DNA of 64,000 nt from the NCBI RefSeq assembly GCF_900537065.1, contig NZ_UNRC01000002.1, positions 284,342-348,341 on the forward strand, read 5' to 3'. Positions 1-64,000 of the stretch are shown one piece after another (the stretch's first letter is position 1; each line of letters begins with the position of its first letter). Position numbers and translations under genes: made by a program. The DNA is from Sphingorhabdus sp. Alg239-R122 (GTDB lineage Bacteria; Pseudomonadota; Alphaproteobacteria; Sphingomonadales; Sphingomonadaceae). The notes beneath the pieces were generated by a model. The model was not told the origin of the DNA. It saw only the letters and a program-made list of their open reading frames with translations, and ran no database searches.

Positions 1-2
1 AT

Positions 3-2093
3 CCTGAACTTCGGGGGTGTTTCGACGGGAAACGGTTTTTAATAGCGAGCCAGTTGGTTGGACAGTTTGGTGATCGTTTGGAAAAACTCTACGGCATCAA
101 TATTGTAATGGGCTCATCTGAAGATGTCGTCTTAGGCTCCCAACTTGCTGGAGCAATAGCCAAACATCCTATGGCGGACCGTTTCTCCAACAGTGAATTC
201 TACACCAAACCTCGCCCGTTCCTTGACGGCTCCGACTTCGTCACGACCGAAGCGGGTACTGGCCTTGTGCATATGGCGCCCGACCATGGCGAGGACGATT
301 TTGACCTGTGCAAGGCGAACGGCATCAATCCTGTGTTCGCTGTCGAGGGCGATGGCCAGTACCGTGAAGATTGGTCCTGGTTGCCGCGCTCTGGCTCGGT
401 CATCAACAAGAAATTTGTTGCTCCTGATGGACCCATTTGTAGTGACCTTAAAGAAGCCGGTGCTTTGTTGTCTGCAAAGAATGATGAAAGCACCCTTCAC
501 AGCTATCCGCATAGCTGGCGCTCCAAGGCAAAGGTTATCTACCGCTGCACCCCGCAATGGTTTGTGCCGCTCGATACGCCGCTGACTGCGTCATCTGATG
601 TTCCGCCGGTCGAGGATGCGGAAGGCGAGATGGTGCAGGGCCACGCAGAGGGCATTGCCGCGACATTGCGCGAAACCGCGCTGTCCGAAATCGACAAAAC
701 CCGTTTCGTGCCAGAGCGCGGCAAACGCCGGTTGCAGTCGATGGTAGAGGGCCGTCCCGACTGGGTATTGTCGCGTCAGCGCGCATGGGGCGTGCCGATC
801 GCGCTTTATGTCGACCGTAAATCGGGCGAATATCTGAACGATCCGGCGGTGAACGCGCGTATTATCGAAGCGTTCAGGGCAGGGGGCGCGGATGCATGGT
901 TCGATGCGGATCATGCCGCGCTGCTCGGTTCCGATTACAGCCTTGATGACTATGAAGTCATTACCGATATTCTTGATGTCTGGTTTGACAGCGGTTCGAC
1001 GCACAGCTTTGTTCTGGAAAGTGGCAAATGGCCGAACCTGCGTTCGCCCGCCGACCTTTATCTGGAAGGCAGCGACCAGCATCGCGGCTGGTTCCAGTCA
1101 TCCCTGCTCGAAAGCTGCGGTACGCGCGGAGTTGCGCCGTATAAGGCGCTGCTAACGCACGGCATGACGCTGGACAAGACGGGCAAGAAAATGTCGAAAT
1201 CGCTTGGCAATACTCTTGATCCGCAGAAAATCATCAATGTGAATGGGGCGGATATCCTGCGCCTATGGGCGGCGAGCGTTGACTTTACCGAAGACCACCG
1301 CATCGGCGATGAAATCATTCGCGGTGTAAGCGATACGTACCGCAAGCTGCGCAATACATTCCGCTATATGATTGGCGGGTTGAATGATTTTGATGATAGC
1401 GAACGTGTCGCGGTTGCCGATATGCCTGAGCTGGAGCGTTATATCCTGCACCGGCTGGCCGAAGTGGATGCCGAGCTGAAGCAAAATGTGAATGATTTCG
1501 CATTCGGCCCGTATATGCGGACACTCACCGCCTTTATGCAGGAAGAACTGTCGGCATTTTTCTTCGATATCCGCAAGGACTGCCTCTATTGTGATGACCC
1601 GGCAGACATGAAACGTCGCGCGTATCGCACCGTAATGGATGTGCTGTTCCACGCGCTCACCCGCTATATCGCGCCGGTGCTGTGCTTTACTGCCGAAGAA
1701 GTGTGGCAGGCACGGTTTGAGGATGCGAACGATTCAATCCACCTGAAAGTGTGGCCTCAGGTTGATGCGGGCTGGATTGATGCGAACCTTGCCGGCAAAT
1801 GGCAGACCATCCGCGAGGCACGCGAAAAGGTGACCGAGGCGATTGAGCCGCTACGGCAGGAAAAGACGATCCGCTCCAGCCTGGAGGCCGAAGTCACCTA
1901 TCCATTAGCCGATTTGCCGGTTGATGCCGTTCAGTTTGCTGAAATCTGCATTGTTGCAGATGTCACGGATGGCGAATCCGTTTCCGTTACCAAAACCGCG
2001 CATGCCAAATGCGGTCGCTGCTGGCGTTTGCTGCCCGATGTGCCTGAAGACGGCGCATTGTGCGGGCGCTGCGACAGTGTGTTGAACGGGTAG
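3..2093 (+). CDS. ileS: Isoleucine--tRNA ligase, C-terminal part (cut by the window start)
   Basis: Charges tRNA-Ile with isoleucine in the cytoplasm (class I aminoacyl-tRNA synthetase). The reading frame is open back to base 3 without a stop, so the first in-frame TTG (54) is internal and the gene begins outside the window; the HIGH motif is therefore not visible. Seen: the rest of the editing and catalytic domains, the KMSKS ATP-binding loop (KKMSKS, near 1185-1202), the helical anticodon-binding domain, and a C-terminal zinc ribbon with two CGRC pairs (about 2010-2080). About 697 residues are present of the 930-970 usual for bacterial IleS. The stop lies 4 nt before lspA, a common ileS-lspA arrangement, so the two are probably cotranscribed. 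Identity is certain. Confidence 0.97.
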   Translation, partial: PELRGCFDGKRFLIASQLVGQFGDRLEKLYGINIVMGSSEDVVLGSQLAGAIAKHPMADRFSNSEFYTKPRPFLDGSDFVTTEAGTGLVHMAPDHGEDDFDLCKANGINPVFAVEGDGQYREDWSWLPRSGSVINKKFVAPDGPICSDLKEAGALLSAKNDESTLHSYPHSWRSKAKVIYRCTPQWFVPLDTPLTASSDVPPVEDAEGEMVQGHAEGIAATLRETALSEIDKTRFVPERGKRRLQSMVEGRPDWVLSRQRAWGVPIALYVDRKSGEYLNDPAVNARIIEAFRAGGADAWFDADHAALLGSDYSLDDYEVITDILDVWFDSGSTHSFVLESGKWPNLRSPADLYLEGSDQHRGWFQSSLLESCGTRGVAPYKALLTHGMTLDKTGKKMSKSLGNTLDPQKIINVNGADILRLWAASVDFTEDHRIGDEIIRGVSDTYRKLRNTFRYMIGGLNDFDDSERVAVADMPELERYILHRLAEVDAELKQNVNDFAFGPYMRTLTAFMQEELSAFFFDIRKDCLYCDDPADMKRRAYRTVMDVLFHALTRYIAPVLCFTAEEVWQARFEDANDSIHLKVWPQVDAGWIDANLAGKWQTIREAREKVTEAIEPLRQEKTIRSSLEAEVTYPLADLPVDAVQFAEICIVADVTDGESVSVTKTAHAKCGRCWRLLPDVPEDGALCGRCDSVLNG

Positions 2094-2097
2094 CATC

Positions 2098-2634
2098 ATG
2101 GAAACCGCCAATAACAACCGCATCTGGGGCCTTGCCATCGCGGCCTTTATTTTCGTGATGGACCAGTTCGTCAAGTTTCTGGTGACAGGTCCACTGGGCC
2201 TCAATGAACTGGGCGCAAATATGCAGCTCCTGCCGTTTTTCGACCTCACATTTGCGAAAAACTACGGTGTTTCGATGGGGCTGCTGACCGCGGATAGCGA
2301 GTGGCAGCGCTGGTTGCTGGTCGCACTGACCGGCGTAATTGCCTGTGTCGTGCTGGTGTGGATGTGGCGTGAAAAGGAACGCGGTGATATCTGGGCACTG
2401 GCACTGGTGCTTGGCGGGGCGCTGGGCAATATTGTCGATCGGGCTCGGCTCGGCTATGTGGTCGACTATGCCGATTTCCATATTGGCGATTTCCGGCCAT
2501 TTCTGATATTCAACGTGGCGGATGCCGCGATTACCATCGGCGTGGTGATATTGCTTGCCCGCGTGCTGTTTATCGGCGAGAAGGATAAAGAATCTGCGGG
2601 GGCAGAAAACAAGTTGGAGAATGAAAATGCGTAA
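2098..2634 (+). CDS. lspA: Lipoprotein signal peptidase (signal peptidase II)
   Basis: Inner-membrane aspartyl protease that cleaves the signal peptide of diacylglyceryl-modified prolipoproteins at the lipobox Cys. The 178-residue length and four hydrophobic segments fit the family. Visible motifs are the N-terminal DQ in FVMDQFVK, NYGVSMGLL (counterpart of NxGxAFS), GGALGNIVDR carrying the first catalytic Asp, and VVDYADFHIG carrying the second. It starts 4 nt after ileS and overlaps the start of the next gene, itself a lipoprotein and so a likely substrate. Lnt, which completes lipoprotein maturation, is encoded separately at about 41 kb. Confidence 0.97.
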   Translation: METANNNRIWGLAIAAFIFVMDQFVKFLVTGPLGLNELGANMQLLPFFDLTFAKNYGVSMGLLTADSEWQRWLLVALTGVIACVVLVWMWREKERGDIWALALVLGGALGNIVDRARLGYVVDYADFHIGDFRPFLIFNVADAAITIGVVILLARVLFIGEKDKESAGAENKLENENA

Positions 2635-3043
2635 ACTGGTTCTGATCGGCACAATGACCGCCATGGTGGCGAGCCTTTCGGCCTGCGGCTCTGGCGGCGG
2701 AATATTCAACCGCGACCGCCCCGATGAATTTGCAGTGTCTCGCCAGGCACCGCTCGTGATCCCGCCCGATTTTGCTATGGCACCGCCGCAGCCCGGCGCG
2801 CCGAGCGCACAGTCAAGCGATGCCAGCCAGCAAGCGCTGGAAGCGCTGTTTGGTGGGCCGCAGGCGCGTAGCACAGCCGAAGCCGCTGCCGTACGCCAGG
2901 CGGGCGAAGCTACCCCCGGTATCCGCTCATCAGTGGGTGATCCGGAGACAAATACGGTGAACAAGGGCACCGTGACCCGCGACATTATCGCCGCGCCCGA
3001 AGGCGACGGACAGAATGCGCAGTCGAGCATTCCCGAAGGTTAA
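2627..3043 (+). CDS. DUF3035 lipoprotein, BamF-like
   Basis: Small outer-membrane lipoprotein (138 aa). A hydrophobic leader ends in the lipobox LSAC (Cys about residue 20), and the mature part is Pro/Ala/Gln-rich with the early block RPDEFAVSR...LVIPPDF typical of DUF3035. In Caulobacter a DUF3035 protein (BamF) is a subunit of the beta-barrel assembly complex; that role here is inference. The ATG at 2627 is chosen because GGAG at 2616-2619 lies 7 nt upstream; the ATG at 2621 is too close to it. The gene overlaps the end of lspA by 8 nt and is the last gene before a hairpin terminator. Confidence 0.82.
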   Translation: MRKLVLIGTMTAMVASLSACGSGGGIFNRDRPDEFAVSRQAPLVIPPDFAMAPPQPGAPSAQSSDASQQALEALFGGPQARSTAEAAAVRQAGEATPGIRSSVGDPETNTVNKGTVTRDIIAAPEGDGQNAQSSIPEG

Positions 3044-3063
3044 GCCGGGTTAACAGAGAAAAT

Positions 3064-3095
3064 AAAAAGCGTGCCACACGAGGCGCGCTTTTTTT
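3064..3095 (+). terminator. Rho-independent terminator of ileS-lspA-DUF3035
   Basis: An A-rich left arm with GCGTGCC pairs with GGCGCGC plus a T-run (one mismatch), around the loop ACACGA, followed by T7. It lies about 20 nt after the DUF3035 stop. Because the A-run precedes the stem it could also work on the converging minus-strand unit ending at 3105. Confidence 0.85.
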
Positions 3096-3104
3096 ATCTG
3101 CTTA

Positions 3105-3575
3105 TCATGCGCATTTTATAAGAATAAGTTCTTCTTCGCCAATCCGTTTGGACATTTGGCCTGTGCCATCAATACTCACTGTGCTGCTGTATACTTCCGG
3201 GGTTTCCAGCTCTTGCCAGACTTCTGCGCCATCAGGATTCTCGTACATGTGACGGGTGACTGTCTCAGTGAGCGTCTCGCCATCAATGGACCATGTGCCA
3301 TCTGCGCCGAATGTAGCCATGGTTCCGTCGGCTCTATATTGCCAGATATCATCTGTTTCGCAGTTGCTGGTTTTGGGCGCCCATGTGCCTGTCAGCATCA
3401 TGCTGGTTATCGTAGGTTCCTCTGGTTCCGGTTTGGCGGGCTGCTCTGCAGGAGGTGTCTGAGGTCGTGTAGCAGTAGTATCATCGCCCGCTTTCTGGCC
3501 ATTCAGGTACCAAAGAATGCCGCCCAAAAGCATGGCAAGGGCAAGCAGGAGGATAACCAGGTTTTTCGCCTTCAT
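3105..3575 (-). CDS. Small membrane-anchored hypothetical protein downstream of dxs
   Basis: A 156-residue protein with an N-terminal transmembrane anchor (residues 5-25, [19 protein letters not shown]), a Pro/Glu-rich linker (about 30-55), then a compact domain with [15 protein letters not shown] and a terminal IKCA; the two Cys could form a disulfide outside the inner membrane. The pattern of short beta-strands with GTW...DGT resembles small lipocalin-like stress-protein domains, but I do not recognise the family. Its start overlaps the dxs stop by 4 nt (ATGA), so it is translationally coupled to dxs. Function unknown. Confidence 0.72.
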
Positions 3576-5515
3576 GCCCGCGCGCCGGCTTCGCTTACGC
3601 CGCTGCTATTGTGACGGAGCGCTTTCAGCACGGTTTCCACAATCGCCTCGCTGTCGAGACCTGCTTCCTTATATTGTTTGTCGGGGCTGTCCTGGTCCTG
3701 GAACTGGTCGGGCAGGCGCATGGTGCGCAGTTTCAACCCGCCATCGATAAGGCCATCGTCACTGGCCATGGTGAGCACATGCGCGCCCAGGCCGCCAATC
3801 GCGCCTTCCTCAATCGTCACGCACACGTCATGGCTGGTGAGCAGTTTGCGGATCAGTTCCTCATCCAGCGGTTTGGCAAAGCGCAGGTCGGCTACAGAGG
3901 TGCTCAGCCCCTTTGCATCCAGCTCATCCGCGGCTTTTTCAGCTTCGGCCAGCCGTGCACCCAGCGACAATATGGCCACTTTCTTGCCCTCTCGAACCAT
4001 CCGCCCCTTGCCAATTTCCAGCTTTTGCGGAACATCGGGCAGAGGCACACCGGTGCCGCTGCCACGCGGATAGCGGAACGCGATCGGGCCATCATCATAT
4101 TCGGCCGCGGTATAGGTCATATGCACCAGCTCGGCCTCATCCGCAGCCGCCATCACGACGAAATTGGGCAGGGTGGCAAGGTACGTGACATCAAATGATC
4201 CGGCATGGGTGGAACCATCCGCGCCGACCAGCCCGGCCCGGTCAATCGCAAAACGCACGGGCAGGTTCTGGATCGCGACGTCATGCACTACCTGGTCATA
4301 GGCGCGCTGCAGGAATGTTGAATAAATCGCTGCAAATGGCCGCATCCCCTGCGCCGCAAGGCCTGCGGCAAATGTTACGCCATGCTGTTCGGCAATGCCG
4401 ACATCGAAAGACCGTTCAGGGTGCGCTTTGGCAAATCTGTCAACGCCGGTACCCGATGGCATGGCGGCTGTGATAGCGCAGATACGCGGGTCACTCTCGG
4501 CCAGTTTGGCGAGCGTATCGCCGAACACATTTTGGTAAGCGGGCGGTCCGCCACCTGGTCCCTTGTCCTGTTTTCCGGTGACGACATCAAATTTGGCAAC
4601 GCCATGATATTTGTCAGCTGATTCTTCGGCAAAGCTATAGCCCTTGCCCTTTTCGGTGACGACATGGATCAGGATCGGACCATCTTCGGCATCGCGTACA
4701 TTTTCCAGCACGGGGATAAGATGGTCGAGATTATGACCATCAATCGGGCCGACATAATAGAAACCAAGCTCTTCGAACAATGTGCCGCCTGTGGCCATAC
4801 CGCGCGCATATTCTTCTGCTTTTTCGGCGACATTGTGGACACGGCGTGACAGTTTGCCCGCCACCTTGCTGGCGAGGCTGCGCAGTCCCAGATATTCCGA
4901 AGAGGATACAGCGCGCGCCAGATAGGCGGAAAGTCCGCCGACAGGCGGCGCGATCGACATGTCATTATCGTTGAGGATGACGATCAGGCGGTTGCCGGCC
5001 TGCTCGGCATTGTTCATCGCTTCATAGGCCATACCTGCGCTCATCGCCCCATCACCGATTACCGCAATGCCTTTGCCTGGCTTGCCATTCAGCTTGTTGG
5101 CGATCGCAAAGCCAAGTGCGGCGGAAATGGAAGTTGAACTGTGCGCGGCGCCGAACGGGTCATATTCGCTCTCGCTGCGTTTGGTGAAGCCCGATAGTCC
5201 GCCGCCCTTGCGCAAGGTACGAATACGGTCGCGGCGTCCGGTCAGGATTTTGTGTGGATAGCATTGATGCCCCACATCAAAGACCAGCTTGTCTTCGGGG
5301 GTGTTGAATACGTAATGTATTGCGGTGGTCAGCTCGACCACACCCAGCCCGGACCCCAGATGCCCACCCGTGGTACCCACCGCGCTGATGACTTCGGCGC
5401 GCAACTCATCGGCCACTTGCCGCAATTGTTCCGGCTTCAGTTTACGCAGATCATGGGGGAAGTTAACCGTATCCAGCAACGGGGTTTCAGGATTCGGGGT
5501 GGGAGCGTCTGTCAT
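3572..5515 (-). CDS. dxs: 1-deoxy-D-xylulose-5-phosphate synthase
   Basis: Thiamine-diphosphate enzyme joining pyruvate and glyceraldehyde-3-phosphate to DXP, the first step of the MEP isoprenoid pathway (quinones, carotenoids, hopanoids). The 647 residues match the family. Seen: an N-terminal HxGSxLG-type segment ([15 protein letters not shown]), the ThDP/Mg motif [16 protein letters not shown], the central transketolase-like pyrimidine-binding domain with [15 protein letters not shown], and the C-terminal transketolase domain. The ATG is preceded by an AGGAA-type site. It overlaps the downstream small membrane protein gene and is the first gene of that unit. Confidence 0.97.
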
Positions 5516-5637
5516 ATATTCTTTCCTCAGCTACGCGCCACTTTAGGGGCAAAAATGCGTGCTGTCGATTGTAATGGCAGAATTATGAACGGCGGTAGAA
5601 CGAGCTATATGAGCGATGAAATGAATATGCGTGGTTA

Positions 5638-6096
5638 TCAATCACACTCGCCGCATTTGCCGCGGACTTCTATAACCGGGCGGACATCACCGAAACCGGC
5701 TTTTTGTGCGGCATTGCGAACACTGCCGGAGAGAGCATCATCGTCCAGATGTGTGGCGCTGCCACATTCATCACAAAGCAGGAAAATGCAGTCATGCAGG
5801 CACCCAGGGTGTGAATTGGCGATATAGGCATTGGCGCTCTCGACGCGGCGAGCCAGATTGGTTTTCACGAACAGGTCGAGAATCCGGTAGACGCTGTTGG
5901 GCGCGACGCGCTTGCCGCGTAGCTCGCTTACGCGTTCGGCTATATCATAGGCAGAAGCCGGCTTTTTCACCTCGGCCAGCGCATCGAAAATGGTCGAACG
6001 CATATCAGTCCACTGCTCGCCCGCCTGTTCCAGTGTGGATTTCGCCGCGCTCGTCAGGTCGTCGCCCGCATGTTCATGATGATGATGTGCTGCCAT
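5638..6096 (-). CDS. Fur-family regulator, Zur-like
   Basis: A 152-residue Fur-superfamily repressor: winged helix in the first half (residues about 35-90, with ELRGKRVAPNSVYRILDLFV as recognition region) and a metal-binding dimerisation domain in the second. Two Cys pairs (CDECG about residue 109 and the terminal CGECD) would hold the structural zinc, as in Zur, and the HPGCLHDCIFLLCDECG region resembles Zur more than Fur. The N-terminus is His-rich (HHHHEH), which is unusual. It stands alone between dxs and msrA. Zinc specificity is inferred. Confidence 0.88.
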   Translation of the reverse strand: MAAHHHHEHAGDDLTSAAKSTLEQAGEQWTDMRSTIFDALAEVKKPASAYDIAERVSELRGKRVAPNSVYRILDLFVKTNLARRVESANAYIANSHPGCLHDCIFLLCDECGSATHLDDDALSGSVRNAAQKAGFGDVRPVIEVRGKCGECD

Positions 6097-6133
6097 GGAC
6101 TCTATTTAGTGCATGGGACGGAGGAGCGCAAGA

Positions 6134-6829
6134 TTAACCCCGTATCGGCTTTGCAGTATATAGCTTTGGAAACACCCGTTTCAAATTTGCCACCTTCGGC
6201 TTGTCCCAGCGCAGAATATAGCCATGGCGGGGGTTTTTGAACATAAAGTCCTGATGATATTCTTCCGCCTTATAGAATTTCTTATAGCCTTCGATTTTTG
6301 TCACTATGGGCTGCGACCAGATTTTCGCTTTACCCAGCTGGGTGATGTATGCGCGGGCCACGCGCAGCTGTTCATTATTCATTGGTACAATGGCACCCCG
6401 GTATTGGCTGCCACGATCCGGCCCCTGGCGGTTGAGCTGTGTCGGGTCCGTGGTGACAGAGAAAAACACCTGCAATAGCTGATCATAGCGCACGACCTTT
6501 GGATCATAGACCACGCGCACTGCTTCGGCATGACCAGTGTCGCCGTAATTGGTGCGGCGATAGGTGGCAGTGGATGCGCCACCGCCATGATAGCCCGATA
6601 CCGCGCTTTTGACGCCACGCACATGGCTGAACACGCCTTCGACGCCCCAGAAACAGCCACCTGCGAAAATCGCGACTTGCAATTTGGCGGGTTCTTTTGC
6701 CGTAATTCGCGGTGCGGGGAGGATCTTCGCTTCTTCTGCGATGATCGCGGCAGCCGGTGACAGCGACATGATACCTGCTGCTCCCGCTATGGCAAGACTG
6801 AGCGCTGCGATGGGGAGTATGCCGCGCAT
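6134..6829 (-). CDS. msrA: Peptide-methionine (S)-S-oxide reductase, exported form
   Basis: Reduces methionine-(S)-sulfoxide in proteins. The catalytic block GGCFWGVEGVF carries the nucleophilic Cys, followed by the family signatures GYHGG and YGDTGHAEAVRV; QYRGAIVP and EEYHQDF are also present. About 40 N-terminal residues precede the MsrA fold, with a hydrophobic segment ending in SPAAA, so the protein is probably periplasmic, unlike cytosolic MsrA. The start lies 1 nt after the stop of the 53-residue membrane protein at 6831-6992, so both are probably one transcript. Confidence 0.93.
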   Translation of the reverse strand: MRGILPIAALSLAIAGAAGIMSLSPAAAIIAEEAKILPAPRITAKEPAKLQVAIFAGGCFWGVEGVFSHVRGVKSAVSGYHGGGASTATYRRTNYGDTGHAEAVRVVYDPKVVRYDQLLQVFFSVTTDPTQLNRQGPDRGSQYRGAIVPMNNEQLRVARAYITQLGKAKIWSQPIVTKIEGYKKFYKAEEYHQDFMFKNPRHGYILRWDKPKVANLKRVFPKLYTAKPIRG

Positions 6830-6830
6830 A

Positions 6831-6992
6831 TCAGCCCGGCGCCTGGATATGCGCCGCCACGCTGGTCAGTTTCTGGGAGATTTCGGCACGTGCGTCAGGT
6901 GCCTGTAATGCGAACAGCGCGGCTGTTCCTAGCGCAAAACCGCCAACAAAAAGGGCGAAAACTTCTGATTTTAAAAAATTTATCATCATCAT
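6831..6992 (-). CDS. 53-residue single-span membrane protein upstream of msrA
   Basis: A short ORF of 54 codons including TGA: three or four polar residues, then one hydrophobic helix (FALFVGGFALGTAALFAL, residues about 12-29), then a soluble tail APDARAEISQKLTSVAAHIQ. Three consecutive ATG codons (6992, 6989, 6986) could start it. Its TGA is followed after one base by the msrA ATG, arguing for cotranscription. The family is not recognised. The start-to-start packing and the clean transmembrane helix favour a real gene over chance. Confidence 0.6.
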   Translation of the reverse strand: MMMINFLKSEVFALFVGGFALGTAALFALQAPDARAEISQKLTSVAAHIQAPG

Positions 6993-7142
6993 GTCTTTCT
7001 TAGGCTGTGCTCTCTATTCGCACCAACGCATGAAACGGTTACATGGGTGCGGCATTTATTTGCCCCTGTAGAGCGCTGCTATGGCATCAAAATAATGGAT
7101 AAACTGTGAATAGGCGCACAGGTACGCGTTCAGCTTCTAACC

Positions 7143-8942
7143 TTATGGCGCGATAAACTGCGCCTGCATAAGCCCGCGAAGTGAATTGCCGATATAAAAG
7201 CCTTGCTCCAGATCGGCGGAGGTCAAAGCGGCTTCGCACGCTGTGCCGTTTTCCAGCATTTCGCGCCGTAATATGCCGGGCAAAAGGCCGAGTTCGAGCG
7301 GCGGTGTGCGATATCCCGCCTTCGCATCTCCCACGAAAATATGGGTGAAGCTGCCTTCGGTCAGGCGGCCTTTGGCATCGGTAAATATCACTTCGTCTGT
7401 GCCATGCTGGGCTTGCGCGGTTCGGCGTGCGTTATCATAAAAATCCCGGTCACTGGTTTTGTGCCGCAATCGGAAATCGTCGCTTTCCACCGGCAGTGGT
7501 GCGATGAAAACTTTCATCGGCCCCTTCGCCATTTTCGGCATGGGCTGCATTTCAATGGCAACCGCTCCGGCTTTGCCTAACATCAAACGGACTTTGACGG
7601 CGTGTTCAATATGAAAACAGGCGGCCTGTATCTGGTTGCGTGCGGCATGCCGGTCAAATTCAAACCCCAGCACCGCCGCGCTTGCCTTGATGCGTTCCAG
7701 ATGCATTTCAAGGCGGAGGATACCGCTGGCCGGGTCGAAAGCCATGGTTTCTATCAGGTCAAACTTGCGCATGCTGCCTGTCAAAAACGCTCCTTTCAGC
7801 GCGCATTCGCGCCACTCCGATACCGGATCACTATCCGCGACTATAGCAGAACCCAGCCCCATAGTGGCGGTTTTTGTGGGCGTGTCCAGACGCAGTGTAC
7901 GGATGGCGACATTAAATGCAGCATCACCATCCGCATCAATCCGCCCCATTGACCCGCAATAGGGACCGCGCGGACTTCGCTCTAGGCCAGCGAGTGTTTC
8001 CATGGCCCGAATTTTGGGCGCGCCGGTGATTGACCCGCATGGATAAATCGCGCGCAATATATCGGCAGGTGTCTTATCCTTTGCCAGTCTGGCTTTTACG
8101 GTAGAGGTCATCTGATGCACCGTGGGATAGCTTTCGATTGCAAAAAGATGTGGCACATGCACACTGCCTGTTTCGGCCACGCGTGAAATGTCATTGCGCA
8201 GCAGGTCGACAATCATCAGGTTCTCTGCCCGGTCCTTTTCATTGGCCTGCAAAGCTTTGACCGCCTTGTCATCTTCAGCAGGATTGGCATGGCGCTGGAC
8301 CGTCCCTTTCATCGGGCGTGCGGTGATTTCACCTCTGTAAGCAGTGAAAAACAGCTCAGGAGAGAAGCTGAGCAGCCAGTCAGTCCCGTCATATATCATC
8401 CCGCCATATCCAGCACCTGCGCTGGCACGATAGGCTGCATAAATTGCAAACGGATCACCCGCATATTGCCCCGCCAGCTTATAGGTCAGGTTCGCCTGAT
8501 AGATATCGCCTGCACGGATGGCGCGCTGCACCTCGGCATAGGCTGCATGATAGGCGGGGAAACTGATATCGGGCGCGGCATTATAAACCGCGCCTTCGCC
8601 GCTTTTTCGCTCGGCCAGCCATGCAGGAATATCGTGCGGTACAAGAGGGCGATAGCTTTCAAAAAAGGCGAACCAGCAAAGTGCTTTACTATTCGCGGGC
8701 AGTAAAGGCTCCAGGCGCTGCTCGAGTGCATAACCGGCTTCATAGCTGAAATAACCAGCCGCATGCAGCCCAGCCGCCTGTGCCCTATCCAGCTCTTTTA
8801 GCGCCGAGTGCAGTTCTGCCGAGTCATGGGCGGTGATGATACGAACCGGATTTTCATATAGCCGCGCATCCGATGCATCTTGCGCACGCGCATCGTCAAG
8901 CAACACAAAGGGGGTAATGGCAGTGGCTTTTTTCGCGGGCAT
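7143..8942 (-). CDS. pabB: Aminodeoxychorismate synthase component I fused to aminodeoxychorismate lyase (PabB-PabC)
   Basis: Bifunctional enzyme for 4-aminobenzoate in folate synthesis: the N-terminal part (residues 1 to about 375) is the chorismate-binding PabB domain, the C-terminal part (about 380-599) a fold-type IV PLP lyase (PabC). Seen: MIVDLLRNDISR and the chorismate-binding IYPCGSITGAPKIRAMETLAG; then FDLIETMAF, LEMHLERI, DRDFYDN and EGSFTHIFV of class IV aminotransferases. Fusion explains the 599-residue length. The 18-nt gap to phhA upstream suggests one transcript. The glutaminase partner PabA is not in the window. Confidence 0.95.
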   Translation of the reverse strand: MPAKKATAITPFVLLDDARAQDASDARLYENPVRIITAHDSAELHSALKELDRAQAAGLHAAGYFSYEAGYALEQRLEPLLPANSKALCWFAFFESYRPLVPHDIPAWLAERKSGEGAVYNAAPDISFPAYHAAYAEVQRAIRAGDIYQANLTYKLAGQYAGDPFAIYAAYRASAGAGYGGMIYDGTDWLLSFSPELFFTAYRGEITARPMKGTVQRHANPAEDDKAVKALQANEKDRAENLMIVDLLRNDISRVAETGSVHVPHLFAIESYPTVHQMTSTVKARLAKDKTPADILRAIYPCGSITGAPKIRAMETLAGLERSPRGPYCGSMGRIDADGDAAFNVAIRTLRLDTPTKTATMGLGSAIVADSDPVSEWRECALKGAFLTGSMRKFDLIETMAFDPASGILRLEMHLERIKASAAVLGFEFDRHAARNQIQAACFHIEHAVKVRLMLGKAGAVAIEMQPMPKMAKGPMKVFIAPLPVESDDFRLRHKTSDRDFYDNARRTAQAQHGTDEVIFTDAKGRLTEGSFTHIFVGDAKAGYRTPPLELGLLPGILRREMLENGTACEAALTSADLEQGFYIGNSLRGLMQAQFIAP

Positions 8943-8960
8943 TACCCCGCTTATAAACGC

Positions 8961-9905
8961 TTAGACAGGCTCCGCAAGCGAAGCCGCACCACCGCGCAGC
9001 GCATATTCCTGCGTGCCTTTGTGATAAACTTTATCCTGCGGCAGGACCGCGCAGTTGGCAAAGGTAAAGCCCGGGTCGAGCGATTCGTACAGATCGTTGA
9101 AATCACGGTCGACTGTCATCGCGAACAGCTCTTTAAAACTGTCGATCACGAAATAAGTCGGCTGCAGGTCGGAAATCACATAATCGGTACGCACCACCCG
9201 GTCGACATCCAGGTGGATACGATTGGGCGATTTGGCTTCCACGGCGAAAACAGCTTCAGTCGGGCCGGACAATATACCTGCACCATAGGACTTGATGCCA
9301 TCGGCTTCGTTGATCAGGCCGAACTCGACTGTGTACCAGTACAGTGCACTAAGCGCTTTCAGGCGATTATATTTAAGCGCTTTCCATCCTGCACGGCCAT
9401 AGGCTTCCATATAGTCAGCAAATACCGGGTCGGTGAGCAACGGCACATGGCCGAACACGTCGTGGAACACATCGGGTTCCTGAATATAATCGAATGTCTC
9501 GCGGGTGCGGATAAAGTTTCCGGCAGGAAACCGGCGATTGGCAAGATGCCAGAAAAATACATGATCGGGGATCAACATTGGCACGGGCACAACTTCCCAA
9601 CCGGTAATGGCAGAAAGCTCTTCGCTCATTTCCTGAAAATCAGGTACGCCACCCCGGCCAAGGTCAAGCCGTTTCAGGCCATCCAGAAAAGCGGTCGCAG
9701 CGCGGCCGGGCAGGATATCCATCTGCCGTTTGAAAAGATCGTCCCAGATATGGTGATCTTCGGCCGTATAAACGCGTTGCTTTGGTTCCAGCCAGTCGAG
9801 CCCGACATGATCCGGCTTGGCAAGGGGTGCGGTAAAGGTATCAGTCGGAAGTTCGGGGATGGCTTCAAAAGCTGTTGTATTTTTCTGTATCAATGTCTGT
9901 TCCAT
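8961..9905 (-). CDS. phhA: Phenylalanine 4-monooxygenase
   Basis: Non-haem iron, pterin-dependent hydroxylase converting phenylalanine to tyrosine. The 314 residues from the ATG at 9905 fit monomeric bacterial PhhA; the frame is open 28 codons further up to a TTG, but that stretch looks like promoter DNA. Iron ligands are seen in VFHDVFGHVPLL (two His) and YWYTVEFGLI (Glu). The gene is divergent from an Lrp/AsnC regulator, the usual partner for amino-acid catabolism, and is followed after 18 nt by pabBC. Two dyads in the divergent promoter may be regulator sites. Confidence 0.95.
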   Translation of the reverse strand: MEQTLIQKNTTAFEAIPELPTDTFTAPLAKPDHVGLDWLEPKQRVYTAEDHHIWDDLFKRQMDILPGRAATAFLDGLKRLDLGRGGVPDFQEMSEELSAITGWEVVPVPMLIPDHVFFWHLANRRFPAGNFIRTRETFDYIQEPDVFHDVFGHVPLLTDPVFADYMEAYGRAGWKALKYNRLKALSALYWYTVEFGLINEADGIKSYGAGILSGPTEAVFAVEAKSPNRIHLDVDRVVRTDYVISDLQPTYFVIDSFKELFAMTVDRDFNDLYESLDPGFTFANCAVLPQDKVYHKGTQEYALRGGAASLAEPV

Positions 9906-9947
9906 ACCGCGGTTATAACAGGGATAAGTTGAAATATCTTGCCTTAT

Positions 9948-9964
9948 CCTTGCTATATACAAGG
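9948..9964. promoter_or_regulatory. Dyad in the phhA/asnC-type promoter (CCTTG-N7-CAAGG)
   Basis: Perfect 5-bp inverted arms CCTTG and CAAGG around ctatata, in the 113-bp divergent region between phhA and the Lrp/AsnC gene. Position and symmetry fit an operator for the adjacent regulator; binding is inference. Confidence 0.4.
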
Positions 9965-9970
9965 TGATTA

Positions 9971-9985
9971 AGGTATATTTTACCT
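9971..9985. promoter_or_regulatory. Second dyad in the phhA/asnC-type promoter (AGGTA-N5-TACCT)
   Basis: Perfect arms AGGTA and TACCT around an AT-only centre (tattt), about 23 bp centre-to-centre from the CCTTG/CAAGG dyad. Two dyads about two helical turns apart suit cooperative binding by octameric Lrp-type regulators. Confidence 0.4.
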
Positions 9986-10018
9986 CCAATGATACTATTT
10001 AGGAAAGTATTACCCGTT

Positions 10019-10477
10019 ATGTCGATTTCAGAGGAAGATTCTAAAATACTGCGCGTGTTGCAGGAAGAAGGGCGCATTTCCAACGCTGACCTGTCTGCAC
10101 GCGTAGGTATGTCTGCCAGCCCTTGCTGGCGGCGTGTTCGCAAACTGGAACAGGAAGGCGTCATCCGCAACTATGCTGCCCGGCTTGACCGGCGCGCACT
10201 TGGATTGGACGTCTATGCCTATATCAGTGTGCAGATTGAGGATCATAGCGAGGATATAACGGCGCGGTTCGAAAAGGCAGCCCTGTCTATTCCCGAAATC
10301 ATCGCCTGTCACCAGGTAACGGGCAGTGCTGACTATATGCTGGTGGTGGCGAGCAGCGATCTCGACAGCTTTGCACAGCTTGCCAATAATAAACTGCGGC
10401 GGTTGCCGGGTATCAAATCGATCAATTCCAGCTTCGTTCTGAACGATGCCAAGCCATATGCCGGATTGCCAGTTTAA
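10019..10477 (+). CDS. Lrp/AsnC-family transcriptional regulator
   Basis: A 152-residue regulator with an N-terminal winged helix-turn-helix (residues about 5-50; KILRVLQEEGRISNADLSA then SPCWRRVRKLEQEGVI) and a C-terminal RAM/AsnC effector domain (about 70-145, with the GSADYMLVVAS and INSSFVL segments). The ATG at 10019 starts the canonical MSxSEED...ILRxLQ block; the ORF is open 10 codons further upstream. It is divergent from phhA, and members beside phhA commonly respond to aromatic amino acids. Effector not determinable here. Confidence 0.92.
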   Translation: MSISEEDSKILRVLQEEGRISNADLSARVGMSASPCWRRVRKLEQEGVIRNYAARLDRRALGLDVYAYISVQIEDHSEDITARFEKAALSIPEIIACHQVTGSADYMLVVASSDLDSFAQLANNKLRRLPGIKSINSSFVLNDAKPYAGLPV

Positions 10478-10484
10478 CAGCCGC

Positions 10485-11045
10485 CTAAACCAGATAAGCG
10501 AGCGTCAGAAATGTGATCAAGCCTATGCTGGACGCGAAGATGGTTTTCCTGCGATAGGCCCTGGACAAGAGCCCGACAGCCAACCCGCCTATCACCACGC
10601 AGAACAGCGCGATACCGGCAAATATCTGAAACAGCTTGAACGCGGCTGGACCATGACCCTTATGCAGTTCCATCATGCTGTAATACAGGCCTGGCCTGTT
10701 ATGCGTCGCATGCCACCCATCAGGTGTCTTTGCAAACCGGACGAAATTTTGTGAGGTGGGGCGCGTTGTGATCCGGTCTTCAGTAACGCGCAGGCTTTCA
10801 AAATCCGAATCTATATCCAGGTCATCCAGAATCAGGCGGATATCCTGTTCGATTGATGGACTGCCAGGATCAATCGCCCGATCCGCTGGAAGCGTGAGCG
10901 GTGTTTCAATAATTTCCGGTTCAATTTTAGCGAGATCAAGCGTGCCGGTAACCGCCACCATGATGAATGACGGCGCCAGAAGCGCCGCCAGGAAAAGATG
11001 GACAAGCACCAGCGTATTGCGGGCTTTGACTTGGTTGACTGCCAT
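10485..11045 (-). CDS. PepSY-like membrane protein of the iron-uptake operon
   Basis: A 186-residue inner-membrane protein: helix at about 12-35 (LVLVHLFLAALLAPSFIMVAVTG), a periplasmic loop of about 95 residues with the PepSY-like segment FVRFAKTPDGWHATHNRPG, then helices near 136-160 (LFQIFAGIALFCVVIGGLAVGL) and 168-186. This is the architecture of PepSY-associated membrane proteins that sit next to TonB receptors and, in some cases, reduce ferric siderophores. The start codon overlaps the stop of the DUF6607 gene (TAATG), so it is the third gene of a Fur-box-led operon. Family assignment is moderate. Confidence 0.75.
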   Translation of the reverse strand: MAVNQVKARNTLVLVHLFLAALLAPSFIMVAVTGTLDLAKIEPEIIETPLTLPADRAIDPGSPSIEQDIRLILDDLDIDSDFESLRVTEDRITTRPTSQNFVRFAKTPDGWHATHNRPGLYYSMMELHKGHGPAAFKLFQIFAGIALFCVVIGGLAVGLLSRAYRRKTIFASSIGLITFLTLAYLV

Positions 11046-12073
11046 TAATAGCCGCTTTCTGTTTCAGAAGGTTTGGCGGTTTTGGTGATACCGGGCTTCG
11101 TGGCACCGCGGATAAGCGACTGTGCTTCGGCAATGGCTCTTTTCTCTTTCAGTTCACCTTTGGAAATTTCGGTGCCCATTTCCAAAAGCCGCCCGCTGAT
11201 CACTGTTCCCGTGGCGGCCTCTTCTTCAACGGTGACGCCTTTATACCTGCCGATAGCTGCGTCCCATTCAGCCCGAACCGCGGCCCAGTAACTCTGTGTC
11301 TTACTCCAATAGTCGTCTGCGGCGCTAACAGGGTATCCATCAAATTTTCTATAGGTGTTCAGCACCGTTTCCTGGACGAATGGGACCAGTTTTCCGTCTA
11401 CAAGGCCCATCTTGGTATTGTCCTGCCAATGGATCCATCCGCCCGGCATTGGTTGGTGCCGGTTAATGGCATTATAGCGGTCATAAACGGGGTTTCGCAC
11501 GGCATCACGGCGGGCGAGTGGGCGCAGCGTCCAGTTGGAACGCCAGGTACGGATGCCGTTGACGGTTCTCCACTGCCCCCAGCCTGCATAGCGCGGACTG
11601 TCATCAACCTGATAGACGGTCTGTGACCAACGGCCTTTGCGCATCCGCTCGGGAACATCCTGAAGCACCCATTTGCCGGGCCCTGCGTAGGCGAGTATCT
11701 GTGCAGGCTCATATTCCCAGTCCTGCCGCCAGTGTTTGACGATGAATGGAGAATCATCGGAACCTACAACGAGCAAGTGCTGCAGCACGATTTTGCGGCC
11801 TGTATCTTCGATGATGCGCACACTTTCATGCCCGCCGGAAATCTTCGCCTTGATGGGTGTATAATCATCGCGCCAGGCAGTCGTTTCCTTCATATCGAAA
11901 GTCACTTTGTAATTGCCCGCCATCGCCAATATGTCGGCACGATCGGCGGTAAAGCTGGCCTGTTCCTGTTCAGCTGTGCGCTGTTTTACAGGGCCGTCCG
12001 CCAGTGCGGGCGTTGTGATAAGCGCTAATGCCAGCATGGCAGCGCCGAGTTTCGAATGTGCTTTGATAAACAT
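11045..12073 (-). CDS. DUF6607 family protein, exported
   Basis: A 342-residue protein with a Sec signal peptide (LGAAMLALALITTPALADG) and a Trp/Arg-rich mature domain (FIVKHWRQDWEYEP, GWGQWRTVNGIRTWRSNW). It matches my memory of DUF6607 proteins, repeatedly found beside TonB-dependent haem or siderophore receptors in Sphingomonadales and related groups; biochemical function unknown. The ATG at 12073 is preceded by GGGGAG at proper spacing; the upstream TTG (12088) would lie inside that site. It follows the receptor gene by 18 nt and overlaps the PepSY gene by 1 nt. Confidence 0.78.
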   Translation of the reverse strand: MFIKAHSKLGAAMLALALITTPALADGPVKQRTAEQEQASFTADRADILAMAGNYKVTFDMKETTAWRDDYTPIKAKISGGHESVRIIEDTGRKIVLQHLLVVGSDDSPFIVKHWRQDWEYEPAQILAYAGPGKWVLQDVPERMRKGRWSQTVYQVDDSPRYAGWGQWRTVNGIRTWRSNWTLRPLARRDAVRNPVYDRYNAINRHQPMPGGWIHWQDNTKMGLVDGKLVPFVQETVLNTYRKFDGYPVSAADDYWSKTQSYWAAVRAEWDAAIGRYKGVTVEEEAATGTVISGRLLEMGTEISKGELKEKRAIAEAQSLIRGATKPGITKTAKPSETESGY

Positions 12074-12091
12074 GGTGTTTCTCCCCAAATA

Positions 12092-14347
12092 TTAAAATGT
12101 TGCGCTGAGCGAGACGCTGAAATTGCGGCCAGGCTGCGTGAATGCGTCAGTTATGATGGATGTTTCGGCCAATCCGCGGACACTGCTCCAAAATGCGTAC
12201 TTCCTGTCGGTGATGTTGAAGAGTCCTGCGCGGAGCTTGAAATTATCAGTTATGCGGGCAAACGCGGTTGCATCCAGGATCACGGATTCTTTCGGACGGA
12301 AGCATGCGGCGCTGCACACACCAACCGTTTCATTTGCTTCCTTCCGCGCGTTGTAGCTGACGATAAATTCACCGCCAAAAGCGCCGTCCGGATCGCGGTA
12401 CCCAAGGCCGAATATGGCATTGAGCGGGTCTATGCTTGAAAGTGGCCGGTCCGCTTGCCCGGGTTGCTCTGTCTTGCCATCGGCAAAGGCCAGGGCGAAA
12501 CGTGTCCGAAAACCGTTATCAGCCTGGTAACTTGCTTTGGCCTCAAAACCCTGAACAGCGACACTGGTAATGTTGACAAACTGGAAAATCGCCGGGTCAC
12601 CAGGGCGAAAGGAACCGCCAATCTGTTCCTGGCTGATAAAGTCGTCGTAATCCGCGTGGAAACCGGTCAGGGCCAGGCTGACGCCATCTTCATTATAACG
12701 GACACCCGCCTCGAAACTTTCACTGGTTTCGGGGGTAAGGTCCGGATTGGGTTCTGACGTGTAACCAAAGGCCAGGTTCTCGAAAAAATTATTGACCTGG
12801 CTGGGCGTCGGTGCTCGAAAACCGCGCGCATAATTGCCGAACAGGCGGACACCGCCGCCCAGATTGGCGACAGCACCGATTTTCGGGGACAGTTTGGAGC
12901 CATCCTGCCCGCCAGGTGTGAATGTCGGCAATAGTGGATTACCGGTTGGATCCAGGTCATAAAAATCGTAGCGCAGAGCCGGATAAAGTGTAAAGGCACC
13001 GTCCGCGAACTCGATTGCATCGCCAATAAATATACCGCCGAGTGTGTAATCTGTGACTGGGAAGGCACGTGTGGGGAACACTTCACCAAAGGGGGGAACA
13101 ACGCCGTCGCGCAGCCCTTCCTGCCGGGTCCAGCTGACATCGCCACCGAATGTCAGCGTGTGCTTGATGGAGCCGGTACGGAAGCTGGAACGGAAATCGG
13201 CAATACCGCCATAGACCCGGTTATCAAATGTATTGAGCCGTTCCCTGTCAGGGCGTGGGCGCGTGCCGGTGGGAGAGCGATCCTCATCGGCAAACTGCCG
13301 GTCTTCGCTGTCCTGCCAATAGGCGGCAATATGGGCATAGTCGATAACACCGCTGCTTTCCTCGCCCACATCATAGGTCCAGTCGAGCGAAACGCGGGTG
13401 CGTTTTGTTTCATCATTGGTGGTCAGGCTGTCGACGATCCAGCTTGGCGTAGGGCCGAACAGGAAAACAGGGCCGCGCCCGGACAGGACATCTGAAAATA
13501 CTTCCCGGTCCAGATATTCGCCGGTCAGGCGGACACGGTGGCTATCATTGGACCAGACCAGCTTGCCCAGGAACGCATCGGATTCGCCATCCTGTGGATT
13601 GGGCGTTGTACGTGAGGAGTCTTCTGTGTCGACGGTTCCCTTGTTATCCAGTTCCTCAAAGTCGCGGCGGGAATAGGCCAGCATGGCGGAAAATTCGCCA
13701 AACTGCGCAGCCAGTGCTGTGGATTCTGCAAATTCATTGTCTGCAGAGCTGTACAATGCGCGAGCAAAACCGCCAAAGCTGTTCCCTTCATCAATAAAAT
13801 CGACAGGGTCGGCTGTGATGAAGCTGACCGCGCCCGACAGGCCATCGCTGCCGTAAAGCGCTGATGCAGGACCGCGCAGGATTTCGACTGACTTGATAAG
13901 ACCCACATCGGTGGCATTGCCGCGCCCCACGCTTTGCGCGCCAAAGCTGAACCCCTGCGGAGACCGGATGCCGTCCACCTGGATCAGCGCACGATTACCG
14001 CCAATGCCGCGAATGTTGAAATCTTCATTTCCTGCACGACCCGTACTGCCAAGCGCCGCACCAAAGCGGGCAGGCTGACGGCGGACCGTGACGCCCGGTT
14101 CAAAGCGGACAAGGTCTTTCACATCGGTTGCCAGTTCGTCGGCAATCTGTTCGGAATCTATAACCGTGACAGTGGCAGGCGCATTTTCCACTTCATCGGG
14201 AATCCGTGTTGCCGTGACCGTTATGACCGGCCCCGCATCAGCTGCCAGACTGTCTGAATCGTCGAACTCGGTAGCTACTGCACTGCCAGCCCAAAAAGGC
14301 GTCGCAGCGCATAGCGCCAATACGCTCACAGCTCTATATCTGTTCAT
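12092..14347 (-). CDS. TonB-dependent receptor, haemoglobin/transferrin/lactoferrin-type
   Basis: A 751-residue outer-membrane receptor: signal peptide ending SAVA, a TonB-box-like VITVTATR near residue 42, the plug domain (to about 180; IRGIGGNRALIQVDGIRSPQG, VEILRGPASALYGSDGLSGAVSF), then a 22-strand barrel ending in the aromatic-terminated FSVSLSATF. The overall pattern is that of the haemoglobin/haem receptor family; the ligand cannot be fixed from sequence alone. An AAGGA site precedes the ATG and a clear Fur-type box lies just upstream, so iron limitation should induce it. First gene of the operon with DUF6607 and the PepSY protein. Confidence 0.92.
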   Translation of the reverse strand: MNRYRAVSVLALCAATPFWAGSAVATEFDDSDSLAADAGPVITVTATRIPDEVENAPATVTVIDSEQIADELATDVKDLVRFEPGVTVRRQPARFGAALGSTGRAGNEDFNIRGIGGNRALIQVDGIRSPQGFSFGAQSVGRGNATDVGLIKSVEILRGPASALYGSDGLSGAVSFITADPVDFIDEGNSFGGFARALYSSADNEFAESTALAAQFGEFSAMLAYSRRDFEELDNKGTVDTEDSSRTTPNPQDGESDAFLGKLVWSNDSHRVRLTGEYLDREVFSDVLSGRGPVFLFGPTPSWIVDSLTTNDETKRTRVSLDWTYDVGEESSGVIDYAHIAAYWQDSEDRQFADEDRSPTGTRPRPDRERLNTFDNRVYGGIADFRSSFRTGSIKHTLTFGGDVSWTRQEGLRDGVVPPFGEVFPTRAFPVTDYTLGGIFIGDAIEFADGAFTLYPALRYDFYDLDPTGNPLLPTFTPGGQDGSKLSPKIGAVANLGGGVRLFGNYARGFRAPTPSQVNNFFENLAFGYTSEPNPDLTPETSESFEAGVRYNEDGVSLALTGFHADYDDFISQEQIGGSFRPGDPAIFQFVNITSVAVQGFEAKASYQADNGFRTRFALAFADGKTEQPGQADRPLSSIDPLNAIFGLGYRDPDGAFGGEFIVSYNARKEANETVGVCSAACFRPKESVILDATAFARITDNFKLRAGLFNITDRKYAFWSSVRGLAETSIITDAFTQPGRNFSVSLSATF

Positions 14348-14358
14348 TTCCGTCCTTT

Positions 14359-14383
14359 GCTAATGAGTATGATTCTCAATAGC
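14359..14383 (-). promoter_or_regulatory. Fur box in front of the TonB receptor
   Basis: Imperfect 25-bp palindrome: GCTAATGAG and CTCAATAGC (8 of 9 paired) around tatgatt. Read on the minus strand it contains TGAGAATCATACTCA, close to the 7-1-7 Fur consensus TGATAATCATTATCA. It lies 12 bp upstream of the receptor start codon, so Fe-Fur would block transcription. Confidence 0.82.
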
Positions 14384-14492
14384 ATCTACATACAGGGATG
14401 ATATATGGGCGCAAGAGGAATTTTCGTTTATGTGCAAAATTGTGTGGGAATGTCCGCCGACAGCGCATGAGTACGCTATGGACAAGCCTCAG

Positions 14493-15365
14493 CTAACGGG
14501 TTTTGCCCTCAATCAGCGTGCGCTTTGCGATGAGCGCATCACACAGGTAGCGCATGAGCGTCTTGATACGTGGTGTGTCTTTCAGGTCCGGGTGGGTGAG
14601 CACCCATAGGTGCTGGCCTGTCACGGTCTTTGCACCGGGCAGCCGCATCAGGTCAGGTTCGGTGTCGGCCATATAGCACGCCGTACGCGCCATACCCTGG
14701 CCTGCCAGCAACGCTTTGTGCCGCATGGTCAGGTCGCTCATGGCATATAGTATCGGTGCATCGGAAAATGGTGATGTTTTTTTCCATTCGTCCTGGCTCC
14801 AGTTATGCGCGGTTGCCAGCCAGCGGCGTTTTTCAGGCGGCGTGTCATCCAGATAGCCACGCTTGCAATAATGGCTGAGCGCATAAGGGAACAGGCGCCG
14901 CCCCACCAGATGATCGGATGGTTTATCTGTGCCGCGTATCACCATATCGGCTTCTGACCGGTCCAGATTGGCAAACCCGTATGAAGAGATGATGGTAAGG
15001 TCAATATCAGGGTAAAGCTTGCCGAACTCCCCTATATCTTCGAACAGCAGGAACTGGCCAATGGCTTCGGGCAGCGATAGCGTGATCGGCCCTTTGTCGG
15101 CGGAACCTGCGGCGCGTTGTTGCCGCTCAGCCCGCTGGGCAATTTCTTCCATGTCTTCGGCTGCGCTGACCATTTTTGCGCCGGTTTCAGTGGGACGATA
15201 GCCGCCGGCAACCTGTTCGAACAAAATACCTGCAGAGCCGGCCTGCAATGTAGCGAGGCGGCGGGAGACCGTACTGTGGTTGACGCCTAGAAGCCTGGCA
15301 GCGCTTCGCAAGCTGCCGCTGCGATGCAGCGCGAGTATAAGGCGGTAATTATCCCAATCATCCAT
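14493..15365 (-). CDS. LysR-family transcriptional regulator
   Basis: A 290-residue LysR-type regulator: N-terminal winged HTH (residues about 4-62, GSLRSAARLLGVNHSTVSRRLATL) and a substrate-binding domain (about 90-285). It is divergent, with a 103-bp gap, from a lipoprotein gene with two ABM-like domains, which is therefore its most likely target. The effector is not recognisable. Confidence 0.92.
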   Translation of the reverse strand: MDDWDNYRLILALHRSGSLRSAARLLGVNHSTVSRRLATLQAGSAGILFEQVAGGYRPTETGAKMVSAAEDMEEIAQRAERQQRAAGSADKGPITLSLPEAIGQFLLFEDIGEFGKLYPDIDLTIISSYGFANLDRSEADMVIRGTDKPSDHLVGRRLFPYALSHYCKRGYLDDTPPEKRRWLATAHNWSQDEWKKTSPFSDAPILYAMSDLTMRHKALLAGQGMARTACYMADTEPDLMRLPGAKTVTGQHLWVLTHPDLKDTPRIKTLMRYLCDALIAKRTLIEGKTR

Positions 15366-15468
15366 TGGTGCATTTTTACACCACTAGATCCATAAGTAAA
15401 TCCATTCATGTCCTAATTTCTGGGATATATGGTGCTAGTACGCAACTTAAACAATCATATGAGGTCCC

Positions 15469-16263
15469 ATGCTTCCATTCCCCCGCGAAATCATTTCTTT
15501 CCCCATTCTGGCAGGCGTATCTCTGCTGGCCACGGCCTGTAGCGCAAATCCGGCCGCGCAAGCGAGTGACAAAACTGAAGTCGCTTCATCAAATGAATCC
15601 AGTGTGCTGCAACTGAAATTCCGAAAAGGGCAGGTCCTGTCCTTTGTGGCACCTGAAGCGCGTGAAGACGGCGACGCTGCCCGCGAAGCTTATTACAGCA
15701 AGGCTTTCCCCATAGCTGAAAAACTGGGTTTCAGCCGCAAAGCAGTGTTACGGGTGCAGGACAAGATTATCAGCGATTACGACCCGAGCGGATTCATACT
15801 CTATTCCTGGCCTGATGCAGGTGCATTGGCAGCATTTGAGGCGGATTCCGCATGGCCTGCCATCAAGGCTTCGCGTCCCGATGCCTGGTCGGAGCTTAAA
15901 ATATATACGGACGAGCTGGAGGAAGACCTGACACTCAGTTTTGATCCGGCCAAGACATATACGGTTGTTGTGGCCTGGCTGAATCCGGGCAAGGAAGCGG
16001 ATTATGCGCGGTACCTGGATGGCATTACTGAAGCAGTCAATGCTGCAGGTGGGCGGTTTATCTACAAGATGAAAGACCCTGTTTTTGAAAGCCATGCGTC
16101 ATCGCCTGCCGCGCCGCAGCAACTGACCTTTGTCGAATGGGATAATGTTGAGGGTTTTTCGAAGGTCCGGCAGAGCGACGCATATAAGCAGAATCAGCAA
16201 TATTTCGCGAGTGGTGTCGATCATGTCGAGTTCTACCGGCTTGCCCTGCCTGAGGAAAAATAG
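15469..16263 (+). CDS. Lipoprotein with two dimeric alpha/beta-barrel (DUF1330-like) domains
   Basis: A 264-residue protein whose leader ends in the lipobox LATAC (Cys about 24), followed by a low-complexity linker and two ferredoxin-like halves: about 47-155 (LQLKFRKGQVLSF...GFILYSWPDAGALAAFEAD) and about 163-262 (YTVVVAWLNPGKEADYARYLDGI...VEWDNVEGFSKVRQSDAYK). The second half has the DUF1330 hallmark of a short beta strand, a YxxxLxxI helix and a closing 'FxSSDAY'-like segment. Divergent from the LysR gene. Such domains bind small hydrophobic molecules or act as mono-oxygenase-like modules; function here unknown. Confidence 0.7.
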   Translation: MLPFPREIISFPILAGVSLLATACSANPAAQASDKTEVASSNESSVLQLKFRKGQVLSFVAPEAREDGDAAREAYYSKAFPIAEKLGFSRKAVLRVQDKIISDYDPSGFILYSWPDAGALAAFEADSAWPAIKASRPDAWSELKIYTDELEEDLTLSFDPAKTYTVVVAWLNPGKEADYARYLDGITEAVNAAGGRFIYKMKDPVFESHASSPAAPQQLTFVEWDNVEGFSKVRQSDAYKQNQQYFASGVDHVEFYRLALPEEK

Positions 16264-16340
16264 CGCTACCGAAAAAACGTCAGTCATTTTTGTGCTATAG
16301 GAGCATGCGACTCTGTAATTGCAACAGGAGTGACTGACCC

Positions 16341-17447
16341 ATGCCCTTTTACAACGACCTGCGTCCCGACAGTGATCATAAGAAGCGTGATTATGCGCTG
16401 ATCTTTCCGGACATGAAAAAATCGGAGAAGAAGCGGGCGATACAGGGGATATTGCGTCTGAAAGAGGGGTTGGACACGCATATCCCGCCGCGCCGGACGG
16501 GCAGCAGCCTGTTGATCGCAAGCTGGAATATCAAGGAATTTGGCCATACACGGCAACGCTTGCCCGAGGCTTATTTCTATATTGCCGAAGTAATTGCGCG
16601 TTTCGACCTGGTGATTGTGCAGGAAATCAAGTCCACGCTGGATGACTTGCATATACTGCTGCGTATTTTGGGCGGGGACTGGGACTATATCGTCAATGAT
16701 ATCACCAGCGGCGATGACGGCAATTCGGAGCGCAGCGCGTATCTGTACAACAATAAACGCGTGAAGCTGTCGGGCACCGTGGGCGAGCTGGTGCTGTGGA
16801 AGGACATCACCGATGGCAGTGCGATCAAACAGCTTAAACGCACGCCATATCTTACGGGCTTTCGGGCCGGGTGGAAAGAATTTGCGCTGCTTAACGTGCA
16901 TCTGCAACCGGGTGATGACAAGGAAGAGGTTAAGTACCGCAAGCAGGAAGTCAGCCTGATGATGCGCGCTCTGGCAGAGAAGATGGACGAAGGCTGGACC
17001 AAACGCCTGGTCATTGCGGGGGATTTTAATTTCTACCGAAAGAAAGATGATGAAACGATTTCCATTATCGAAGACGCTGGGTTTTTCGAGATTGAAGGGT
17101 TGGTCGGCGTCAATACCAATGCCGCTGACAAACACGCATTTGACCGCATGTTCATCCGCAAGAATGAATATTTCAAAATCGTGCGGGACATTGAGGGCAG
17201 CCGCGTGGGCGGTGTGTTCAATATTTTCGACTATGTGTACCGCGAAGGGCAGGCGAAGCGGTACAAGAAATATATTCTTGAGAGCTATGGCGGAACCAAG
17301 GATCTGGATGGGGATGATGTTGCTCTGGAAAAACAGTACCATGTTTACTGGAAGCGCAACCAGGTTTCAGATCACCTGCCGATCTGGTTTGAACTGGAAA
17401 TAGACAGCTCACAGAAATTCCTGGAGGGCAAGCTGGAATCTTTTTAG
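16341..17447 (+). CDS. Endonuclease/exonuclease/phosphatase (EEP) family protein
   Basis: A 368-residue metal-dependent phosphoesterase of the DNase I/EEP fold. Motifs in order: SWNIKEFG (Asn metal ligand), FDLVIVQEIK (catalytic Glu), LLNVHLQP, VIAGDFNFY (GDFN), and the C-terminal SDHLPIWFELE (Asp-His pair). No signal peptide, hence cytoplasmic. The set points to hydrolysis of a phosphodiester or phosphomonoester; nucleic acid versus another substrate is undetermined. An AGGAG site precedes the ATG. Confidence 0.88.
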   Translation: MPFYNDLRPDSDHKKRDYALIFPDMKKSEKKRAIQGILRLKEGLDTHIPPRRTGSSLLIASWNIKEFGHTRQRLPEAYFYIAEVIARFDLVIVQEIKSTLDDLHILLRILGGDWDYIVNDITSGDDGNSERSAYLYNNKRVKLSGTVGELVLWKDITDGSAIKQLKRTPYLTGFRAGWKEFALLNVHLQPGDDKEEVKYRKQEVSLMMRALAEKMDEGWTKRLVIAGDFNFYRKKDDETISIIEDAGFFEIEGLVGVNTNAADKHAFDRMFIRKNEYFKIVRDIEGSRVGGVFNIFDYVYREGQAKRYKKYILESYGGTKDLDGDDVALEKQYHVYWKRNQVSDHLPIWFELEIDSSQKFLEGKLESF

Positions 17448-17469
17448 GTTTTCGGCTCCGATGGATGGA

Positions 17470-18156
17470 TCAGCTATTGGCATCAATCCATTCGATCAGT
17501 GTGTCGACATCGCATATTTCAAGCGATCCATAGCCGGTCTGCATCAGGCCCTGCACCGCCAGCGTCTTGAGCGCCTTGCTGAGTGCCACTCGCGAAACCG
17601 CCATTTCTTCGGCAAGATCATTCTGGCGTACCGGCATTTCTACCCGGCCCTGTGCATGTCCGGCTTTTTCGAGCAGATTTTTGGCAAGACGTACTCTTAG
17701 CGGCAGGCGGCGTTCGTCTTCAAGCAGCTGCAAAGCACGGTAAAACTGACGGGTGACATGGCCGATTATATAATCGCGCAGTTCCGGGTGGCTGTCCATA
17801 AGCCGGTCGAGCTGTATTTTTGAAATGATCCGGAGCCGGCAATTTTCCGCAGCATAGGCATCAAAAGCACGGTTTATACCTGCAAATAATGGAAGTTCAC
17901 CATAGGCCTCACCCGCAGTCAGCACCGTAAGAACGTTGGTATAACCATTCATATCAGTGTTGCTGAAACGTACGCCGCCACGATCAATTATCGTAAATTC
18001 CTGGCCGGAATCTCCGCTCTGGTGAATCATCTGCCCCTTTTCATAAGCGACGATATGACCCTGTGCAGAGATGGCATGGCGAAGCTCTTCGGGCAGCGTC
18101 GTATAGAAACTGGCCAATTGCAGAGGGCGAGTGAGTATCTGGCGACTGTTTTGCAT
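17470..18156 (-). CDS. Crp/Fnr-family transcriptional regulator
   Basis: A 228-residue regulator: cyclic-nucleotide-binding-like domain (residues about 15-130, with GEAYGELPLFAGINRAFDAYA in place of the cAMP pocket), dimerisation helix, and a C-terminal winged HTH (about 150-215, MPVRQNDLAEEMAVSRVALSKAL). There is no N-terminal Cys cluster, so it is not an oxygen-sensing FNR, and the pocket differs from the Arg-Ser cAMP signature. Divergent (108-bp gap) from the sterol-desaturase-family gene, a plausible target. Confidence 0.9.
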   Translation of the reverse strand: MQNSRQILTRPLQLASFYTTLPEELRHAISAQGHIVAYEKGQMIHQSGDSGQEFTIIDRGGVRFSNTDMNGYTNVLTVLTAGEAYGELPLFAGINRAFDAYAAENCRLRIISKIQLDRLMDSHPELRDYIIGHVTRQFYRALQLLEDERRLPLRVRLAKNLLEKAGHAQGRVEMPVRQNDLAEEMAVSRVALSKALKTLAVQGLMQTGYGSLEICDVDTLIEWIDANS

Positions 18157-18264
18157 AAAAGTAAACTAGTTTATTTTTCGATGTGCGTCACTGGTTTATA
18201 TGCCTATTCAAGATAAACCCGTAGCGCAGCAACCTGTTCCATAAGTTTGGTAAAAGGAGACAAG

Positions 18265-19104
18265 ATGAAGCCTGAGATGCTTGTTATATTAGGCATTTTC
18301 ATGGGCTTTACCCTGCTGGAAATCCTGCGTACCGGTTTTTTCCATAAGAAAGGCCAGAGAGGCAAGGACGCCTGGGTCGAGATTATCGGTACTGTCACGT
18401 TGCTGGGCTTTACCCAGCCACTGGTCCTGGGCACAGCCTATTTTCTTATGTCACACGTGTTTCCGGGGGCGGAAGGTAGCTGGGCGGTGTTGCCCATCAT
18501 TGCGCAGGTCGCGCTGCTTTTGGTATTTGACGACCTGACCCAATATGGCTGGCACCGACTATCACACAGCGTGCCATGGCTGTATGCGCTGCACCGCCCG
18601 CACCACGATGCCCCCTATATGAGTACGCGAATCGTTTATCGGAACAATATATTCTATTATTTCCTGATGCCGGGCATCTGGTTTTCCGGTGCGCTCATTT
18701 ACCTTGGCCTGGGCTGGATTTACGCGTTCTATATCATAGTCAAAATGACGGTGATTATCGGTGCGCATAGCGATGTGCGCTGGGATGAAAAGCTGTATGA
18801 AATAAAATGGCTATCGCCGCTTATGTGGGTGGTGGAACGCACAATATCGACGCCAGCAACGCATGGCGCACATCATGGACGCCATGCGGCTGACGGTATT
18901 ACCAACTATAAAGGCAATTATGGAAATCTGCTGTTTTTCTGGGATGTGCTGTTCGGCACGGCTAAAATTACACGCCGGTATCCATTGCAATATGGTGTTG
19001 AAAACCTGCCTGAAGTGAGCGCTGCGCAGCAGCTGCTTTGGCCGATCGTCCGCACCAAGAAATCCCCTGGTCCCGAGGAGACAGCGAACATACCAGCCGT
19101 GTAA
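18265..19104 (+). CDS. Sterol desaturase / fatty acid hydroxylase superfamily protein
   Basis: A 279-residue integral membrane di-iron oxygenase with three His boxes: HRLSH, HRPHH and HGAHHGRH, plus four or more transmembrane segments. Members hydroxylate or desaturate lipids (sterols, hopanoids, fatty acids, carotenoids); the exact substrate cannot be told. The ATG at 18265 has AAGGAG 8 nt upstream; the in-frame TTG at 18247 does not. Divergent from a Crp/Fnr regulator and followed by a strong terminator, so monocistronic. Confidence 0.88.
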   Translation: MKPEMLVILGIFMGFTLLEILRTGFFHKKGQRGKDAWVEIIGTVTLLGFTQPLVLGTAYFLMSHVFPGAEGSWAVLPIIAQVALLLVFDDLTQYGWHRLSHSVPWLYALHRPHHDAPYMSTRIVYRNNIFYYFLMPGIWFSGALIYLGLGWIYAFYIIVKMTVIIGAHSDVRWDEKLYEIKWLSPLMWVVERTISTPATHGAHHGRHAADGITNYKGNYGNLLFFWDVLFGTAKITRRYPLQYGVENLPEVSAAQQLLWPIVRTKKSPGPEETANIPAV

Positions 19105-19128
19105 GGCGGGTCGCATAGTTTGGGGGGG

Positions 19129-19172
19129 AAATCGCCGGACCAGCTAAAAAGCTGGCCGGCGATTTTGTTTTA
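19129..19172 (+). terminator. Rho-independent terminator after the hydroxylase gene
   Basis: Long stem (AAATCGCCGG plus CCAGCT paired with AGCTGG plus CCGGCGATTT, one bulged A), loop AAAA, then a T-rich tail TTTTGTTTT. Confidence 0.92.
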
Positions 19173-19253
19173 TTATCTGTAATTGACGCTACGTTATCCA
19201 GAAAAAACCCCGAAAATAGAGTTTTCTGAACAGTTGATAACCGCTGGCACTGC

Positions 19254-19282
19254 TTGACATTTGCGGCTGTGAGCCCGAGAAT
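19254..19282 (+). promoter_or_regulatory. Sigma-70-type promoter of the alpha/beta hydrolase gene
   Basis: Perfect -35 TTGACA at 19254-19259, 17-bp spacer, -10 GAGAAT at 19277-19282 (4 of 6 to TATAAT). The predicted transcription start is near 19289, leaving a leader of about 58 nt before the ATG at 19347. Confidence 0.6.
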
Positions 19283-19346
19283 CCCTTAATTGCGTTACAA
19301 ACAGAGGCAAAGAAGCCCGCAACGCACAGTTTGCAGGAGAGTATTA

Positions 19347-20144
19347 ATGGCCACCGTATTTGCCGCTGACATGGCCCCGCCGCCCAAACCGCCGTCCATG
19401 CTATTGGCGCTCAGCGAATTACCGCGGGCGATATTTGAATTGGGCAGCCTGCCCTGGGCATCGCCGCTATTGTCGAAAGCGCCCAAGGGTGATGGCCATC
19501 CGGTGCTGGTGCTGCCCGGCTTTATGGCAAGCGATGGTTCGACGGCGCTGATGCGCCGCTTTCTGGAAAAACGCGGCTATGATGCGCATGCCTGGAAACT
19601 GGGACGCAATCTTGGCCCCAAATCGATTGGCAGCGAGGCGGAGCATCTTATCGACCTTCTTGACGCTGTACATACGCTGACGGGCAAAAAAGTGAGTCTT
19701 GTGGGCTGGAGCCTGGGCGGTGTTATGGCCCGGCAATTGTCACGCCGTCGGCCTGGTGCTGTACGCCAGGTCATTTCGCTGGGTTCGCCATTTGCCGGTC
19801 ACCCCAAAGCGACAACTGTCTGGAAAATCTATGAACGGCTGACCGGACACAAGATTGACGATCCTGATACACTGAAGCAGCTTGAGGAAAGCGAATTGCC
19901 GCCACCTGTGCCTTCGACCGCGATTTTCAGTAAGGCGGACGGTATTGTCGCATGGGAAATCTGCCGTGAACCCGAAGGTCCGCAAACTGACAATATCGAA
20001 GTATATGGCAGCCATTGCGGCCTTGGCGTCAATGCGGCTGTGCTTTATGCGGTCGCCGACCGGCTGGCACAGGACGAGGGCGACTGGAAACCGTTTGACC
20101 GCAAGGGTGTACGCGGCTTTGTCTATCCTTCATCAGGGCACTAA
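19347..20144 (+). CDS. Alpha/beta hydrolase
   Basis: A 265-residue serine hydrolase, lipase/PGAP1-like. Visible: VLVLPGFMASD (oxyanion segment), the nucleophile elbow LVGWSLGGVMA (GxSxG with W), GSPFAG, and the late catalytic His in VYGSHCGLG. The ATG at 19347 has GGAGA about 8 nt upstream; the first in-frame start (19290) lacks one. It converges with the wax ester synthase gene (18-nt gap), and both fit storage or membrane lipid metabolism; a substrate is not predicted. Confidence 0.88.
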   Translation: MATVFAADMAPPPKPPSMLLALSELPRAIFELGSLPWASPLLSKAPKGDGHPVLVLPGFMASDGSTALMRRFLEKRGYDAHAWKLGRNLGPKSIGSEAEHLIDLLDAVHTLTGKKVSLVGWSLGGVMARQLSRRRPGAVRQVISLGSPFAGHPKATTVWKIYERLTGHKIDDPDTLKQLEESELPPPVPSTAIFSKADGIVAWEICREPEGPQTDNIEVYGSHCGLGVNAAVLYAVADRLAQDEGDWKPFDRKGVRGFVYPSSGH

Positions 20145-20162
20145 GCCTCTTACAATTACAGC

Positions 20163-21725
20163 TTAACTCGCTTTCTTTCGTGCAGGCGCTTTCTTCTTGG
20201 CAGCTGCCTTGCGAGGCTTCGTCTTCGCGGCTGCTTTAGGCTTGGTTTTTGCTTTACTTTTTGTGGCAGGTTTCGCTTTTGGCTTGGCTCCCGTCTTTTT
20301 GGAAGTCGTGCCCAGTGTGGCCTTTTTCAATTCCTCAAACGTTTCCTGCATGGCGGCCGCGTAATTTTCCGGATCAGGCATCATGTCACGGTCAGACGTG
20401 AAGGAAATGCCGATCGTACCGCGATAGCTGTAGACTGCGTTGATAAGGCCCATGCCGTCAAAAACAGGGCCCAGGCTGTAGGTCGCAACCATTTCTGCCC
20501 CTGCGAAATAGAGCGGTATAGGGCTACCCGGGATGTTGGTGACGACGCAGTTGAATGCGGGTGAGTGTGCATTAGCCACGCCCATGCGTGTATAAAGCCG
20601 CGCGGCAATACCGCTAATGCCCGCAGGCATCAATTTGTTGTAATCGGCAAGCGTGCGTGCACCGATGGCGTTGGTCATCGCCTTGGAATTCTGTGCCTGT
20701 TCATGCACGAATTCAAGCCGTGCCACAGGGTCTTCAATATGCGTGCCGAGCGCGACAACCATGGCAGATACCTGATTGCCCATGGCTTTCTTTTCACCCT
20801 CGCTGCGCACAGAAATGGGTGCCATGGCGTTCATGGTCGATTTAGGCAGATCTCCACGTGATTTAAGATATTTGCGCAGCCCGCCTCCGACGATCGAAAG
20901 GATCGCATCATTGACCGTTGCACCCGGGACTGTGTCCTTGATGGCGCGGATATCTTTCAGCGGGAACATGGCCGCGTCGAATACTCGGTGCGGTGATACC
21001 TTGGCATTCAGCAGCGTCTTGGGCGCAGTGCGTGCGCCTTTCAGGCTGATTTCACCCTTGCTGATTTCACGGCCCAGCCGGGCGATACCGGGCAGGGTGC
21101 GGCCAATGGTTTCAACCACGCGTAGCGGCTGTGTGATATTGTTAACATAGCTACGCGCGAGCAGTTCGGCGACATTGGGCATATTCTCCGGCTTCCATGG
21201 CTTGCTCGCCGGGCGGTCGGGAATGTCAGGGGTAAGGTCATGCACGGCAGCGGCCATTTCCACACCGGACATGCCGTCAATCGCGGCATGGTGCACTTTG
21301 GATATGACCGCGAAACTGCCCTTGGGGATGCCATCTATATTGTCGAGCCCTTCGACAACGTTAAACTCCCAGAGCGGTTTTTCCATATCGAGTGGACGTG
21401 CATGCAGCCGTGATGTCAGGATGCATAGCTGCCGCCAGTCACCTGGCTTGGGCAGGGCAAAGTGGCGGACATGATATTCCAGGTCAAATTCAGGATCCTC
21501 GATCCAGTAGGGATGGTCGACATCCAGCGGTGCCCGCACCAGCCGCTGGCGAAAGGCGCGCGCGCTGTCCAGCCGGCTTTCTATGAAACGCAGGATATCC
21601 TTGAACCGGACAAAGCCGCCAGGTGCAGTCGAAGGATCGTATATTGCGCATGACCCGATATGCATCGGTGTTGTGCGTGTCTCCATATAGACAAAACTCG
21701 CATCCTGACCGCTCAACTGTTCCAT
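20163..21725 (-). CDS. Wax ester synthase / diacylglycerol O-acyltransferase with Lys/Ala-rich tail
   Basis: Transfers acyl-CoA to fatty alcohols or diacylglycerol to make storage wax esters or triacylglycerol at the inner membrane. The 520-residue protein has the active-site motif KVHHAAIDGMSG (HHxxxDG), the N-terminal PMHIGSCAIYD block, PLWEFNVVEGLD, and NVxGP-like NIPGSPIPLYFAGA. GGAGG lies before the ATG at 21725. Unusual: after the enzyme domain (about residue 465) a basic tail of roughly 50 residues made of K, A, P and T repeats, like histone H1 or AlgP tails, which most WS/DGAT lack. Confidence 0.93.
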   Translation of the reverse strand: MEQLSGQDASFVYMETRTTPMHIGSCAIYDPSTAPGGFVRFKDILRFIESRLDSARAFRQRLVRAPLDVDHPYWIEDPEFDLEYHVRHFALPKPGDWRQLCILTSRLHARPLDMEKPLWEFNVVEGLDNIDGIPKGSFAVISKVHHAAIDGMSGVEMAAAVHDLTPDIPDRPASKPWKPENMPNVAELLARSYVNNITQPLRVVETIGRTLPGIARLGREISKGEISLKGARTAPKTLLNAKVSPHRVFDAAMFPLKDIRAIKDTVPGATVNDAILSIVGGGLRKYLKSRGDLPKSTMNAMAPISVRSEGEKKAMGNQVSAMVVALGTHIEDPVARLEFVHEQAQNSKAMTNAIGARTLADYNKLMPAGISGIAARLYTRMGVANAHSPAFNCVVTNIPGSPIPLYFAGAEMVATYSLGPVFDGMGLINAVYSYRGTIGISFTSDRDMMPDPENYAAAMQETFEELKKATLGTTSKKTGAKPKAKPATKSKAKTKPKAAAKTKPRKAAAKKKAPARKKAS

Positions 21726-21897
21726 AAATTTGCCTCCTGCACGCAGAATCGCCCCACTGCGATTTCCCGAGTCCCAAGGCATAGCATGACTTTACGGGGA
21801 TGGCATAATTGCGCGGGCAAGACGGACAAGGAACATGCAATGCCGTAACGGCAGCCTTGCCACTGCCCCATATGCTATATGCCGGAGATGGTGAAAA

Positions 21898-21972
21898 TGG
21901 AGCGGGCGAAGAGATTCGAACTCTCGACCCCAACCTTGGCAAGGTTGTGCTCTACCCCTGAGCTACGCCCGC
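21898..21972 (-). tRNA. tRNA-Gly(GCC), CCA encoded
   Basis: Minus-strand cloverleaf: acceptor GCGGGCG/CGCCCGC, D arm with AGCTCAGGGGTAGAGC, anticodon arm CAACC-TTGCCAA-GGTTG (anticodon GCC), T loop GTTCGAATC, discriminator T followed by genomic CCA at 21898-21900. Length 75 nt with CCA. A lone tRNA gene between the WS/DGAT and thioredoxin genes; no integrase is near. Confidence 0.96.
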
Positions 21973-22212
21973 TCGAGCGGCTGGTCCGGGTGCGCAGAAA
22001 TATCTGCCTGCCTACCAGCGAAGTGGGCGGTTAGCATGGAGGTTTTATGCCTGCAAGCCTTAAAATAACATCCTGCCTGATTTTTTCGTATTATTTTCGT
22101 GTGCGCATTCATAAATCAGGGCTTGGCATCGCGGTGAAGGGTGCCCATGTTAAAGCGGATGCTGCGCAGGGGCTGCGCATGCTATATGAGATCATCAAAC
22201 GGAGAATGAAAC

Positions 22213-23127
22213 TTGGCCAGTATGGGACTGACAACCGAAGAACAAAAACTGGTGGAGGAATTCCGCACACAGGTCGTGGAACCTTCCATGTCGGGCATTG
22301 TCGTGCTCGATTTCTGGGCCGAATGGTGCGGGCCGTGCAAGGCGTTGACGCCAGTTATCGAAAAGGCCTGCGCGGAATATGCCGACAAGGGCGTGACGCT
22401 GGTCAAAATCAATGTCGATGAAAACAAGTTCATCGCCAGCCAATTCCAGGTGCAGTCGATTCCGACTGTATACGCGTTGTTTCAGGGGCAACCGGTTGCT
22501 GACATGACACAGGCGCGCACTGAATCGCAGATCAAATCAATTCTCGATCAACTGCTCGAAAAACTGCCACTTGGTGCCAATACGGAAACGGACCAGGCGC
22601 AGGATATCGCGCCTCTGTTGGAAATGGGTGAAGAAGTGCTGGCCGCAGGCGATGCCCAGCGGGCCTTTGGCATATTCGGGCAGATTACCGATATGGCGCC
22701 TGACAATATGGAGGCCATCTCTGGCCTGATCCGTGCGCTCATTGCAGGCGGCAAGGTCGAAGAGGCGCAGGCCATGCTTGATGAGCTGCCCGAAGACAAG
22801 ACAGGCGATGCGGCGCTGGATCGGGCCAAATCAGCGCTTGCGCTGGCGAAAGAAGCGCCCACGAGCGGGGAAGCGGCCAAACTGAAAGCGCAAGTAGATG
22901 CGAATCCCGATGATCATGAAAAGCGGCTGGAATATGCGGGTGCACTGTTTGCCGAACAGCAGCGTGATGCCGCGGCGGACGAGCTGCTGACCATTATCCG
23001 GGCTGATAAAGACTGGAATGAAGGCGCGGCGCGGGCCAAGTTGTTGCAGATATTCGAATCGGTCGGACTGGAAGATCCGTGGGTTGCTGCAACACGGCGC
23101 AAGCTGTCGGCGGCGCTGTTCGGATAG
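22213..23127 (+). CDS. Thioredoxin-TPR protein (CnoX/YbbN-like)
   Basis: A 304-residue cytoplasmic protein: N-terminal thioredoxin fold (residues about 10-115) with intact redox site DFWAEWCGPCKAL, then a TPR-like helical domain (about 130-300). The family includes the chaperedoxin CnoX, which protects proteins from oxidative aggregation and hands them to GroEL; E. coli CnoX lost its redox Cys pair, whereas this one keeps CGPC. The TTG at 22213 is used because GGAG (22201-22204) sits 8 nt upstream; the ATG at 22222 is further off. Ends 6 nt before the Lon-N gene. Confidence 0.9.
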   Translation: MASMGLTTEEQKLVEEFRTQVVEPSMSGIVVLDFWAEWCGPCKALTPVIEKACAEYADKGVTLVKINVDENKFIASQFQVQSIPTVYALFQGQPVADMTQARTESQIKSILDQLLEKLPLGANTETDQAQDIAPLLEMGEEVLAAGDAQRAFGIFGQITDMAPDNMEAISGLIRALIAGGKVEEAQAMLDELPEDKTGDAALDRAKSALALAKEAPTSGEAAKLKAQVDANPDDHEKRLEYAGALFAEQQRDAAADELLTIIRADKDWNEGAARAKLLQIFESVGLEDPWVAATRRKLSAALFG

Positions 23128-23133
23128 GTTTGA

Positions 23134-23784
23134 ATGACGGCGCTTACCATCACACGCATTTCGATTTTTCCGCTTCCGGGGGCGATCCTGTTTCCGGGCC
23201 TGCAATTGCCGCTGCACATGTTTGAGCCGCGCTACCGTGCCATGGTAAGTGATGCGATGGCGCGTGACAGGCAGATCGGCATGCTACAGCCCAATGATCA
23301 GAAATTTGACGGCATGGGCGGAGGAGAAGATGCGCCGGACCTGTTTCGCGTGGGTTGCTTGGGGCGCATCGCCGATGTGGAAGCAATGGATGACGGGCGC
23401 TATAATGTTATACTGGAAGGCATTGCACGCTTCCGTTTGATCCGCGAACTGGACGTGACGACCCCGTTCCGGCAGATTGAGGCAGAGTTGATTGAAGAGC
23501 TATCGGACAGCGATATATTGGCTGGCATTGAGCGTGCATCCCTTGAACGCGAAGCACGTAAGTTTGCCGATGCACAGGGCTATGCCGTGGACTGGGACCA
23601 GGTATCACGGCTGGACGATGTATCGCTGGTCAATGGTGTGTCACAGATTGCACCGTTTGACAGCGCCGCGAAACAGGCGCTGCTGGAAGCAGACAGCATT
23701 AGCGAGCGGGCTGAATTGATGGTGCAGCTGATGCAGTTTTTCAGCCGCCGCGATGACGATGATCCACGCGTGACATTGCAGTAA
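23134..23784 (+). CDS. Lon N-terminal (substrate-binding) domain protein
   Basis: A 216-residue protein consisting only of the Lon/PUA-like N-domain: IFPLPGAILFPGLQLPLHMFEPRYRAMV at the start, GCLGRIADVEAMDDGRYNVILEGIARFR in the middle, then a helical end. No AAA+ or protease domain. Such stand-alone LON-N proteins are thought to bind unfolded or specific substrates. Cotranscribed with the upstream thioredoxin-TPR gene (6-nt gap), suggesting a shared proteostasis role. Confidence 0.9.
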   Translation: MTALTITRISIFPLPGAILFPGLQLPLHMFEPRYRAMVSDAMARDRQIGMLQPNDQKFDGMGGGEDAPDLFRVGCLGRIADVEAMDDGRYNVILEGIARFRLIRELDVTTPFRQIEAELIEELSDSDILAGIERASLEREARKFADAQGYAVDWDQVSRLDDVSLVNGVSQIAPFDSAAKQALLEADSISERAELMVQLMQFFSRRDDDDPRVTLQ

Positions 23785-23802
23785 CTTGGTTGCGCAGTGA
23801 TG

Positions 23803-24462
23803 TTAGCTGACAATGCCCGCTAGCCCGAAGCTTCCACGCAATCCATCGATGATGAACTGTGCCGCCAGCGCGGCCAGCAACACCCCCAAAAGCCGTGTAA
23901 CAACGGCTTCGACCTTGTCCCCCAACAGGCGCATGACGGGTCCTGCCGCCCAAAGCGCAAAGAATGTCAGGATAAGTACGGCGGCGACTGCGCCGAATAT
24001 GATGGCTGCGCTTTCCATGCCTTCATTTTGCGACATAAGCAGCATGATTGAGGCGATTGAACCGGGTCCTGCCATCATCGGCATGGCCATGGGGAAAATC
24101 GAGACATCTTCGATTTCAGGTTGATCGTCTTCCTGCTGGTCAATGATTTTCTGCGCGCGTTCTTCGCGCCGGGCTGTGCGTTTTTCGAAAACCATTTCAA
24201 TGGCGATGATAAACAGCATGATGCCGCCGGCGATGCGGAAGCTATCAAGCTCAATATGCAGTGCGGCGAGCAGCTGTTGTCCGAAAAGCCCGAATATCAG
24301 CAGGATGATCGCAGATACGATGACCGCGCGTAAAGCCATGGCACGGCGCTGTACATGGCTTGCGCCCGTTGTCAGGCTGGCAAATATGGGTGCGCAGCCA
24401 GGCGGGTCGATGACAACGAAGAAAATCGCAAATGCGGAGAGGAAAAGCTCAATATTGATCAT
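23803..24462 (-). CDS. MarC family (UPF0056) membrane protein
   Basis: A 219-residue inner-membrane protein with about six helices; starts FLSAFAIFFVVIDPPGCAPIFASLT, the family hallmark, with PMAMPMMAGPGSIASIMLL as second repeat. Originally linked to multidrug resistance, later disputed; transport role unproven. The start overlaps the upstream lipoprotein stop by 4 nt (ATGA). Last gene of the minus-strand run from 28052. Confidence 0.92.
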   Translation of the reverse strand: MINIELFLSAFAIFFVVIDPPGCAPIFASLTTGASHVQRRAMALRAVIVSAIILLIFGLFGQQLLAALHIELDSFRIAGGIMLFIIAIEMVFEKRTARREERAQKIIDQQEDDQPEIEDVSIFPMAMPMMAGPGSIASIMLLMSQNEGMESAAIIFGAVAAVLILTFFALWAAGPVMRLLGDKVEAVVTRLLGVLLAALAAQFIIDGLRGSFGLAGIVS

Positions 24463-25142
24463 GGCGTGGTCGCGGCAATTTCATCCTGAATAACGGGTTC
24501 ATAGGCGCTGCCGTTCCAGATCGAAACGGTCAGAGTGCGCGCTGTATCCGCCTTTACATCCCATGTCCACTTCAGTGTCTGGTCACGCGACATACGCGTA
24601 TTTGCCTGCGGAGCGTGTACAGGCACATTGCCATTGCACGATGCGATGCGTGTCTGCACAAATTCCGGTTTCTCGCGGGCATTGCCGGCAAAACCTCCAT
24701 GATCGAACAGGAATTTCCAGTCTGCATCGGCAGCGCGCACGTCATAGCGGCGTTGCCATATGGTGGTGTAATAGCCTTGCAGTGCTTCACCGCCAATGAA
24801 ACCGCCCTTTGATGCGGCGGTACGGCCATCGCATGACATATAAATGGCTTCTGCTTCCCATTGTGGCGGTGTGGCTGGATCTGCGCGGCCCTTGAGCCAT
24901 TCTTTCGCATTCATTGCCTCGGGGACCAGCATGATAGCGTCATCAGCCGCCAGTTCACGAAAGGCGGTCCATAGACCATCTTCGCGGGCTTTGCGGTTAA
25001 AGGCGATTTCCGCCGCGACGACGCCGCTCGGATTGGGTTGCAGCTTTTTCAGTTCGAAATCATTGCCGCTGCCGAATGGGCGGGCACAGGCAGATAGTGC
25101 AAGCACGCCTCCGATTGTGAAGAGCAGGGTAATTTTTTTCAT
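24459..25142 (-). CDS. Lipoprotein with NTF2-like (SnoaL/DUF4440-type) domain
   Basis: A 227-residue protein; leader with lipobox ALSAC (Cys about 19), then AEIAFNRKAREDGLWTAF...DDAIMLVPEAMNAKEWLKGR, the pattern of NTF2-like domains of the DUF4440 type, and a second half with two Cys (MSCDG, ASCNG). Located between folD (stop 1 nt upstream) and marC (4-nt overlap). Function unknown; a binding or envelope role is only a guess. Confidence 0.75.
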   Translation of the reverse strand: MKKITLLFTIGGVLALSACARPFGSGNDFELKKLQPNPSGVVAAEIAFNRKAREDGLWTAFRELAADDAIMLVPEAMNAKEWLKGRADPATPPQWEAEAIYMSCDGRTAASKGGFIGGEALQGYYTTIWQRRYDVRAADADWKFLFDHGGFAGNAREKPEFVQTRIASCNGNVPVHAPQANTRMSRDQTLKWTWDVKADTARTLTVSIWNGSAYEPVIQDEIAATTP

Positions 25143-26036
25143 CTAAAATCCTTCAGGATCGGGCAGGCCCGCGCGGCGGTGAGCGGCGACCAGGGTATTA
25201 CGTAGCAGGCAAGCAATAGTCATCGGGCCAACACCGCCTGGTACGGGTGTAATCGCGGCGGCATGGCCGATAACTTCCGCCGTGGCGACATCGCCGACCA
25301 GCCTTGTCTTGCCTTCTACGCCCGAAGCAATGCGGTTGATGCCGACATCAATGACAACCGCACCCGGTTTGACCCAGTCGCCCTTGACCATTTCGGCGCG
25401 GCCTACGGCGGCAACGACAATATCGGCACGGCGCACGACCTCGGAGAGGTTCTTGGTACGGCTGTGCGCGAGGGTAACGGTACAGTTTTCCTGAAGCAGC
25501 AATTGCGCCATGGGCTTGCCGACAATATTGGAACGGCCCACAACAACGGCGTCCAACCCGGATAAATCACCCAGCCTGTCTTTCAAAAGCATCAGGCTGC
25601 CCAGCGGGGTACAGGGGACCAGCGCATCTTCACCAACGGCGAGTTTCCCCGTGTTGATGACGTGAAAACCATCGACATCTTTTGCAGGTTCAATCGCGGC
25701 AATGACTGCCTTGTCGTCAATGTGATCGGGTAACGGCAATTGCACGAGTATCCCGTCAATGGCTTCGTCTGAATTCAATTTTTCAACCAGCGCAATCAGC
25801 TCGGCCTGGGAGATATCGGCATCGGGGCGGTGCTCTATGCTTTCCATGCCGGCGGCCACAGTTGCCTTGCCTTTGGAACGGACATAGACCTGGCTGGCGG
25901 GGTCTTCCCCGACAAGCACCACTGCGAGGCCAGGTTTGCGGCCCGCGGCCTTTACAAAATCAGGCACGGCATCGCCAATACGTGCGCGCAGTTTCGCGGC
26001 AAATGCCTTGCCGTCGATAAGGGTCGGGTCTGTCAT
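25143..26036 (-). CDS. folD: Bifunctional methylenetetrahydrofolate dehydrogenase / methenyl-THF cyclohydrolase
   Basis: Interconverts 5,10-methylene-THF and 10-formyl-THF with NADP+ for purine, fMet and thymidylate one-carbon supply. A 297-residue protein with the signature Y-x3-K in [23 protein letters not shown], the PCTPLG loop, the NADP-binding [14 protein letters not shown], and [13 protein letters not shown]. The gene lies 6 nt after yggT and abuts the lipoprotein gene. Confidence 0.97.
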
Positions 26037-26042
26037 ATGGCT

Positions 26043-26324
26043 TTAGTAGACAGCAAGATTGCCAATGACAATCATCAGGACCTGCAGACCGATAATCAGC
26101 ACCAGCGGAGACAGGTCGATTGCCCCGGTGTCAGGCATCATCTTACGGATGGGATTGAGCAGCGGGGCCAAGATCATATCAAATGACGAGTAAATCGCCG
26201 ATACGGCCGGGTTCTGCATGCTGACAACATTGAACATCACCAACAGACTTATAATGAACTGCACGATGACAAGCATTACAATGACGTTGACGAGAAGGCT
26301 AAGTATCTGAAGTATCATGAGCAT
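26043..26324 (-). CDS. YggT family membrane protein
   Basis: A 93-residue protein with two hydrophobic hairpins, beginning MLMILQILSLLVNVIVMLVIVQFI and containing DMILAPLLNPIRKMMPDTGAIDLSPLVLIIG, the conserved (N/P)-P-I-R-x-x-P...G-x-x-D-x-S-P motif. Implicated in osmotic tolerance or cell-division/chloroplast-type membrane organisation in other organisms; molecular role unknown. It is 6 nt upstream of folD. Confidence 0.9.
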   Translation of the reverse strand: MLMILQILSLLVNVIVMLVIVQFIISLLVMFNVVSMQNPAVSAIYSSFDMILAPLLNPIRKMMPDTGAIDLSPLVLIIGLQVLMIVIGNLAVY

Positions 26325-26358
26325 TTGCGGCTATCCTGTGACAAGCTATTCAATATAA

Positions 26359-26380
26359 GGTGTTATAGCTTACTAACACC
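26359..26380. repeat. 22-nt inverted repeat between argB and yggT
   Basis: Perfect arms GGTGTTA and TAACACC around tagcttac in the 73-bp gap between the argB stop and the yggT start. It could be an operator for yggT-folD or a weak hairpin at the end of the argB message; no T-run follows on the minus strand. Confidence 0.5.
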
Positions 26381-26397
26381 CCTATGTGCAACGGGCT

Positions 26398-27315
26398 TTA
26401 TTCCTCGCCCTGCGCCACACGGCGCACCAATGTGCCCGCGCCTCTTTCGGTGAAGAATTCAAGCAGCATTGCATGCGGCACCCGCCCGTCGAGAATGACA
26501 GCGGCGTCAACGCGCTGTTTCACTGCCTTTACACAGGTTTCCAGCTTGGGAATCATGCCGCCGCTGATCGTGCCTTCACTCTGCAACTGCTCAATTCTTG
26601 CCGGATCAAGGTCGGATATCATATGTCCGTCCTTGTCCAGCACGCCCGCCACATCGGTGAGTAGGAACAGCCGTGCGGCTTTTAGTGCACCAGCAACTGC
26701 GCCCGCCATTGTGTCGGCGTTGATGTTATAGGTCTGCCCATCCGGTCCCACACCTATCGGCGCGATGACAGGGATCATGCCTGATGCCGACAGGTTTTCG
26801 AGCACGCTGCAATCAACTTCGCTCGGTTCGCCCACAAAACCCAGGTCGACAATGCGTTCGATATTGCTGTCCGGGTCGCGGGCTGTACGGCGCAGTTTGC
26901 GTGCCTTTACAAAGCCGCCGTCCTTGCCGCTAATCCCGATGGCCTGACCGCCGGCGGTGGTAATCCACTGTACCAGCTCTTTATTGATCGCGCCTGACAG
27001 CACCATTTCAGCAACTTCCGCCGTTTCCTTGTCAGTCACACGCAGCCCGTCGACAAATTTGGATTCGACGCCCACGCGTTTCAGCATCGCGCCGATCTGC
27101 GGGCCGCCGCCATGCACGACAACGGGGTTGATGCCCACGGCTTTCAAAAGGACGATATCCTCGGCAAAATTGCGGGCAAGGTCTGCATCGCCCATGGCAT
27201 GACCGCCATATTTCACCACAAACGTCTTGCCCGCATAGCGCTGTAGATAGGGTAGCGCCTCGGTCAGCGTCTCCGCCTTGGCCAGCATGGCAGGATCGTG
27301 GGCGTTGCCCGTCAT
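26398..27315 (-). CDS. argB: Acetylglutamate kinase
   Basis: Phosphorylates N-acetyl-L-glutamate, the second step of arginine synthesis. A 305-residue amino-acid kinase: [12 protein letters not shown] (ATP), [12 protein letters not shown] (substrate), [14 protein letters not shown], and [15 protein letters not shown], with [20 protein letters not shown] at the end. A 4-nt overlap with the upstream transporter gene (ATGA) indicates translational coupling. Confidence 0.96.
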
Positions 27316-28052
27316 GCGTTGCTGCTTAACCCGCCAGAGTCGAGTTGTTTACCTAGCCTGACAAGGAAGACGATGAGGAAGGGGACGAGGACAAAGGACA
27401 ACACGACCTTGGCCAGCATCTGCCCGCCCATCAATGTCGCAATCGGGAATACGCCATAAAAGGCGATGGTGATGAACAACAGCGTATCAATAACCTGGCT
27501 GAGCGCGCTGGCAATCGCGCCGCGCACGGCCACAAACTTACCTTCACCACTGCCGCGCAGCATGCTGAAAATCGTGACGTTCAGGAATTGTGATGTACCA
27601 TAGGCGACAATGCCTGCCGCCATCAGCCGCGGACTTTGCCCCAATATCATTTCAAAGGCGCTCAGGCGTGCAGGGTCCATTTTGTCAGCAGCAGGCAGGG
27701 CCAGCACCAGCAGTATGAACAGCATGGAGGCAATCAGCGGCACAAAGCCAAGTATGACGAAACGGTTGGCCATGGCGCGGCCATGCAGTTCCGCCACGGC
27801 GCTGGAGAGCATGACCAGCATTAGGAATGGGAAGATCCCCGCTTCGACAGCGAGTGGCCCCAGTGCAACCTGTTTGTTGCCGACCACGCCCGCCAGTACA
27901 GTCATTCCGCCATAAAGCAGCGCGAATACCAGCAGCGAAAGCGGGATTGTCCGGCAGGACAATATGCCTTCACCCTGTGTTTCAGTGGAAGGAGCAGGGG
28001 CTTTCACATGGACGCCCGCTTCGTTCAGTTCGGAATGTTGTGTATCGGTCAT
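27312..28052 (-). CDS. Queuosine precursor transporter (VUT/YhhQ family)
   Basis: A 246-residue inner-membrane protein with six hydrophobic helices and the family segments [14 protein letters not shown] and [28 protein letters not shown]. YhhQ members import preQ0/preQ1 for queuosine tRNA modification. A cytosolic N-terminal extension of about 30 polar residues precedes the first helix. A hairpin lies between 14 and 39 nt upstream of the start, and no ordinary Shine-Dalgarno is seen next to the ATG. It heads the argB run. Confidence 0.88.
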
Positions 28053-28065
28053 TTCGGATTGTTAT

Positions 28066-28091
28066 CGCCTTTTGGCTCCCGTGAAAAGGCG
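28066..28091 (-). other. Leader hairpin of the queuosine precursor transporter gene
   Basis: Perfect 8-bp stem CGCCTTTT/AAAAGGCG closing a 10-nt loop that holds the only SD-like string (CGGGAG on the minus strand), 13 nt upstream of the ATG. It does not match the preQ1 riboswitch classes I remember; a translational control role is speculation. Confidence 0.4.
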
Positions 28092-28252
28092 GCTTGTCAG
28101 GTAAAAACTCGCTTTATCCACAATTGCCGTGCTTTACGCAGGTGAATGGTTGTGGTTAGGACAGTTCCTGATCCATCGTTGCCTGGGCCCTGTTTCGGGA
28201 TGAGGCGTCAAAATACTGCTGCATCAATGGCAGCCACATTCGGGGGAATGAC

Positions 28253-29590
28253 ATGAACCGCTACCTGATGAGCCTGATCGGAATCGCCATTATAATCGGC
28301 ATTGCGCTGCTGCTGTCGAGCAATCGCCGCAATATCCGCCTGCGTGTCGTGGGCGCGGCGTTTGCGCTACAGGCGGGCATAGCGGTGCTGGTGCTCTATG
28401 TCCCCTGGGGCAAGGCCGCGATACAGGGTATGTCGCAGGGGGTGTCAAACCTGCTTTCCTATGCCAATGAAGGCACGGCCTTCCTCTTTGGCGCTTTGGC
28501 GTCGGATGAGTTGGGGCAGAATTTTGCGATTCAGGCGTTGCCGGTCATCATCTTTTTCTCGGCACTGATTTCGGTGCTCTATTACCTTGGCATCATGCAG
28601 TTTATCATTAAATGGGTGGGCGGTGCGATCCAGAAAATCATTGGCATTTCCAAGGTGGAAAGCCTGTGCAGCGCGGCCAATATCTTTGTTGGGCAAAGCG
28701 AATCCCCGCTGGTCATTAAACCGTATCTTGCGGATCTTAAACCCTCGCAGCTATTTACGGTGATGAGCGTTGGCATGGCGGGTGTGGCGGGTACTATCCT
28801 CGCCGCCTATGCTGCGATGGGCATCCGTATTGATTACCTGCTGGCCGCGGCGTTCATGTCCGCGCCCGGCGGCATTTTGATGGCGAAGATCATTATGCCT
28901 GACAATCCCGATGAAGTTGTCGATGACAGCAATATTCAGGCACTTGAGTATGAAGATGAAAAACCGGCCAATGTGATTATGGCGGCAGCGATGGGCGCGC
29001 AGACCGGCGTAAAGCTGGCTGTGGCGGTTGGTGCAATGGTGCTGGCTTTCGTGGCACTGGTGGCGCTTGCCAATGGCATCGTGGGCGGTATTGGCAGCTG
29101 GTTCGGATATGAGGGTCTCAGCTTCCAGCAGGTTATCGGTTATATCTTTGCGCCGATCATGTACCTGCTCGGCGTGCCATGGAACGAAGCGTTGCAGGCT
29201 GGCGGCCTGTTCGGAACCAAGGTGGTGCTGAACGAATTTGTCGCCTTTATCGAACTGGGCAATGCCGAAGGGCTGTCACCGCTTACAGTTGCAATCGCAA
29301 CGTTCGCGCTGTGTGGTTTTGCGAATTTCAGCTCAATCGCCATTCAGATGGCAGTAACGGGCGGCCTCGCCCCTACGCAGCGACCGATGATAGCGAAGCT
29401 GGGCCTGAAAGCGCTGGCGGCAGGTTCGCTCGCCAACCTGATGAGCGCGGCTTTGGCTGGCCTGCTGATAACGCCTGATGCAGCGGGCGCGGTGGTCAGG
29501 GAACCGGTGACGGTGGAAGCGCCGGCGGAGACCGATGCGCCGGCCGGGAGCGAAAACGCTGCTAAAGGCGAGACTACGCCTGCCGAGTAA
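28253..29590 (+). CDS. Concentrative nucleoside transporter (CNT/NupC family)
   Basis: A 445-residue Na+- or H+-coupled nucleoside importer with about ten membrane segments. CNT markers: NIFVGQSESPLVIKPYL (the GQSEAPL nucleoside-binding loop), MSVGMAGVAGTILAAYA, and the second hairpin GTKVVLNEFVAFIEL with NFSSIAIQ. A C-terminal Ala/Glu/Pro tail of about 40 residues is cytosolic or periplasmic low-complexity. Single gene, followed by a REP-like palindrome. Confidence 0.94.
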   Translation: MNRYLMSLIGIAIIIGIALLLSSNRRNIRLRVVGAAFALQAGIAVLVLYVPWGKAAIQGMSQGVSNLLSYANEGTAFLFGALASDELGQNFAIQALPVIIFFSALISVLYYLGIMQFIIKWVGGAIQKIIGISKVESLCSAANIFVGQSESPLVIKPYLADLKPSQLFTVMSVGMAGVAGTILAAYAAMGIRIDYLLAAAFMSAPGGILMAKIIMPDNPDEVVDDSNIQALEYEDEKPANVIMAAAMGAQTGVKLAVAVGAMVLAFVALVALANGIVGGIGSWFGYEGLSFQQVIGYIFAPIMYLLGVPWNEALQAGGLFGTKVVLNEFVAFIELGNAEGLSPLTVAIATFALCGFANFSSIAIQMAVTGGLAPTQRPMIAKLGLKALAAGSLANLMSAALAGLLITPDAAGAVVREPVTVEAPAETDAPAGSENAAKGETTPAE

Positions 29591-29600
29591 TTTTCGTCAT

Positions 29601-29633
29601 CCTGTCATCCTGAAATAAGTTTAGGATGACAGG
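29601..29633. repeat. REP-like palindrome between the nupC-type gene and mutS
   Basis: Perfect 11-bp arms CCTGTCATCCT/AGGATGACAGG around an 11-nt loop, lying between two convergent genes. The GTCATCCTG...CAGGATGAC motif recurs as a dispersed intergenic palindrome in many alphaproteobacteria and may serve as a bidirectional terminator or mRNA end. Confidence 0.65.
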
Positions 29634-29644
29634 CGCCCGGCACA

Positions 29645-32275
29645 TCACTCCTCCCTGAGCGCCTTTTTCAGCTCATAAAGTTTGTCCAGCGCATCGCGCG
29701 GACTCATCGCATCGATATCCATATCGGCAATGGTATCGCGGATGGCATCGCTATCGGCCTCTTCCTCTTCAGCAATAGAGGCCGCGAATAGCGGCAGGTC
29801 ATCCAGCCCTGCTGCCAGACCGCCCGTCGCAGCCCGTCCTGCTTCTAGCTTGGACAGCACTGCCTTTGCGCGGGCCAGAACCGGTTTGGAAATACCCGCG
29901 AGCTTCGCCACGGCCAGGCCGTAGCTGCGGTCTGCCGGACCTTCAGCCAGTTCGTGGAGCAGCACGAGTTCGCCTTTCCATTCTTTGGCGCGAACATGAT
30001 GGAGCGTGAGCGCTTCGAGTGTTTCGGCAAGCCGTGTCAATTCATGATAGTGAGTGGCGAACAGGCAGCGGCAGCGATTGCTTTCATGTACCGCCTCAAC
30101 CACGGCCCAGGCGAGTGCCAGCCCGTCATAGGTGGAGGTGCCGCGCCCGACTTCGTCCAGAATCACGAAACTGTCGGGTGTCGCCTGCGCCAATATGGCG
30201 GCAGTCTCGACCATTTCTACCATGAAGGTAGAGCGACCCTTGGCCAGATTATCAGAAGCGCCGACACGGCTGAACAACCGGTCGACAATGCCCATGCGTG
30301 CGCGGCTGGCCGGAACAAATCCGCCCGCCTGCGCCAGCAATATGATAAGCGCATTTTGCCGCAGAAATGTCGATTTTCCGCCCATATTGGGGCCGGACAC
30401 CAGCCAAAGTCGGTCTTCCGGCTGCAAACGGCAATCATTGGCCACAAATGGCGCATTGTCTTTGGCAAGCGCAGCCTCAACCACCGGATGGCGACCATTT
30501 TCGATTTCCAATACCGGCGTGTCCGCAAATTCGGGGCAGGACCAATTACCTTCCGCTGCTCGCTCCGCATGACTGGCGGCAACGTCGATGCGGGCAAGTG
30601 TCTTGGCGGTGGCGGCAATCGCATCTTTGCGGGCTATGACCTGTTCAATCAGGTTTTCAAAATGCGCTTCTTCGGCGGCAAGCGCATGTCCGCCCGCTTC
30701 GGCAATGCGCACGGCTTCTTCGTGCAGCTCAGTGGAATTGAACCGCACCGCACCTGCCAGGGTCTGCCGGTGGGTAAAACCCGAATCTTCCGCCATGAGC
30801 GTGTCGCCATGGCGCGCGGGTACTTCGACAAAATAACCAAGCACGGCATTATGTTTGATCTTGAGCGTGTTGATACCGGTCTGCGTACGGTATCTTGCTT
30901 CCAGCGCGGCAATAGCGCTGCGGGCGTTTTTGCCGGTGTCGCGCAGTTCATCAAGCGCGGCGTCATATCCGGGTTTGATATAACCGCCCGACTGCCGTTC
31001 GGTCGGTGGTGTTTCGATAAGTGCATTGTGGAGCAGGTCCACCAGCGCGCCATGACCATCAAGCGCGGGCAGCCATTGCTGCAAAAGCTCGGGCGTGCCA
31101 TCCAATGTGCGGAGCTGTTCGCGCAGCGTGCGGGCGGCATCCAGTCCGTCGCGCACCTGACCCAGGTCACGCGGACTGCCGCGCAGGGCGACAATGCGTC
31201 CCAGAGCGCGGGCAATGTCGGGGATGGATTTCAGAATATCGCGCAAATTATCGCGCAGCAGGCGATCTTCATGCAGCCAGCGCACTACGTCTAGCCGTGC
31301 CCGGATCGCGGCCTTGTCACGCAGCGGCGCAGCAAGGTCATTCGCCAGCGCCCGTGCGCCCGCCCCAGTTACTGTCCGGTCAATATTGCCGAGCAGGCTG
31401 GTGTGCCGTGTCCCGTCTGTACCGACGAGTATTTCCAGGCTCTCCCGTGTTGCCTCATCGATCAGCAGGAATGTGTTTTTTCGGATACGCTGCGGCATCT
31501 GTAAAAAAGGCAGGCTACCCTTGGTGACATGCTCCAGATACTTGAGCAATCCGCCCGCTGCAGCAAGCTCCGCGCGGGTGAAGTCACCGAAACTGTCCAA
31601 TGTGGCGACTTCGAAATGGGTGCGCAGCGCGGCATCGGCGGCGCTGCTATCAAACTCGCGTGCGGCGCGCGATTCATATGACAGGTCCGAAAGCTGCATG
31701 GTTTCCGGGGCGATAATCTCACTTGGATTAAGGCGCGCGATTTCCGCGTTTAATGAGTCCGCTCCCACTGCCATCATGGCAAATTCGCCCGTGGAAATAT
31801 CGCATACTGCAAGGCCGGTTTCCCCGTGGACATTTGCAAGCGCGAGTAGGCGATTGTCGCTGCGCGCATCGAGCAGGTTTTCCTCGGTCAGCGTCCCCGC
31901 CGTCACGAACCGGACTATGTCGCGTGCCACGAGGGATTTTGATCCACGCGCCTTAGCTTCGGCAGGCGTCTCGGTCTGCTCGGCAATCGCTACCTTGTGT
32001 CCCGCGCGGATCAGTTTGGCGAGATAGCTTTCGGCGGCGTGGACCGGTACGCCGCACATTGGCACGGGTTCGCCTTCATGTTGGCCGCGCGAGGTCAGCG
32101 CAATGTCGAGCGTGGCCGCAGCCGCCTTGGCATCGTCGAAGAACAACTCAAAAAAATCACCCATGCGGTAAAACAGCAGGGAACCTTCTGCCTGCGCTTT
32201 CAGCTCAAGGAACTGGGCCATCATCGGCGTGGGTCCCTTGGCTTTTTTGCCCGATTTTTTCTGCTTTGCTGACAT
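29645..32275 (-). CDS. mutS: DNA mismatch repair protein MutS
   Basis: Recognises mismatches and short loops and recruits MutL. An 876-residue protein with the mismatch-binding domain I ([14 protein letters not shown], carrying the Phe-x-Glu wedge), connector, core and clamp domains, and the C-terminal ABC ATPase: Walker [14 protein letters not shown], Walker [18 protein letters not shown], and the [10 protein letters not shown] switch. Full length with a normal ATG. Divergent from the malic enzyme gene. Confidence 0.98.
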
Positions 32276-32444
32276 GCTGCGCCTATCGATAGCCGAGCGG
32301 TACAGTCATGAAAACCCCGCCATACAGCCAGTTGTTGAAAACCGCATTCGTGAGATTTTCCTCTATCGCTTATGTGTATTAGACGCTACGTAAGGCGCTG
32401 TTACGCGCAAATCACCGCGCCCGAATTTGGGGAATTTTGAAAAT

Positions 32445-34712
32445 ATGTCTGACGATAGCAACGTTCCATTTACCGACCGTGAAGCCCTGCTGTTCCATAG
32501 CTATGGGCGTCCGGGCAAGATTGAGATTGTTGCATCCAAGCCCATGGCGACGCAGCGCGACCTGTCGCTGGCCTATTCGCCCGGTGTGGCGGTTCCCGTC
32601 CGCGCTATCGCTGATGATCCGGGTACGGCATATGACTATACTGCCAAAGGCAATCTTGTCGCAGTGATATCGAACGGCACGGCCATATTGGGTCTTGGCA
32701 ATCTGGGCGCACTTGCGTCCAAGCCGGTGATGGAGGGCAAGGCGGTTCTATTCAAGCGCTTCGCCGATGTGGATTCGATTGATATCGAGCTGAAGACCGA
32801 AGATGTGGATGCCTTTATCAATGCTGTTGAGCTCATGGAGCCTAGCTTTGGCGGCATCAACCTGGAAGATATTGCGGCCCCGGCCTGTTTCATTATCGAA
32901 CAGACACTGCGTGAACGGATGAATATTCCAGTATTCCATGATGATCAGCACGGCACCGCAATCATCACTGCAGCGGGACTGATTAATGCCTGCCTGCTCA
33001 CCGGACGCAAGGTGGAAGATGTCAAGGTTGTGGTAAACGGCGCGGGCGCAGCGGCAATCGCATGCACCGAGCTGATCAAGGCGATGGGCGTCGCCAATGA
33101 CAATGTCATTATGTGCGACCGCTCAGGCGTGATTTACCAGGGGCGCGAAGAGGGCATGGATCAGTGGAAATCGGCGCATGCTGCGAAAACGGATGCGCGC
33201 GACCTTACTGAAGCACTAAAGGGTGCAGACGTATTTCTGGGCCTGTCTGCGGCAGGCGCGCTCAAACCGGAAATGGTGAAAGATATGGCCAAACAGCCGA
33301 TTATATTTGCCATGGCCAACCCGGACCCTGAAATTACACCACCGGAAGCAAAAGCTGCGCGGCCTGATGCGATTGTTGCTACGGGACGTTCGGATTATCC
33401 CAACCAGGTCAATAATGTGCTCGGCTTTCCGTTTATTTTCCGCGGCGCGCTGGACGTACGTGCGACACGTATCAATGACGAGATGAAAATCGCGGCGGCA
33501 CAGGCTATTGCCGAGCTTGCCCGCGAACAGGTCGCCGAGGAAGTGGCAGCAGCTTATGGCGGTACGGCGCATAAATTTGGCGAGGATTATATCATTCCCG
33601 CACCGTTTGACCCTCGGCTTATGGAAGTGGTCCCTGCGGCGGTGGCGCAGGCGGCGATGGACAGCGGGGTTGCGCAAAAGGATATTACCGACATGGTGCG
33701 GTACCGCCATGATCTCAAGGCCCGCCTCAACCCGACCACATCGGTGCTGACACAGGTCTATGAAACTGCGCGCAAGAAACCAAAACGCGTGGTTTTTGCT
33801 GAGGCTGAAGAAGAGGTCGTTCTGCGTGCGGCGATCCAGTTTCGTGATGGCGGTTATGGCACGCCGGTGCTGGTCGGCCGTGACAAACGGGTTCTGGACA
33901 AGCTGCACCAGCTGATGGCTGATAACCCGGGTGACTTTGAAATTCACAACAGCGCCAATTCACCGCTGGTCCCGAAAATGGTCGATTATCTGTACGAACG
34001 TCTGCATAGGCGCGGGTATCTGAAACGTGACGTACAGCGCATGGTCAACCAGGAACGCAACGTGTTCGCCGCGACCTTGCTGGCGCTGGGTGAAGCAGAT
34101 GCGATGATTACCGGTGTTACCCGGACGTTCAGCCAGTCCATGCGTGAGGTCCGCCGCGTACTTGACCCCAAAGCAGGTCAGGTGCCCTTTGGCATTCACG
34201 TTATGGTGGGTGCCAGCCACACTGTATTTTTAGCTGATACGACCGTTAATGAACGGCCCAGCCCCGAAGAACTTGTCTGGATTGCGGAGCAGACCGCTGC
34301 GGTTGCGCGGCGCATGGGGCATGAGCCGCGCGTGGCATTTTTAAGCTATTCGACATTTGGTAATCCCGCGGGCAAATGGCTTGACAATATTCGCGATGCC
34401 GTGGGCATACTGGATAGCAGGGATGCCAATTTCGAATATGAAGGTGAAATGGCACCCGATGTCGCACTCAATCCCAATCTGATGAGGAACTATCCGTTCT
34501 GCCGTCTGTCAAGCCCGGCCAATGTGCTGGTCATGCCAGGGCTGCAGTCGGCCAACCTGTCGGCAAAAATCCTGCGCGAGCTGGGCGGTGATGCTACAGT
34601 CGGGCCGATGATGGTGGGTATGGAAAAACCTGTACAGATCGCAACCATGTCATCGACTGCATCCGAATTGCTGACGCTTTCGTTATTGGCAACGGCAGGG
34701 ATTGTGAAATAG
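32445..34712 (+). CDS. maeB: NADP-dependent malic enzyme fused to a phosphotransacetylase domain
   Basis: Decarboxylates malate to pyruvate, giving NADPH. Malic-enzyme part (residues 1 to about 425): [53 protein letters not shown]-terminal PTA-like domain (about 430-755): [34 protein letters not shown]; in studied MaeB proteins this part is mainly regulatory (acetyl-CoA). The ATG at 32445 begins the conserved MSDD...; the TTG 18 nt upstream is in frame but unlikely. About 755 aa, normal for the family. Confidence 0.95.
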
Positions 34713-34714
34713 GG

Positions 34715-36763
34715 CTAGCCCTGCTCACCCAGCAAGTGCCTGCGCATCATGCCGATAAGCTCATCGGGTGAAAAAGGTTTATTGAGCAGGTCGGCATGCG
34801 GGCCGTCACCTGAAAGCTCTCCACCAGCATAGCCTGTCATCAGTACAACCGGAATATCGGGGAATTCGCTTTTGACATGGGCTGCCAACTGTTGGCCATC
34901 CATGCGCGGCATACGGATATCGGATAGCACAAGTCCGGGTTTTCGGGGCATGCCGCGCAATATGGCGATCGCCTCTTCGCCTTCGCTTGCTTCTGTCACA
35001 TCCATTCCCTCTTCACGCAGCAATTCGGCCACATGCCCGCGCAAGTCATGATTGTCTTCGACCAGCAACACGAACTTGTCAGCCATGTCCTTCGCGGGCA
35101 TTTCGTCATGCGCTGCTGAAACCGGCTCGCTCGCGGAAATATCGTCTTGATGCTCCGCGGCGGGCAGCCACAGGGAAATGGTCGTGCCTTTACCGATTTC
35201 GGTATCAAGCGTGACAAAACCACCTGATTGCAGCACAAACCCCTGCACCTGACTCAGCCCCAGCCCAGTTCCTCTGCCGGTTTCCTTGGTTGTGAAAAAT
35301 GGTTCGAAAATCTTTTCCGCAATGTCATCGGCAATGCCTGACCCGGTATCACTGACACATATTTTGACAAAGTCACCGTTGCTTGCATGGCCGCCAAGCT
35401 GTTCGCTGTCCGTTTCACTCACGGTGTAATTACCGACTTTCAGCGTGATACGCGCATCTCGCTCGCTATCCTGATCAAACGCATCACGCGCATTGACGAT
35501 CAGGTTGAGGATGGCATTTTCAAGCTGCGCTGCATCGATATTGATGGGCCATGTACGCGCCGCACATTGGATATTGAAACTATGGCGCGCATCCAGCACC
35601 TGTTTAGCCAGAGGGATCAGGCCATCGATAAGCTCGTTGACGGATGTGATGGCCGGGGTCAGCGACTGGCGCCGGGCAAAGGCAAGTAGCCTTTGCGTGA
35701 GTGTGGCGGCACGCTGCGCACCTTCACGCGCGTTGCCGATGGCAAGATCGGCTTTCTCATAGGCTTCTTTCCGAAGCCGGCTGCGCGCTATATCAAGATT
35801 GCCCAGGATAATAGTGAGCAGGTTATTGAAATCATGGGCAATTCCGCCGGTCAATTGGCCGATGGATTCCATGCGTTGTACATGTGCGAGTTGCGCCTCG
35901 GTCTCACGGTCCTGGGTGATATCGCGGGCAATACCGAAAATCAGGTCATCCTGTCTGGCAAGATTCCAGCTTAAGTAAAGTGCATCCCCGTTGCTGCCAC
36001 GCATGATGCGCTCCAGAGTGACACTGGTTTCGTCATTTTCAAGAGTTGCGGGCCCGCGGTCCTCATCTTCATGGAAATAATCAGCGACTTTCTTTCCGCT
36101 ATTTGGATCTATCTCTCCAAAAGCCTGTTCCCACGCAGGATTACCGGCCACAATCGTGCCATTGCTGCGTGCAATAAGCATCATATCGAGCGAACTGTCC
36201 CACAGCCGGTCACGCTGGTCAGCGGCGAGTTCTGCTGCAATCTGTTTCACCGCCAGATTTTTGCGCAATTCCAGCAACGCTGCTGCCTGCCGTGCCAAAG
36301 CGGCGAGGGCATTGGAATATTTGAAATCATCGCGCGGCTTTGTATCCGACATACAGATTGTGCCAACAGCATAACCTTCGGGTGAGATTATCGGCGCACC
36401 TGCATAAAAGCGGATATGCGGCGGCCCGGTGACAAGGGGGTTGTCGGTAAAACGGGGATCCTTGTGCGCATCCAGCACAATCATCACTTCATTCTGGCGG
36501 ATGGCATGGTCACAAAAAGCAATGTTGCGCGGTGTTTCAGTGTCACTGAGGCCGATCGCTGATTTGAACCACTGCCGTTCTTCATCGATCAGCGCCATAT
36601 ATGCGATGGGAACATTTGCAATTGTCTGTGCAGTCGCAACCAGATCGTCGAACAGCCGCTCTGTCGTGCTATCCAGTATGTCATAGGAACGCAGCGCTGC
36701 GAGCCTGCCCGCCTCGTCATCTCCCAGGAATAGCTGCTGTGTCGAATCTGCGTCCTGGAACAT
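34715..36763 (-). CDS. Hybrid sensor histidine kinase (GAF-PAS-HisKA-HATPase-REC)
   Basis: A 682-residue soluble kinase: GAF domain (residues about 25-165), PAS (about 185-300), HisKA with the phosphoacceptor His in [16 protein letters not shown], HATPase_c ([30 protein letters not shown]), and a C-terminal receiver (about 565-680) with the phosphorylatable Asp in [12 protein letters not shown]. No membrane segment. Such orphan hybrids often feed a phosphorelay such as the alphaproteobacterial general stress or cell-cycle circuits; the signal is unknown. It converges with maeB, the stops lying 3 nt apart. Confidence 0.93.
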
Positions 36764-36833
36764 GGGTGGAAAATGGCCTGCCTGTTTGATGGGCTGTCAC
36801 CTTAGCTAGTCATGGGCCTCCAAGCAAACCTGA

Positions 36834-37532
36834 TTATCCGCAGCGGCGATAGCGAAAATACCATACTTCATGCCCTTGTTTGCGCGCCTTTGCCTCATAA
36901 CGGGTTTCGGGCCAGCCGCCCGGACGTGTCAGGAAATCGTTTGCACTGTCGCATAGCCATTCAAATTCGCTGCGTTGGCGCATGATCATCATAGCGTGTT
37001 CGACATAGACGGGATGGTCTGTACCAAAACGAAATTCGCCGCCTGCCTTTAGTTTACGGGCAATCAGATCAACCGGGCCATGGTTCATGAAACGTCTTTT
37101 GGCATGGCGCGCTTTCGGCCATGGATCGGGATGGAGCAGATAAACGAAGCTGAGCGCATCATCGGGAATACGCTCCAGCACATCGAGTGCGTCGCCCATA
37201 TGCAGACGGATATTGGGCAGGACACCATCGCGGATATGCATGAGCGCGCCAACCACGCCGTTCACAAAAGGCTCGCAACCGATAAATCCGTGATCGGGCA
37301 GCATGTCAGCACGGTAGGCCATATGCTCGCCAGAACCGAAACCGATCTCGAAATGCATCGGTCGGTTCGCGCCGAAAAGTCCCTTTGCCGTGACCGGACC
37401 TTCCGTTGGCACGGATATCTGCGGCAGCAGTTCATCGACAAGCAATTGCTGACCATCACGCAGTTTCTTGCCCTTGGAGCGGCCATAAAGCCGGCGCATC
37501 GTGGTGGGATCGGAATGGGGTTTATGGGACAT
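36834..37532 (-). CDS. trmB: tRNA (guanine-N7-)-methyltransferase
   Basis: Forms m7G46 in the tRNA variable loop using SAM. The 232 residues from the ATG at 37532 include the SAM loop FEIGFGSGEHMAYRA, the acidic GDALDVL, and the signature LHPDPWPKARHAKRRF; FRFGTDHPVYVEHAM follows. A longer in-frame start (37568) adds 12 residues of unlikely composition. Confidence 0.95.
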   Translation of the reverse strand: MSHKPHSDPTTMRRLYGRSKGKKLRDGQQLLVDELLPQISVPTEGPVTAKGLFGANRPMHFEIGFGSGEHMAYRADMLPDHGFIGCEPFVNGVVGALMHIRDGVLPNIRLHMGDALDVLERIPDDALSFVYLLHPDPWPKARHAKRRFMNHGPVDLIARKLKAGGEFRFGTDHPVYVEHAMMIMRQRSEFEWLCDSANDFLTRPGGWPETRYEAKARKQGHEVWYFRYRRCG

Positions 37533-37605
37533 GGGATAGCCGATTAGACAGTTGCAGATATTTTGCAAGTTTGATGATTGTTACACATGTAAATCCATAC
37601 GCGCG

Positions 37606-37620
37606 TTAACCAATTGTTTA
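37606..37620. promoter_or_regulatory. CtrA-like site upstream of the GGDEF gene
   Basis: TTAA-N7-TTTA, one mismatch from the CtrA consensus TTAA-N7-TTAA, 26 bp before the diguanylate cyclase start. CtrA often controls motility and c-di-GMP genes in alphaproteobacteria. Short degenerate sites occur by chance, so this is weak. Confidence 0.28.
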
Positions 37621-37645
37621 CACTCTTTAACTATTTCATAAACTT

Positions 37646-38830
37646 ATGAATAGTAGCGATTTTTTCTCCATACTGACCATGGTGATCTTAATGCTGTTTT
37701 CGGGGGTCTTTCTAGGCCTGTATCTTTATGACCGGAAACATCATTTTCCCGCCTGGGTTTCTGCGGCCTATGCTGCGGCGCTGCTCGCGTATCTGACGGA
37801 TATTAACCGCACGATATTTCCGTCAATTATAGCGGATTATGTCACCAATACATTTTTCTGGATGTCGGGAATATGTATCATCATGGCTGTATGCACGCGC
37901 CTGAAAAAACAGGTTCCGGTATTGCCGATCAGCGTATTATTGCTTGCTGGACTTGCCGCGCAAAGCTGGTTCAGCTTTGTTCAGGATGACCTTATCACAC
38001 GCTCAATAGTAGCAAATCTGTTTTCCGCTTTTGTGCTGATGACAGTGCTGCCCTTGCTGTGGCAGTCCGCGACCATTGCGATTGACAAGGCTATTTTCTG
38101 GGTTACGTGCGGGCTTGTGGGAAGCTACCTGCTGCGACCCATCATCATTTTCATGGTGATGGGGGAAACGCATACGCATGAGACTTACACGACATCAACA
38201 GAGGCGTTGGCCCAGCAAATGACAATCGCGGTTGCCAGTTTGGCGGGCGCAGTCACGCTGCTTATCGCTGCGGGCTATGACATCGTGGTGCGCACGCAGC
38301 AGGTGAATGTCATTGATCCGCTGACAGGTGTGCTCAATCGCCGCGGTTATGAAGAACTACTCGAAGAAACGGGTGCAAATGCTGACGAGCAATTGGTTGG
38401 CCGCGCGGTGATGATGTTCGATGTTGATGCCTTCAAGCAGGTGAATGACAATTACGGCCATCATACCGGTGATGCCGTGCTGGCCCGTATGGCGACAACG
38501 GCAAAAGCGGTTATCGAGCACCATGGCCAGGTCGCGCGGGTCGGAGGTGAGGAATTTGCCGTCATACTTAACGGCACCAGTTCCGCGGTTGCGCACGAGC
38601 TTACCGAGCATTTACGTTTGGCATTCGGGTTGCTGGTGCACCCGGAATTGCCTTCAGGCGCGTCAATTACCGCGAGCTTTGGTATTGCCTATACGCAGAA
38701 TGACGAGACGCTGAAACGCACGCTCAGGCGCGCCGACATGGCTTTATATGCAGCCAAAGACCGTGGTCGCAACCGTATCATCGACAGCGCTGACCTGCGC
38801 CGTGAAGTGCCAGTGGAACATGTGGCCTAG
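37646..38830 (+). CDS. Membrane-anchored diguanylate cyclase (GGDEF)
   Basis: Makes cyclic di-GMP from two GTP. N-terminal six to seven transmembrane helices (residues about 5-215), then a GGDEF domain (about 225-385): DPLTGVLNRRGYEELLEE, MMFDVDAFKQVNDNYGHHTGDAVL, active site RVGGEEFAVIL. There is no RxxD five residues before GGEEF, so product feedback at an I-site seems absent. No EAL domain. The sensed input is unknown. Confidence 0.93.
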   Translation: MNSSDFFSILTMVILMLFSGVFLGLYLYDRKHHFPAWVSAAYAAALLAYLTDINRTIFPSIIADYVTNTFFWMSGICIIMAVCTRLKKQVPVLPISVLLLAGLAAQSWFSFVQDDLITRSIVANLFSAFVLMTVLPLLWQSATIAIDKAIFWVTCGLVGSYLLRPIIIFMVMGETHTHETYTTSTEALAQQMTIAVASLAGAVTLLIAAGYDIVVRTQQVNVIDPLTGVLNRRGYEELLEETGANADEQLVGRAVMMFDVDAFKQVNDNYGHHTGDAVLARMATTAKAVIEHHGQVARVGGEEFAVILNGTSSAVAHELTEHLRLAFGLLVHPELPSGASITASFGIAYTQNDETLKRTLRRADMALYAAKDRGRNRIIDSADLRREVPVEHVA

Positions 38831-38847
38831 CCCTTAGAGCAATTGCC

Positions 38848-40071
38848 CTAGAGTGCTGCTTTCAGTTTATCGACTAGATTAGTTTTTTCCCATGGGAAAA
38901 GGTCACCGTCTGCTGTCCGGCCAAAATGGCCATAGGCGGCGGTTTTCGCGTAGATCGGCTTATTCAGGCTCAGATGTTCACGAATGCCTTTGGGTGTCAG
39001 GCGCACCAGGTTTGGCAGCACGGCTTCAATCTTGGCTTCATCAACGCCGTCCGCGCCGGTGCCGTGCAAATCGACATAGACGGACAGCGGTTCAGCTACG
39101 CCAATGGCGTAGGACAGCTGTATCGTGCAGCGTTTGGCAAGCCCGGCCGCGACAATATTCTTGGCGAGATAGCGCGTGACATAGGCCGCGCTGCGGTCGA
39201 CTTTCGTCGGATCCTTGCCAGAGAACGCGCCGCCGCCATGCGGGGAAGCGCCACCATAGGTATCGACAATGATTTTACGGCCGGTCAGGCCAGCATCACC
39301 GTCAGGGCCGCCAATTTCAAAACGCCCCGTCGGATTGACATGAATGACGGTCTGGTCGGTTACAAAACCACCGGGCAAAACGTCTTTGAACACGCCAACG
39401 ACATAATCGCGCAGTTCATTATATTTGGCCTCATCGCCTTCGCCGTTGTGAAAGAAATATCCGGGTGCGTGCTGTGTGGACACTACCAGAGCGGTGGCCT
39501 CAACAGGTTTGCCATCGACATAGCGCAGCGAAACCTGGCTTTTGCTGTCAGGTTCCAGGAACGGGGCTTTGCCACTGTGGCGATCTTCGGCAAGCCGTTC
39601 CAGGATCTTGTGGCTGTAATCCAGCGTTGCTGGCATTAAATCGGGGGTTTCATCACAGGCATAACCGAACATGATGCCCTGATCGCCCGCGCCTTCGTCT
39701 TTTTCTTCGCCCGCGTCCACGCCCTGCGCAATATGCGCAGACTGGCCGTGCAGGTGATTTTCAAATGTCAGCGTTTCCCAGTGAAAACCGTCCTGTTCAT
39801 AACCGATGCGGCGGACTGTATCGCGCACGGTCTCCTCAATCTCTTCCAGCGCACCATCGGCCCAGCCATTTTCGGCGTCATATACGCCGCGGCAGCGTAT
39901 TTCACCCGCCAACACGACACGGTCCGTGGTGGTCAACGTTTCGCAGGCCACACGCGCTTCGGCGTCTTTGGAGAGGAATAGGTCGACAATGGCGTCGGAA
40001 ATCTGGTCGGATACCTTGTCCGGATGTCCTTCGGAAACGGATTCGGATGTGAATAAATAGCTGTTGCGCAT
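38848..40071 (-). CDS. metK: S-adenosylmethionine synthetase
   Basis: Makes SAM from ATP and methionine. The 407 residues from the ATG at 40071 begin [20 protein letters not shown] (the ATP-binding GHPDK); [12 protein letters not shown] and [16 protein letters not shown] are the other two signatures. The frame is open 16 codons further up, into a leader carrying several dyads. It lies 71 nt downstream of lnt on the same strand. Confidence 0.97.
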
Positions 40072-40080
40072 GAGTTTTCC

Positions 40081-40112
40081 TATCGTTTCGATATAGTGCT
40101 TTGCGACGCACT
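40081..40112 (-). promoter_or_regulatory. Structured metK leader (two small hairpins before the start)
   Basis: On the minus strand AGTGC/GCACT forms one stem (40095-40112) and TATCG-AAA-CGATA a second (40081-40093), which ends 9 nt before the metK ATG and directly abuts the SD-like AGGA. The sequence does not match the SAM-II or SAM/SAH riboswitches known before alphaproteobacterial met genes. Function is inferred only from position. Confidence 0.45.
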
Positions 40113-40118
40113 TATACA

Positions 40119-40136
40119 TATAAAGAATTCTTTATA
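40119..40136. promoter_or_regulatory. 18-bp perfect palindrome between lnt and metK
   Basis: TATAAAGAATTCTTTATA is perfectly self-complementary and lies 48 bp upstream of the metK start, where a promoter or operator is expected. It could be an operator for a methionine regulator; no known regulator consensus was recognised. Confidence 0.5.
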
Positions 40137-40142
40137 CGCCCT

Positions 40143-41708
40143 TTAACGGCGGTGCCTGCCAATAGCAACAGCCGATATGAGCAATATGATGGCAAATACG
40201 ATTGGCAATATGTTGCCATAACGCGCAAACAGGGTCGGCGCATGTGCGGCGGGCAGTGCGGTATCAATCCGTCCTGCCTGTCCGATGGGCACCGATTCCC
40301 GTATCCGGCCATTTGCATCAACCACGGCACTGATGCCCGTCGGTGTGGACCGGATGACGGGCAGTCCTTCCTCAACCGCGCGCAGTTGTGCCTGTGCCAG
40401 ATGCTGGGGCGGTCCCCATGCACCGAACCATGCATCGTTGCTGGGGTTGAAAATGAAATCGGGCCGGTTGTCAGGATCAACCACCTGGCCGGAAAAGATG
40501 ATTTCATAACAGACCTGAATGCCTGCCGTCCCAAAACTGGCCAAGTCAATATTGCGCGGGCCGGGGCCGGGGGTGAAATCAAGGTCGCCGGGGGCAAGGC
40601 GGCTAAGCCCGAACAGCGACAGAAGAGGGCGCATGGGCAGATACTCGCCATAGGGAACGAGATGGCTTTTGTCATAACTGCTGATAAGCTCGCTATCGGT
40701 ATCCATCGCCATCACGCTGTTGCGGGCGCCGTAAATCTGTCCGCCCGCATTCACGTCGAGCTTGAGCGCACCCAGCACCATGATATCGCCGGTGTTCATC
40801 GTGGCGCGCAGCCGAGCCCGCGATTGTTCGGGCGAACCGGGGTAATAGAAACGGTTGGGATAACCTTTTTCCAGAAAGTCGGGAATTGCGGCTTCAGGCC
40901 AGAATATCAGGCGCGGCTTACTGCTGTCTGATTGTGTCAGCTGCGCGAGCTTTGCAAAATTCTGTGCGGCATTGTCTTCCTCCCATTTCACATCCTGGCC
41001 GATATTGGGCTGGACGACTGTGATGGGGGTTTTGGCGGGTGCTGTTTCAGTTATCCAGAAAAAAGGTGCCAGGTTTAGCGCCGCAAGCAGTGCGAGCATG
41101 GAAAGCGAAGACTTCCAGTTTCTTTGTAGCAAAAACACCAATGCTGCCGAGAATAAGACTACAAAGCCAGCCAGGCCATATGTACCTGTTATTTTGGTGA
41201 AACCGGTCATAGGAAGGGTGACAAGTGATGCACCCAACGGATTCCAGCTAAATCCGGTAAAGACCCAGCTTCTCAGCCATTCGGTAATGATCCACATTCC
41301 GGCAAATGCGAGAACTAGAACCCAGTTCGCCCTTGCTACGCCATTCCGGCCCTGGATTAATTTTGCGATCCACCATGCCGCCAGCGCCGCCAGCGCCGGA
41401 TAAAGCGCCAGATAAAGCGAGAGCAGGACTACCGCGATATAGCCCAGCCATACAGGCATAGCGGCCTGAAAAGTAAAAGCCGTGGCGATCCAGTTCAACC
41501 CAAGCACGAAATGCCCCAAACCAAAGAGCCAGCCTCGCCCAAAAGCCGCTTTTTTATTCGGTGCGATGGCTATCAGGTGAATCAGCAGCGCAAGGCATAC
41601 CAGAGTGGCCGGCCATAGACCGAGCGGCGCAAAACCTGTTGCGGACAGAACGCCAGTGATAAGCGCCAGCCATTTGGGATAATCGAATATTCGCGTCAGA
41701 ATGTGCAT
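40143..41708 (-). CDS. lnt: Apolipoprotein N-acyltransferase
   Basis: Adds the third acyl chain to the N-terminal Cys of lipoproteins in the inner membrane. The 521 residues from the ATG at 41708 give six to seven N-terminal helices and a nitrilase-like periplasmic domain; catalytic residues are visible as Glu in FWPEAAIPDF, Lys in SSYDKSHLVPYGEYLP, and Cys in GIQVCYEIIF. A last helix ends the protein. In-frame sequence upstream of 41708 lacks coding character and overlaps the divergent gene. Confidence 0.95.
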   Translation of the reverse strand: MHILTRIFDYPKWLALITGVLSATGFAPLGLWPATLVCLALLIHLIAIAPNKKAAFGRGWLFGLGHFVLGLNWIATAFTFQAAMPVWLGYIAVVLLSLYLALYPALAALAAWWIAKLIQGRNGVARANWVLVLAFAGMWIITEWLRSWVFTGFSWNPLGASLVTLPMTGFTKITGTYGLAGFVVLFSAALVFLLQRNWKSSLSMLALLAALNLAPFFWITETAPAKTPITVVQPNIGQDVKWEEDNAAQNFAKLAQLTQSDSSKPRLIFWPEAAIPDFLEKGYPNRFYYPGSPEQSRARLRATMNTGDIMVLGALKLDVNAGGQIYGARNSVMAMDTDSELISSYDKSHLVPYGEYLPMRPLLSLFGLSRLAPGDLDFTPGPGPRNIDLASFGTAGIQVCYEIIFSGQVVDPDNRPDFIFNPSNDAWFGAWGPPQHLAQAQLRAVEEGLPVIRSTPTGISAVVDANGRIRESVPIGQAGRIDTALPAAHAPTLFARYGNILPIVFAIILLISAVAIGRHRR

Positions 41709-41769
41709 GGCAACGCTATGCCTTTGCTTTGCGTGCGATGCAATCTTGCTTTTTACAGGGCACCGGCCC

Positions 41770-42444
41770 ATGTTCCACAGCATGATATTTACCGCTCTTT
41801 TTACCGCCCTGCTTGCACAGGCGTCTCCTACCGCCCCTGTACAGCAGATAAGGCCGCTCACCGATATTCATCGCCGTGACATGCGCTGCGCCGCGGTGTT
41901 CGCGATTGTGGCGTCCGAGCAGGGCAGGGGCGTGCAATCAGCGCTCGAATATCCTGCGCTCGGCAAGCGTGGGAAAGCCTATTTTGCCGATATAGGCCAG
42001 CGCATTGTGGAGCAAACCGGCCAGCCGCGCGAAGCGGTGCAGCAGGAATGGGTGGACGTGGCGGAGCAACTGCAGAAAGAGGCGCGCGAAAGCAATGATC
42101 CGACCGCGGCCGTGGCTGCAAATATGGGAACGTGCCTGCCGCTGCTTGATGCCGCTGTACCGCCGCCGGACAAACCGGCATTGCCGCAATGTGCCATATA
42201 TCTGCAACTCGCCTATGAAGAGATTTACGCCCGTGAAGGCTTGTCACCCGCTGCGCAGGACATGAAGACTCTGGCCACCGTGCTTGGCTCGCGGGCACGC
42301 GACATGCTGCGCGAGCAGGGCAAGAGTGGTTTTGAAATCGACACGTATCTGTTCAGCGTACGTGAAAAGATTACCGCTGATGCCGCTGCAGAGCCAGATC
42401 AGAATATAGATTACGAACACTGTTTCGAACTCGCCAAACCGTGA
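41770..42444 (+). CDS. Exported protein of unknown function
   Basis: A 224-residue protein with a short signal peptide ([16 protein letters not shown]), then a helical, Gln/Glu/Ala-rich mature part with four Cys: [33 protein letters not shown] and ...YEHCFEL. The Cys spacing suggests one or two disulfides in the periplasm. No family recognised. Start could be 41770 or 41782. Divergent from lnt (61-bp gap); stop overlaps the start of the VOC gene (TGATG). Confidence 0.72.
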
Positions 42445-42869
42445 TGCAGGGTCTGCGTCCGTTTCATCTGGCCGTGCCGGTGCATGACCTGGATATGGCG
42501 CGCAGGTTTTACGGGGATGTGCTGGGCTGCGAAGAAGGCAGATCATCGGATCGCTGGATTGATTTCAACCTGTTCGGGCATCAATTTGTTGCGCACCTGG
42601 ATGAGAGCCACACGGTGCGTCCCGTCATCAATATGGTTGATGGTAACGCTGTGCCTGTGCCGCATTTCGGTGTAATTTTGGCTATGCCGCAATGGCAGGC
42701 GCTGTCTGATCGGTTGATCGCTGCGGACACAAAATTTGTCATAGAGCCGCATATCCGTTTTGCAGGGCAGGCGGGAGAACAGGCGACCATGTTTCTCCAA
42801 GACCCCAGTGGAAATGCGCTGGAGTTTAAGGCCTTTGCCGATGATGCACAGATATTTGCGGTGGATTAA
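42444..42869 (+). CDS. VOC-superfamily (glyoxalase-like) protein
   Basis: A 141-residue vicinal-oxygen-chelate protein with two beta-alpha-beta-beta-beta modules: [29 protein letters not shown] at the start and [15 protein letters not shown] at the end (metal-ligand His and Glu positions are visible). Family members include glyoxalase, dioxygenases and bleomycin-resistance proteins; which one this is cannot be told. Its ATG overlaps the previous stop, so it is translationally coupled. Confidence 0.88.
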
Positions 42870-42875
42870 GCCCGT

Positions 42876-43520
42876 TTAGATCGGATCGTTCAATTGCTCG
42901 ATTGATGTGACGCCGCTGCATTTGTCGCCTTCACCAGGACCGCTTAGCTGTGCAGCCAATATGAAACCGCCAACAACCAACACCACAAAAAGAACGCTCA
43001 AAATACCGAGATATTTCTCAATAAAGACTTTAATTGGGGCACCGAATTTCCAGAACAGGAAGCCGACCAGAATAAACTGGAAACCGCGAGACAATATGCT
43101 GGCCCATATGAATGTGAATAGATCCATATGGATGAAACCGGCAGTAATGGTCAGCAGCTTGAACGGGATAGGTGTTGCGCCTTTTACCAATATGATCTCC
43201 GCACCATATTCGCGCAGGTAGCAGGCAGCAGAAGGGAAGCTTTGCGAAAGCCCCAGAATGGACAGCACTGACTGACCAACGGTTTCGTAAAGGAAAAATC
43301 CGATCGCATAACCAAACAGCCCGCCCAGAACTGATGCTATGGTGCACAAAATGCCATAACGGAGCGCTTTTTCCGGACGTGCCAGGCACATCAAACCCAA
43401 AAGCGGGTGCGGCGGGATCGGGAAGAAAGAGCTTTCCATGAAAGAGATTACAAACAGCCATCGTCCCGCATGATGGTGCGAGGCTTTTTCCATGGTCCAG
43501 TCATAGAGTTTTTTGAGCAT
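42876..43520 (-). CDS. VTT-domain membrane protein (YqaA/DedA-like)
   Basis: A 214-residue inner-membrane protein: ESSFFPIPPHPLLGLMCLA, VLGGLFGYAIGFFLYETVG and ILVKGATPIPFKLLTITAGFIHMDLFTFIWASILSRGFQF, all hallmarks of the SNARE-associated/VTT family (YqaA branch). DedA relatives act as lipid flippases for undecaprenyl phosphate or phospholipid; the YqaA branch is less studied. Single gene on the minus strand. Confidence 0.88.
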   Translation of the reverse strand: MLKKLYDWTMEKASHHHAGRWLFVISFMESSFFPIPPHPLLGLMCLARPEKALRYGILCTIASVLGGLFGYAIGFFLYETVGQSVLSILGLSQSFPSAACYLREYGAEIILVKGATPIPFKLLTITAGFIHMDLFTFIWASILSRGFQFILVGFLFWKFGAPIKVFIEKYLGILSVLFVVLVVGGFILAAQLSGPGEGDKCSGVTSIEQLNDPI

Positions 43521-43621
43521 GGGGTCTGTTACGTTTCTGTTTGTTTAGTGGAGATGAATGGGTCTGTGCCGTATTCTTATCCATAAGTCGATTGGATTGT
43601 ATCTGGCTCACTCTCGTTCGC

Positions 43622-43711
43622 AATTCGGCGCTATCCCGCTCCCCCGCCCAACCTTCCGGCACGGTAGTAAATTATCGGGAGGTTGGGCAGGGGAATGGGC
43701 TGTGCCGAATT
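43622..43711. repeat. Long imperfect inverted repeat downstream of the AGCS symporter gene
   Basis: Arms of about 32 nt (43622-43654 and 43680-43711, roughly 75-80% paired, the inner CCCC-GCCCAACCT/AGGTTGGGC-GGGG part nearly perfect) around a loop of about 25 nt. It starts 29 nt beyond the symporter stop and could end its transcript; no T-run follows. Fills most of the 219-bp gap to the VTT gene; no ORF of merit there. Confidence 0.65.
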
Positions 43712-43739
43712 ATTGCCGTGAAGCAATCAAATCAACATA

Positions 43740-45308
43740 TCAATGCCCGCCTGGCGCGCCCGAGATTTCCTCTGATAATTCAGCCGGGGTTTCACGGCCA
43801 TGATCAGTGCCTGCAGTGCGATTGCCCTTGGCGAGTGCAAACACCACGCCTGACAATGCCATCAATGCAACAATGTTCGGCAGCGTCATCGCCGCATTGG
43901 AAATGTCGCCGAGGCGCCAGACCAGTTCAAGCGGTGCGAATGAACCGACAAAGATCACGACGCACCACAGCACCCGCCAGATCATGTGCAGCGTTTTTTC
44001 GCCGCGCAGTGAAGCCCCGGGAAGCTGGTCGTAGAGGTACGTAATCGCACGTTCGCCGTAATAGCTCCAGGTAAGAAGAGTGGTGAACACAAACAGGATC
44101 AGCGCGACCGAGACGATCAGCGTGCCAACCGGAATACTGAATATAGTGTAAGGAAATGCTGCCGCATAGGCACCCGATGTCATGGCAAAACCATTCAGAT
44201 CAGATTGCCATGCATGATTGACAGCCACGGTTGCGCCATCGACTGTTGCGGTAAAATCGCCTTGAACGGTGAGCATGACAAGCGCTGTCATGGTGCAGAT
44301 GACCACCGTGTCGATAAATGTGCCCATCATCGCAAAACGGCCTTGAGCGGCAGGATCATTGGTCTGTGCAACGGCGTGGGCGATTGGGGTTGAGCCTTGA
44401 CCCGCCTCGTTGGAAAACAGGCCGCGCGCGACACCGGCACGGATCGCGATAATGATCGCCGCGCCCAGGAAACCGCCGCTTGCCGATTGCGCATTAAATG
44501 CGCCGCCGAAAATGCGTGCGAATGTTTCGGGCAGGTCAGGCAGGTTCATCAACAGCGCGACGAGCGCCATCAACAAATATGCGCCCGCCATCCACGGTAC
44601 AATTGTTTCTGCAACCCGGCCGATAGATTTGATGCCGCCGATAATCACGACAAATACGGCAATCGCGGCGACCAGCCCGCCAATCCATTCTTCGATACCG
44701 AACAGTTCATTGGCACTGTCGCCCAGGCTGTTGGCCTGAATGCCGTTGCCCGTCACAACCGCCGAAAACAGCGTGCCGAGACAGAACAGGACAGCGAGCC
44801 ATTTCCACTTTGGGCCCAGGCCCAGCGTGATATATGTCATCGGTCCGCCGCGATATGTGCCTTCCTCTGTCTTTTCACGGAAACGCACTGCCAGTGAACC
44901 TTCGGCAAAGGCCAGCGCCATGCCGAACAGGGCCGTGACCCACATCCAGAATATCGCGCCCGGGCCGCCCAGCGTGATCGCGGTGGCCACACCGGCAAGG
45001 TTGCCCGTACCGACTTGTCCGGAAAGCGCAGTCGAAAGCGCGGCAAAAGGCGAAATTTCACCCGCGCCCTTGCCATCGGATTTCTTGAAAAGCCCAGCCA
45101 TCGCAGGGAATAATTTGCGCACCGGATAGCCTTTAAGGCCGAACATGAAATATAATCCTGCGCCAAGCAGGATAATGACCATGGGCGGGAAGGGCATCAG
45201 CTCTTCGCCATTCCATTGTCCGGCCCAGATAAAGTCCGACACATTGGTGATGGGATCAATCATCCCCTCCAATGCGGCGGCAAAGCTACCCTGTTCTGCT
45301 GCGCTCAC
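43740..45308 (-). CDS. Sodium:alanine/glycine symporter (AGCS family)
   Basis: Imports alanine or glycine with Na+. The 522 residues start at the GTG 45308, with GGGAGG 8 nt upstream; the longer ATG start adds 49 residues of non-coding character. Ten or eleven helices; AGCS signatures include QVGTGNLAGVATAITLGGPGA, FSNEAGQGSTPIAHAVAQT and GTFIDTVVICTMTAL. A charged tail (ETPAELSEEISGAP) ends the protein. It lies 100 nt behind copB on the same strand, probably with its own promoter. Confidence 0.94.
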   Translation of the reverse strand: MSAAEQGSFAAALEGMIDPITNVSDFIWAGQWNGEELMPFPPMVIILLGAGLYFMFGLKGYPVRKLFPAMAGLFKKSDGKGAGEISPFAALSTALSGQVGTGNLAGVATAITLGGPGAIFWMWVTALFGMALAFAEGSLAVRFREKTEEGTYRGGPMTYITLGLGPKWKWLAVLFCLGTLFSAVVTGNGIQANSLGDSANELFGIEEWIGGLVAAIAVFVVIIGGIKSIGRVAETIVPWMAGAYLLMALVALLMNLPDLPETFARIFGGAFNAQSASGGFLGAAIIIAIRAGVARGLFSNEAGQGSTPIAHAVAQTNDPAAQGRFAMMGTFIDTVVICTMTALVMLTVQGDFTATVDGATVAVNHAWQSDLNGFAMTSGAYAAAFPYTIFSIPVGTLIVSVALILFVFTTLLTWSYYGERAITYLYDQLPGASLRGEKTLHMIWRVLWCVVIFVGSFAPLELVWRLGDISNAAMTLPNIVALMALSGVVFALAKGNRTAGTDHGRETPAELSEEISGAPGGH

Positions 45309-45368
45309 GAAAATTCCTCCCAGTAAATTTTTCTTATTGGGAAGCAGGATTAGCAGGCGCGGCGGATT

Positions 45369-45408
45369 TCGCAAATGTTTAAGCTTGCGACTGTGTAAAA
45401 GGCTACAC
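45369..45408. other. Two dyads between copB and the AGCS gene
   Basis: TCGCAA/TTGCGA (45369-45390, perfect 6-bp arms) and GTGTA/TACAC (45393-45408, directly after the copB stop). They may form the end of the copper transcript and an operator of the symporter. No glycine riboswitch was recognised in the 100-bp gap. Confidence 0.3.
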
Positions 45409-46353
45409 TCAGAACCAGAAGCGCGCACCCACGACATAATTCGTGACGCTGGCATCTTCGCCTTCCGCGCGGACGAAATTGCGGCTGCGGCTCAGTTTCC
45501 ATTCCTGTTCTACACCGATATAAGGCGCGAATTCGGGGGTGATTTCGTAACGTAGCCGCAGCCCCAACTCCACATTGTCAATGCCTGCACCAATGCTGAG
45601 TTCAGGAATGTCCTGCGCCGACAGGTTCGTCTCAATGCGCGGTTGCACGATGAGTTTTTGCGTAAGGCGCTGGTCATACTCGGCCTCGATACGTGCGGTA
45701 AGATTGCCTTTGTCTGACAGGAAAGCCGCCGCGTCCACCTCAAACATATAGGGTGCGATCCCCTGCACGCCGAACACGGCATGGGTGCGCCACGGACCCG
45801 CCAGGTCCTGCCGCACCCCGGCCTGCACATCCCAGAAGGGCGCTATGGCGCGGCTGTAGAGCGCCTGCACCTCGGCATCTTCCACGGCTTCGCCAAAACT
45901 GCCTTCACCCTCGCTTTTGAACCAGAATTTATTGATGTCGCCGCCATAATAGCCCTGCGCGTCCCACAGATAGCCGTCATGACCCGCACGGGCGCGATAT
46001 TCTGCCCGGTCACCCTGGAACCAGAAAACCTGCATGTTGCCGTGCTCGCGGTACAGCGCCTCGCGTGATGGCCGCATCGCGTCCGCGCCCCAAATGGCAT
46101 CGGCGGCGCGGATCGGACCGGATTCCGCATTGGCTGACGGGTTTTGGGGCCGGGCGGGCTTGTGATCGCCATGGTCCATTTGTGTATGATCCATCTGGCT
46201 GTGGTCGGTCTCAAGTGCGTCTTCGGATGTTTTTTCGGGCGGTGCGGGCATTTCATGCGTGCCATGGTGTTGATGCTGGGCATGGTCCTGCGCCGCAAAC
46301 GCAGTTGCGGTGACAGGAAAGACGAGCAGGACAGCGGCAAGGACGGGCATCAC
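45409..46353 (-). CDS. copB: Copper resistance outer-membrane protein CopB
   Basis: A 314-residue protein with a Sec signal peptide and a His/Met/Asp-rich metal-binding N-terminus (HAQHQHHGTHEM, DHSQMDHTQMDHGDH), followed by the CopB barrel domain with WFKSEGEG, DVQAGVRQD and the aromatic C-terminus VVGARFWF. CopB is thought to sequester or extrude copper at the outer membrane together with CopA. Its ATG overlaps the copA stop by 4 nt. Confidence 0.95.
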   Translation of the reverse strand: MMPVLAAVLLVFPVTATAFAAQDHAQHQHHGTHEMPAPPEKTSEDALETDHSQMDHTQMDHGDHKPARPQNPSANAESGPIRAADAIWGADAMRPSREALYREHGNMQVFWFQGDRAEYRARAGHDGYLWDAQGYYGGDINKFWFKSEGEGSFGEAVEDAEVQALYSRAIAPFWDVQAGVRQDLAGPWRTHAVFGVQGIAPYMFEVDAAAFLSDKGNLTARIEAEYDQRLTQKLIVQPRIETNLSAQDIPELSIGAGIDNVELGLRLRYEITPEFAPYIGVEQEWKLSRSRNFVRAEGEDASVTNYVVGARFWF

Positions 46354-48185
46354 GCATCCCCCGCAAAGGCGACGCTGACCGCCTGCATCATGCCGGCGTG
46401 CATATGGTAGAGCAGGTGGCAGTGGAACGCCCAGTCGCCCGGCTCGTCGGTGGTGACATCAAAGCTGGCGCTGCTGCCCGGCTGGACGATCAGCGTGTGT
46501 TTTTTTGGCTGGTGATGGCCCTGTCCGTTGACGATTTCGAAAAACATGCCGTGCAGGTGGATGGGGTGCGCCATCATCGTGTCGTTGACCAGCTTCACCC
46601 GCACGCGTTCGTCATGGGCAAAGTGGATCGGGTCATCGCCCACTGCGCTGAATTTCTTCCCGTCGAAACTCCACATATAGCGTTCCATATTGCCGGTCAG
46701 GTGCAGCTCCATCTCACGCCCGGGCACGCGTTTGTGGTGGTCGGGTTCCAGCGAACGCAACATCCGGTAATTAAGCACCCGGTGCGGCACGTCATCCAGC
46801 CCCAGACCTGGATAGCCGGTGCGGTCGAGAGGATTCATGGCGACCATATCGATGCCGGGGCCGGTCTTGACCGTATCGGGCAGCCGTGACGTGTCGCGCA
46901 TATTCATGCCGCCTGCCATATCGTGACCGCTATGGTCCATCATTGGTTTTGCAGCTTCGATCGTGGTTTGCGTGCCATGTCCCATTGCGGTGTGGTCCAT
47001 TTTACCATCGTCCATATCGTCATGGCCCGTATCTGCTCCATGCTCCATGCCCGTCCCATGCCCCATATCTGTCATGGTCAGTAAAGGTGGATCGCGCAGC
47101 GGCGGGATAGCCGCCCTTGCGCCTGGCGTGCTTGTCAGCATGGCCGCTGCCATGCCGGAACGGTCCATGCTTTCGGCGATTAGTGCAATCGCACCCGCTT
47201 CGCGCGGACTGACAATCACATCATAGGTTTCGGCGACACCGATCTGCAGTTCGTCCACCTCGACCGGTTCCACGTCCTGCCCGTCGGCCTGCACCACCTG
47301 CATCGGCAGGCCGGGCAGGCGGATATTGAAAAATGTCATCGCGCTGCCATTGATGATGCGCAGCCGCACCCGTTCACCTGGCTGGTACGGCAACTCCAGG
47401 CCGTCCCCGGTGGCATAACCATTAATCATATAGCTATATGCCGGTGCGGATACATCGGCGATATCGGTGGGCATCATCCGCATGCGGCCCCACATGCGGC
47501 GCTGCTCCCCGCTGAAAGCATAATCGTCGCTGGCGCTGGTTTTCTGCCGGCTGAAATAACCTTCGCCGGTCTTCAGCTTTTTCATGATTGTGTGCGGGTG
47601 CATCGGCGTGAATTCGCTGAGCAGGATCACATGCTCACGGTCATATGCGACCGGGTCCGTGTCTGACGGGTCAATGATGATCGGGCCGTAATGGCCCATC
47701 TGTTCCTGCAGTCCTGAATGGCTGTGATACCAATAGGTGCCCGACTGGCGTACATCGAATTTGGCGGTGAAATGGCCGCCAGGCGCAATGCCCGGAAAGC
47801 TGATGCCCGGCACGCCGTCAAACTGGAACGGCAAAAGCAGCCCGTGCCAGTGCACCGAGCTGTCCTCGCGCAGCATGTTGTGGACCATCAGCTGTGCCTG
47901 CGTCCCTTCTTTCAGGCGGATCAACGGTCCCGGGATGCTGCCGTTGAGCGCAATGCCATGCCCGCTGCGCCCAGCCGCACTGAAGCGGCCCTCACCGATA
48001 TGCAGATGCACTTCCGGCCCGCTGAGTTCATCCATGCCTTTCCTGATCGCGCCATGGTGCTTTGCGCCGCGCATCTGCCCTTTCGCCCATGCGGGCATGG
48101 CGAGGCCGGAAGCGGCAGACAGCGCTGCGAGACTGCCAATCATCTGCCGTCTGGTAAGGCGGGGGGAAGTGATCGAATCCGTCAT
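46350..48185 (-). CDS. copA: Copper resistance multicopper oxidase CopA
   Basis: A periplasmic cuprous oxidase of 611 residues. A twin-arginine leader (LTRRQMIGSLAALSA) exports it folded. Cupredoxin domains carry the copper ligands SVHWHG, YWYHSHSG, HPIHLHGMFFE and the type-1 centre FHCHLLYHMHAGMMQ. A Met/His-rich insert (about residues 365-430, with repeated GHGTGMEHG, HDDMDDGKMDH, DHSGHDMAGGMNM) should bind Cu(I). First gene of copAB; a palindromic CsoR-type operator lies in the promoter shared with the divergent csoR. Confidence 0.96.
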   Translation of the reverse strand: MTDSITSPRLTRRQMIGSLAALSAASGLAMPAWAKGQMRGAKHHGAIRKGMDELSGPEVHLHIGEGRFSAAGRSGHGIALNGSIPGPLIRLKEGTQAQLMVHNMLREDSSVHWHGLLLPFQFDGVPGISFPGIAPGGHFTAKFDVRQSGTYWYHSHSGLQEQMGHYGPIIIDPSDTDPVAYDREHVILLSEFTPMHPHTIMKKLKTGEGYFSRQKTSASDDYAFSGEQRRMWGRMRMMPTDIADVSAPAYSYMINGYATGDGLELPYQPGERVRLRIINGSAMTFFNIRLPGLPMQVVQADGQDVEPVEVDELQIGVAETYDVIVSPREAGAIALIAESMDRSGMAAAMLTSTPGARAAIPPLRDPPLLTMTDMGHGTGMEHGADTGHDDMDDGKMDHTAMGHGTQTTIEAAKPMMDHSGHDMAGGMNMRDTSRLPDTVKTGPGIDMVAMNPLDRTGYPGLGLDDVPHRVLNYRMLRSLEPDHHKRVPGREMELHLTGNMERYMWSFDGKKFSAVGDDPIHFAHDERVRVKLVNDTMMAHPIHLHGMFFEIVNGQGHHQPKKHTLIVQPGSSASFDVTTDEPGDWAFHCHLLYHMHAGMMQAVSVAFAGDA

Positions 48186-48216
48186 GAGCGTTGCGTCTCC
48201 TCGGGCATTCTTCTAT

Positions 48217-48233
48217 ATACCCCTATAGGGTAT
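48217..48233. promoter_or_regulatory. CsoR-type copper operator
   Basis: ATACCC-CTATA-GGGTAT, perfect 6-bp arms, in the 70-bp region between divergent copA and csoR. It matches the TACCC-N-GGGTA core recognised by CsoR-family repressors; apo-CsoR here would repress both directions until Cu(I) binds. Confidence 0.75.
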
Positions 48234-48255
48234 TTCAAGAAGGAATTTATACGCC

Positions 48256-48531
48256 ATGCATGCAAAGGATAATACAGGCGTTCTCAACCGTTTCCGCCGG
48301 ATCGAGGGACAGGTGCGCGGTATTGCGAAAATGGTGGAGGATGACCGCTATTGCATTGATATCCTTACCCAGCTCCAGGCGGTGAAGGCCGCGCTTGGCC
48401 GCGCGGAGAGCGAGATACTCAAAAACCATGCCGCGCATTGCGTCGCTGAAGCGATTGAAAGCGGAGGCGAGGCGGACCAGCGTGAGAAATTCACAGAGCT
48501 GGTCGAACTTTTCGAAAAGGCGAAGCGGTAG
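48256..48531 (+). CDS. csoR: CsoR/FrmR-family metal-sensing repressor
   Basis: A 91-residue all-helical repressor: NRFRRIEGQVRGIAKMVEDDRYCIDILTQLQAVKAAL, then HAAHCVAEAIESG. The Cys in RYCIDI and the His...Cys of HAAHC match the Cys-His-Cys Cu(I) site of CsoR rather than the formaldehyde-sensing FrmR. Divergent from copAB with a fitting palindrome between them, so copper sensing is the natural reading. Confidence 0.9.
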   Translation: MHAKDNTGVLNRFRRIEGQVRGIAKMVEDDRYCIDILTQLQAVKAALGRAESEILKNHAAHCVAEAIESGGEADQREKFTELVELFEKAKR

Positions 48532-48535
48532 GGGA

Positions 48536-48875
48536 GAGTCCTTTTTGATTTCACGGCGAAATGCCGAGTCTTTTGATCTCACGCTAGAATGCTTCGCATT
48601 CAGCTCCGATGGGGTTCCGGCCAATAAGGCCGGGCACGCAGTCGCGCTTGCGGTGCTGCTGGTCGCAGCACCGGGATTTCGCCATACGGAACATTCATGT
48701 GAAATTGCAGCAGCATGATTGCTATCGTTTCGCGCTGTCCACCGCTGCGCCTAGCAGCGCCGCAAGGCTGACCGGCCACCGGGCTTTGTTGGCCCGCCCC
48801 ACCGGAGGCATTCACGGAGTGAATTGCCGTGAGGTCAAACAGACTCAGCACCTCGCCGCGAGGTTAAACAGACTC
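48536..48875. repeat. Foldback element, copy 1
   Basis: About 340 bp non-coding element behind csoR. Both ends carry a doubled terminal motif: GAGTC-TTTTGAT(T/C)TCACG at 48536 and again near 48567, and its inverse CCG(T/C)GAGGT(C/T)AAACAGACTC near 48826 and again near 48857. Inside, GGTTCCGGCCAATAAGGCC (left) and the inverse GGCCCGCCCC...GGAGGCATTCACG (right) make two arms of about 85 bp around a GC-rich centre. It shares these words with copies at 56.8 and 58.3 kb. Only short ORFs, judged spurious. It fills the gap to the DUF2855 gene. Confidence 0.8.
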
Positions 48876-48939
48876 CGCTTGCCCGAATCTTGTAGTTATG
48901 CCAATTTAACCGTTCAATTAATTTTTGGAGCGCCTAGCC

Positions 48940-50022
48940 ATGACCCAGCAAACCCAGATCCATATCGACAAGAACAACCTCGCCCAGGCGGAGGCGGTCG
49001 TCAGTGACCTGCCAGAACTGGGCGCAGGCGAAGTGCTGCTGGAGATTGAGAGTTTTGCGCTGACGGCCAATAACATCACCTATGCGGTGATGGGCGAGCA
49101 GATGAAGTACTGGAATTTCTTTCCGTCGGGCGATGATGGCAAGGGCATTCTCCCCATGTGGGGACATGCGAAAGTGGCGGCATCGGGCCATGATAATTTC
49201 GCGGTAGGAGAGCGGCTTTACGGATACCTGCCCATGGGCAGTCACCTGGTCGTACAGCCGGGCAAAATATCGGACGGCGGCTTTATGGACATGGCGCCGC
49301 ACCGCCACGAAATGTCACCGCTGTACAGCCAGTACCGGCGGCTGGCAGCGGATCCGGCACACCATCCCGATTTTGAGGACGAGCGTTCACTATTTTCGCC
49401 GCTATTTGCCACCAGTTTCCTGATCGAGGATATGTTCCGCCGTGCGGAATGGCACGGAGCAGACGCGCTTGTCATGACCAGCGCGTCGTCCAAGACCGCG
49501 ATGGCGCTGGCGCACGTGGCACGCGCCTCCAGCCCTGGAATCAAGCGCATTGGCCTGACTTCGGCAGGCAATGTCGAGTTTACGAGAAACCTTGGCTTTT
49601 ATGATGAAGTTGTGGCCTATGGCGCAGTCGATACACTGGACGCGGATGTGCGCACCGTATCGGTAGATTTTGCAGGCAATGGCGAGGTGCTGGCTGCTAT
49701 CCACAGTCATTTCGACAGCAACCTCGCCTTTAGCTCACTGGTGGGTGCCACCCATGTAGATGCGCGCGGCGGTGCGCAGGGGCTGGCTGGCCCTGCGCCC
49801 ATATTGTTCTTTGCGCCGACCGCGATGCAGGAGCTGATCGCGGAGATTGGCCCAGCGGGCTTTGCTGAAGCAATGGCGGGCCGCTGGAATGGTTTCGTGA
49901 AGGATGTAGCGGGCCAGGTGACTGCCGAGCAGATTGACGGTGCCGGGGCCATCCGCGATGCGTACCGCGAAATGCTGGCAGGCAAGGTTGCACCCACACG
50001 CGGGCTGATGTGTTCTTTTTGA
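48940..50022 (+). CDS. DUF2855 family protein
   Basis: A 360-residue protein of the MDR-like DUF2855 family: a GroES-like first part (GAGEVLLEIESFALTANNITYAVMG, GKGILPMWGHAKV, VGERLYGYLPMGSHL) and a Rossmann-like second part (ALVMTSASSKTAMALAHVA). The typical Gly-rich NADP motif is altered, so an oxidoreductase activity is unproven. The ATG at 48940 has GGAG 9 nt upstream. The gene is bracketed by foldback copy 1 and a lone inverted element end. Confidence 0.88.
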   Translation: MTQQTQIHIDKNNLAQAEAVVSDLPELGAGEVLLEIESFALTANNITYAVMGEQMKYWNFFPSGDDGKGILPMWGHAKVAASGHDNFAVGERLYGYLPMGSHLVVQPGKISDGGFMDMAPHRHEMSPLYSQYRRLAADPAHHPDFEDERSLFSPLFATSFLIEDMFRRAEWHGADALVMTSASSKTAMALAHVARASSPGIKRIGLTSAGNVEFTRNLGFYDEVVAYGAVDTLDADVRTVSVDFAGNGEVLAAIHSHFDSNLAFSSLVGATHVDARGGAQGLAGPAPILFFAPTAMQELIAEIGPAGFAEAMAGRWNGFVKDVAGQVTAEQIDGAGAIRDAYREMLAGKVAPTRGLMCSF

Positions 50023-50024
50023 GG

Positions 50025-50042
50025 GTGAAATCAAAAAGACTC
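50025..50042. repeat. Lone inverted end of the foldback element
   Basis: GTGAAATCAAAAAGACTC starts 2 nt after the DUF2855 stop and is the reverse complement of the terminal motif GAGTC-TTTTTGATTTCAC that opens the foldback copies (48536, 56797). No further element sequence follows; the GST gene ends 6 nt later. Confidence 0.6.
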
Positions 50043-50047
50043 TACCT

Positions 50048-50665
50048 TCACTCCTGTGCGGGCATGAGTTCCATGTCGATTGTTTTTGCCGCCTTGTATG
50101 CATCGCGTTCGGATAGCCGCGCGGCATAGGTGGTGAAATTATCACGCTCTGGCAATGTTTTGAACTGCGTGCCCCAGATCACCTGCGACCCCATATAGAT
50201 GTCCGCCGCCGTGAAACGATCGCCGCATATATATTGGCGCTCGCCCAGCATACCATCCAGCACGTCCACCATCTGGTCATATGTGCCATATCCTGCCATG
50301 CGCGATTTTTCTTCGTCGGTGTGAAAACCCAGGCTGTTATTGATGATTGCCGCTTCGACCGGCCCGGCGCCATAGAACATCCAGCGGTAATAGTCCGCGC
50401 GCTCGTCCGCTGCTGGGGTGAGATTGCTGCCTGGAAAGACATCGGCCAGATAGGCGCAGATTGCGGCGCATTCGGTCACGATCTTACCATCATGCACAAT
50501 CGCAGGAACTTTGCCCATCGGGTTGACCGCCAGGTAATCAGGCGATTTCATGTCCTCATAGGCAATAATATGCTGGTCATAATCTGCGCCCGCTTCATGC
50601 AGCGCCCAACGGGCAATCTGTCCGCGTGACATGGGGTTGGTATAGAACTGGATCGTGCCCGACAT
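50048..50665 (-). CDS. Glutathione S-transferase family protein
   Basis: A 205-residue cytosolic protein: thioredoxin-like N-domain with the glutathione-binding NPMGKVPAIVHDGKIVTECAAIC (cis-Pro and Glu-Ser/Cys site; here ECAAI in place of ESxAI) and a helical C-domain (about 88-200, GDRFTAADIYMGSQV). The first-strand catalytic position reads YTNPMSRGQIARW, suggesting a Ser or Asn type enzyme. Substrate unknown. Single gene. Confidence 0.92.
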   Translation of the reverse strand: MSGTIQFYTNPMSRGQIARWALHEAGADYDQHIIAYEDMKSPDYLAVNPMGKVPAIVHDGKIVTECAAICAYLADVFPGSNLTPAADERADYYRWMFYGAGPVEAAIINNSLGFHTDEEKSRMAGYGTYDQMVDVLDGMLGERQYICGDRFTAADIYMGSQVIWGTQFKTLPERDNFTTYAARLSERDAYKAAKTIDMELMPAQE

Positions 50666-50877
50666 GATAATCTCCTGTTTCGAGTCCGTGCAGGCACTAT
50701 GCTATCACAGTCGGCGCTGAAAATCGGTCCTAAAAATCGAACAGCCAAATCCTCGCCAGTTGGCTCTGGTGAAATATCCTCCCTCTTTTGCGCGGGCATG
50801 AATTGGGCTAACATGCAAAAAGCGCCGCAATCGACCGGTGAACATCAACGCTGACGCGCAGCTGTTAAAGGCTTTGA

Positions 50878-52719
50878 ATGGAAGATAATTCGCACGAAAA
50901 CGGAGATGAGGGCAGGGCAGGCACACCGGCTGGGTTTGGCTGGCTGCGTGAGGCGCTGCTCGGTGAAATCGGCGAAGAGGCGCTGGCGGCGCTGGCGGAT
51001 GCGGCGGAACGGCGCGTTATTCCGGGCGGGCGCAACCTGGTTGAACAGGGCAATGATGCGAACGCGATATTTTTTGTCCAGACTGGCCGGTTCCGTGTTT
51101 TGGTAACGCAGCCCGATGGCGCACAGCGCATGGTGGCAGAGGTCAATGCCGGGGAACCGGTGGGCGAGCTTGCCTTTTTCGGGGGCGGCAAGCGCACGGC
51201 AACGGTGCAGGCAGCGCGCGATTCGATCGTGCTGGCGCTGGGGCGGGAAGCCTATGACGCGGTTGCGGCGGCGTATCCTGGAATCGTATCGGTCCTGCTG
51301 GGTGCGGTGTCTCGGCGGCTGGCCGCTGTGACCGCAAGAACGCCGCAGATGGAGGCGCAGGCAGCGCGCGTTATTGCTGTCCTGCCCGCCGGTAACAGCA
51401 ACTATCCGAAAGATTTTGTGCAGCAGGCAGGCCATGCGCTGCAACAGGTCATTGGCACAGCGCAGTCAGTGACGGCGGTGGCAGAGGGTGACGTGACAGC
51501 GGCGAGCAGCGCGGAATATGAGCGCTGGTTACAGAAGGAAGAGGAGCGTGGCGGCTATGTGCTGGTCGATGCGCGCGGAGACATGGACTGGTCGCGCATG
51601 GTGTGCCGTAATGCAGATGCATTGGTGATGGTGGCGGACGCTGCCATGGCTGACAGCACGCCATCCGACCTTGAGGAAGCGGCATTCAACTGGATCTGGC
51701 CTGAAAACCGGACGCTGGTAATGTTGCGCGAGACATCGGATACCGAAATTTCTGGCACGCTTCGCTGGATGCGGCCGCGTGAACCGCATCTGCACCTGCA
51801 CCTGGCGCGCGATGTTCCAGCAGATATGATGCGACTGGCGCGCTTTTTGGGCGGATGTGCGGTGGGCCTGGTACTGGCGGGCGGCGGCGCGCTGGGTTGT
51901 GCGCATCTGGGCATAGTGCAGGGGCTGCGTGATGCGGGCGTACCGATTGACTATATTGGCGGCACCAGCGCGGGCGCGGCGATGGGCGCGGCGATTGCGC
52001 AGGGCAACAATGTCGATGCCACGCTTGATCAGATGGAAGACATGTTTGTTGGTAAAAAAGCAATGAAACGTTTAACCGTTCCGGTTCATTCATTGCTTGA
52101 CCCGCGCGTTTTTGATGCCGAACTGAAAGAACGTTACAGCACCCGCGATATTACCGATCAGCAGGTCCCGTTTTTTGCCATATCGACCAATCTGACCACC
52201 AATGACCTGCATGTGCATGACAGCGGGCCGCTCTGGGAAGCGGTTCGCGCATCGGGATCGCTGCCGACCATATTGCCGCCCTTTATCGACGATGCGGGCA
52301 ATATCCTGGTGGACGGGGGCGTGCTGGACAATATCCCCGTGCTCACCATGCGGGCGCGCAAGGCAGGGCCGAATATTGTCGTGATGCTGAATGATGCCGG
52401 GCAGCCATGGCGTGTTGATGCTGCCTATGACAGCCTGCGCAGCCGGGGACAGCTACTGCGCGACGTCGTGCTGCGCCGCCGCGCACCTGATGATTTTCCG
52501 AAACTGGTCGATGTGATGCAGCGTTCCATGGTGGTGTCCAGCCGGATGGCCGCCCGCTCCATGCTGCGCGAAGGCGACATATTGCTTAGCCCGCCCATTG
52601 TGGATGGCATGCGGATACTTGACTGGCATCTGGGCCGCAAGCAGGCCGACATCGCGGCGGATTATGTCGCTGAACAGATAGCGGGAAATGCATCCTTGCA
52701 AAAATTGATAACCGAATAG
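50878..52719 (+). CDS. Patatin-like phospholipase with N-terminal cyclic-nucleotide-binding domain (NTE-like)
   Basis: A 613-residue protein resembling neuropathy-target-esterase-type lysophospholipases. N-terminal cNMP-binding-like domain (residues about 15-140; GEPVGELAFFGGGKRTATVQA), a middle domain (about 145-310), and a patatin domain (about 320-490) with oxyanion loop AGGGALGCAHLG, nucleophile Ser in GGTSAGAAMG, and catalytic Asp in DGGVLDNIP. No clear membrane helix. It should hydrolyse phospholipids or lysophospholipids, gated by a bound ligand. Its last codons coincide with a 21-bp direct repeat found again at 54466. Confidence 0.93.
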   Translation: MEDNSHENGDEGRAGTPAGFGWLREALLGEIGEEALAALADAAERRVIPGGRNLVEQGNDANAIFFVQTGRFRVLVTQPDGAQRMVAEVNAGEPVGELAFFGGGKRTATVQAARDSIVLALGREAYDAVAAAYPGIVSVLLGAVSRRLAAVTARTPQMEAQAARVIAVLPAGNSNYPKDFVQQAGHALQQVIGTAQSVTAVAEGDVTAASSAEYERWLQKEEERGGYVLVDARGDMDWSRMVCRNADALVMVADAAMADSTPSDLEEAAFNWIWPENRTLVMLRETSDTEISGTLRWMRPREPHLHLHLARDVPADMMRLARFLGGCAVGLVLAGGGALGCAHLGIVQGLRDAGVPIDYIGGTSAGAAMGAAIAQGNNVDATLDQMEDMFVGKKAMKRLTVPVHSLLDPRVFDAELKERYSTRDITDQQVPFFAISTNLTTNDLHVHDSGPLWEAVRASGSLPTILPPFIDDAGNILVDGGVLDNIPVLTMRARKAGPNIVVMLNDAGQPWRVDAAYDSLRSRGQLLRDVVLRRRAPDDFPKLVDVMQRSMVVSSRMAARSMLREGDILLSPPIVDGMRILDWHLGRKQADIAADYVAEQIAGNASLQKLITE

Positions 52720-52720
52720 G
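52700..52720 (+). repeat. 21-bp direct repeat, left copy (end of the patatin gene)
   Basis: AAAAATT-R-ATAACC-R-AATAGG, spanning the final codons and TAG of the phospholipase gene; 19 of 21 bases match the copy at 54466-54486. Together they flank the two-lipoprotein pair. Confidence 0.5.
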
Positions 52721-52795
52721 CACAATAGATTACATATTTTTAATTATGGAATCTCTGCATCGCCGCCTTAGTTTTCGACAACATAGGGGGCTGTT

Positions 52796-53548
52796 ATGCA
52801 AAAGATTTCAATATTTATCACTGCATTTTCATTGCTGCTTGCGGGCTGTAGCACGCGCGGCGAACTGCTGACGCTGAAGCGTGACAATTTGTTGCAGGTT
52901 GAGCGAAATATGCTGCAGGTTCGTGAAAATGCTCAGGCGGCGCTTTATAATCCTGGCGATTATGACCTGTACCTAAGCCTTAATCGCAGTAACTTTGATG
53001 CGATTCTTTCCGGATTTGACAATAGCATGATTGGCATAAAGGTGGGCCGGCGGGACGTTGACGTTACCCTGAATTCCGCGCGCATGAATTTTCGTGCCGG
53101 CAGCCCTGGAATAATGCTCGATGCAAAGGCGAGTGACAAAGGTTCTGGTGTGGAAGCTGCGCTTAAACTGGACTCACGCCTGTTGCTGGAAGCCGATCCG
53201 GAACAGCCAGGGCAATATAATATGCGCATTGTGGCCACGCGCGTCGTGCCGGACCTGCGATGGGGCATATTCAATTTTACGAAAGCGCGGTTTGTGCGCG
53301 ATATTCTGGCTCTTGAAGCAGTTCGATTTACCGAGAAGCTCCCGGTTGTAACGCTACCGCTGGCACAGGATTTCGCGGTAGGCGCTAATGCTTCCGTGCG
53401 GCAGGTCATATTGCCAACGGGCAATCGCAGCTCAATCACCGGCAATGTGTCCACGCCCGCGAACAAGGTTGAAGGCAGAGTCGCCGTCAAGCAGATCGTT
53501 TTCCTGAAAAACGGTGTGCATATTTTTGCAAATGTGGAGGGGCTTTGA
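52796..53548 (+). CDS. Lipoprotein of unknown function (first of a pair)
   Basis: A 250-residue protein with a lipobox LLLAGC (Cys about 18), a short heptad-like stretch (LKRDNLLQVERNMLQVRENAQ) and an all-beta-looking domain (GIKVGRRDVDVTLNSARMNF, VKQIVFLKNGVHIFANVEG) reminiscent of lipid-binding tubular (SMP/BPI-like or DUF4403-like) folds. The mature protein lacks Cys. It overlaps the next lipoprotein gene by 4 nt (ATGA), so the two probably form a complex or act in one envelope process. Function unknown. Confidence 0.72.
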   Translation: MQKISIFITAFSLLLAGCSTRGELLTLKRDNLLQVERNMLQVRENAQAALYNPGDYDLYLSLNRSNFDAILSGFDNSMIGIKVGRRDVDVTLNSARMNFRAGSPGIMLDAKASDKGSGVEAALKLDSRLLLEADPEQPGQYNMRIVATRVVPDLRWGIFNFTKARFVRDILALEAVRFTEKLPVVTLPLAQDFAVGANASVRQVILPTGNRSSITGNVSTPANKVEGRVAVKQIVFLKNGVHIFANVEGL

Positions 53549-54438
53549 TGAAACGCTATATCACCATGGGAGTCAGTATTGCAGTCTTGCTCTTTCTTGC
53601 CGGATGCCAGTCCTTGGCAGGTGGTAATGCCGGACTGGAAAGGGAGATTGCACAGATTGAAACGCGGGTCAGCAACCTTGAGTCGGATATTGTGCAATCC
53701 ACACCGGATATATCGGCATCGACCGCCGCGCTACGAACGAAAATGAAATACCGTCCGCTAGCCTCTTGGGCAGAGCGGTTTTCGGCAATGCCCAGTGCCA
53801 ATCGTACATTACGTTTCCAGCAAACCCGTAAGAGGAGATCAATACACCGGCGGCGGGAAAGGTGCCGGCTTACCGGGAGAGAGCGGGATACGGAAAATGC
53901 CTTTATACATGAAAATGATTCCACACGCGCCGCTCTCGTCCTGAAAAACTTTACTGTCACGTCGCGCAATGATGGGTTGATACTGACTGGTCGGCTCGAT
54001 TTTGATGGGCGTACACAGGTGGCAGGGACTGCACGCAATAAATGCTTCGGTGGTTGGTCTCCCACAGTGTCAATAGGTGTGCCCGTGCAAGCAGACGAAA
54101 CGGTTAAATTCAAACTGACTCTGTCACAGGCAGAACAAGGTAGCCTGCGTTATAATATGGATAATATTGCGCCGGAAACTATCGGTGCGAGGCTAAGCAC
54201 CCGGGTTGCAGGCTTTAATCTACGCACTACCATGCGCATCAAGGGGATGTTGGGCCGGTTGGTGTCTGGTGAAGTGCCGCTCCTGTTTGGAAATACTGGC
54301 GAAATCATGCTGCCGAATGGGGAGCCTGTTCCTTACAGGATCAGTACCACCAATCCGCAATTTTCGAGTGATATGACAGGAGTGGAACTGGTCAGTGATG
54401 TAGAAATTATTGTTGGTGACAGTGCAGTTGGCAGGTAA
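53545..54438 (+). CDS. Lipoprotein of unknown function (second of a pair), with an odd Arg-rich segment
   Basis: A 297-residue protein: lipobox LFLAGC (Cys about 21), a predicted coiled coil (LEREIAQIETRVSNLESDIVQ), a globular half with LVLKNFTVTSRNDGLILTGRLDFDG and ending in VELVSDVEIIVGD. Residues about 93-118 (RKRRSIHRRRERCRLTGRER in part) are unusually basic; in the next frame the same DNA (about 53828-53905) reads a more ordinary peptide containing TPAAGKVPAYRERAGYGKC. Two compensating frameshifts are possible, leaving the rest intact. Otherwise pairs with the preceding lipoprotein. Confidence 0.65.
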   Translation: MMKRYITMGVSIAVLLFLAGCQSLAGGNAGLEREIAQIETRVSNLESDIVQSTPDISASTAALRTKMKYRPLASWAERFSAMPSANRTLRFQQTRKRRSIHRRRERCRLTGRERDTENAFIHENDSTRAALVLKNFTVTSRNDGLILTGRLDFDGRTQVAGTARNKCFGGWSPTVSIGVPVQADETVKFKLTLSQAEQGSLRYNMDNIAPETIGARLSTRVAGFNLRTTMRIKGMLGRLVSGEVPLLFGNTGEIMLPNGEPVPYRISTTNPQFSSDMTGVELVSDVEIIVGDSAVGR

Positions 54439-54465
54439 GGCGGCGTCATGAATATTAACCTGTAG

Positions 54466-54486
54466 AAAAATTAATAACCAAATAGG
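54466..54486 (+). repeat. 21-bp direct repeat, right copy
   Basis: Matches the end of the phospholipase gene at 52700-52720 in 19 of 21 bases (two purine transitions); it even preserves a K-L-I-T-x-stop reading. It sits 28 nt after the second lipoprotein stop. Confidence 0.5.
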
Positions 54487-54496
54487 TAAAAATATC

Positions 54497-54525
54497 TTGA
54501 CATTGTCACGCTCTTTATGTAGATA
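54497..54525 (+). promoter_or_regulatory. Promoter candidate of the GTA-like head module
   Basis: Perfect -35 TTGACA (54497-54502), 17-bp spacer, weak -10 TAGATA. The -35 is embedded in TGAC-ATT-GTCA (54498-54508), a perfect dyad that could be an operator. About 150 nt of AT-rich leader follow before the TerS-like start at 54677. Confidence 0.45.
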
Positions 54526-54676
54526 AGACGAACATCGCGATAGTGTGATTCGGACGTGCAGCGGGCATGTCATATAATCTGCGAACCGGCAGTGAAATTC
54601 GCATGGATCGCCATTCTGTATTTTTGAATCATATAACCCTTTTCTCAGTTTCAGGGGAGAGAAGGATTGTACCAAA

Positions 54677-55432
54677 ATGGTAAAAAATAATGTCAAAACA
54701 AACCAAAGAAAACTATTTGGTAAAAAGCGCAAAAAACAGTTTCTGAGGCATCTCCGCAGGCACCGCGTGGTGAAACATGCAGCGCGGGCAGCAGGTGTTG
54801 GCATGAGCTGCGTCTATGAGCATCGCAAAAAGGATAGTGATTTCGCGTGCAAATGGGATGCCGCTTTGGGCGTGAAAAGTGAAATGGTGCCGCAGATTAT
54901 CAATCCTGGCGGTCACGGTGCACGTACTTTCATGGTGAAGCAGTGCCACAATGCATTTTCCGGCGCGCAAAAGGAAAAGTTCCTGCGCAAGCTGGCCGAG
55001 ACGTGCAATATTACGCAGTCCGCCGAATATGCAGGGACAACGCGCAAGACAGTGCTGTGTCACAGGCAAAAGGATCCGGTGTTTCAGGCCGCGTATCGGC
55101 AGGTGATCGATAATGCCCATGCCGAACTGTCCATGGACCTGCTGGCGCGGGCGCGCTTTGGCACGCCCAAACCGGTAATGTCGGGCGGTGTGCAAACGGC
55201 CACGGTAAAGGTGCATAATGACAGTTTTGCATTGCGCGTGCTTGAACGGCTGGACCGCATGTCTGAAAACCGTGTCGCTGCGGCACAGGCAAAGGCGCAG
55301 GCTGAGAACGGACCGGATTCGATCCGGGCGCGGCTTGACCGGCGGCTGGCCGATATGCGTGCCCGCCTGCTCGAAACCCGGCCTGAGCTGGTGCAGGGCG
55401 CGGGCAGCAATGATGGCGATACAGTTGAATGA
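54677..55432 (+). CDS. TerS-like small terminase / DNA-binding protein with duplicated HTH
   Basis: A 251-residue protein directly upstream of TerL. Two tandem homologous segments are seen: about 14-62 (FLRHLRRHRVVKHAARAAGV...VYEHRKKDSDFACKWDAAL) and about 98-146 (FLRKLAETCNITQSAEYAGT...VLCHRQKDPVFQAAYRQVI), each an HTH pattern of small terminases; a helical, Arg-rich C-terminal part follows. In the RcGTA, g1 holds this place and role: binding DNA and recruiting TerL. The first 40 codons are Lys-rich and AT-rich. Stop overlaps the TerL start (ATGA). Confidence 0.72.
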   Translation: MVKNNVKTNQRKLFGKKRKKQFLRHLRRHRVVKHAARAAGVGMSCVYEHRKKDSDFACKWDAALGVKSEMVPQIINPGGHGARTFMVKQCHNAFSGAQKEKFLRKLAETCNITQSAEYAGTTRKTVLCHRQKDPVFQAAYRQVIDNAHAELSMDLLARARFGTPKPVMSGGVQTATVKVHNDSFALRVLERLDRMSENRVAAAQAKAQAENGPDSIRARLDRRLADMRARLLETRPELVQGAGSNDGDTVE

Positions 55433-56796
55433 TACGGCGTATATATGATGGCACACCCTCAATCGGCGAACGGTTGGCGGGGGCAGATCCGGCGGCGCTG
55501 CAGAAATATCTGGATGAAATGCCTGATGATGAACTGCGCGGGCTTTATTTCAGCTGGGCGACATGGGGCCGCAAGGAACAGCAGGTGCCGCCGGGCAACT
55601 GGCGCATATGGATGATCATGGCGGGGCGCGGCTTTGGCAAGACGCGCAGCGGAGCCGAATGGGTGCGCGATATTGCCGTACGTGATGGCAATGCCCGCAT
55701 CGCACTGGTCGCGGCGAACATGCATGAGGCGCGCAGCGTGATGGTGGAAGGCGCGGCGGGGATAGCCGCGGTGACGCCGGAAGCGGAGCAGCCGATATAT
55801 GAACCTTCATTACGCCGGCTGCGCTGGGCGAGCGGTGCGCGTGCCACGCTCTATTCGGCCGCCGATCCGGACAGCCTGCGCGGCGGTGAGCACAGCCATG
55901 GCTGGTGCGATGAAATTGGCAAACGGGACCATGCGCCAACGGGGGTTTCGACCCGCGCGGAGGCGGCATGGGACAATCTTCAGATGGGCCTGCGCGCCGG
56001 GACACGGCCGCAGGTGCTGGCCACCACGACGCCGCGGCCCGTGCCGCTGGTGCAGCGGTTGGTGGATATGGATGATGACGGTGATGGCACATTGGCGATC
56101 ACGCGCGGCACCACCTATGCCAATGCCACGCATCTTGCCGGCGCGTTTGTGGGCATGATGACCGCGCAATATGGCGCGGGGCAGTTGGGGCGGCAGGAAC
56201 TGCATGGCGAGTTGCTGAGAGATGTGGAAGGCGCCTTGTGGAGCCGGAGCCTGATCGAGCGGTGCCGCGCTGAACCGGAAAGCAGGGAATATATGCGCAT
56301 CATAATCGCGGTGGATCCGCCTGCGAGCAGCCGTGGCGATGCGTGCGGCATTATTGCTGCGGGTTTACTGGCAGATGGCAATGCGCACGTGCTGGCCGAT
56401 GCCAGTGTGGACGGAGCCAGTCCGCATGTCTGGGCCGCTGCCGTAGCCAAAACCTATACCGCGTGGAAAGCGGACCGGGTGGTTGCCGAAGCGAACCAGG
56501 GCGGCGATATGGTGCGGAGCGTTTTGCAGGCGGCAGATATGAACCTGCCCGTCCGGCTGGTCCATGCCCGCCGCGGCAAATCCGCCCGGGCGGAGCCGGT
56601 GGCGGCATTGTATGAGGCGGGCCGTGTGTTTCACGCAGGCCATTTCGGCAAGCTTGAGGATGAAATGTGCGGGCTTATGGCGGGCGGCAATTATATGGGC
56701 CCGGGAAGATCGCCGGACAGGGCCGATGCGTTGGTGTGGGCGCTGACGGAGTTGATGCTGGAAAGGCGCGTGGAACCGAGGGTGTGGGCCGGGTGA
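55429..56796 (+). CDS. Phage/GTA large terminase (DNA-packaging protein)
   Basis: ATP-driven DNA-packaging motor and nuclease, GTA g2-like. 455 residues: Walker A AGRGFGKTRSGAEW, Walker B region HSHGWCDEIGK, coupling ATTTPRPVPLV, then the RNase H-like nuclease with IIIAVDPPASSRGDACGI (metal Asp), DASVDGASP and SPDRADALVWALTEL. Full length without internal stops. Foldback copy 2 begins exactly behind its stop codon. Confidence 0.94.
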   Translation: MIRRIYDGTPSIGERLAGADPAALQKYLDEMPDDELRGLYFSWATWGRKEQQVPPGNWRIWMIMAGRGFGKTRSGAEWVRDIAVRDGNARIALVAANMHEARSVMVEGAAGIAAVTPEAEQPIYEPSLRRLRWASGARATLYSAADPDSLRGGEHSHGWCDEIGKRDHAPTGVSTRAEAAWDNLQMGLRAGTRPQVLATTTPRPVPLVQRLVDMDDDGDGTLAITRGTTYANATHLAGAFVGMMTAQYGAGQLGRQELHGELLRDVEGALWSRSLIERCRAEPESREYMRIIIAVDPPASSRGDACGIIAAGLLADGNAHVLADASVDGASPHVWAAAVAKTYTAWKADRVVAEANQGGDMVRSVLQAADMNLPVRLVHARRGKSARAEPVAALYEAGRVFHAGHFGKLEDEMCGLMAGGNYMGPGRSPDRADALVWALTELMLERRVEPRVWAG

Positions 56797-57101
56797 GAGT
56801 CTTTTGATTTCACGGCTATTTTTCGCTTATGCGAAAAGCCTCCAAATGGGTTCCGGCCAATAAGGCCGGGCGCGCAGTCGCGCTTGCGAGCGGCTAGTCG
56901 CCGCTCGGACTTGTGCCATACGGGACGATTCGCGGAACTGCGGTAACATGATTGCAGGCGTTTGGCGCTGTTCCGAGTTGCTTGTCGCAACCCGGCAAGG
57001 CCGACCGGCCGTCGCGGCTTACTGCCGCACCCCACCGGAGGTATTCACGAAGTGAATTGCCGCGAGGTCAAACAGACTCGGTTCGCCGTGAAATCAAAAA
57101 A
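56797..57101. repeat. Foldback element, copy 2 (terL-portal gap)
   Basis: Begins with GAGTC-TTTTGATTTCACGGC directly after the terL TGA and ends with GAGGTCAAACAGACTC (57064-57079) plus a second end GCCGTGAAATCAAAAAA (57085-57101), the inverse of the start. Internal words GGTTCCGGCCAATAAGGCC, CGCAGTCGCGCTTGCGAGC, GCCATACGG, CATGATTGC and the GGAGG-ATTCACG-AGTGAATTGCCG block are shared with copy 1. It fills the 340-bp gap before the portal gene; no gene of its own. Confidence 0.8.
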
Positions 57102-57136
57102 TAAGCATGACGATTAGTACATAAGGAACCCAAAAC

Positions 57137-58288
57137 ATGAACCTTTTCAAATCGCTGTCCCTCGCTTTCAAGGGTGGGGGTGGGCGTCCGGCTCTGTCCC
57201 GTTACGGGGGCGGTGCGGGCGTGATACCCACTTATGCCGAGGGCGTTTCATCTGGCGATGAAGCGCCCTTTTCTTATACGCGTGACGTTGAAGCGGCGTA
57301 CGAGCGCAATCCGGTGGCGCAGCGCGCGGTGCGGATTGTGACGGAAGGGATTGCGGGCGCGCCGCTTGCCGTTTCGGATGACCGTATCCGCGCGCTGGTC
57401 AGCGCCGCCAGTGCGGGGCAACCCTTGCTGGAGACGATCGCGGCGCACCTGTTGCTGCACGGCAATGCCTATGTGCAGGTCGCACGCGGGGGTGATGGAA
57501 TGCCGGCAGGGCTTTATGCGCTGCGCCCCGACCGGGTGACGGTTGAGGTTGATGTGCAGGGCTGGCCTGCCGCCTTTACCTATCGCGCCGGGGAAAACCA
57601 CACGCGATTCGATGCGGAAACACCGGACGGATACCCGCAGGTCATTCACATAAAAGGTTTTCATCCGTCGGATGACCATTACGGCCTGGGCTGTCTGGGC
57701 GCGGCGGCGGGGGCTGTGGCGGCGCACAATGCCGCCGCGCGCTGGAACGCGGCATTGCTGGGCAATGCGGCGCGGCCATCGGGCGCTTTGGTGCATGACG
57801 GGGGTGAGGGGGGCATGCCGCTGTCACCGGAGCAGTTTGACCGGCTGCGCGCAGAGCTGACCGCGACGTTTAGCGGCGCGCGCAATGCCGGGCGGCCGAT
57901 GGTGCTTGAAGGCGGTCTGAAATGGCAGCCGATCAGCCTGTCGCCTGCCGACATGGATTTTGTCGCGCTCAAAGCCGCGGCGGCGCGGGACATTGCGCTC
58001 GCATTTGGCGTGCCGCCCATGTTGCTCGGCCTGCCGGGTGACAATAGCTATGCCAATTACCGCGAGGCCAACCGCGCCTTGTGGCGGCTCACGCTGCTGC
58101 CGCTGTCGGGCAAGATACTGGACGCGCTGGCAGAAGGCTTGCGAGGCTGGTGGCCGGATGCGGCGCTGTCGGTCGATCTCGATAAAATCACCGCGCTTGC
58201 CGAGGACCGCGAACGGCTGTGGAAACAGGTGAATGCGGCGGAGTTTCTGAGCGATCAGGAAAAACGGAACATATTGGGAGTGAAATGA
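57137..58288 (+). CDS. HK97-family phage/GTA portal protein
   Basis: Forms the dodecameric portal ring through which DNA enters the head (GTA g3-like). 383 residues: NPVAQRAVRIVTEGIAGAPLAV, HLLLHGNAYVQVAR, the DDHYGLGCLGAAAGAVAAHNAA clamp helix region, GGLKWQPISLSPADMDF, and the stem/crown end with IALAFGVPPMLLGLPGDNSYANYREANRALWR. Somewhat shorter than typical, but intact. Flanked on both sides by foldback elements. Confidence 0.94.
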   Translation: MNLFKSLSLAFKGGGGRPALSRYGGGAGVIPTYAEGVSSGDEAPFSYTRDVEAAYERNPVAQRAVRIVTEGIAGAPLAVSDDRIRALVSAASAGQPLLETIAAHLLLHGNAYVQVARGGDGMPAGLYALRPDRVTVEVDVQGWPAAFTYRAGENHTRFDAETPDGYPQVIHIKGFHPSDDHYGLGCLGAAAGAVAAHNAAARWNAALLGNAARPSGALVHDGGEGGMPLSPEQFDRLRAELTATFSGARNAGRPMVLEGGLKWQPISLSPADMDFVALKAAAARDIALAFGVPPMLLGLPGDNSYANYREANRALWRLTLLPLSGKILDALAEGLRGWWPDAALSVDLDKITALAEDRERLWKQVNAAEFLSDQEKRNILGVK

Positions 58289-58310
58289 GGCGCGGCGGCG
58301 GTGCTGCGAA

Positions 58311-58583
58311 TTTTTTGATTTCACGGCTAGTTCGCTTTGCTCACGCCTCCAAATGGGTTCGGCGCAATAGGCGCCGGCGGCCGGTCGTCCTTGCCGAGTT
58401 GCTGGACGCAACTCGGGATATCGCGACACGGTAGCGATCATTTTGTTTCGACTAAACGAGCGACTCCATTTGGCAAAATCCCGAACGGCGAATTCGCCGT
58501 TCGCAAGCGCGACTGCGCGTCGGGCCTTATTGGCCCGAACCCCATCGGAGGCATTCACGTAGTGAATTGCCGTGAGATCAAAT
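58311..58583. repeat. Foldback element, copy 3 (portal-DUF6127 gap)
   Basis: Left end TTTTTTGATTTCACGGC (58311-58327), right end GCCGTGAGATCAAAT (58569-58583). The right arm (about 58500-58583) reversed and complemented matches the left arm of copy 1 closely, including GGGCCAATAAGGCCC and GCGCAGTCGCGCTTGCG; the left arm has the variant GGTTCGGCGCAATAGGCGC. The centre (about 58400-58500) is not shared with copies 1 and 2. Fills the 314-bp gap; no ORF of merit. Confidence 0.78.
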
Positions 58584-58602
58584 AACGAAAAGGAAAAACC
58601 CC

Positions 58603-58911
58603 ATGAACAACGAAGATATGCTCGCCCGCCTGATGGCACAGGCGCAAAGTGAAGGCAGTGACCTTGTGACACTGCGCGCGATTGTGGAGGAAGCCAGCGA
58701 CCTGGGCGCGGGCCGTGTGCTGGAGCGGCTGCATCTATCAGATGAGACCGCGCAGGATGATCTCGCCGAAATCCGTGAACTGCTGCAGGCCTGGCGCGAT
58801 GCCAAGGCAAGCGCGTGGAAAGCGGCCATCACATGGGCGGTACGCGGCACGCTGGCGTTGCTCTTGATCGGCATTGCGTACCGCCTTGGCCTCGCGGACC
58901 TGATCGGGTGA
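58603..58911 (+). CDS. DUF6127 family protein
   Basis: A 102-residue protein: acidic helical N-part (MLARLMAQAQSEGSDLVTLRAIVEEASDLGA, AQDDLAEIRELLQAWRDAK) and one C-terminal membrane helix (ALLLIGIAYRLGLADLIG). I recall DUF6127 as a small protein between portal and protease genes in Sphingomonadales GTA clusters. Stop overlaps the protease GTG (GTGA). Function unknown; a membrane-linked assembly role is a guess. Confidence 0.8.
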   Translation: MNNEDMLARLMAQAQSEGSDLVTLRAIVEEASDLGAGRVLERLHLSDETAQDDLAEIRELLQAWRDAKASAWKAAITWAVRGTLALLLIGIAYRLGLADLIG

Positions 58912-59318
58912 GCGGCATCCGTTTCGCAGGCTATGCCGCGATATTTGACCGGATTGACCGTGGCGGCGACATGATCCGCCCGGGCGCTTTTGCGCGCTCG
59001 CTTGAACGTTCAGGCGGCTCCCTGCCCGTTTATTGGCAGCACCGCCCGGGCAGCGCGGTCGGCCATGTGACCTATGCGCGTGAGGATGCACGCGGCCTGT
59101 GCGTCATTGGCGACATTGCGGAGGGCAGCGAAGCGGCGGCCATGCTGGCGCGCGGCGCACGCGGCCTCAGCTTCGGCTACCGCGTCCGGCAGGCACGTGG
59201 CACGGCCCCGCGCGAACTCACGGAAGTCGATATTGTCGAGGTCAGCCTGGTCCACACCCCGATGATGCCTATGGCGCGGGTGCACCTGGCAATAAAGGAG
59301 AGCTTGCAAATTGCCTGA
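58908..59318 (+). CDS. HK97-family prohead protease
   Basis: Matures the capsid by cleaving the delta/scaffold domain (GTA g4-like). The GTG at 58908 overlaps the DUF6127 stop; 136 residues: RFAGYAAIFDRIDRGGDMIRPGAF, LPVYWQHRPGSAVGHV (catalytic His), GLSFGYRV (catalytic Ser region), LTEVDIVEVSLVHTPMMPMA. The core is intact and short, as in GTA proteases. Confidence 0.92.
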   Translation: MSGIRFAGYAAIFDRIDRGGDMIRPGAFARSLERSGGSLPVYWQHRPGSAVGHVTYAREDARGLCVIGDIAEGSEAAAMLARGARGLSFGYRVRQARGTAPRELTEVDIVEVSLVHTPMMPMARVHLAIKESLQIA

Positions 59319-59341
59319 CTGTTATATATCCATATAACAGT
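59318..59341. promoter_or_regulatory. 24-nt AT-rich perfect dyad before the DUF5694 gene
   Basis: Arms ACTGTTATAT/ATATAACAGT (10 bp, perfect) with the 4-nt centre ATCC, beginning at the last base of the protease stop and ending 35 nt before the DUF5694 ATG. Looks like an operator of a dimeric regulator and overlaps the likely promoter. Its AT content stands out in the GC-rich head module. Confidence 0.6.
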
Positions 59342-59376
59342 AACACAGTGAAAATATTCCCTGGGGGAGTGTCCTG

Positions 59377-60210
59377 ATGAAAAAGATGATTGCTGCGATA
59401 TGCCTGTTTTCCCTGTCTGCATTGCCTGCGAAAGCAGAAGAGGCACAGGCGGAGCCGGTGCGGGTGATGGTCCTGGGAACCTATCATTTTGCCAATCCCG
59501 GGCTTGATCTCAATAATGCGAAAGCGGATGATGTGCTCGCCGAAAAACGCCAGCGCGAACTGGCCGCGCTGGCGGTCACGCTAAAGACGTTTTCGCCGGA
59601 CGCGGTGGCTGTCGAGGCGCGGGCTGCGCCGCCCTATGCGGATAGCGGCTATATGGCTTTTACGCCCGCGGACCTTGGCAGGGAAAGGAACGAAACCGTA
59701 CAGATCGGGTATCGCACAGCCCATCTGGCGGGGATTGACCGGGTTTATGCGATTGACGAACAACCGGAAGGAGACGAGCCTGACTATTTCCCCTATGGCG
59801 CTGTCGCCGCGCAGGCGGAAGAAACGGGTGATGCCGAACGGCTGAAGAAAATGTCTGATTTCGCCCCGGTGCTTGCGCGCTTTGAAAAGATGCAGGAAAA
59901 ACAGACCGTCCCGCGGCTGCTTTCATTTTGGAACAGCGATGCAGTACCCACCGCCTTTTACTGGGATATCATGACGATCGGCAAAGGCGAAAAACAGACC
60001 GGCGCGGAACTTGCCGCCTACTGGTTCATGCGCAATGCGAAGATTTTTGGCAAGCTCACCCAGGTGACCCGGCCCGGCGACCGCGTGATCGTGGTCTATG
60101 GCAGCGGCCATAATTACTGGCTGAAAGAAATGGTCAGGAACACACCTGGCTATGAACTCGAAGTCGTGCAACCCTATCTGGAAAAAGCCGATGTGATGCT
60201 ACGTGAATAA
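59377..60210 (+). CDS. DUF5694 domain protein, exported
   Basis: A 277-residue protein with a Sec signal peptide (MIAAICLFSLSALPAKAEE) and the DUF5694 domain, related to TraB/GumN-like proteins: RVMVLGTYHFANPGLDLNN at the start, DAVAVEARAAPP, IGYRTAHLAGIDRVYAIDE, and VIVVYGSGHNYWLKEMV near the end (two conserved His/Glu sites, possibly metal binding). Not a phage structural protein. It has its own palindromic upstream site and a terminator behind it, and splits protease from capsid, like a moron. Start chosen after GGGGGAG. Confidence 0.82.
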   Translation: MKKMIAAICLFSLSALPAKAEEAQAEPVRVMVLGTYHFANPGLDLNNAKADDVLAEKRQRELAALAVTLKTFSPDAVAVEARAAPPYADSGYMAFTPADLGRERNETVQIGYRTAHLAGIDRVYAIDEQPEGDEPDYFPYGAVAAQAEETGDAERLKKMSDFAPVLARFEKMQEKQTVPRLLSFWNSDAVPTAFYWDIMTIGKGEKQTGAELAAYWFMRNAKIFGKLTQVTRPGDRVIVVYGSGHNYWLKEMVRNTPGYELEVVQPYLEKADVMLRE

Positions 60211-60231
60211 GACAATATGAGTGTGAACGAA

Positions 60232-60257
60232 AAGCCGCCCAACCGGGCGGTTTTTTT
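60232..60257 (+). terminator. Rho-independent terminator between DUF5694 and capsid genes
   Basis: Stem CCGCCC/GGGCGG with loop AACC, A-run before and T7 after it. It would stop read-through from the upstream head genes into the capsid gene. Confidence 0.9.
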
Positions 60258-60307
60258 GTGCCTGAAACAATCCCCCAAACCCCAAACCCAAAAAGGAAAT
60301 TACCCCT

Positions 60308-61570
60308 ATGGAAAATCTCTCAAACCCCTGTGAAGCCCTTGTTGAAACCGAAGCTCCTGTCGAGACAAAGGCAGGTGTTGCGCCCGCCGCTTCGCCGCGC
60401 GATCCGATGGAGGAGTCGTTTGACGTGCTTTTGAGCGCTCAGGCGCATGCGCAGCGGCTCGATACGCTGGAAGGCGATGTGACCGAGGTGAAGGCCGATG
60501 TCAGTGCGCTCAAAAACGACAATGAAGCGATCAAGTCGAGCATGACCAAGATCGCCACGGCGGCGGCGCGGCCCGCGCTTTCGGGTGGGGATGGTGCAGC
60601 GGATAAATCGCCCGAAAGCAAGTCCTTTGTCGATGGCTATCTGCGCAGTGGGCGTGAGACCGAGCTGAAAAGCTTTAATGGCGCTACCGCGAGCGATGGC
60701 GGTTATGCCGTGCCGCGTGAAATTGATGCCGTGATTGGCAGGACGCTGGCCAGCATCTCACCCATCCGCGCGCTGGCAAATGTCGTGCAGACGGGCAGCG
60801 CCGGATACCGCAAGCTTGTGACCACCGGCGGCACGCCGTCGGGTTGGGTCAGTGAAACGGCAGGCAGGCCAGAGACGGATACGCCCGATTTTGCCGAAAT
60901 CGCGCCGCCCTCCGGTGAGCTTTACGCCAACCCGGCGGCGTCGCAGGCGATGCTTGACGATGCCGCGTTCGATGTCGAAAGCTGGCTGGCGGGCGAGATT
61001 GCCGAGGAATTCGCCCGTGCGGAAGGCGCGGCGTTTGTCAGCGGCAGTGGCGTGAACCAGCCGCGCGGTTTCCTGAATGAAACGGTGAGTGACGAAGTGG
61101 ATAGTGCGCGCGTATTCGGTACGCTGCAATATATCCCCTCGGGCGCGGCGGGTGATTTTGATGCGCTGGCCGAGGACCGCCTGGTTGATCTGGTCCATTC
61201 GCTCAAATCCTCTTACCGGCAGGGCGCGGCGTTTGTGATGAACAGCGCGACACTGGCGCGTATCCGCAAGTTCAAAACCAGCGATGGCGCGTTCCTGTGG
61301 CAGCCTTCACTGGCGAGCGGCACACCCGATACTTTGCTCGGCTATCCGGTGGTCGAGGCTGAGGACATGCCAGATATCGCGGCGGACTCGCTATCGATCG
61401 CATTCGGTAATTTCCGCGCCGGATACCTGATTGCGGAGCGCTCTGCCACCAGCATCCTGCGCGATCCGTTCACCAATAAGCCGTTCGTGCATTTCTACGC
61501 GACCAAGCGTGTCGGCGGACAGGTGATGAACAGCGAAGCCCTGAAATTCATGCGCTTTTCCGCCAGCTAA
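60308..61570 (+). CDS. HK97-family major capsid protein
   Basis: Head shell protein (GTA g5-like), 420 residues. An N-terminal scaffolding delta domain with a coiled coil (about 38-75, LDTLEGDVTEVKADVSALKND) precedes the HK97 fold: ATASDGGYAVPREIDAVIG, SPIRALANVVQTGSAGYRKLV, FVSGSGVNQPRGFL, FVMNSATLARIRKFKTSDGAFLWQP, and SDGxP-like DTLLGYPVVEAEDMP. Appears intact. An AAGGAAA site precedes the ATG. Only 50 nt separate it from the upstream terminator, so where its promoter lies is unclear. Confidence 0.95.
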   Translation: MENLSNPCEALVETEAPVETKAGVAPAASPRDPMEESFDVLLSAQAHAQRLDTLEGDVTEVKADVSALKNDNEAIKSSMTKIATAAARPALSGGDGAADKSPESKSFVDGYLRSGRETELKSFNGATASDGGYAVPREIDAVIGRTLASISPIRALANVVQTGSAGYRKLVTTGGTPSGWVSETAGRPETDTPDFAEIAPPSGELYANPAASQAMLDDAAFDVESWLAGEIAEEFARAEGAAFVSGSGVNQPRGFLNETVSDEVDSARVFGTLQYIPSGAAGDFDALAEDRLVDLVHSLKSSYRQGAAFVMNSATLARIRKFKTSDGAFLWQPSLASGTPDTLLGYPVVEAEDMPDIAADSLSIAFGNFRAGYLIAERSATSILRDPFTNKPFVHFYATKRVGGQVMNSEALKFMRFSAS

Positions 61571-61579
61571 AGCTGGCGG
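61560..61579 (+). other. Hairpin holding the capsid stop codon in its loop
   Basis: CCGCCAGC/GCTGGCGG (perfect 8 bp) with loop TAAA; the loop contains the TAA of the capsid gene. No T-run. It may protect the 3' end of the capsid message or affect termination of translation. Confidence 0.5.
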
Positions 61580-61632
61580 CGGCAAGCTGATGCAGTTTAG
61601 CACATCTTAACAGTTCCCCTTGCGGGAAAAGG

Positions 61633-61673
61633 CGTCCGCACCGGTTTCCCTCCCCTGGCCGGTGCGGGCGTTT
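61633..61673 (+). terminator. Terminator-like hairpin between capsid and fibre genes
   Basis: CG(T)CCGCACCGG pairs with CCGGTGCGG(G)CG over 12 bp (one G-T wobble) with a 14-nt pyrimidine-rich loop, then TTTA. The T-run is short, so termination efficiency is uncertain. Confidence 0.5.
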
Positions 61674-61700
61674 ATCCATTATCCTGACAGGAATTCATAT

Positions 61701-62588
61701 ATGACCGATCTATTTTTTGCTGATCTGGTGCGGGAACGCAGTTTTGCGCCCGGCGCCGGATCGCTGGCGCTGGAAGGCGCACTGCCGGGACACCGCAGGT
61801 TCGAGGCCGTGGTCCCTGCGGGCGCGCAGTTTCACTATGTCATTACCGGCGTTTCGCACCCGCATGAATGGGAAACGGGCATGGGCAACATTGATGGCGC
61901 GGGCCGTCTGGTGCGCAGCCCGCTGGCCTCGTCCAATGACGGCGCGGCGACCAATTTTTCGGGCGGTCTGAAAACCGTCGCGCTGACGGTCGCGGCGGAC
62001 TGGTTCACCGGGCAGCAGGCAGCCGAATATGTGCCTCAGCCAGGTTCCACTGTCGCCCTGGGCGCCGTACGTGACAGCGCCGACCTGCCTGCGGACTATC
62101 CGCCGGGGCTGTCGGTGGAAACGGCGGGTAGCGGTTTTCCCTTTGCGGGGCAGGTCGTGACGCTGCGCCACAGTGATGGCAGCGGCTATCAGCGCAATAT
62201 CGGCACCACGGCATATGGGGCGCAGCGACAGGCGATGCGGCATATGACGGCCAGCGGCTGGGGTCTGTGGGACGGCGTGCAATATGCGCCAACGCTCATC
62301 AATGGCTGGGCGCCCCATGCCAGCTTTACCGCCGATCCGCATTATATGCGTGACCCGTCGGGCCGGGTGCATCTGTCGGGTACGATTGCGGGCGGGCAGG
62401 ACACCAATAACAGCGTGTTTTTCTCGCTGCCATCCGGTTTTCGTCCGGGGTCGCAGCATTATTTTACCTGTCGCAGCGGCGGGAGCAATGTCGGCGTCTA
62501 TGTGCGCAGCAATGGCGATGTCGTGCTGCAAAGCGGCCCGGCCAGCTGGATCAGCCTGTCGGGTATCAGCTTCGCGGCAGAACGGTGA
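61701..62588 (+). CDS. Phage tail-fibre-like / receptor-binding protein
   Basis: A 295-residue protein. The N-terminal block (residues 1-115: LFFADLVRERSFAPGAGSLALEGAL..., GRLVRSPLASSNDGAATNFSGGLKTVALTVAADWF) is the attachment domain seen in many alphaproteobacterial phage and GTA fibre proteins; the C-part (about 200-295, DPSGRVHLSGTIAGGQDTNN, LPSGFRPGSQHYFTC) looks like a short beta-rich receptor-binding tip. Start ATG 61701 follows CAGGA. In complete GTA clusters fibre genes come at the far end, so finding one right after the capsid supports rearrangement. Confidence 0.75.
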   Translation: MTDLFFADLVRERSFAPGAGSLALEGALPGHRRFEAVVPAGAQFHYVITGVSHPHEWETGMGNIDGAGRLVRSPLASSNDGAATNFSGGLKTVALTVAADWFTGQQAAEYVPQPGSTVALGAVRDSADLPADYPPGLSVETAGSGFPFAGQVVTLRHSDGSGYQRNIGTTAYGAQRQAMRHMTASGWGLWDGVQYAPTLINGWAPHASFTADPHYMRDPSGRVHLSGTIAGGQDTNNSVFFSLPSGFRPGSQHYFTCRSGGSNVGVYVRSNGDVVLQSGPASWISLSGISFAAER

Positions 62589-62710
62589 TGCTGCAGGGAT
62601 ATGCGATCGCGTCTGTTCCCATTGCCGCGCAGCTAACCAAAGATGTACAATCGCGGCGTCAGAACGCGCCTGACCGCCGGGCGAAGGACACGCGCGCGAC
62701 GCGCCCGTGA
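62588..62710 (+). CDS. Possible 40-residue ORF after the fibre gene
   Basis: ATG overlaps the fibre stop (TGATG). Codes a short hydrophobic start (MLQGYAIASVPIAAQ) and a very basic end (QSRRQNAPDRRAKDTRATRP). The coupled start is the only argument for a gene; the family is unknown. It could be a leftover piece. Confidence 0.3.
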   Translation: MLQGYAIASVPIAAQLTKDVQSRRQNAPDRRAKDTRATRP

Positions 62711-62740
62711 ATTCACAACATCATGACAAAGGAATTTCCC

Positions 62741-63094
62741 ATGAGCCTTTACCTCAAGGATCCGGGCGCACGCCTGGATTATGCGATGGACTGGTCCGCC
62801 GGATATCTGGACGGACAGGTCATCACGGCCAGTGACTGGCATGTTGTGCCCGCCGAAGAAGGCGGGTTGGCGTTGTTTGAAAGCAGCCATGACCTGACCC
62901 GCGCGGCCACCACGCTGTGCGAGGGTTTTCTGGGCGAGGCGCTGATGCAGCGGGCCTGCACCGCGATATTGCCGGTGGGCAGCACGTGGCAGAAGCTGCC
63001 GCTTACGCCGGTGCAGGTGATTGACGGGGTGGAAGGCCTGCCTGCTGAAGGTGCCGCCTTCCCGCTCGCACCTCATAGAGACGGCAGCAGGTAA
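62741..63094 (+). CDS. Chimeric phage gene: fibre-tail-adaptor N-part joined to a head-tail-connector part
   Basis: A 117-residue protein. Residues about 1-50 (LYLKDPGARLDYAMDWSAGYL, GQVITASDWHVVPAEEGGLAL) look like phage fibre-tail adaptor proteins; residues about 55-115 (TRAATTLCEGFLGEALMQRACTAIL, STWQKLPLTPVQVIDGVEGLPAEGAAFPL) look like the middle of the GTA g6 head-tail connector, normally about 190 aa. The frame ends abruptly at 63094, and the neighbouring frame continues with a DUF2793-like end (63021-63401). AAAGGAA precedes the ATG at 62741. Family assignments are from memory of conserved patterns and should be checked. Confidence 0.6.
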   Translation: MSLYLKDPGARLDYAMDWSAGYLDGQVITASDWHVVPAEEGGLALFESSHDLTRAATTLCEGFLGEALMQRACTAILPVGSTWQKLPLTPVQVIDGVEGLPAEGAAFPLAPHRDGSR

Positions 63095-63401
63095 TCCGGA
63101 CGTCCTTGTTCCTGAACCGGGGCAAAGCTGGCTGGTGCTGGCATCGGCGCAAGGTGAATGGATGGATCATGATGGTGAAATAGCGAGTTGGACAGAAAAT
63201 GGATGGCGGTATTGGGAGCCAAAAACCGGCGCGCGCGTTTTTGACCGGCAAGCTGACTGTTTCCGTATTTTTCAAGGGAATGGATGGTTTGTGCCAACCG
63301 CTTTGCTGGCGCCAACAGGAGGTACGACAATTGATGCGGAAGCGAGAGCTGCGATAGGTTCCATTCTGGGTATATTGCGTGACTTCCGATTCTTTCCGTG
63401 A
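63021..63401 (+). pseudogene. DUF2793 protein, C-terminal part without its N-terminus
   Basis: From about 63075 the frame reads a DUF2793 pattern: PGQSWLVLASAQGEWMDHDGEIASWTENGWRYWEPKTG, FVPTALLAPTGGTTIDAEARAAIGSILGILRD. Complete DUF2793 proteins begin with a LPLLxxGQAQKExTHNEAL block that is absent. The nominal ATG at 63021 lies inside the preceding gene in another frame and has no ribosome site. Read with 62741-63094 it looks like a frame-shifted fusion made by a deletion. DUF2793 genes usually end Sphingomonadales GTA or prophage clusters. Confidence 0.6.
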
Positions 63402-63491
63402 AGTCCATGGAACTGAGTTGCCATATTCAGGTTGTTTTGAAACTTTTCAGGGTATAATCAGGATTATATACCTATTTTTACATAAATTACC

Positions 63492-63511
63492 CCAAAATGG
63501 CGACATTTTGG
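63492..63511 (+). promoter_or_regulatory. Hairpin with GCGA loop upstream of the outer-membrane protein gene
   Basis: CCAAAATG-GCGA-CATTTTGG: perfect 8-bp stem closed by a GNRA-type tetraloop, 95 nt before the ATG at 63607. On mRNA it would be a stable leader hairpin; as DNA a possible operator. The rest of the 205-bp gap is AT-rich with no gene seen. Confidence 0.5.
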
Positions 63512-63606
63512 CAACAGAATCGTTAATTGTCAGCTTGCACACTGTCTTAGTAAGCGTTAGGTAGAGCATCTGAATTCTCGTTCCTAAATAGAAAAGGGGA
63601 AATTAA

Positions 63607-64000
63607 ATGCGGAAGTTAGTCATTGGACTGGCACTTGCATCCACAGCTTTCACAGCACCTGCAAACGCACGTGATGATGCTTGGTATGTTGGTGTTGACG
63701 GTGGTGCGACCATCGTTGAAGACATGGATCTGGATATTGGCGGCATTAGTGATGCTGCAAGTCTTGATCATAAAGTTGGTTATGATTTTGGCGGCTATGT
63801 TGGTTATGACTTTGGCGGTTTTCGTCTGGAAACAGAAGTAAGCTGGCGCGAAGCTGATCCTGATAGCCTTACTTCAACAGTACGTATTCCAACCGGCAAT
63901 AGCGGCATTGGCCCTACGGGTATTTTCCCTGGCGTTGCCGGTGATAGCAATGTCCTGTCTTTCATGCTTAACGGTATGCTGGACTTCGGCGATGATGACG
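63607..64000 (+). CDS. Outer-membrane beta-barrel protein, N-terminal part (cut by the window end)
   Basis: The frame is open from the ATG at 63607 to the window end (131 residues). A Sec signal peptide (LVIGLALASTAFTAPANA) is followed by alternating barrel strands: DAWYVGVDGGATIVEDMD, VGYDFGGYVGYDFGGFRLETEVSWREADPD, and LSFMLNGMLDFGDDD. This is the N-terminus of OmpA-type or Omp-like surface-antigen barrels common in sphingomonads; whether an OmpA peptidoglycan-binding domain follows cannot be seen. AAGGGG lies before the ATG. Lower GC than the phage genes upstream marks the return to host DNA. Confidence 0.85.
   Translation, partial: MRKLVIGLALASTAFTAPANARDDAWYVGVDGGATIVEDMDLDIGGISDAASLDHKVGYDFGGYVGYDFGGFRLETEVSWREADPDSLTSTVRIPTGNSGIGPTGIFPGVAGDSNVLSFMLNGMLDFGDDD

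What the first reader, a model, noticed from the sequence alone, without database searches (positions are those of the whole stretch)
48536..58583. Family of ~270-340 bp foldback elements in three copies within 10 kb
Three intergenic spacers (48536-48875, 56797-57101, 58311-58583) share a non-coding element bounded by TTTGAT(T/C)TCACG and its inverse CGTGA(G/A)(G/A)TCAAA. The right arm of copy 3, reversed, matches the left arm of copy 1 over about 80 bp, so each copy is one long inverted repeat of two ~85-bp arms around a variable centre. Shared words include CCGGCCAATAAGGCC and CGCAGTCGCGCTTGCG. Copies 1 and 2 have doubled ends, as if one element inserted into another's end or the ends are tandemly repeated. 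This looks like a MITE-like or structured-RNA family without transposase.
Basis: seen in the sequence. Interest (0 to 1): 0.72.

Follow-up and report, generated by a model that had tools for sequence, protein, structure and literature searches.

The report
Modular hairpin repeats at gene ends
The three spacers hold members of a real family of mirror-image hairpin repeats; each half is a string of small hairpins that, in many other alphaproteobacteria, sits right behind tRNA genes, so the window's elements look like paired copies of a mobile 'gene-end tail' rather than chance similarity.

Summary
The three copies belong to a family with 18, 35 and 43 half-elements ('arms') in the home genome and two congeners; 76 of these 96 form inverted pairs, mostly ~270 bp. 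Each arm is a conserved chain of hairpins: 17 of 21 pairs show double changes in 74 arms from outside the genus. Outside the genus arms are mostly single or in direct tandem, and 33 of 73 distinct arms start 1-16 nt behind a tRNA gene (chance ~0.1). In the genus, pairs lie a median 11 nt from gene 3' ends; in seven cases the element supplies the stop codon. Orthologous copies differ by swapped hairpins and by flipped polarity; the two arms carry different H3 hairpins in 38 of 39 readable pairs. Stems show no excess of G-U over A-C (tRNA control 10:0), so the fold looks kept as DNA palindrome rather than as RNA. No mobility enzyme or Rfam family was linked. Best reading: a non-autonomous modular foldback repeat that gathers at transcript 3' ends and works like REP/BIME hairpins. 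Function and way of spreading are inferred; no target duplication was seen.

The parts
48536..48571 (+). Copy 1 outer left end: GAGTC + CTTTTTGATTTCACGG.., a second end outside the inner element
   Evidence: sequence; end motif listing
48572..48671 (+). Copy 1 left arm (H3 type GCGC, here ACGC..GCGC)
   Evidence: R1 match 93.9 bits; modules
48742..48839 (-). Copy 1 right arm (H3 type GGCC)
   Evidence: R1 match 91.4 bits
48840..48875 (-). Copy 1 outer right end (second end, ending GACTC)
   Evidence: sequence
56797..56801 (+). Copy 2 GAGTC, immediately after the stop codon of the terminase gene (TGA 56794-56796)
   Evidence: sequence; GAGTC before 51 of 93 genus arms
56803..56906 (+). Copy 2 left arm (H3 type GCGC)
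   Evidence: R1 match 75.3 bits
56975..57072 (-). Copy 2 right arm (H3 type GGCC)
   Evidence: R1 match 81.5 bits
57073..57101 (-). Copy 2 extra right end (tandem second end)
   Evidence: sequence
58314..58414 (+). Copy 3 left arm (H3 type GGCC: polarity opposite to copies 1 and 2)
   Evidence: R1 match 81.7 bits
58483..58582 (-). Copy 3 right arm (H3 type GCGC)
   Evidence: R1 match 97.1 bits
55429..56796 (+). Phage-type terminase large subunit gene upstream of copy 2
   Evidence: Pfam Terminase_6C / Terminase_6N
57137..58288 (+). Phage portal gene between copies 2 and 3
   Evidence: Pfam Phage_portal

Best explanation
A non-autonomous, dispersed foldback repeat built from a ~100-nt unit (arm): TTTGATYTCACGG, hairpin H1, CTCC..GGG, hairpin H2, hairpin H3, often a further hairpin H4. 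SHOWN: the unit occurs singly or in direct tandem right behind tRNA genes, and in some cases behind stop codons, in several alphaproteobacterial orders; in the window's genus it occurs mostly as inverted pairs, many placed a few nt behind stop codons; orthologous copies differ by whole swapped hairpins; pair cores differ in polarity. INFERRED: (1) copies land or survive at transcript 3' ends, where a terminator hairpin would usually stand; (2) there they act as 3'-end hairpin blocks, as REP/BIME elements do: slowing ribosomes at the stop codon, halting 3' exonucleases and/or helping transcription end, e.g. setting terminase and portal levels apart in this phage-type operon; (3) the stems are kept perfect at the DNA level, by recombination or template switching between palindromic copies; (4) spread needs a trans-acting enzyme not identified here.
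For: 93 arms in 35 genus sources; 79 of them make 41 inverted pairs, 33 of these 264-292 bp long. 40 pair sites: 26 tandem, 10 convergent, 4 divergent spacers, versus 98/17/50 for the other gaps in the same loci by subtraction (p 0.005); distance to gene 3' ends median 11 nt (28 of 46 within 15), to 5' ends median 96 nt (4 of 34 within 15), p 1e-4. Seven gene ends use the element's TGA as stop. tRNA association: 33 of 73 distinct non-genus arms within 20 nt of a tRNA 3' end and 11 more 21-400 nt behind one; expected fraction for the 20-nt class 0.0016. Fold: A1 15 of 21 pairs with double changes, covariation 0.352 versus 0.027-0.053 when slid; A3 17 of 21, 0.336 versus 0.020-0.041. Cassette swap: at site b70 the junctions match and the rest is alike between G001 and G002, but left H1 is another hairpin. 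At site b69b/c77b the genome without the element has a plain GC hairpin in its place. REP hairpins within 15 nt of a stop codon were reported to lower translation (PMC12306157, passages).
Against: No expression, termination or stability data. 3' placement could reflect only removal of harmful insertions elsewhere. A first, cruder gene calling gave 16 tandem, 14 convergent, 10 divergent, i.e. no clear avoidance of divergent spacers. Four pairs lie in divergent spacers and several are >100 nt from any stop. 29 of 73 non-genus arms have no tRNA called within 400 nt, though seven of these follow a tRNA 3'-end-like remnant by eye. In the window's genus none of the 96 arms was found beside a tRNA. 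No mobility enzyme found. Gene calls are mine (hexamer score), sites are partly orthologous and so not independent.
Confidence: 0.5

Rival explanations
1. Purely selfish MITE: the pair is the minimal derivative of an unseen DNA transposon with ~20-bp ends (GAGTC..TTTGATTTCACGG). It has no function, and its 3' location only shows where insertions do least harm. GAGTC fits GANTC, recalled as the site of the CcrM methylase, so movement could be coupled to replication.
For: Terminal inverted repeats, 8, 13 and 17 inverted pairs per genome (counted from the list), nested copies, stubs after loss; GAGTC within 12 nt of 51 of 93 genus arms versus 0.002 expected per arm and 1 of 74 outside the genus.
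Against: No long pair of exact ends with a gene between that would suggest an autonomous copy among 23 exact ends in the home genome (read by position only); no clean target duplication; single arms behind tRNAs are not explained by a two-ended transposon; many sites are old, shared by congeners whose flanks are 74-93% identical.
Confidence: 0.3
2. Structured RNA: the arm is a transcribed 3' trailer or sRNA whose RNA fold is under selection, as tRNA trailers or 3'-UTR sRNAs are.
For: Strong covariation; position directly behind tRNA and coding 3' ends, where it should be transcribed. Below-threshold Rfam matches spanning tRNA plus arm exist: sX4 sRNA at 41.1 and 28.9 bits (gathering 70; E 2e-5 and 0.02) and permuted tmRNA at 34.2 bits (gathering 47).
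Against: G-U 15 versus A-C 30 at paired positions (10:12 without inner H1; 3:4 in the best 45 arms without inner H1), against 10:0 in tRNA acceptor stems of the same loci; no Rfam family at its gathering score over an arm; whole hairpins swapped for unrelated ones at orthologous sites.
Confidence: 0.13
3. Recombination (attachment) site: the tRNA-side arms are att sites of integrative elements, and the pairs are leftovers of such integrations.
For: tRNA 3' ends are classic integration sites (recalled); Leu and Ser tRNAs dominate (20 of 33); tandem arms carry tRNA-3'-end-like copies.
Against: None of the 17 downstream proteins tested outside the genus (of 21 candidates listed for 25 loci) matches an integrase or recombinase in Pfam; 10 match other families, one of them below its cut-off, and 7 match none. 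Seven tRNA species are used; 0 matches to the arm pattern in viral contigs, 0 matches of copy 2 in plasmids or phages.
Confidence: 0.05

Closest known systems
REP / BIME / REPIN elements (enterobacteria, pseudomonads)
   Same: Dispersed intergenic palindromes, partly within 15 nt of the stop codon (PMC12306157 passages); mosaic build from palindromic units (recalled); no coding capacity.
   Different: Arm of ~100 nt with several different hairpins instead of one 20-40-nt palindrome (recalled size); inverted pairs; tRNA-tail singles; no RAYT partner (a Y1 transposase domain in G000 only, on a contig without arms; none in G001, G002).
MITEs such as NEMIS/Correia (Neisseria), RUP, BOX, ERIC (recalled)
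   Same: Small, terminal inverted repeats or foldback, many copies, no own transposase.
   Different: No defined target duplication or autonomous parent found; hairpins swapped as cassettes; the half-element has a life of its own behind tRNA genes.
Tandem tRNA-tail repeats of the E. coli tyrT operon (RtT; recalled, not tested)
   Same: Repeats directly behind a tRNA gene that carry a copy of the tRNA 3' end.
   Different: Here several tRNA species and many genera share one conserved multi-hairpin unit.

Membership tests
MITE | terminal inverted repeats, <600 bp, multi-copy, non-coding | tested here: met
   coding capacity judged and sequence only
MITE | target-site duplication at insertion | tested here: inconclusive
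   element-less or near-empty sites b76, b72, b148, c78, b70, b71 aligned; boundaries blurred by divergence, b72 sites carry end stubs
MITE | autonomous transposon with the same ends | tested here: inconclusive
   23 exact ends in G000 read by position: short pairs, doubled ends or lone ends; inexact ends and other genomes not searched for it
REPIN/RAYT | RAYT (Y1) transposase in the genome, next to repeats | tested here: not met
   PF01797: 1 match in G000 on contig C16, 0 in G001 and G002; no arm listed on C16
REP/BIME (works like) | extragenic, behind coding 3' ends, rare in divergent spacers | tested here: met
   4 of 40 divergent, median 11 nt from 3' ends; the cruder gene calling gave 10 of 40 divergent
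Structured RNA family in Rfam | match at gathering score | tested here: not met
   window 48000-59500 and five non-genus loci: none over the arms; sub-threshold sX4 and permuted-tmRNA matches span tRNA plus arm
Structured RNA | compensatory change through G-U pairs | tested here: not met
   G-U not in excess of A-C; tRNA control 10:0; small counts, alignment fitted to the model
Structured RNA / 3' trailer | transcribed and processed | not testable with these tools
   no RNA data
att sites of integrative elements | integrase gene beside the site | tested here: not met
   0 of 17 downstream proteins

The most novel reading that the evidence does not exclude
A hitherto unnamed superfamily of 'tail elements' in Alphaproteobacteria. 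One multi-hairpin unit colonises the 3' ends of tRNA and protein genes, standing where a terminator hairpin would stand. In some lineages it is doubled into inverted pairs that evolve by cassette exchange of whole hairpins and by inversion, under a rule that the two arms carry non-complementary H3 hairpins, so that side hairpins form a cross rather than one long stem. The fold would be read as DNA (cruciform or single strand) by a host factor or transposase.
Probability: 0.3. Interest if true: 0.8.

Novelty: new variant of a known kind. Interest (0 to 1): 0.62.

Why it matters
Small structured repeats are common but usually treated as isolated, genome-specific families. Here one unit links two habitats, tRNA tails in several orders and mRNA tails in one genus, and offers natural experiments: orthologous copies that differ by one swapped hairpin or by flipped polarity, and sites where a plain GC hairpin, a stub or another sequence stands in its place. 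That makes testable whether such repeats are selfish or serve as exchangeable 3'-end devices, and how palindrome stems stay perfect without RNA-type selection.

Tried and rejected
Chance GC-rich similarity: rejected. Known RNA family: none at gathering score over an arm. RAYT-driven REPIN: no partner. Integration sites of islands: no integrase among 17 proteins. Phage or plasmid cargo: no matches. A clean target-site duplication: sought at element-less sites, not obtained; the 'empty' b72 sites turned out to hold single-end stubs, i.e. loss, not pre-insertion state. Heterotypic H3 as proof of selection: not claimed, because descent of a polar core with occasional inversion explains it equally, and the 41 pairs include three that reuse a right arm, two with an unreadable H3 and many orthologues. 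A first, longest-ORF gene calling (16 tandem, 14 convergent, 10 divergent) was dropped for a hexamer-scored one because many short or antisense ORFs had been taken. An alignment (A2) was dropped because H2 was shifted; A1 was used for the model. For the tRNA count I gave the model 60 of 75 non-genus loci, leaving out 15 that repeat places already in the set. Literature: searches gave 0 papers; one search listed 7, one search listed 9; of 1,975 papers only 10 and of 74 only 15 were listed; none treats this element by title and start of abstract. Two papers were seen in passages only. Most subscription journals are not in that library, so absence in print is not shown.
Full report
OBSERVATION. 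The three spacers hold one element each, folding 7-12 s.d. better than shuffles. Copy 1 has doubled ends on both sides, copy 2 on the right only, copy 3 none. BLAST with copy 2 gives 17 rows in the home genome G000 (2.5 Mb, 21 contigs), with copy 1 18 rows, several rows per copy. In a set of 59 genomes (home genome plus 58 relatives) 12 had a match to copy 2: the home genome, two congeners G001 and G002 with full-length ones, and nine others with short matches only (at most 87 nt of the query).

THE UNIT IS THE ARM. A pattern for the outer part of the arm (about one chance match by my own arithmetic for even base composition) gave 51 stretches in genome contigs: 26 in the two congeners and 25 in Maricaulis, Robiginitomaculum, Kordiimonadaceae, Hyphomicrobiaceae, Pseudaquidulcibacter, Sphingosinithalassobacter and other Alphaproteobacteria (orders Maricaulales, Kordiimonadales, Hyphomicrobiales, Caulobacterales). 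In 18 of those 25 the model found one arm only, in 7 more; L086 is an inverted pair. In 16 of 25 the arm begins 2-16 nt behind a tRNA gene (Leu 8, Ser 5, Met 2, Ala 1). 46 arms, 24 from the genus and 22 from outside, were aligned: 15 of 21 pairs of the hairpin chain show double changes, covariation score 0.352 against 0.027-0.053 for slid controls. A covariance model R1 found 18, 35 and 43 arms in G000, G001, G002 (150 of 830-1175 candidates scored, so lower bounds); by position 16, 26 and 34 of them form 8, 13 and 17 inverted pairs, one of these a fragment. In a class sample it matched 11 of 190 genomes including the home one (only 21 candidates scored per genome). In six genomes reached through named loci it found 72 arms; same-strand neighbours occur, and none of the 72 forms an inverted pair by position.

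tRNA TAILS. 60 of 75 non-genus loci, the other 15 repeating places already in the set, gave 74 matches, 73 distinct. Of these, 33 start 1-16 nt behind a tRNA 3' end (Leu 11, Ser 9, Thr 4, Met 3, Ala 3, Arg 2, Glu 1), 11 lie 21-400 nt behind one, 29 have no tRNA called; the expected fraction for the first class is 0.0016. The pool includes the pattern loci, but the blind class sample alone shows the same: 10 of its 20 loci (8 distinct places: Arg, Ser, Ser, Thr, Leu, Thr, Met, Ala) have a tRNA directly 5' of the arm or array, 10 do not. Of the 29 without tRNA, seven follow tRNA-3'-end-like remnants by eye (L107, L116, L206, L212, L215, L218, L241); L248 and L249 follow what reads as a stop codon. 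Between tandem arms one sees in some loci a copy of the tRNA 3' end with CCA (L102, L109, L212).

PAIRS IN THE GENUS. 93 R1 matches in 35 sources make 41 inverted pairs from 79 arms; three pairs reuse a right arm already counted and one is a fragment; 33 of 41 are 264-292 bp. With hexamer-scored genes, 40 pair sites are 26 tandem, 10 convergent, 4 divergent; other gaps of at least 60 bp in the same loci are 98/17/50 by subtraction (p 0.005). A cruder gene calling had given 16/14/10. The TTTGA end lies a median 11 nt from gene 3' ends (28 of 46 within 15) but 96 nt from 5' ends (4 of 34). In seven cases the stop codon is the element's own TGA. GAGTC stands within 12 nt before TTTGA in 51 of 93 arms (expected 0.002 per arm; 1 of 74 outside the genus), so copy 2, counted from its GAGTC, starts at the base after the stop codon. 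Sites are not independent: many are orthologous between the three genomes. None of the 96 arms lies beside a tRNA.

EVOLUTION OF COPIES. Many sites are shared between congeners with flanks 74-93% identical. At 11 such sites, orthologous arms carry the same H1 hairpin in 18 of 38 comparisons (random arms 13%), the same H2 in 14 of 37 (27%), the same H3 in 22 of 38 (38%). Site b70 is the clearest swap: same junctions, rest alike, but left H1 is a different hairpin in G001 and G002. At sites a62, a64b, W1, W3 and b69b both arms switch H3 type together, as an inversion of the core would do; independent re-insertion in the same spacer is not excluded, above all for W3 and b69b, where junctions differ. 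In pairs, one arm has a GCGC-like and the other a GGCC-like H3 in 38 of 39 readable pairs; by similarity 1 of 41 same against 16.9 expected, 0 of 2000 permutations; H2 shows no such rule (12 versus 10.6) and H1 at most a weak one (3 versus 5.6). By eye the distant pair in L086 follows the same H3 rule, with H1 alike in both arms.

LOSS AND REPLACEMENT. Site a65 in G000 is a short palindrome TTTGATTTCACGGTGAGATCAAA where G002 has a full pair. Site b72: G002 keeps a left-end stub and G000 a right-end stub behind the stop codon. Site b69b/c77b in G000 holds a plain GC hairpin, and copy 2's spacer in G002 holds a different sequence with its own internal repeat. Site b76/c84 is without element in G000. 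No exact pre-insertion site with target duplication was obtained.

DNA OR RNA. At paired positions of 74 non-genus arms, G-U cells number 15 and A-C cells 30 (10 and 12 without inner H1; 3 and 4 in the best 45 rows without inner H1). In acceptor stems of 35 CCA-ending tRNAs from these loci they are 10 and 0 (Fisher p 1e-4, or 0.004 without inner H1). So the stems change as whole Watson-Crick units. Caveat: A3 is fitted to the model, weak matches are included, and counts are small.

PARTNERS. Y1 transposase domain: one in G000, none in the congeners. 17 downstream proteins of non-genus loci: no integrase or transposase in Pfam. No matches in viral contigs, plasmids or phages. No Rfam family at gathering score over the arms; sub-threshold matches of sX4 and permuted tmRNA span tRNA plus arm in L102, L109 and L110.

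MECHANISM. I hold it most likely (0.5) that this is a non-autonomous modular foldback repeat that settles at transcript 3' ends and acts there as hairpin block, like REP/BIME. REP hairpins within 15 nt of a stop codon were reported to lower translation (PMC12306157, passages seen). Copies 2 and 3 would then separate expression of terminase, portal and the next gene in this phage-type cluster (Terminase_6, Phage_portal, Phage_capsid). Placement, fold, swaps and polarity changes are shown; function and way of spreading are inferred.

NOVELTY. The paper searches named in Tried and rejected found no description; the library lacks most subscription journals and two searches showed only the top of long lists. 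I rate it a new variant of a known kind (small structured intergenic repeats), with unusual features: one unit in tRNA tails and mRNA tails, inverted pairing, cassette swaps.

Noticed in passing
L190-L199 (G002, G001, G000): A second foldback family in the genus shares the end module CTCACGGC + TTTTTCGC..GCGAAAA hairpin but continues, in most of these loci, as a long GGCACC(A/G)GCCC..palindrome.
   Followed up: partly
L072:5090-5554, L074:12896-13222, L075:5043-5510: Centres of three G001 elements contain another foldback repeat (AATCCTCCCTG..GGGGAGGGGGACC..GGTGGAGGGG).
   Followed up: no
L076:5118-5509: Centre holds GTCATCCTGAACTTGTTTCAGGATC and its inverse, a different repeat.
   Followed up: no
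window 45385-48530: In G001 the flank left of the W1 orthologue matches window 44188-45384, so this ~3-kb block (copper-type genes by reading, not tested) is missing there and the element marks the edge of an indel.
   Followed up: no
window 52668-54636: G002 has an arm (L145:12909-13008) where G000 has ~2 kb with two ORFs: again an element at an indel edge.
   Followed up: no
L071, L080, L082, L184, L186: An inner element abuts an outer arm cut in its H2 loop (..CTGGGTAAG / CTTACCCAG..), on both sides only in L184.
   Followed up: partly
L208, L209, L214: Arm-like matches not at tRNAs but next to short palindromes such as CGATTCTTATCGAATCG.
   Followed up: no
L203:1927-2499: The protein downstream of a tRNA-Ser tail matches the Shedu defence domain SduA_C.
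   Followed up: no
window 55429-61570: Terminase, portal and capsid genes in gene-transfer-agent-like order (recalled); membership not tested.
   Followed up: no
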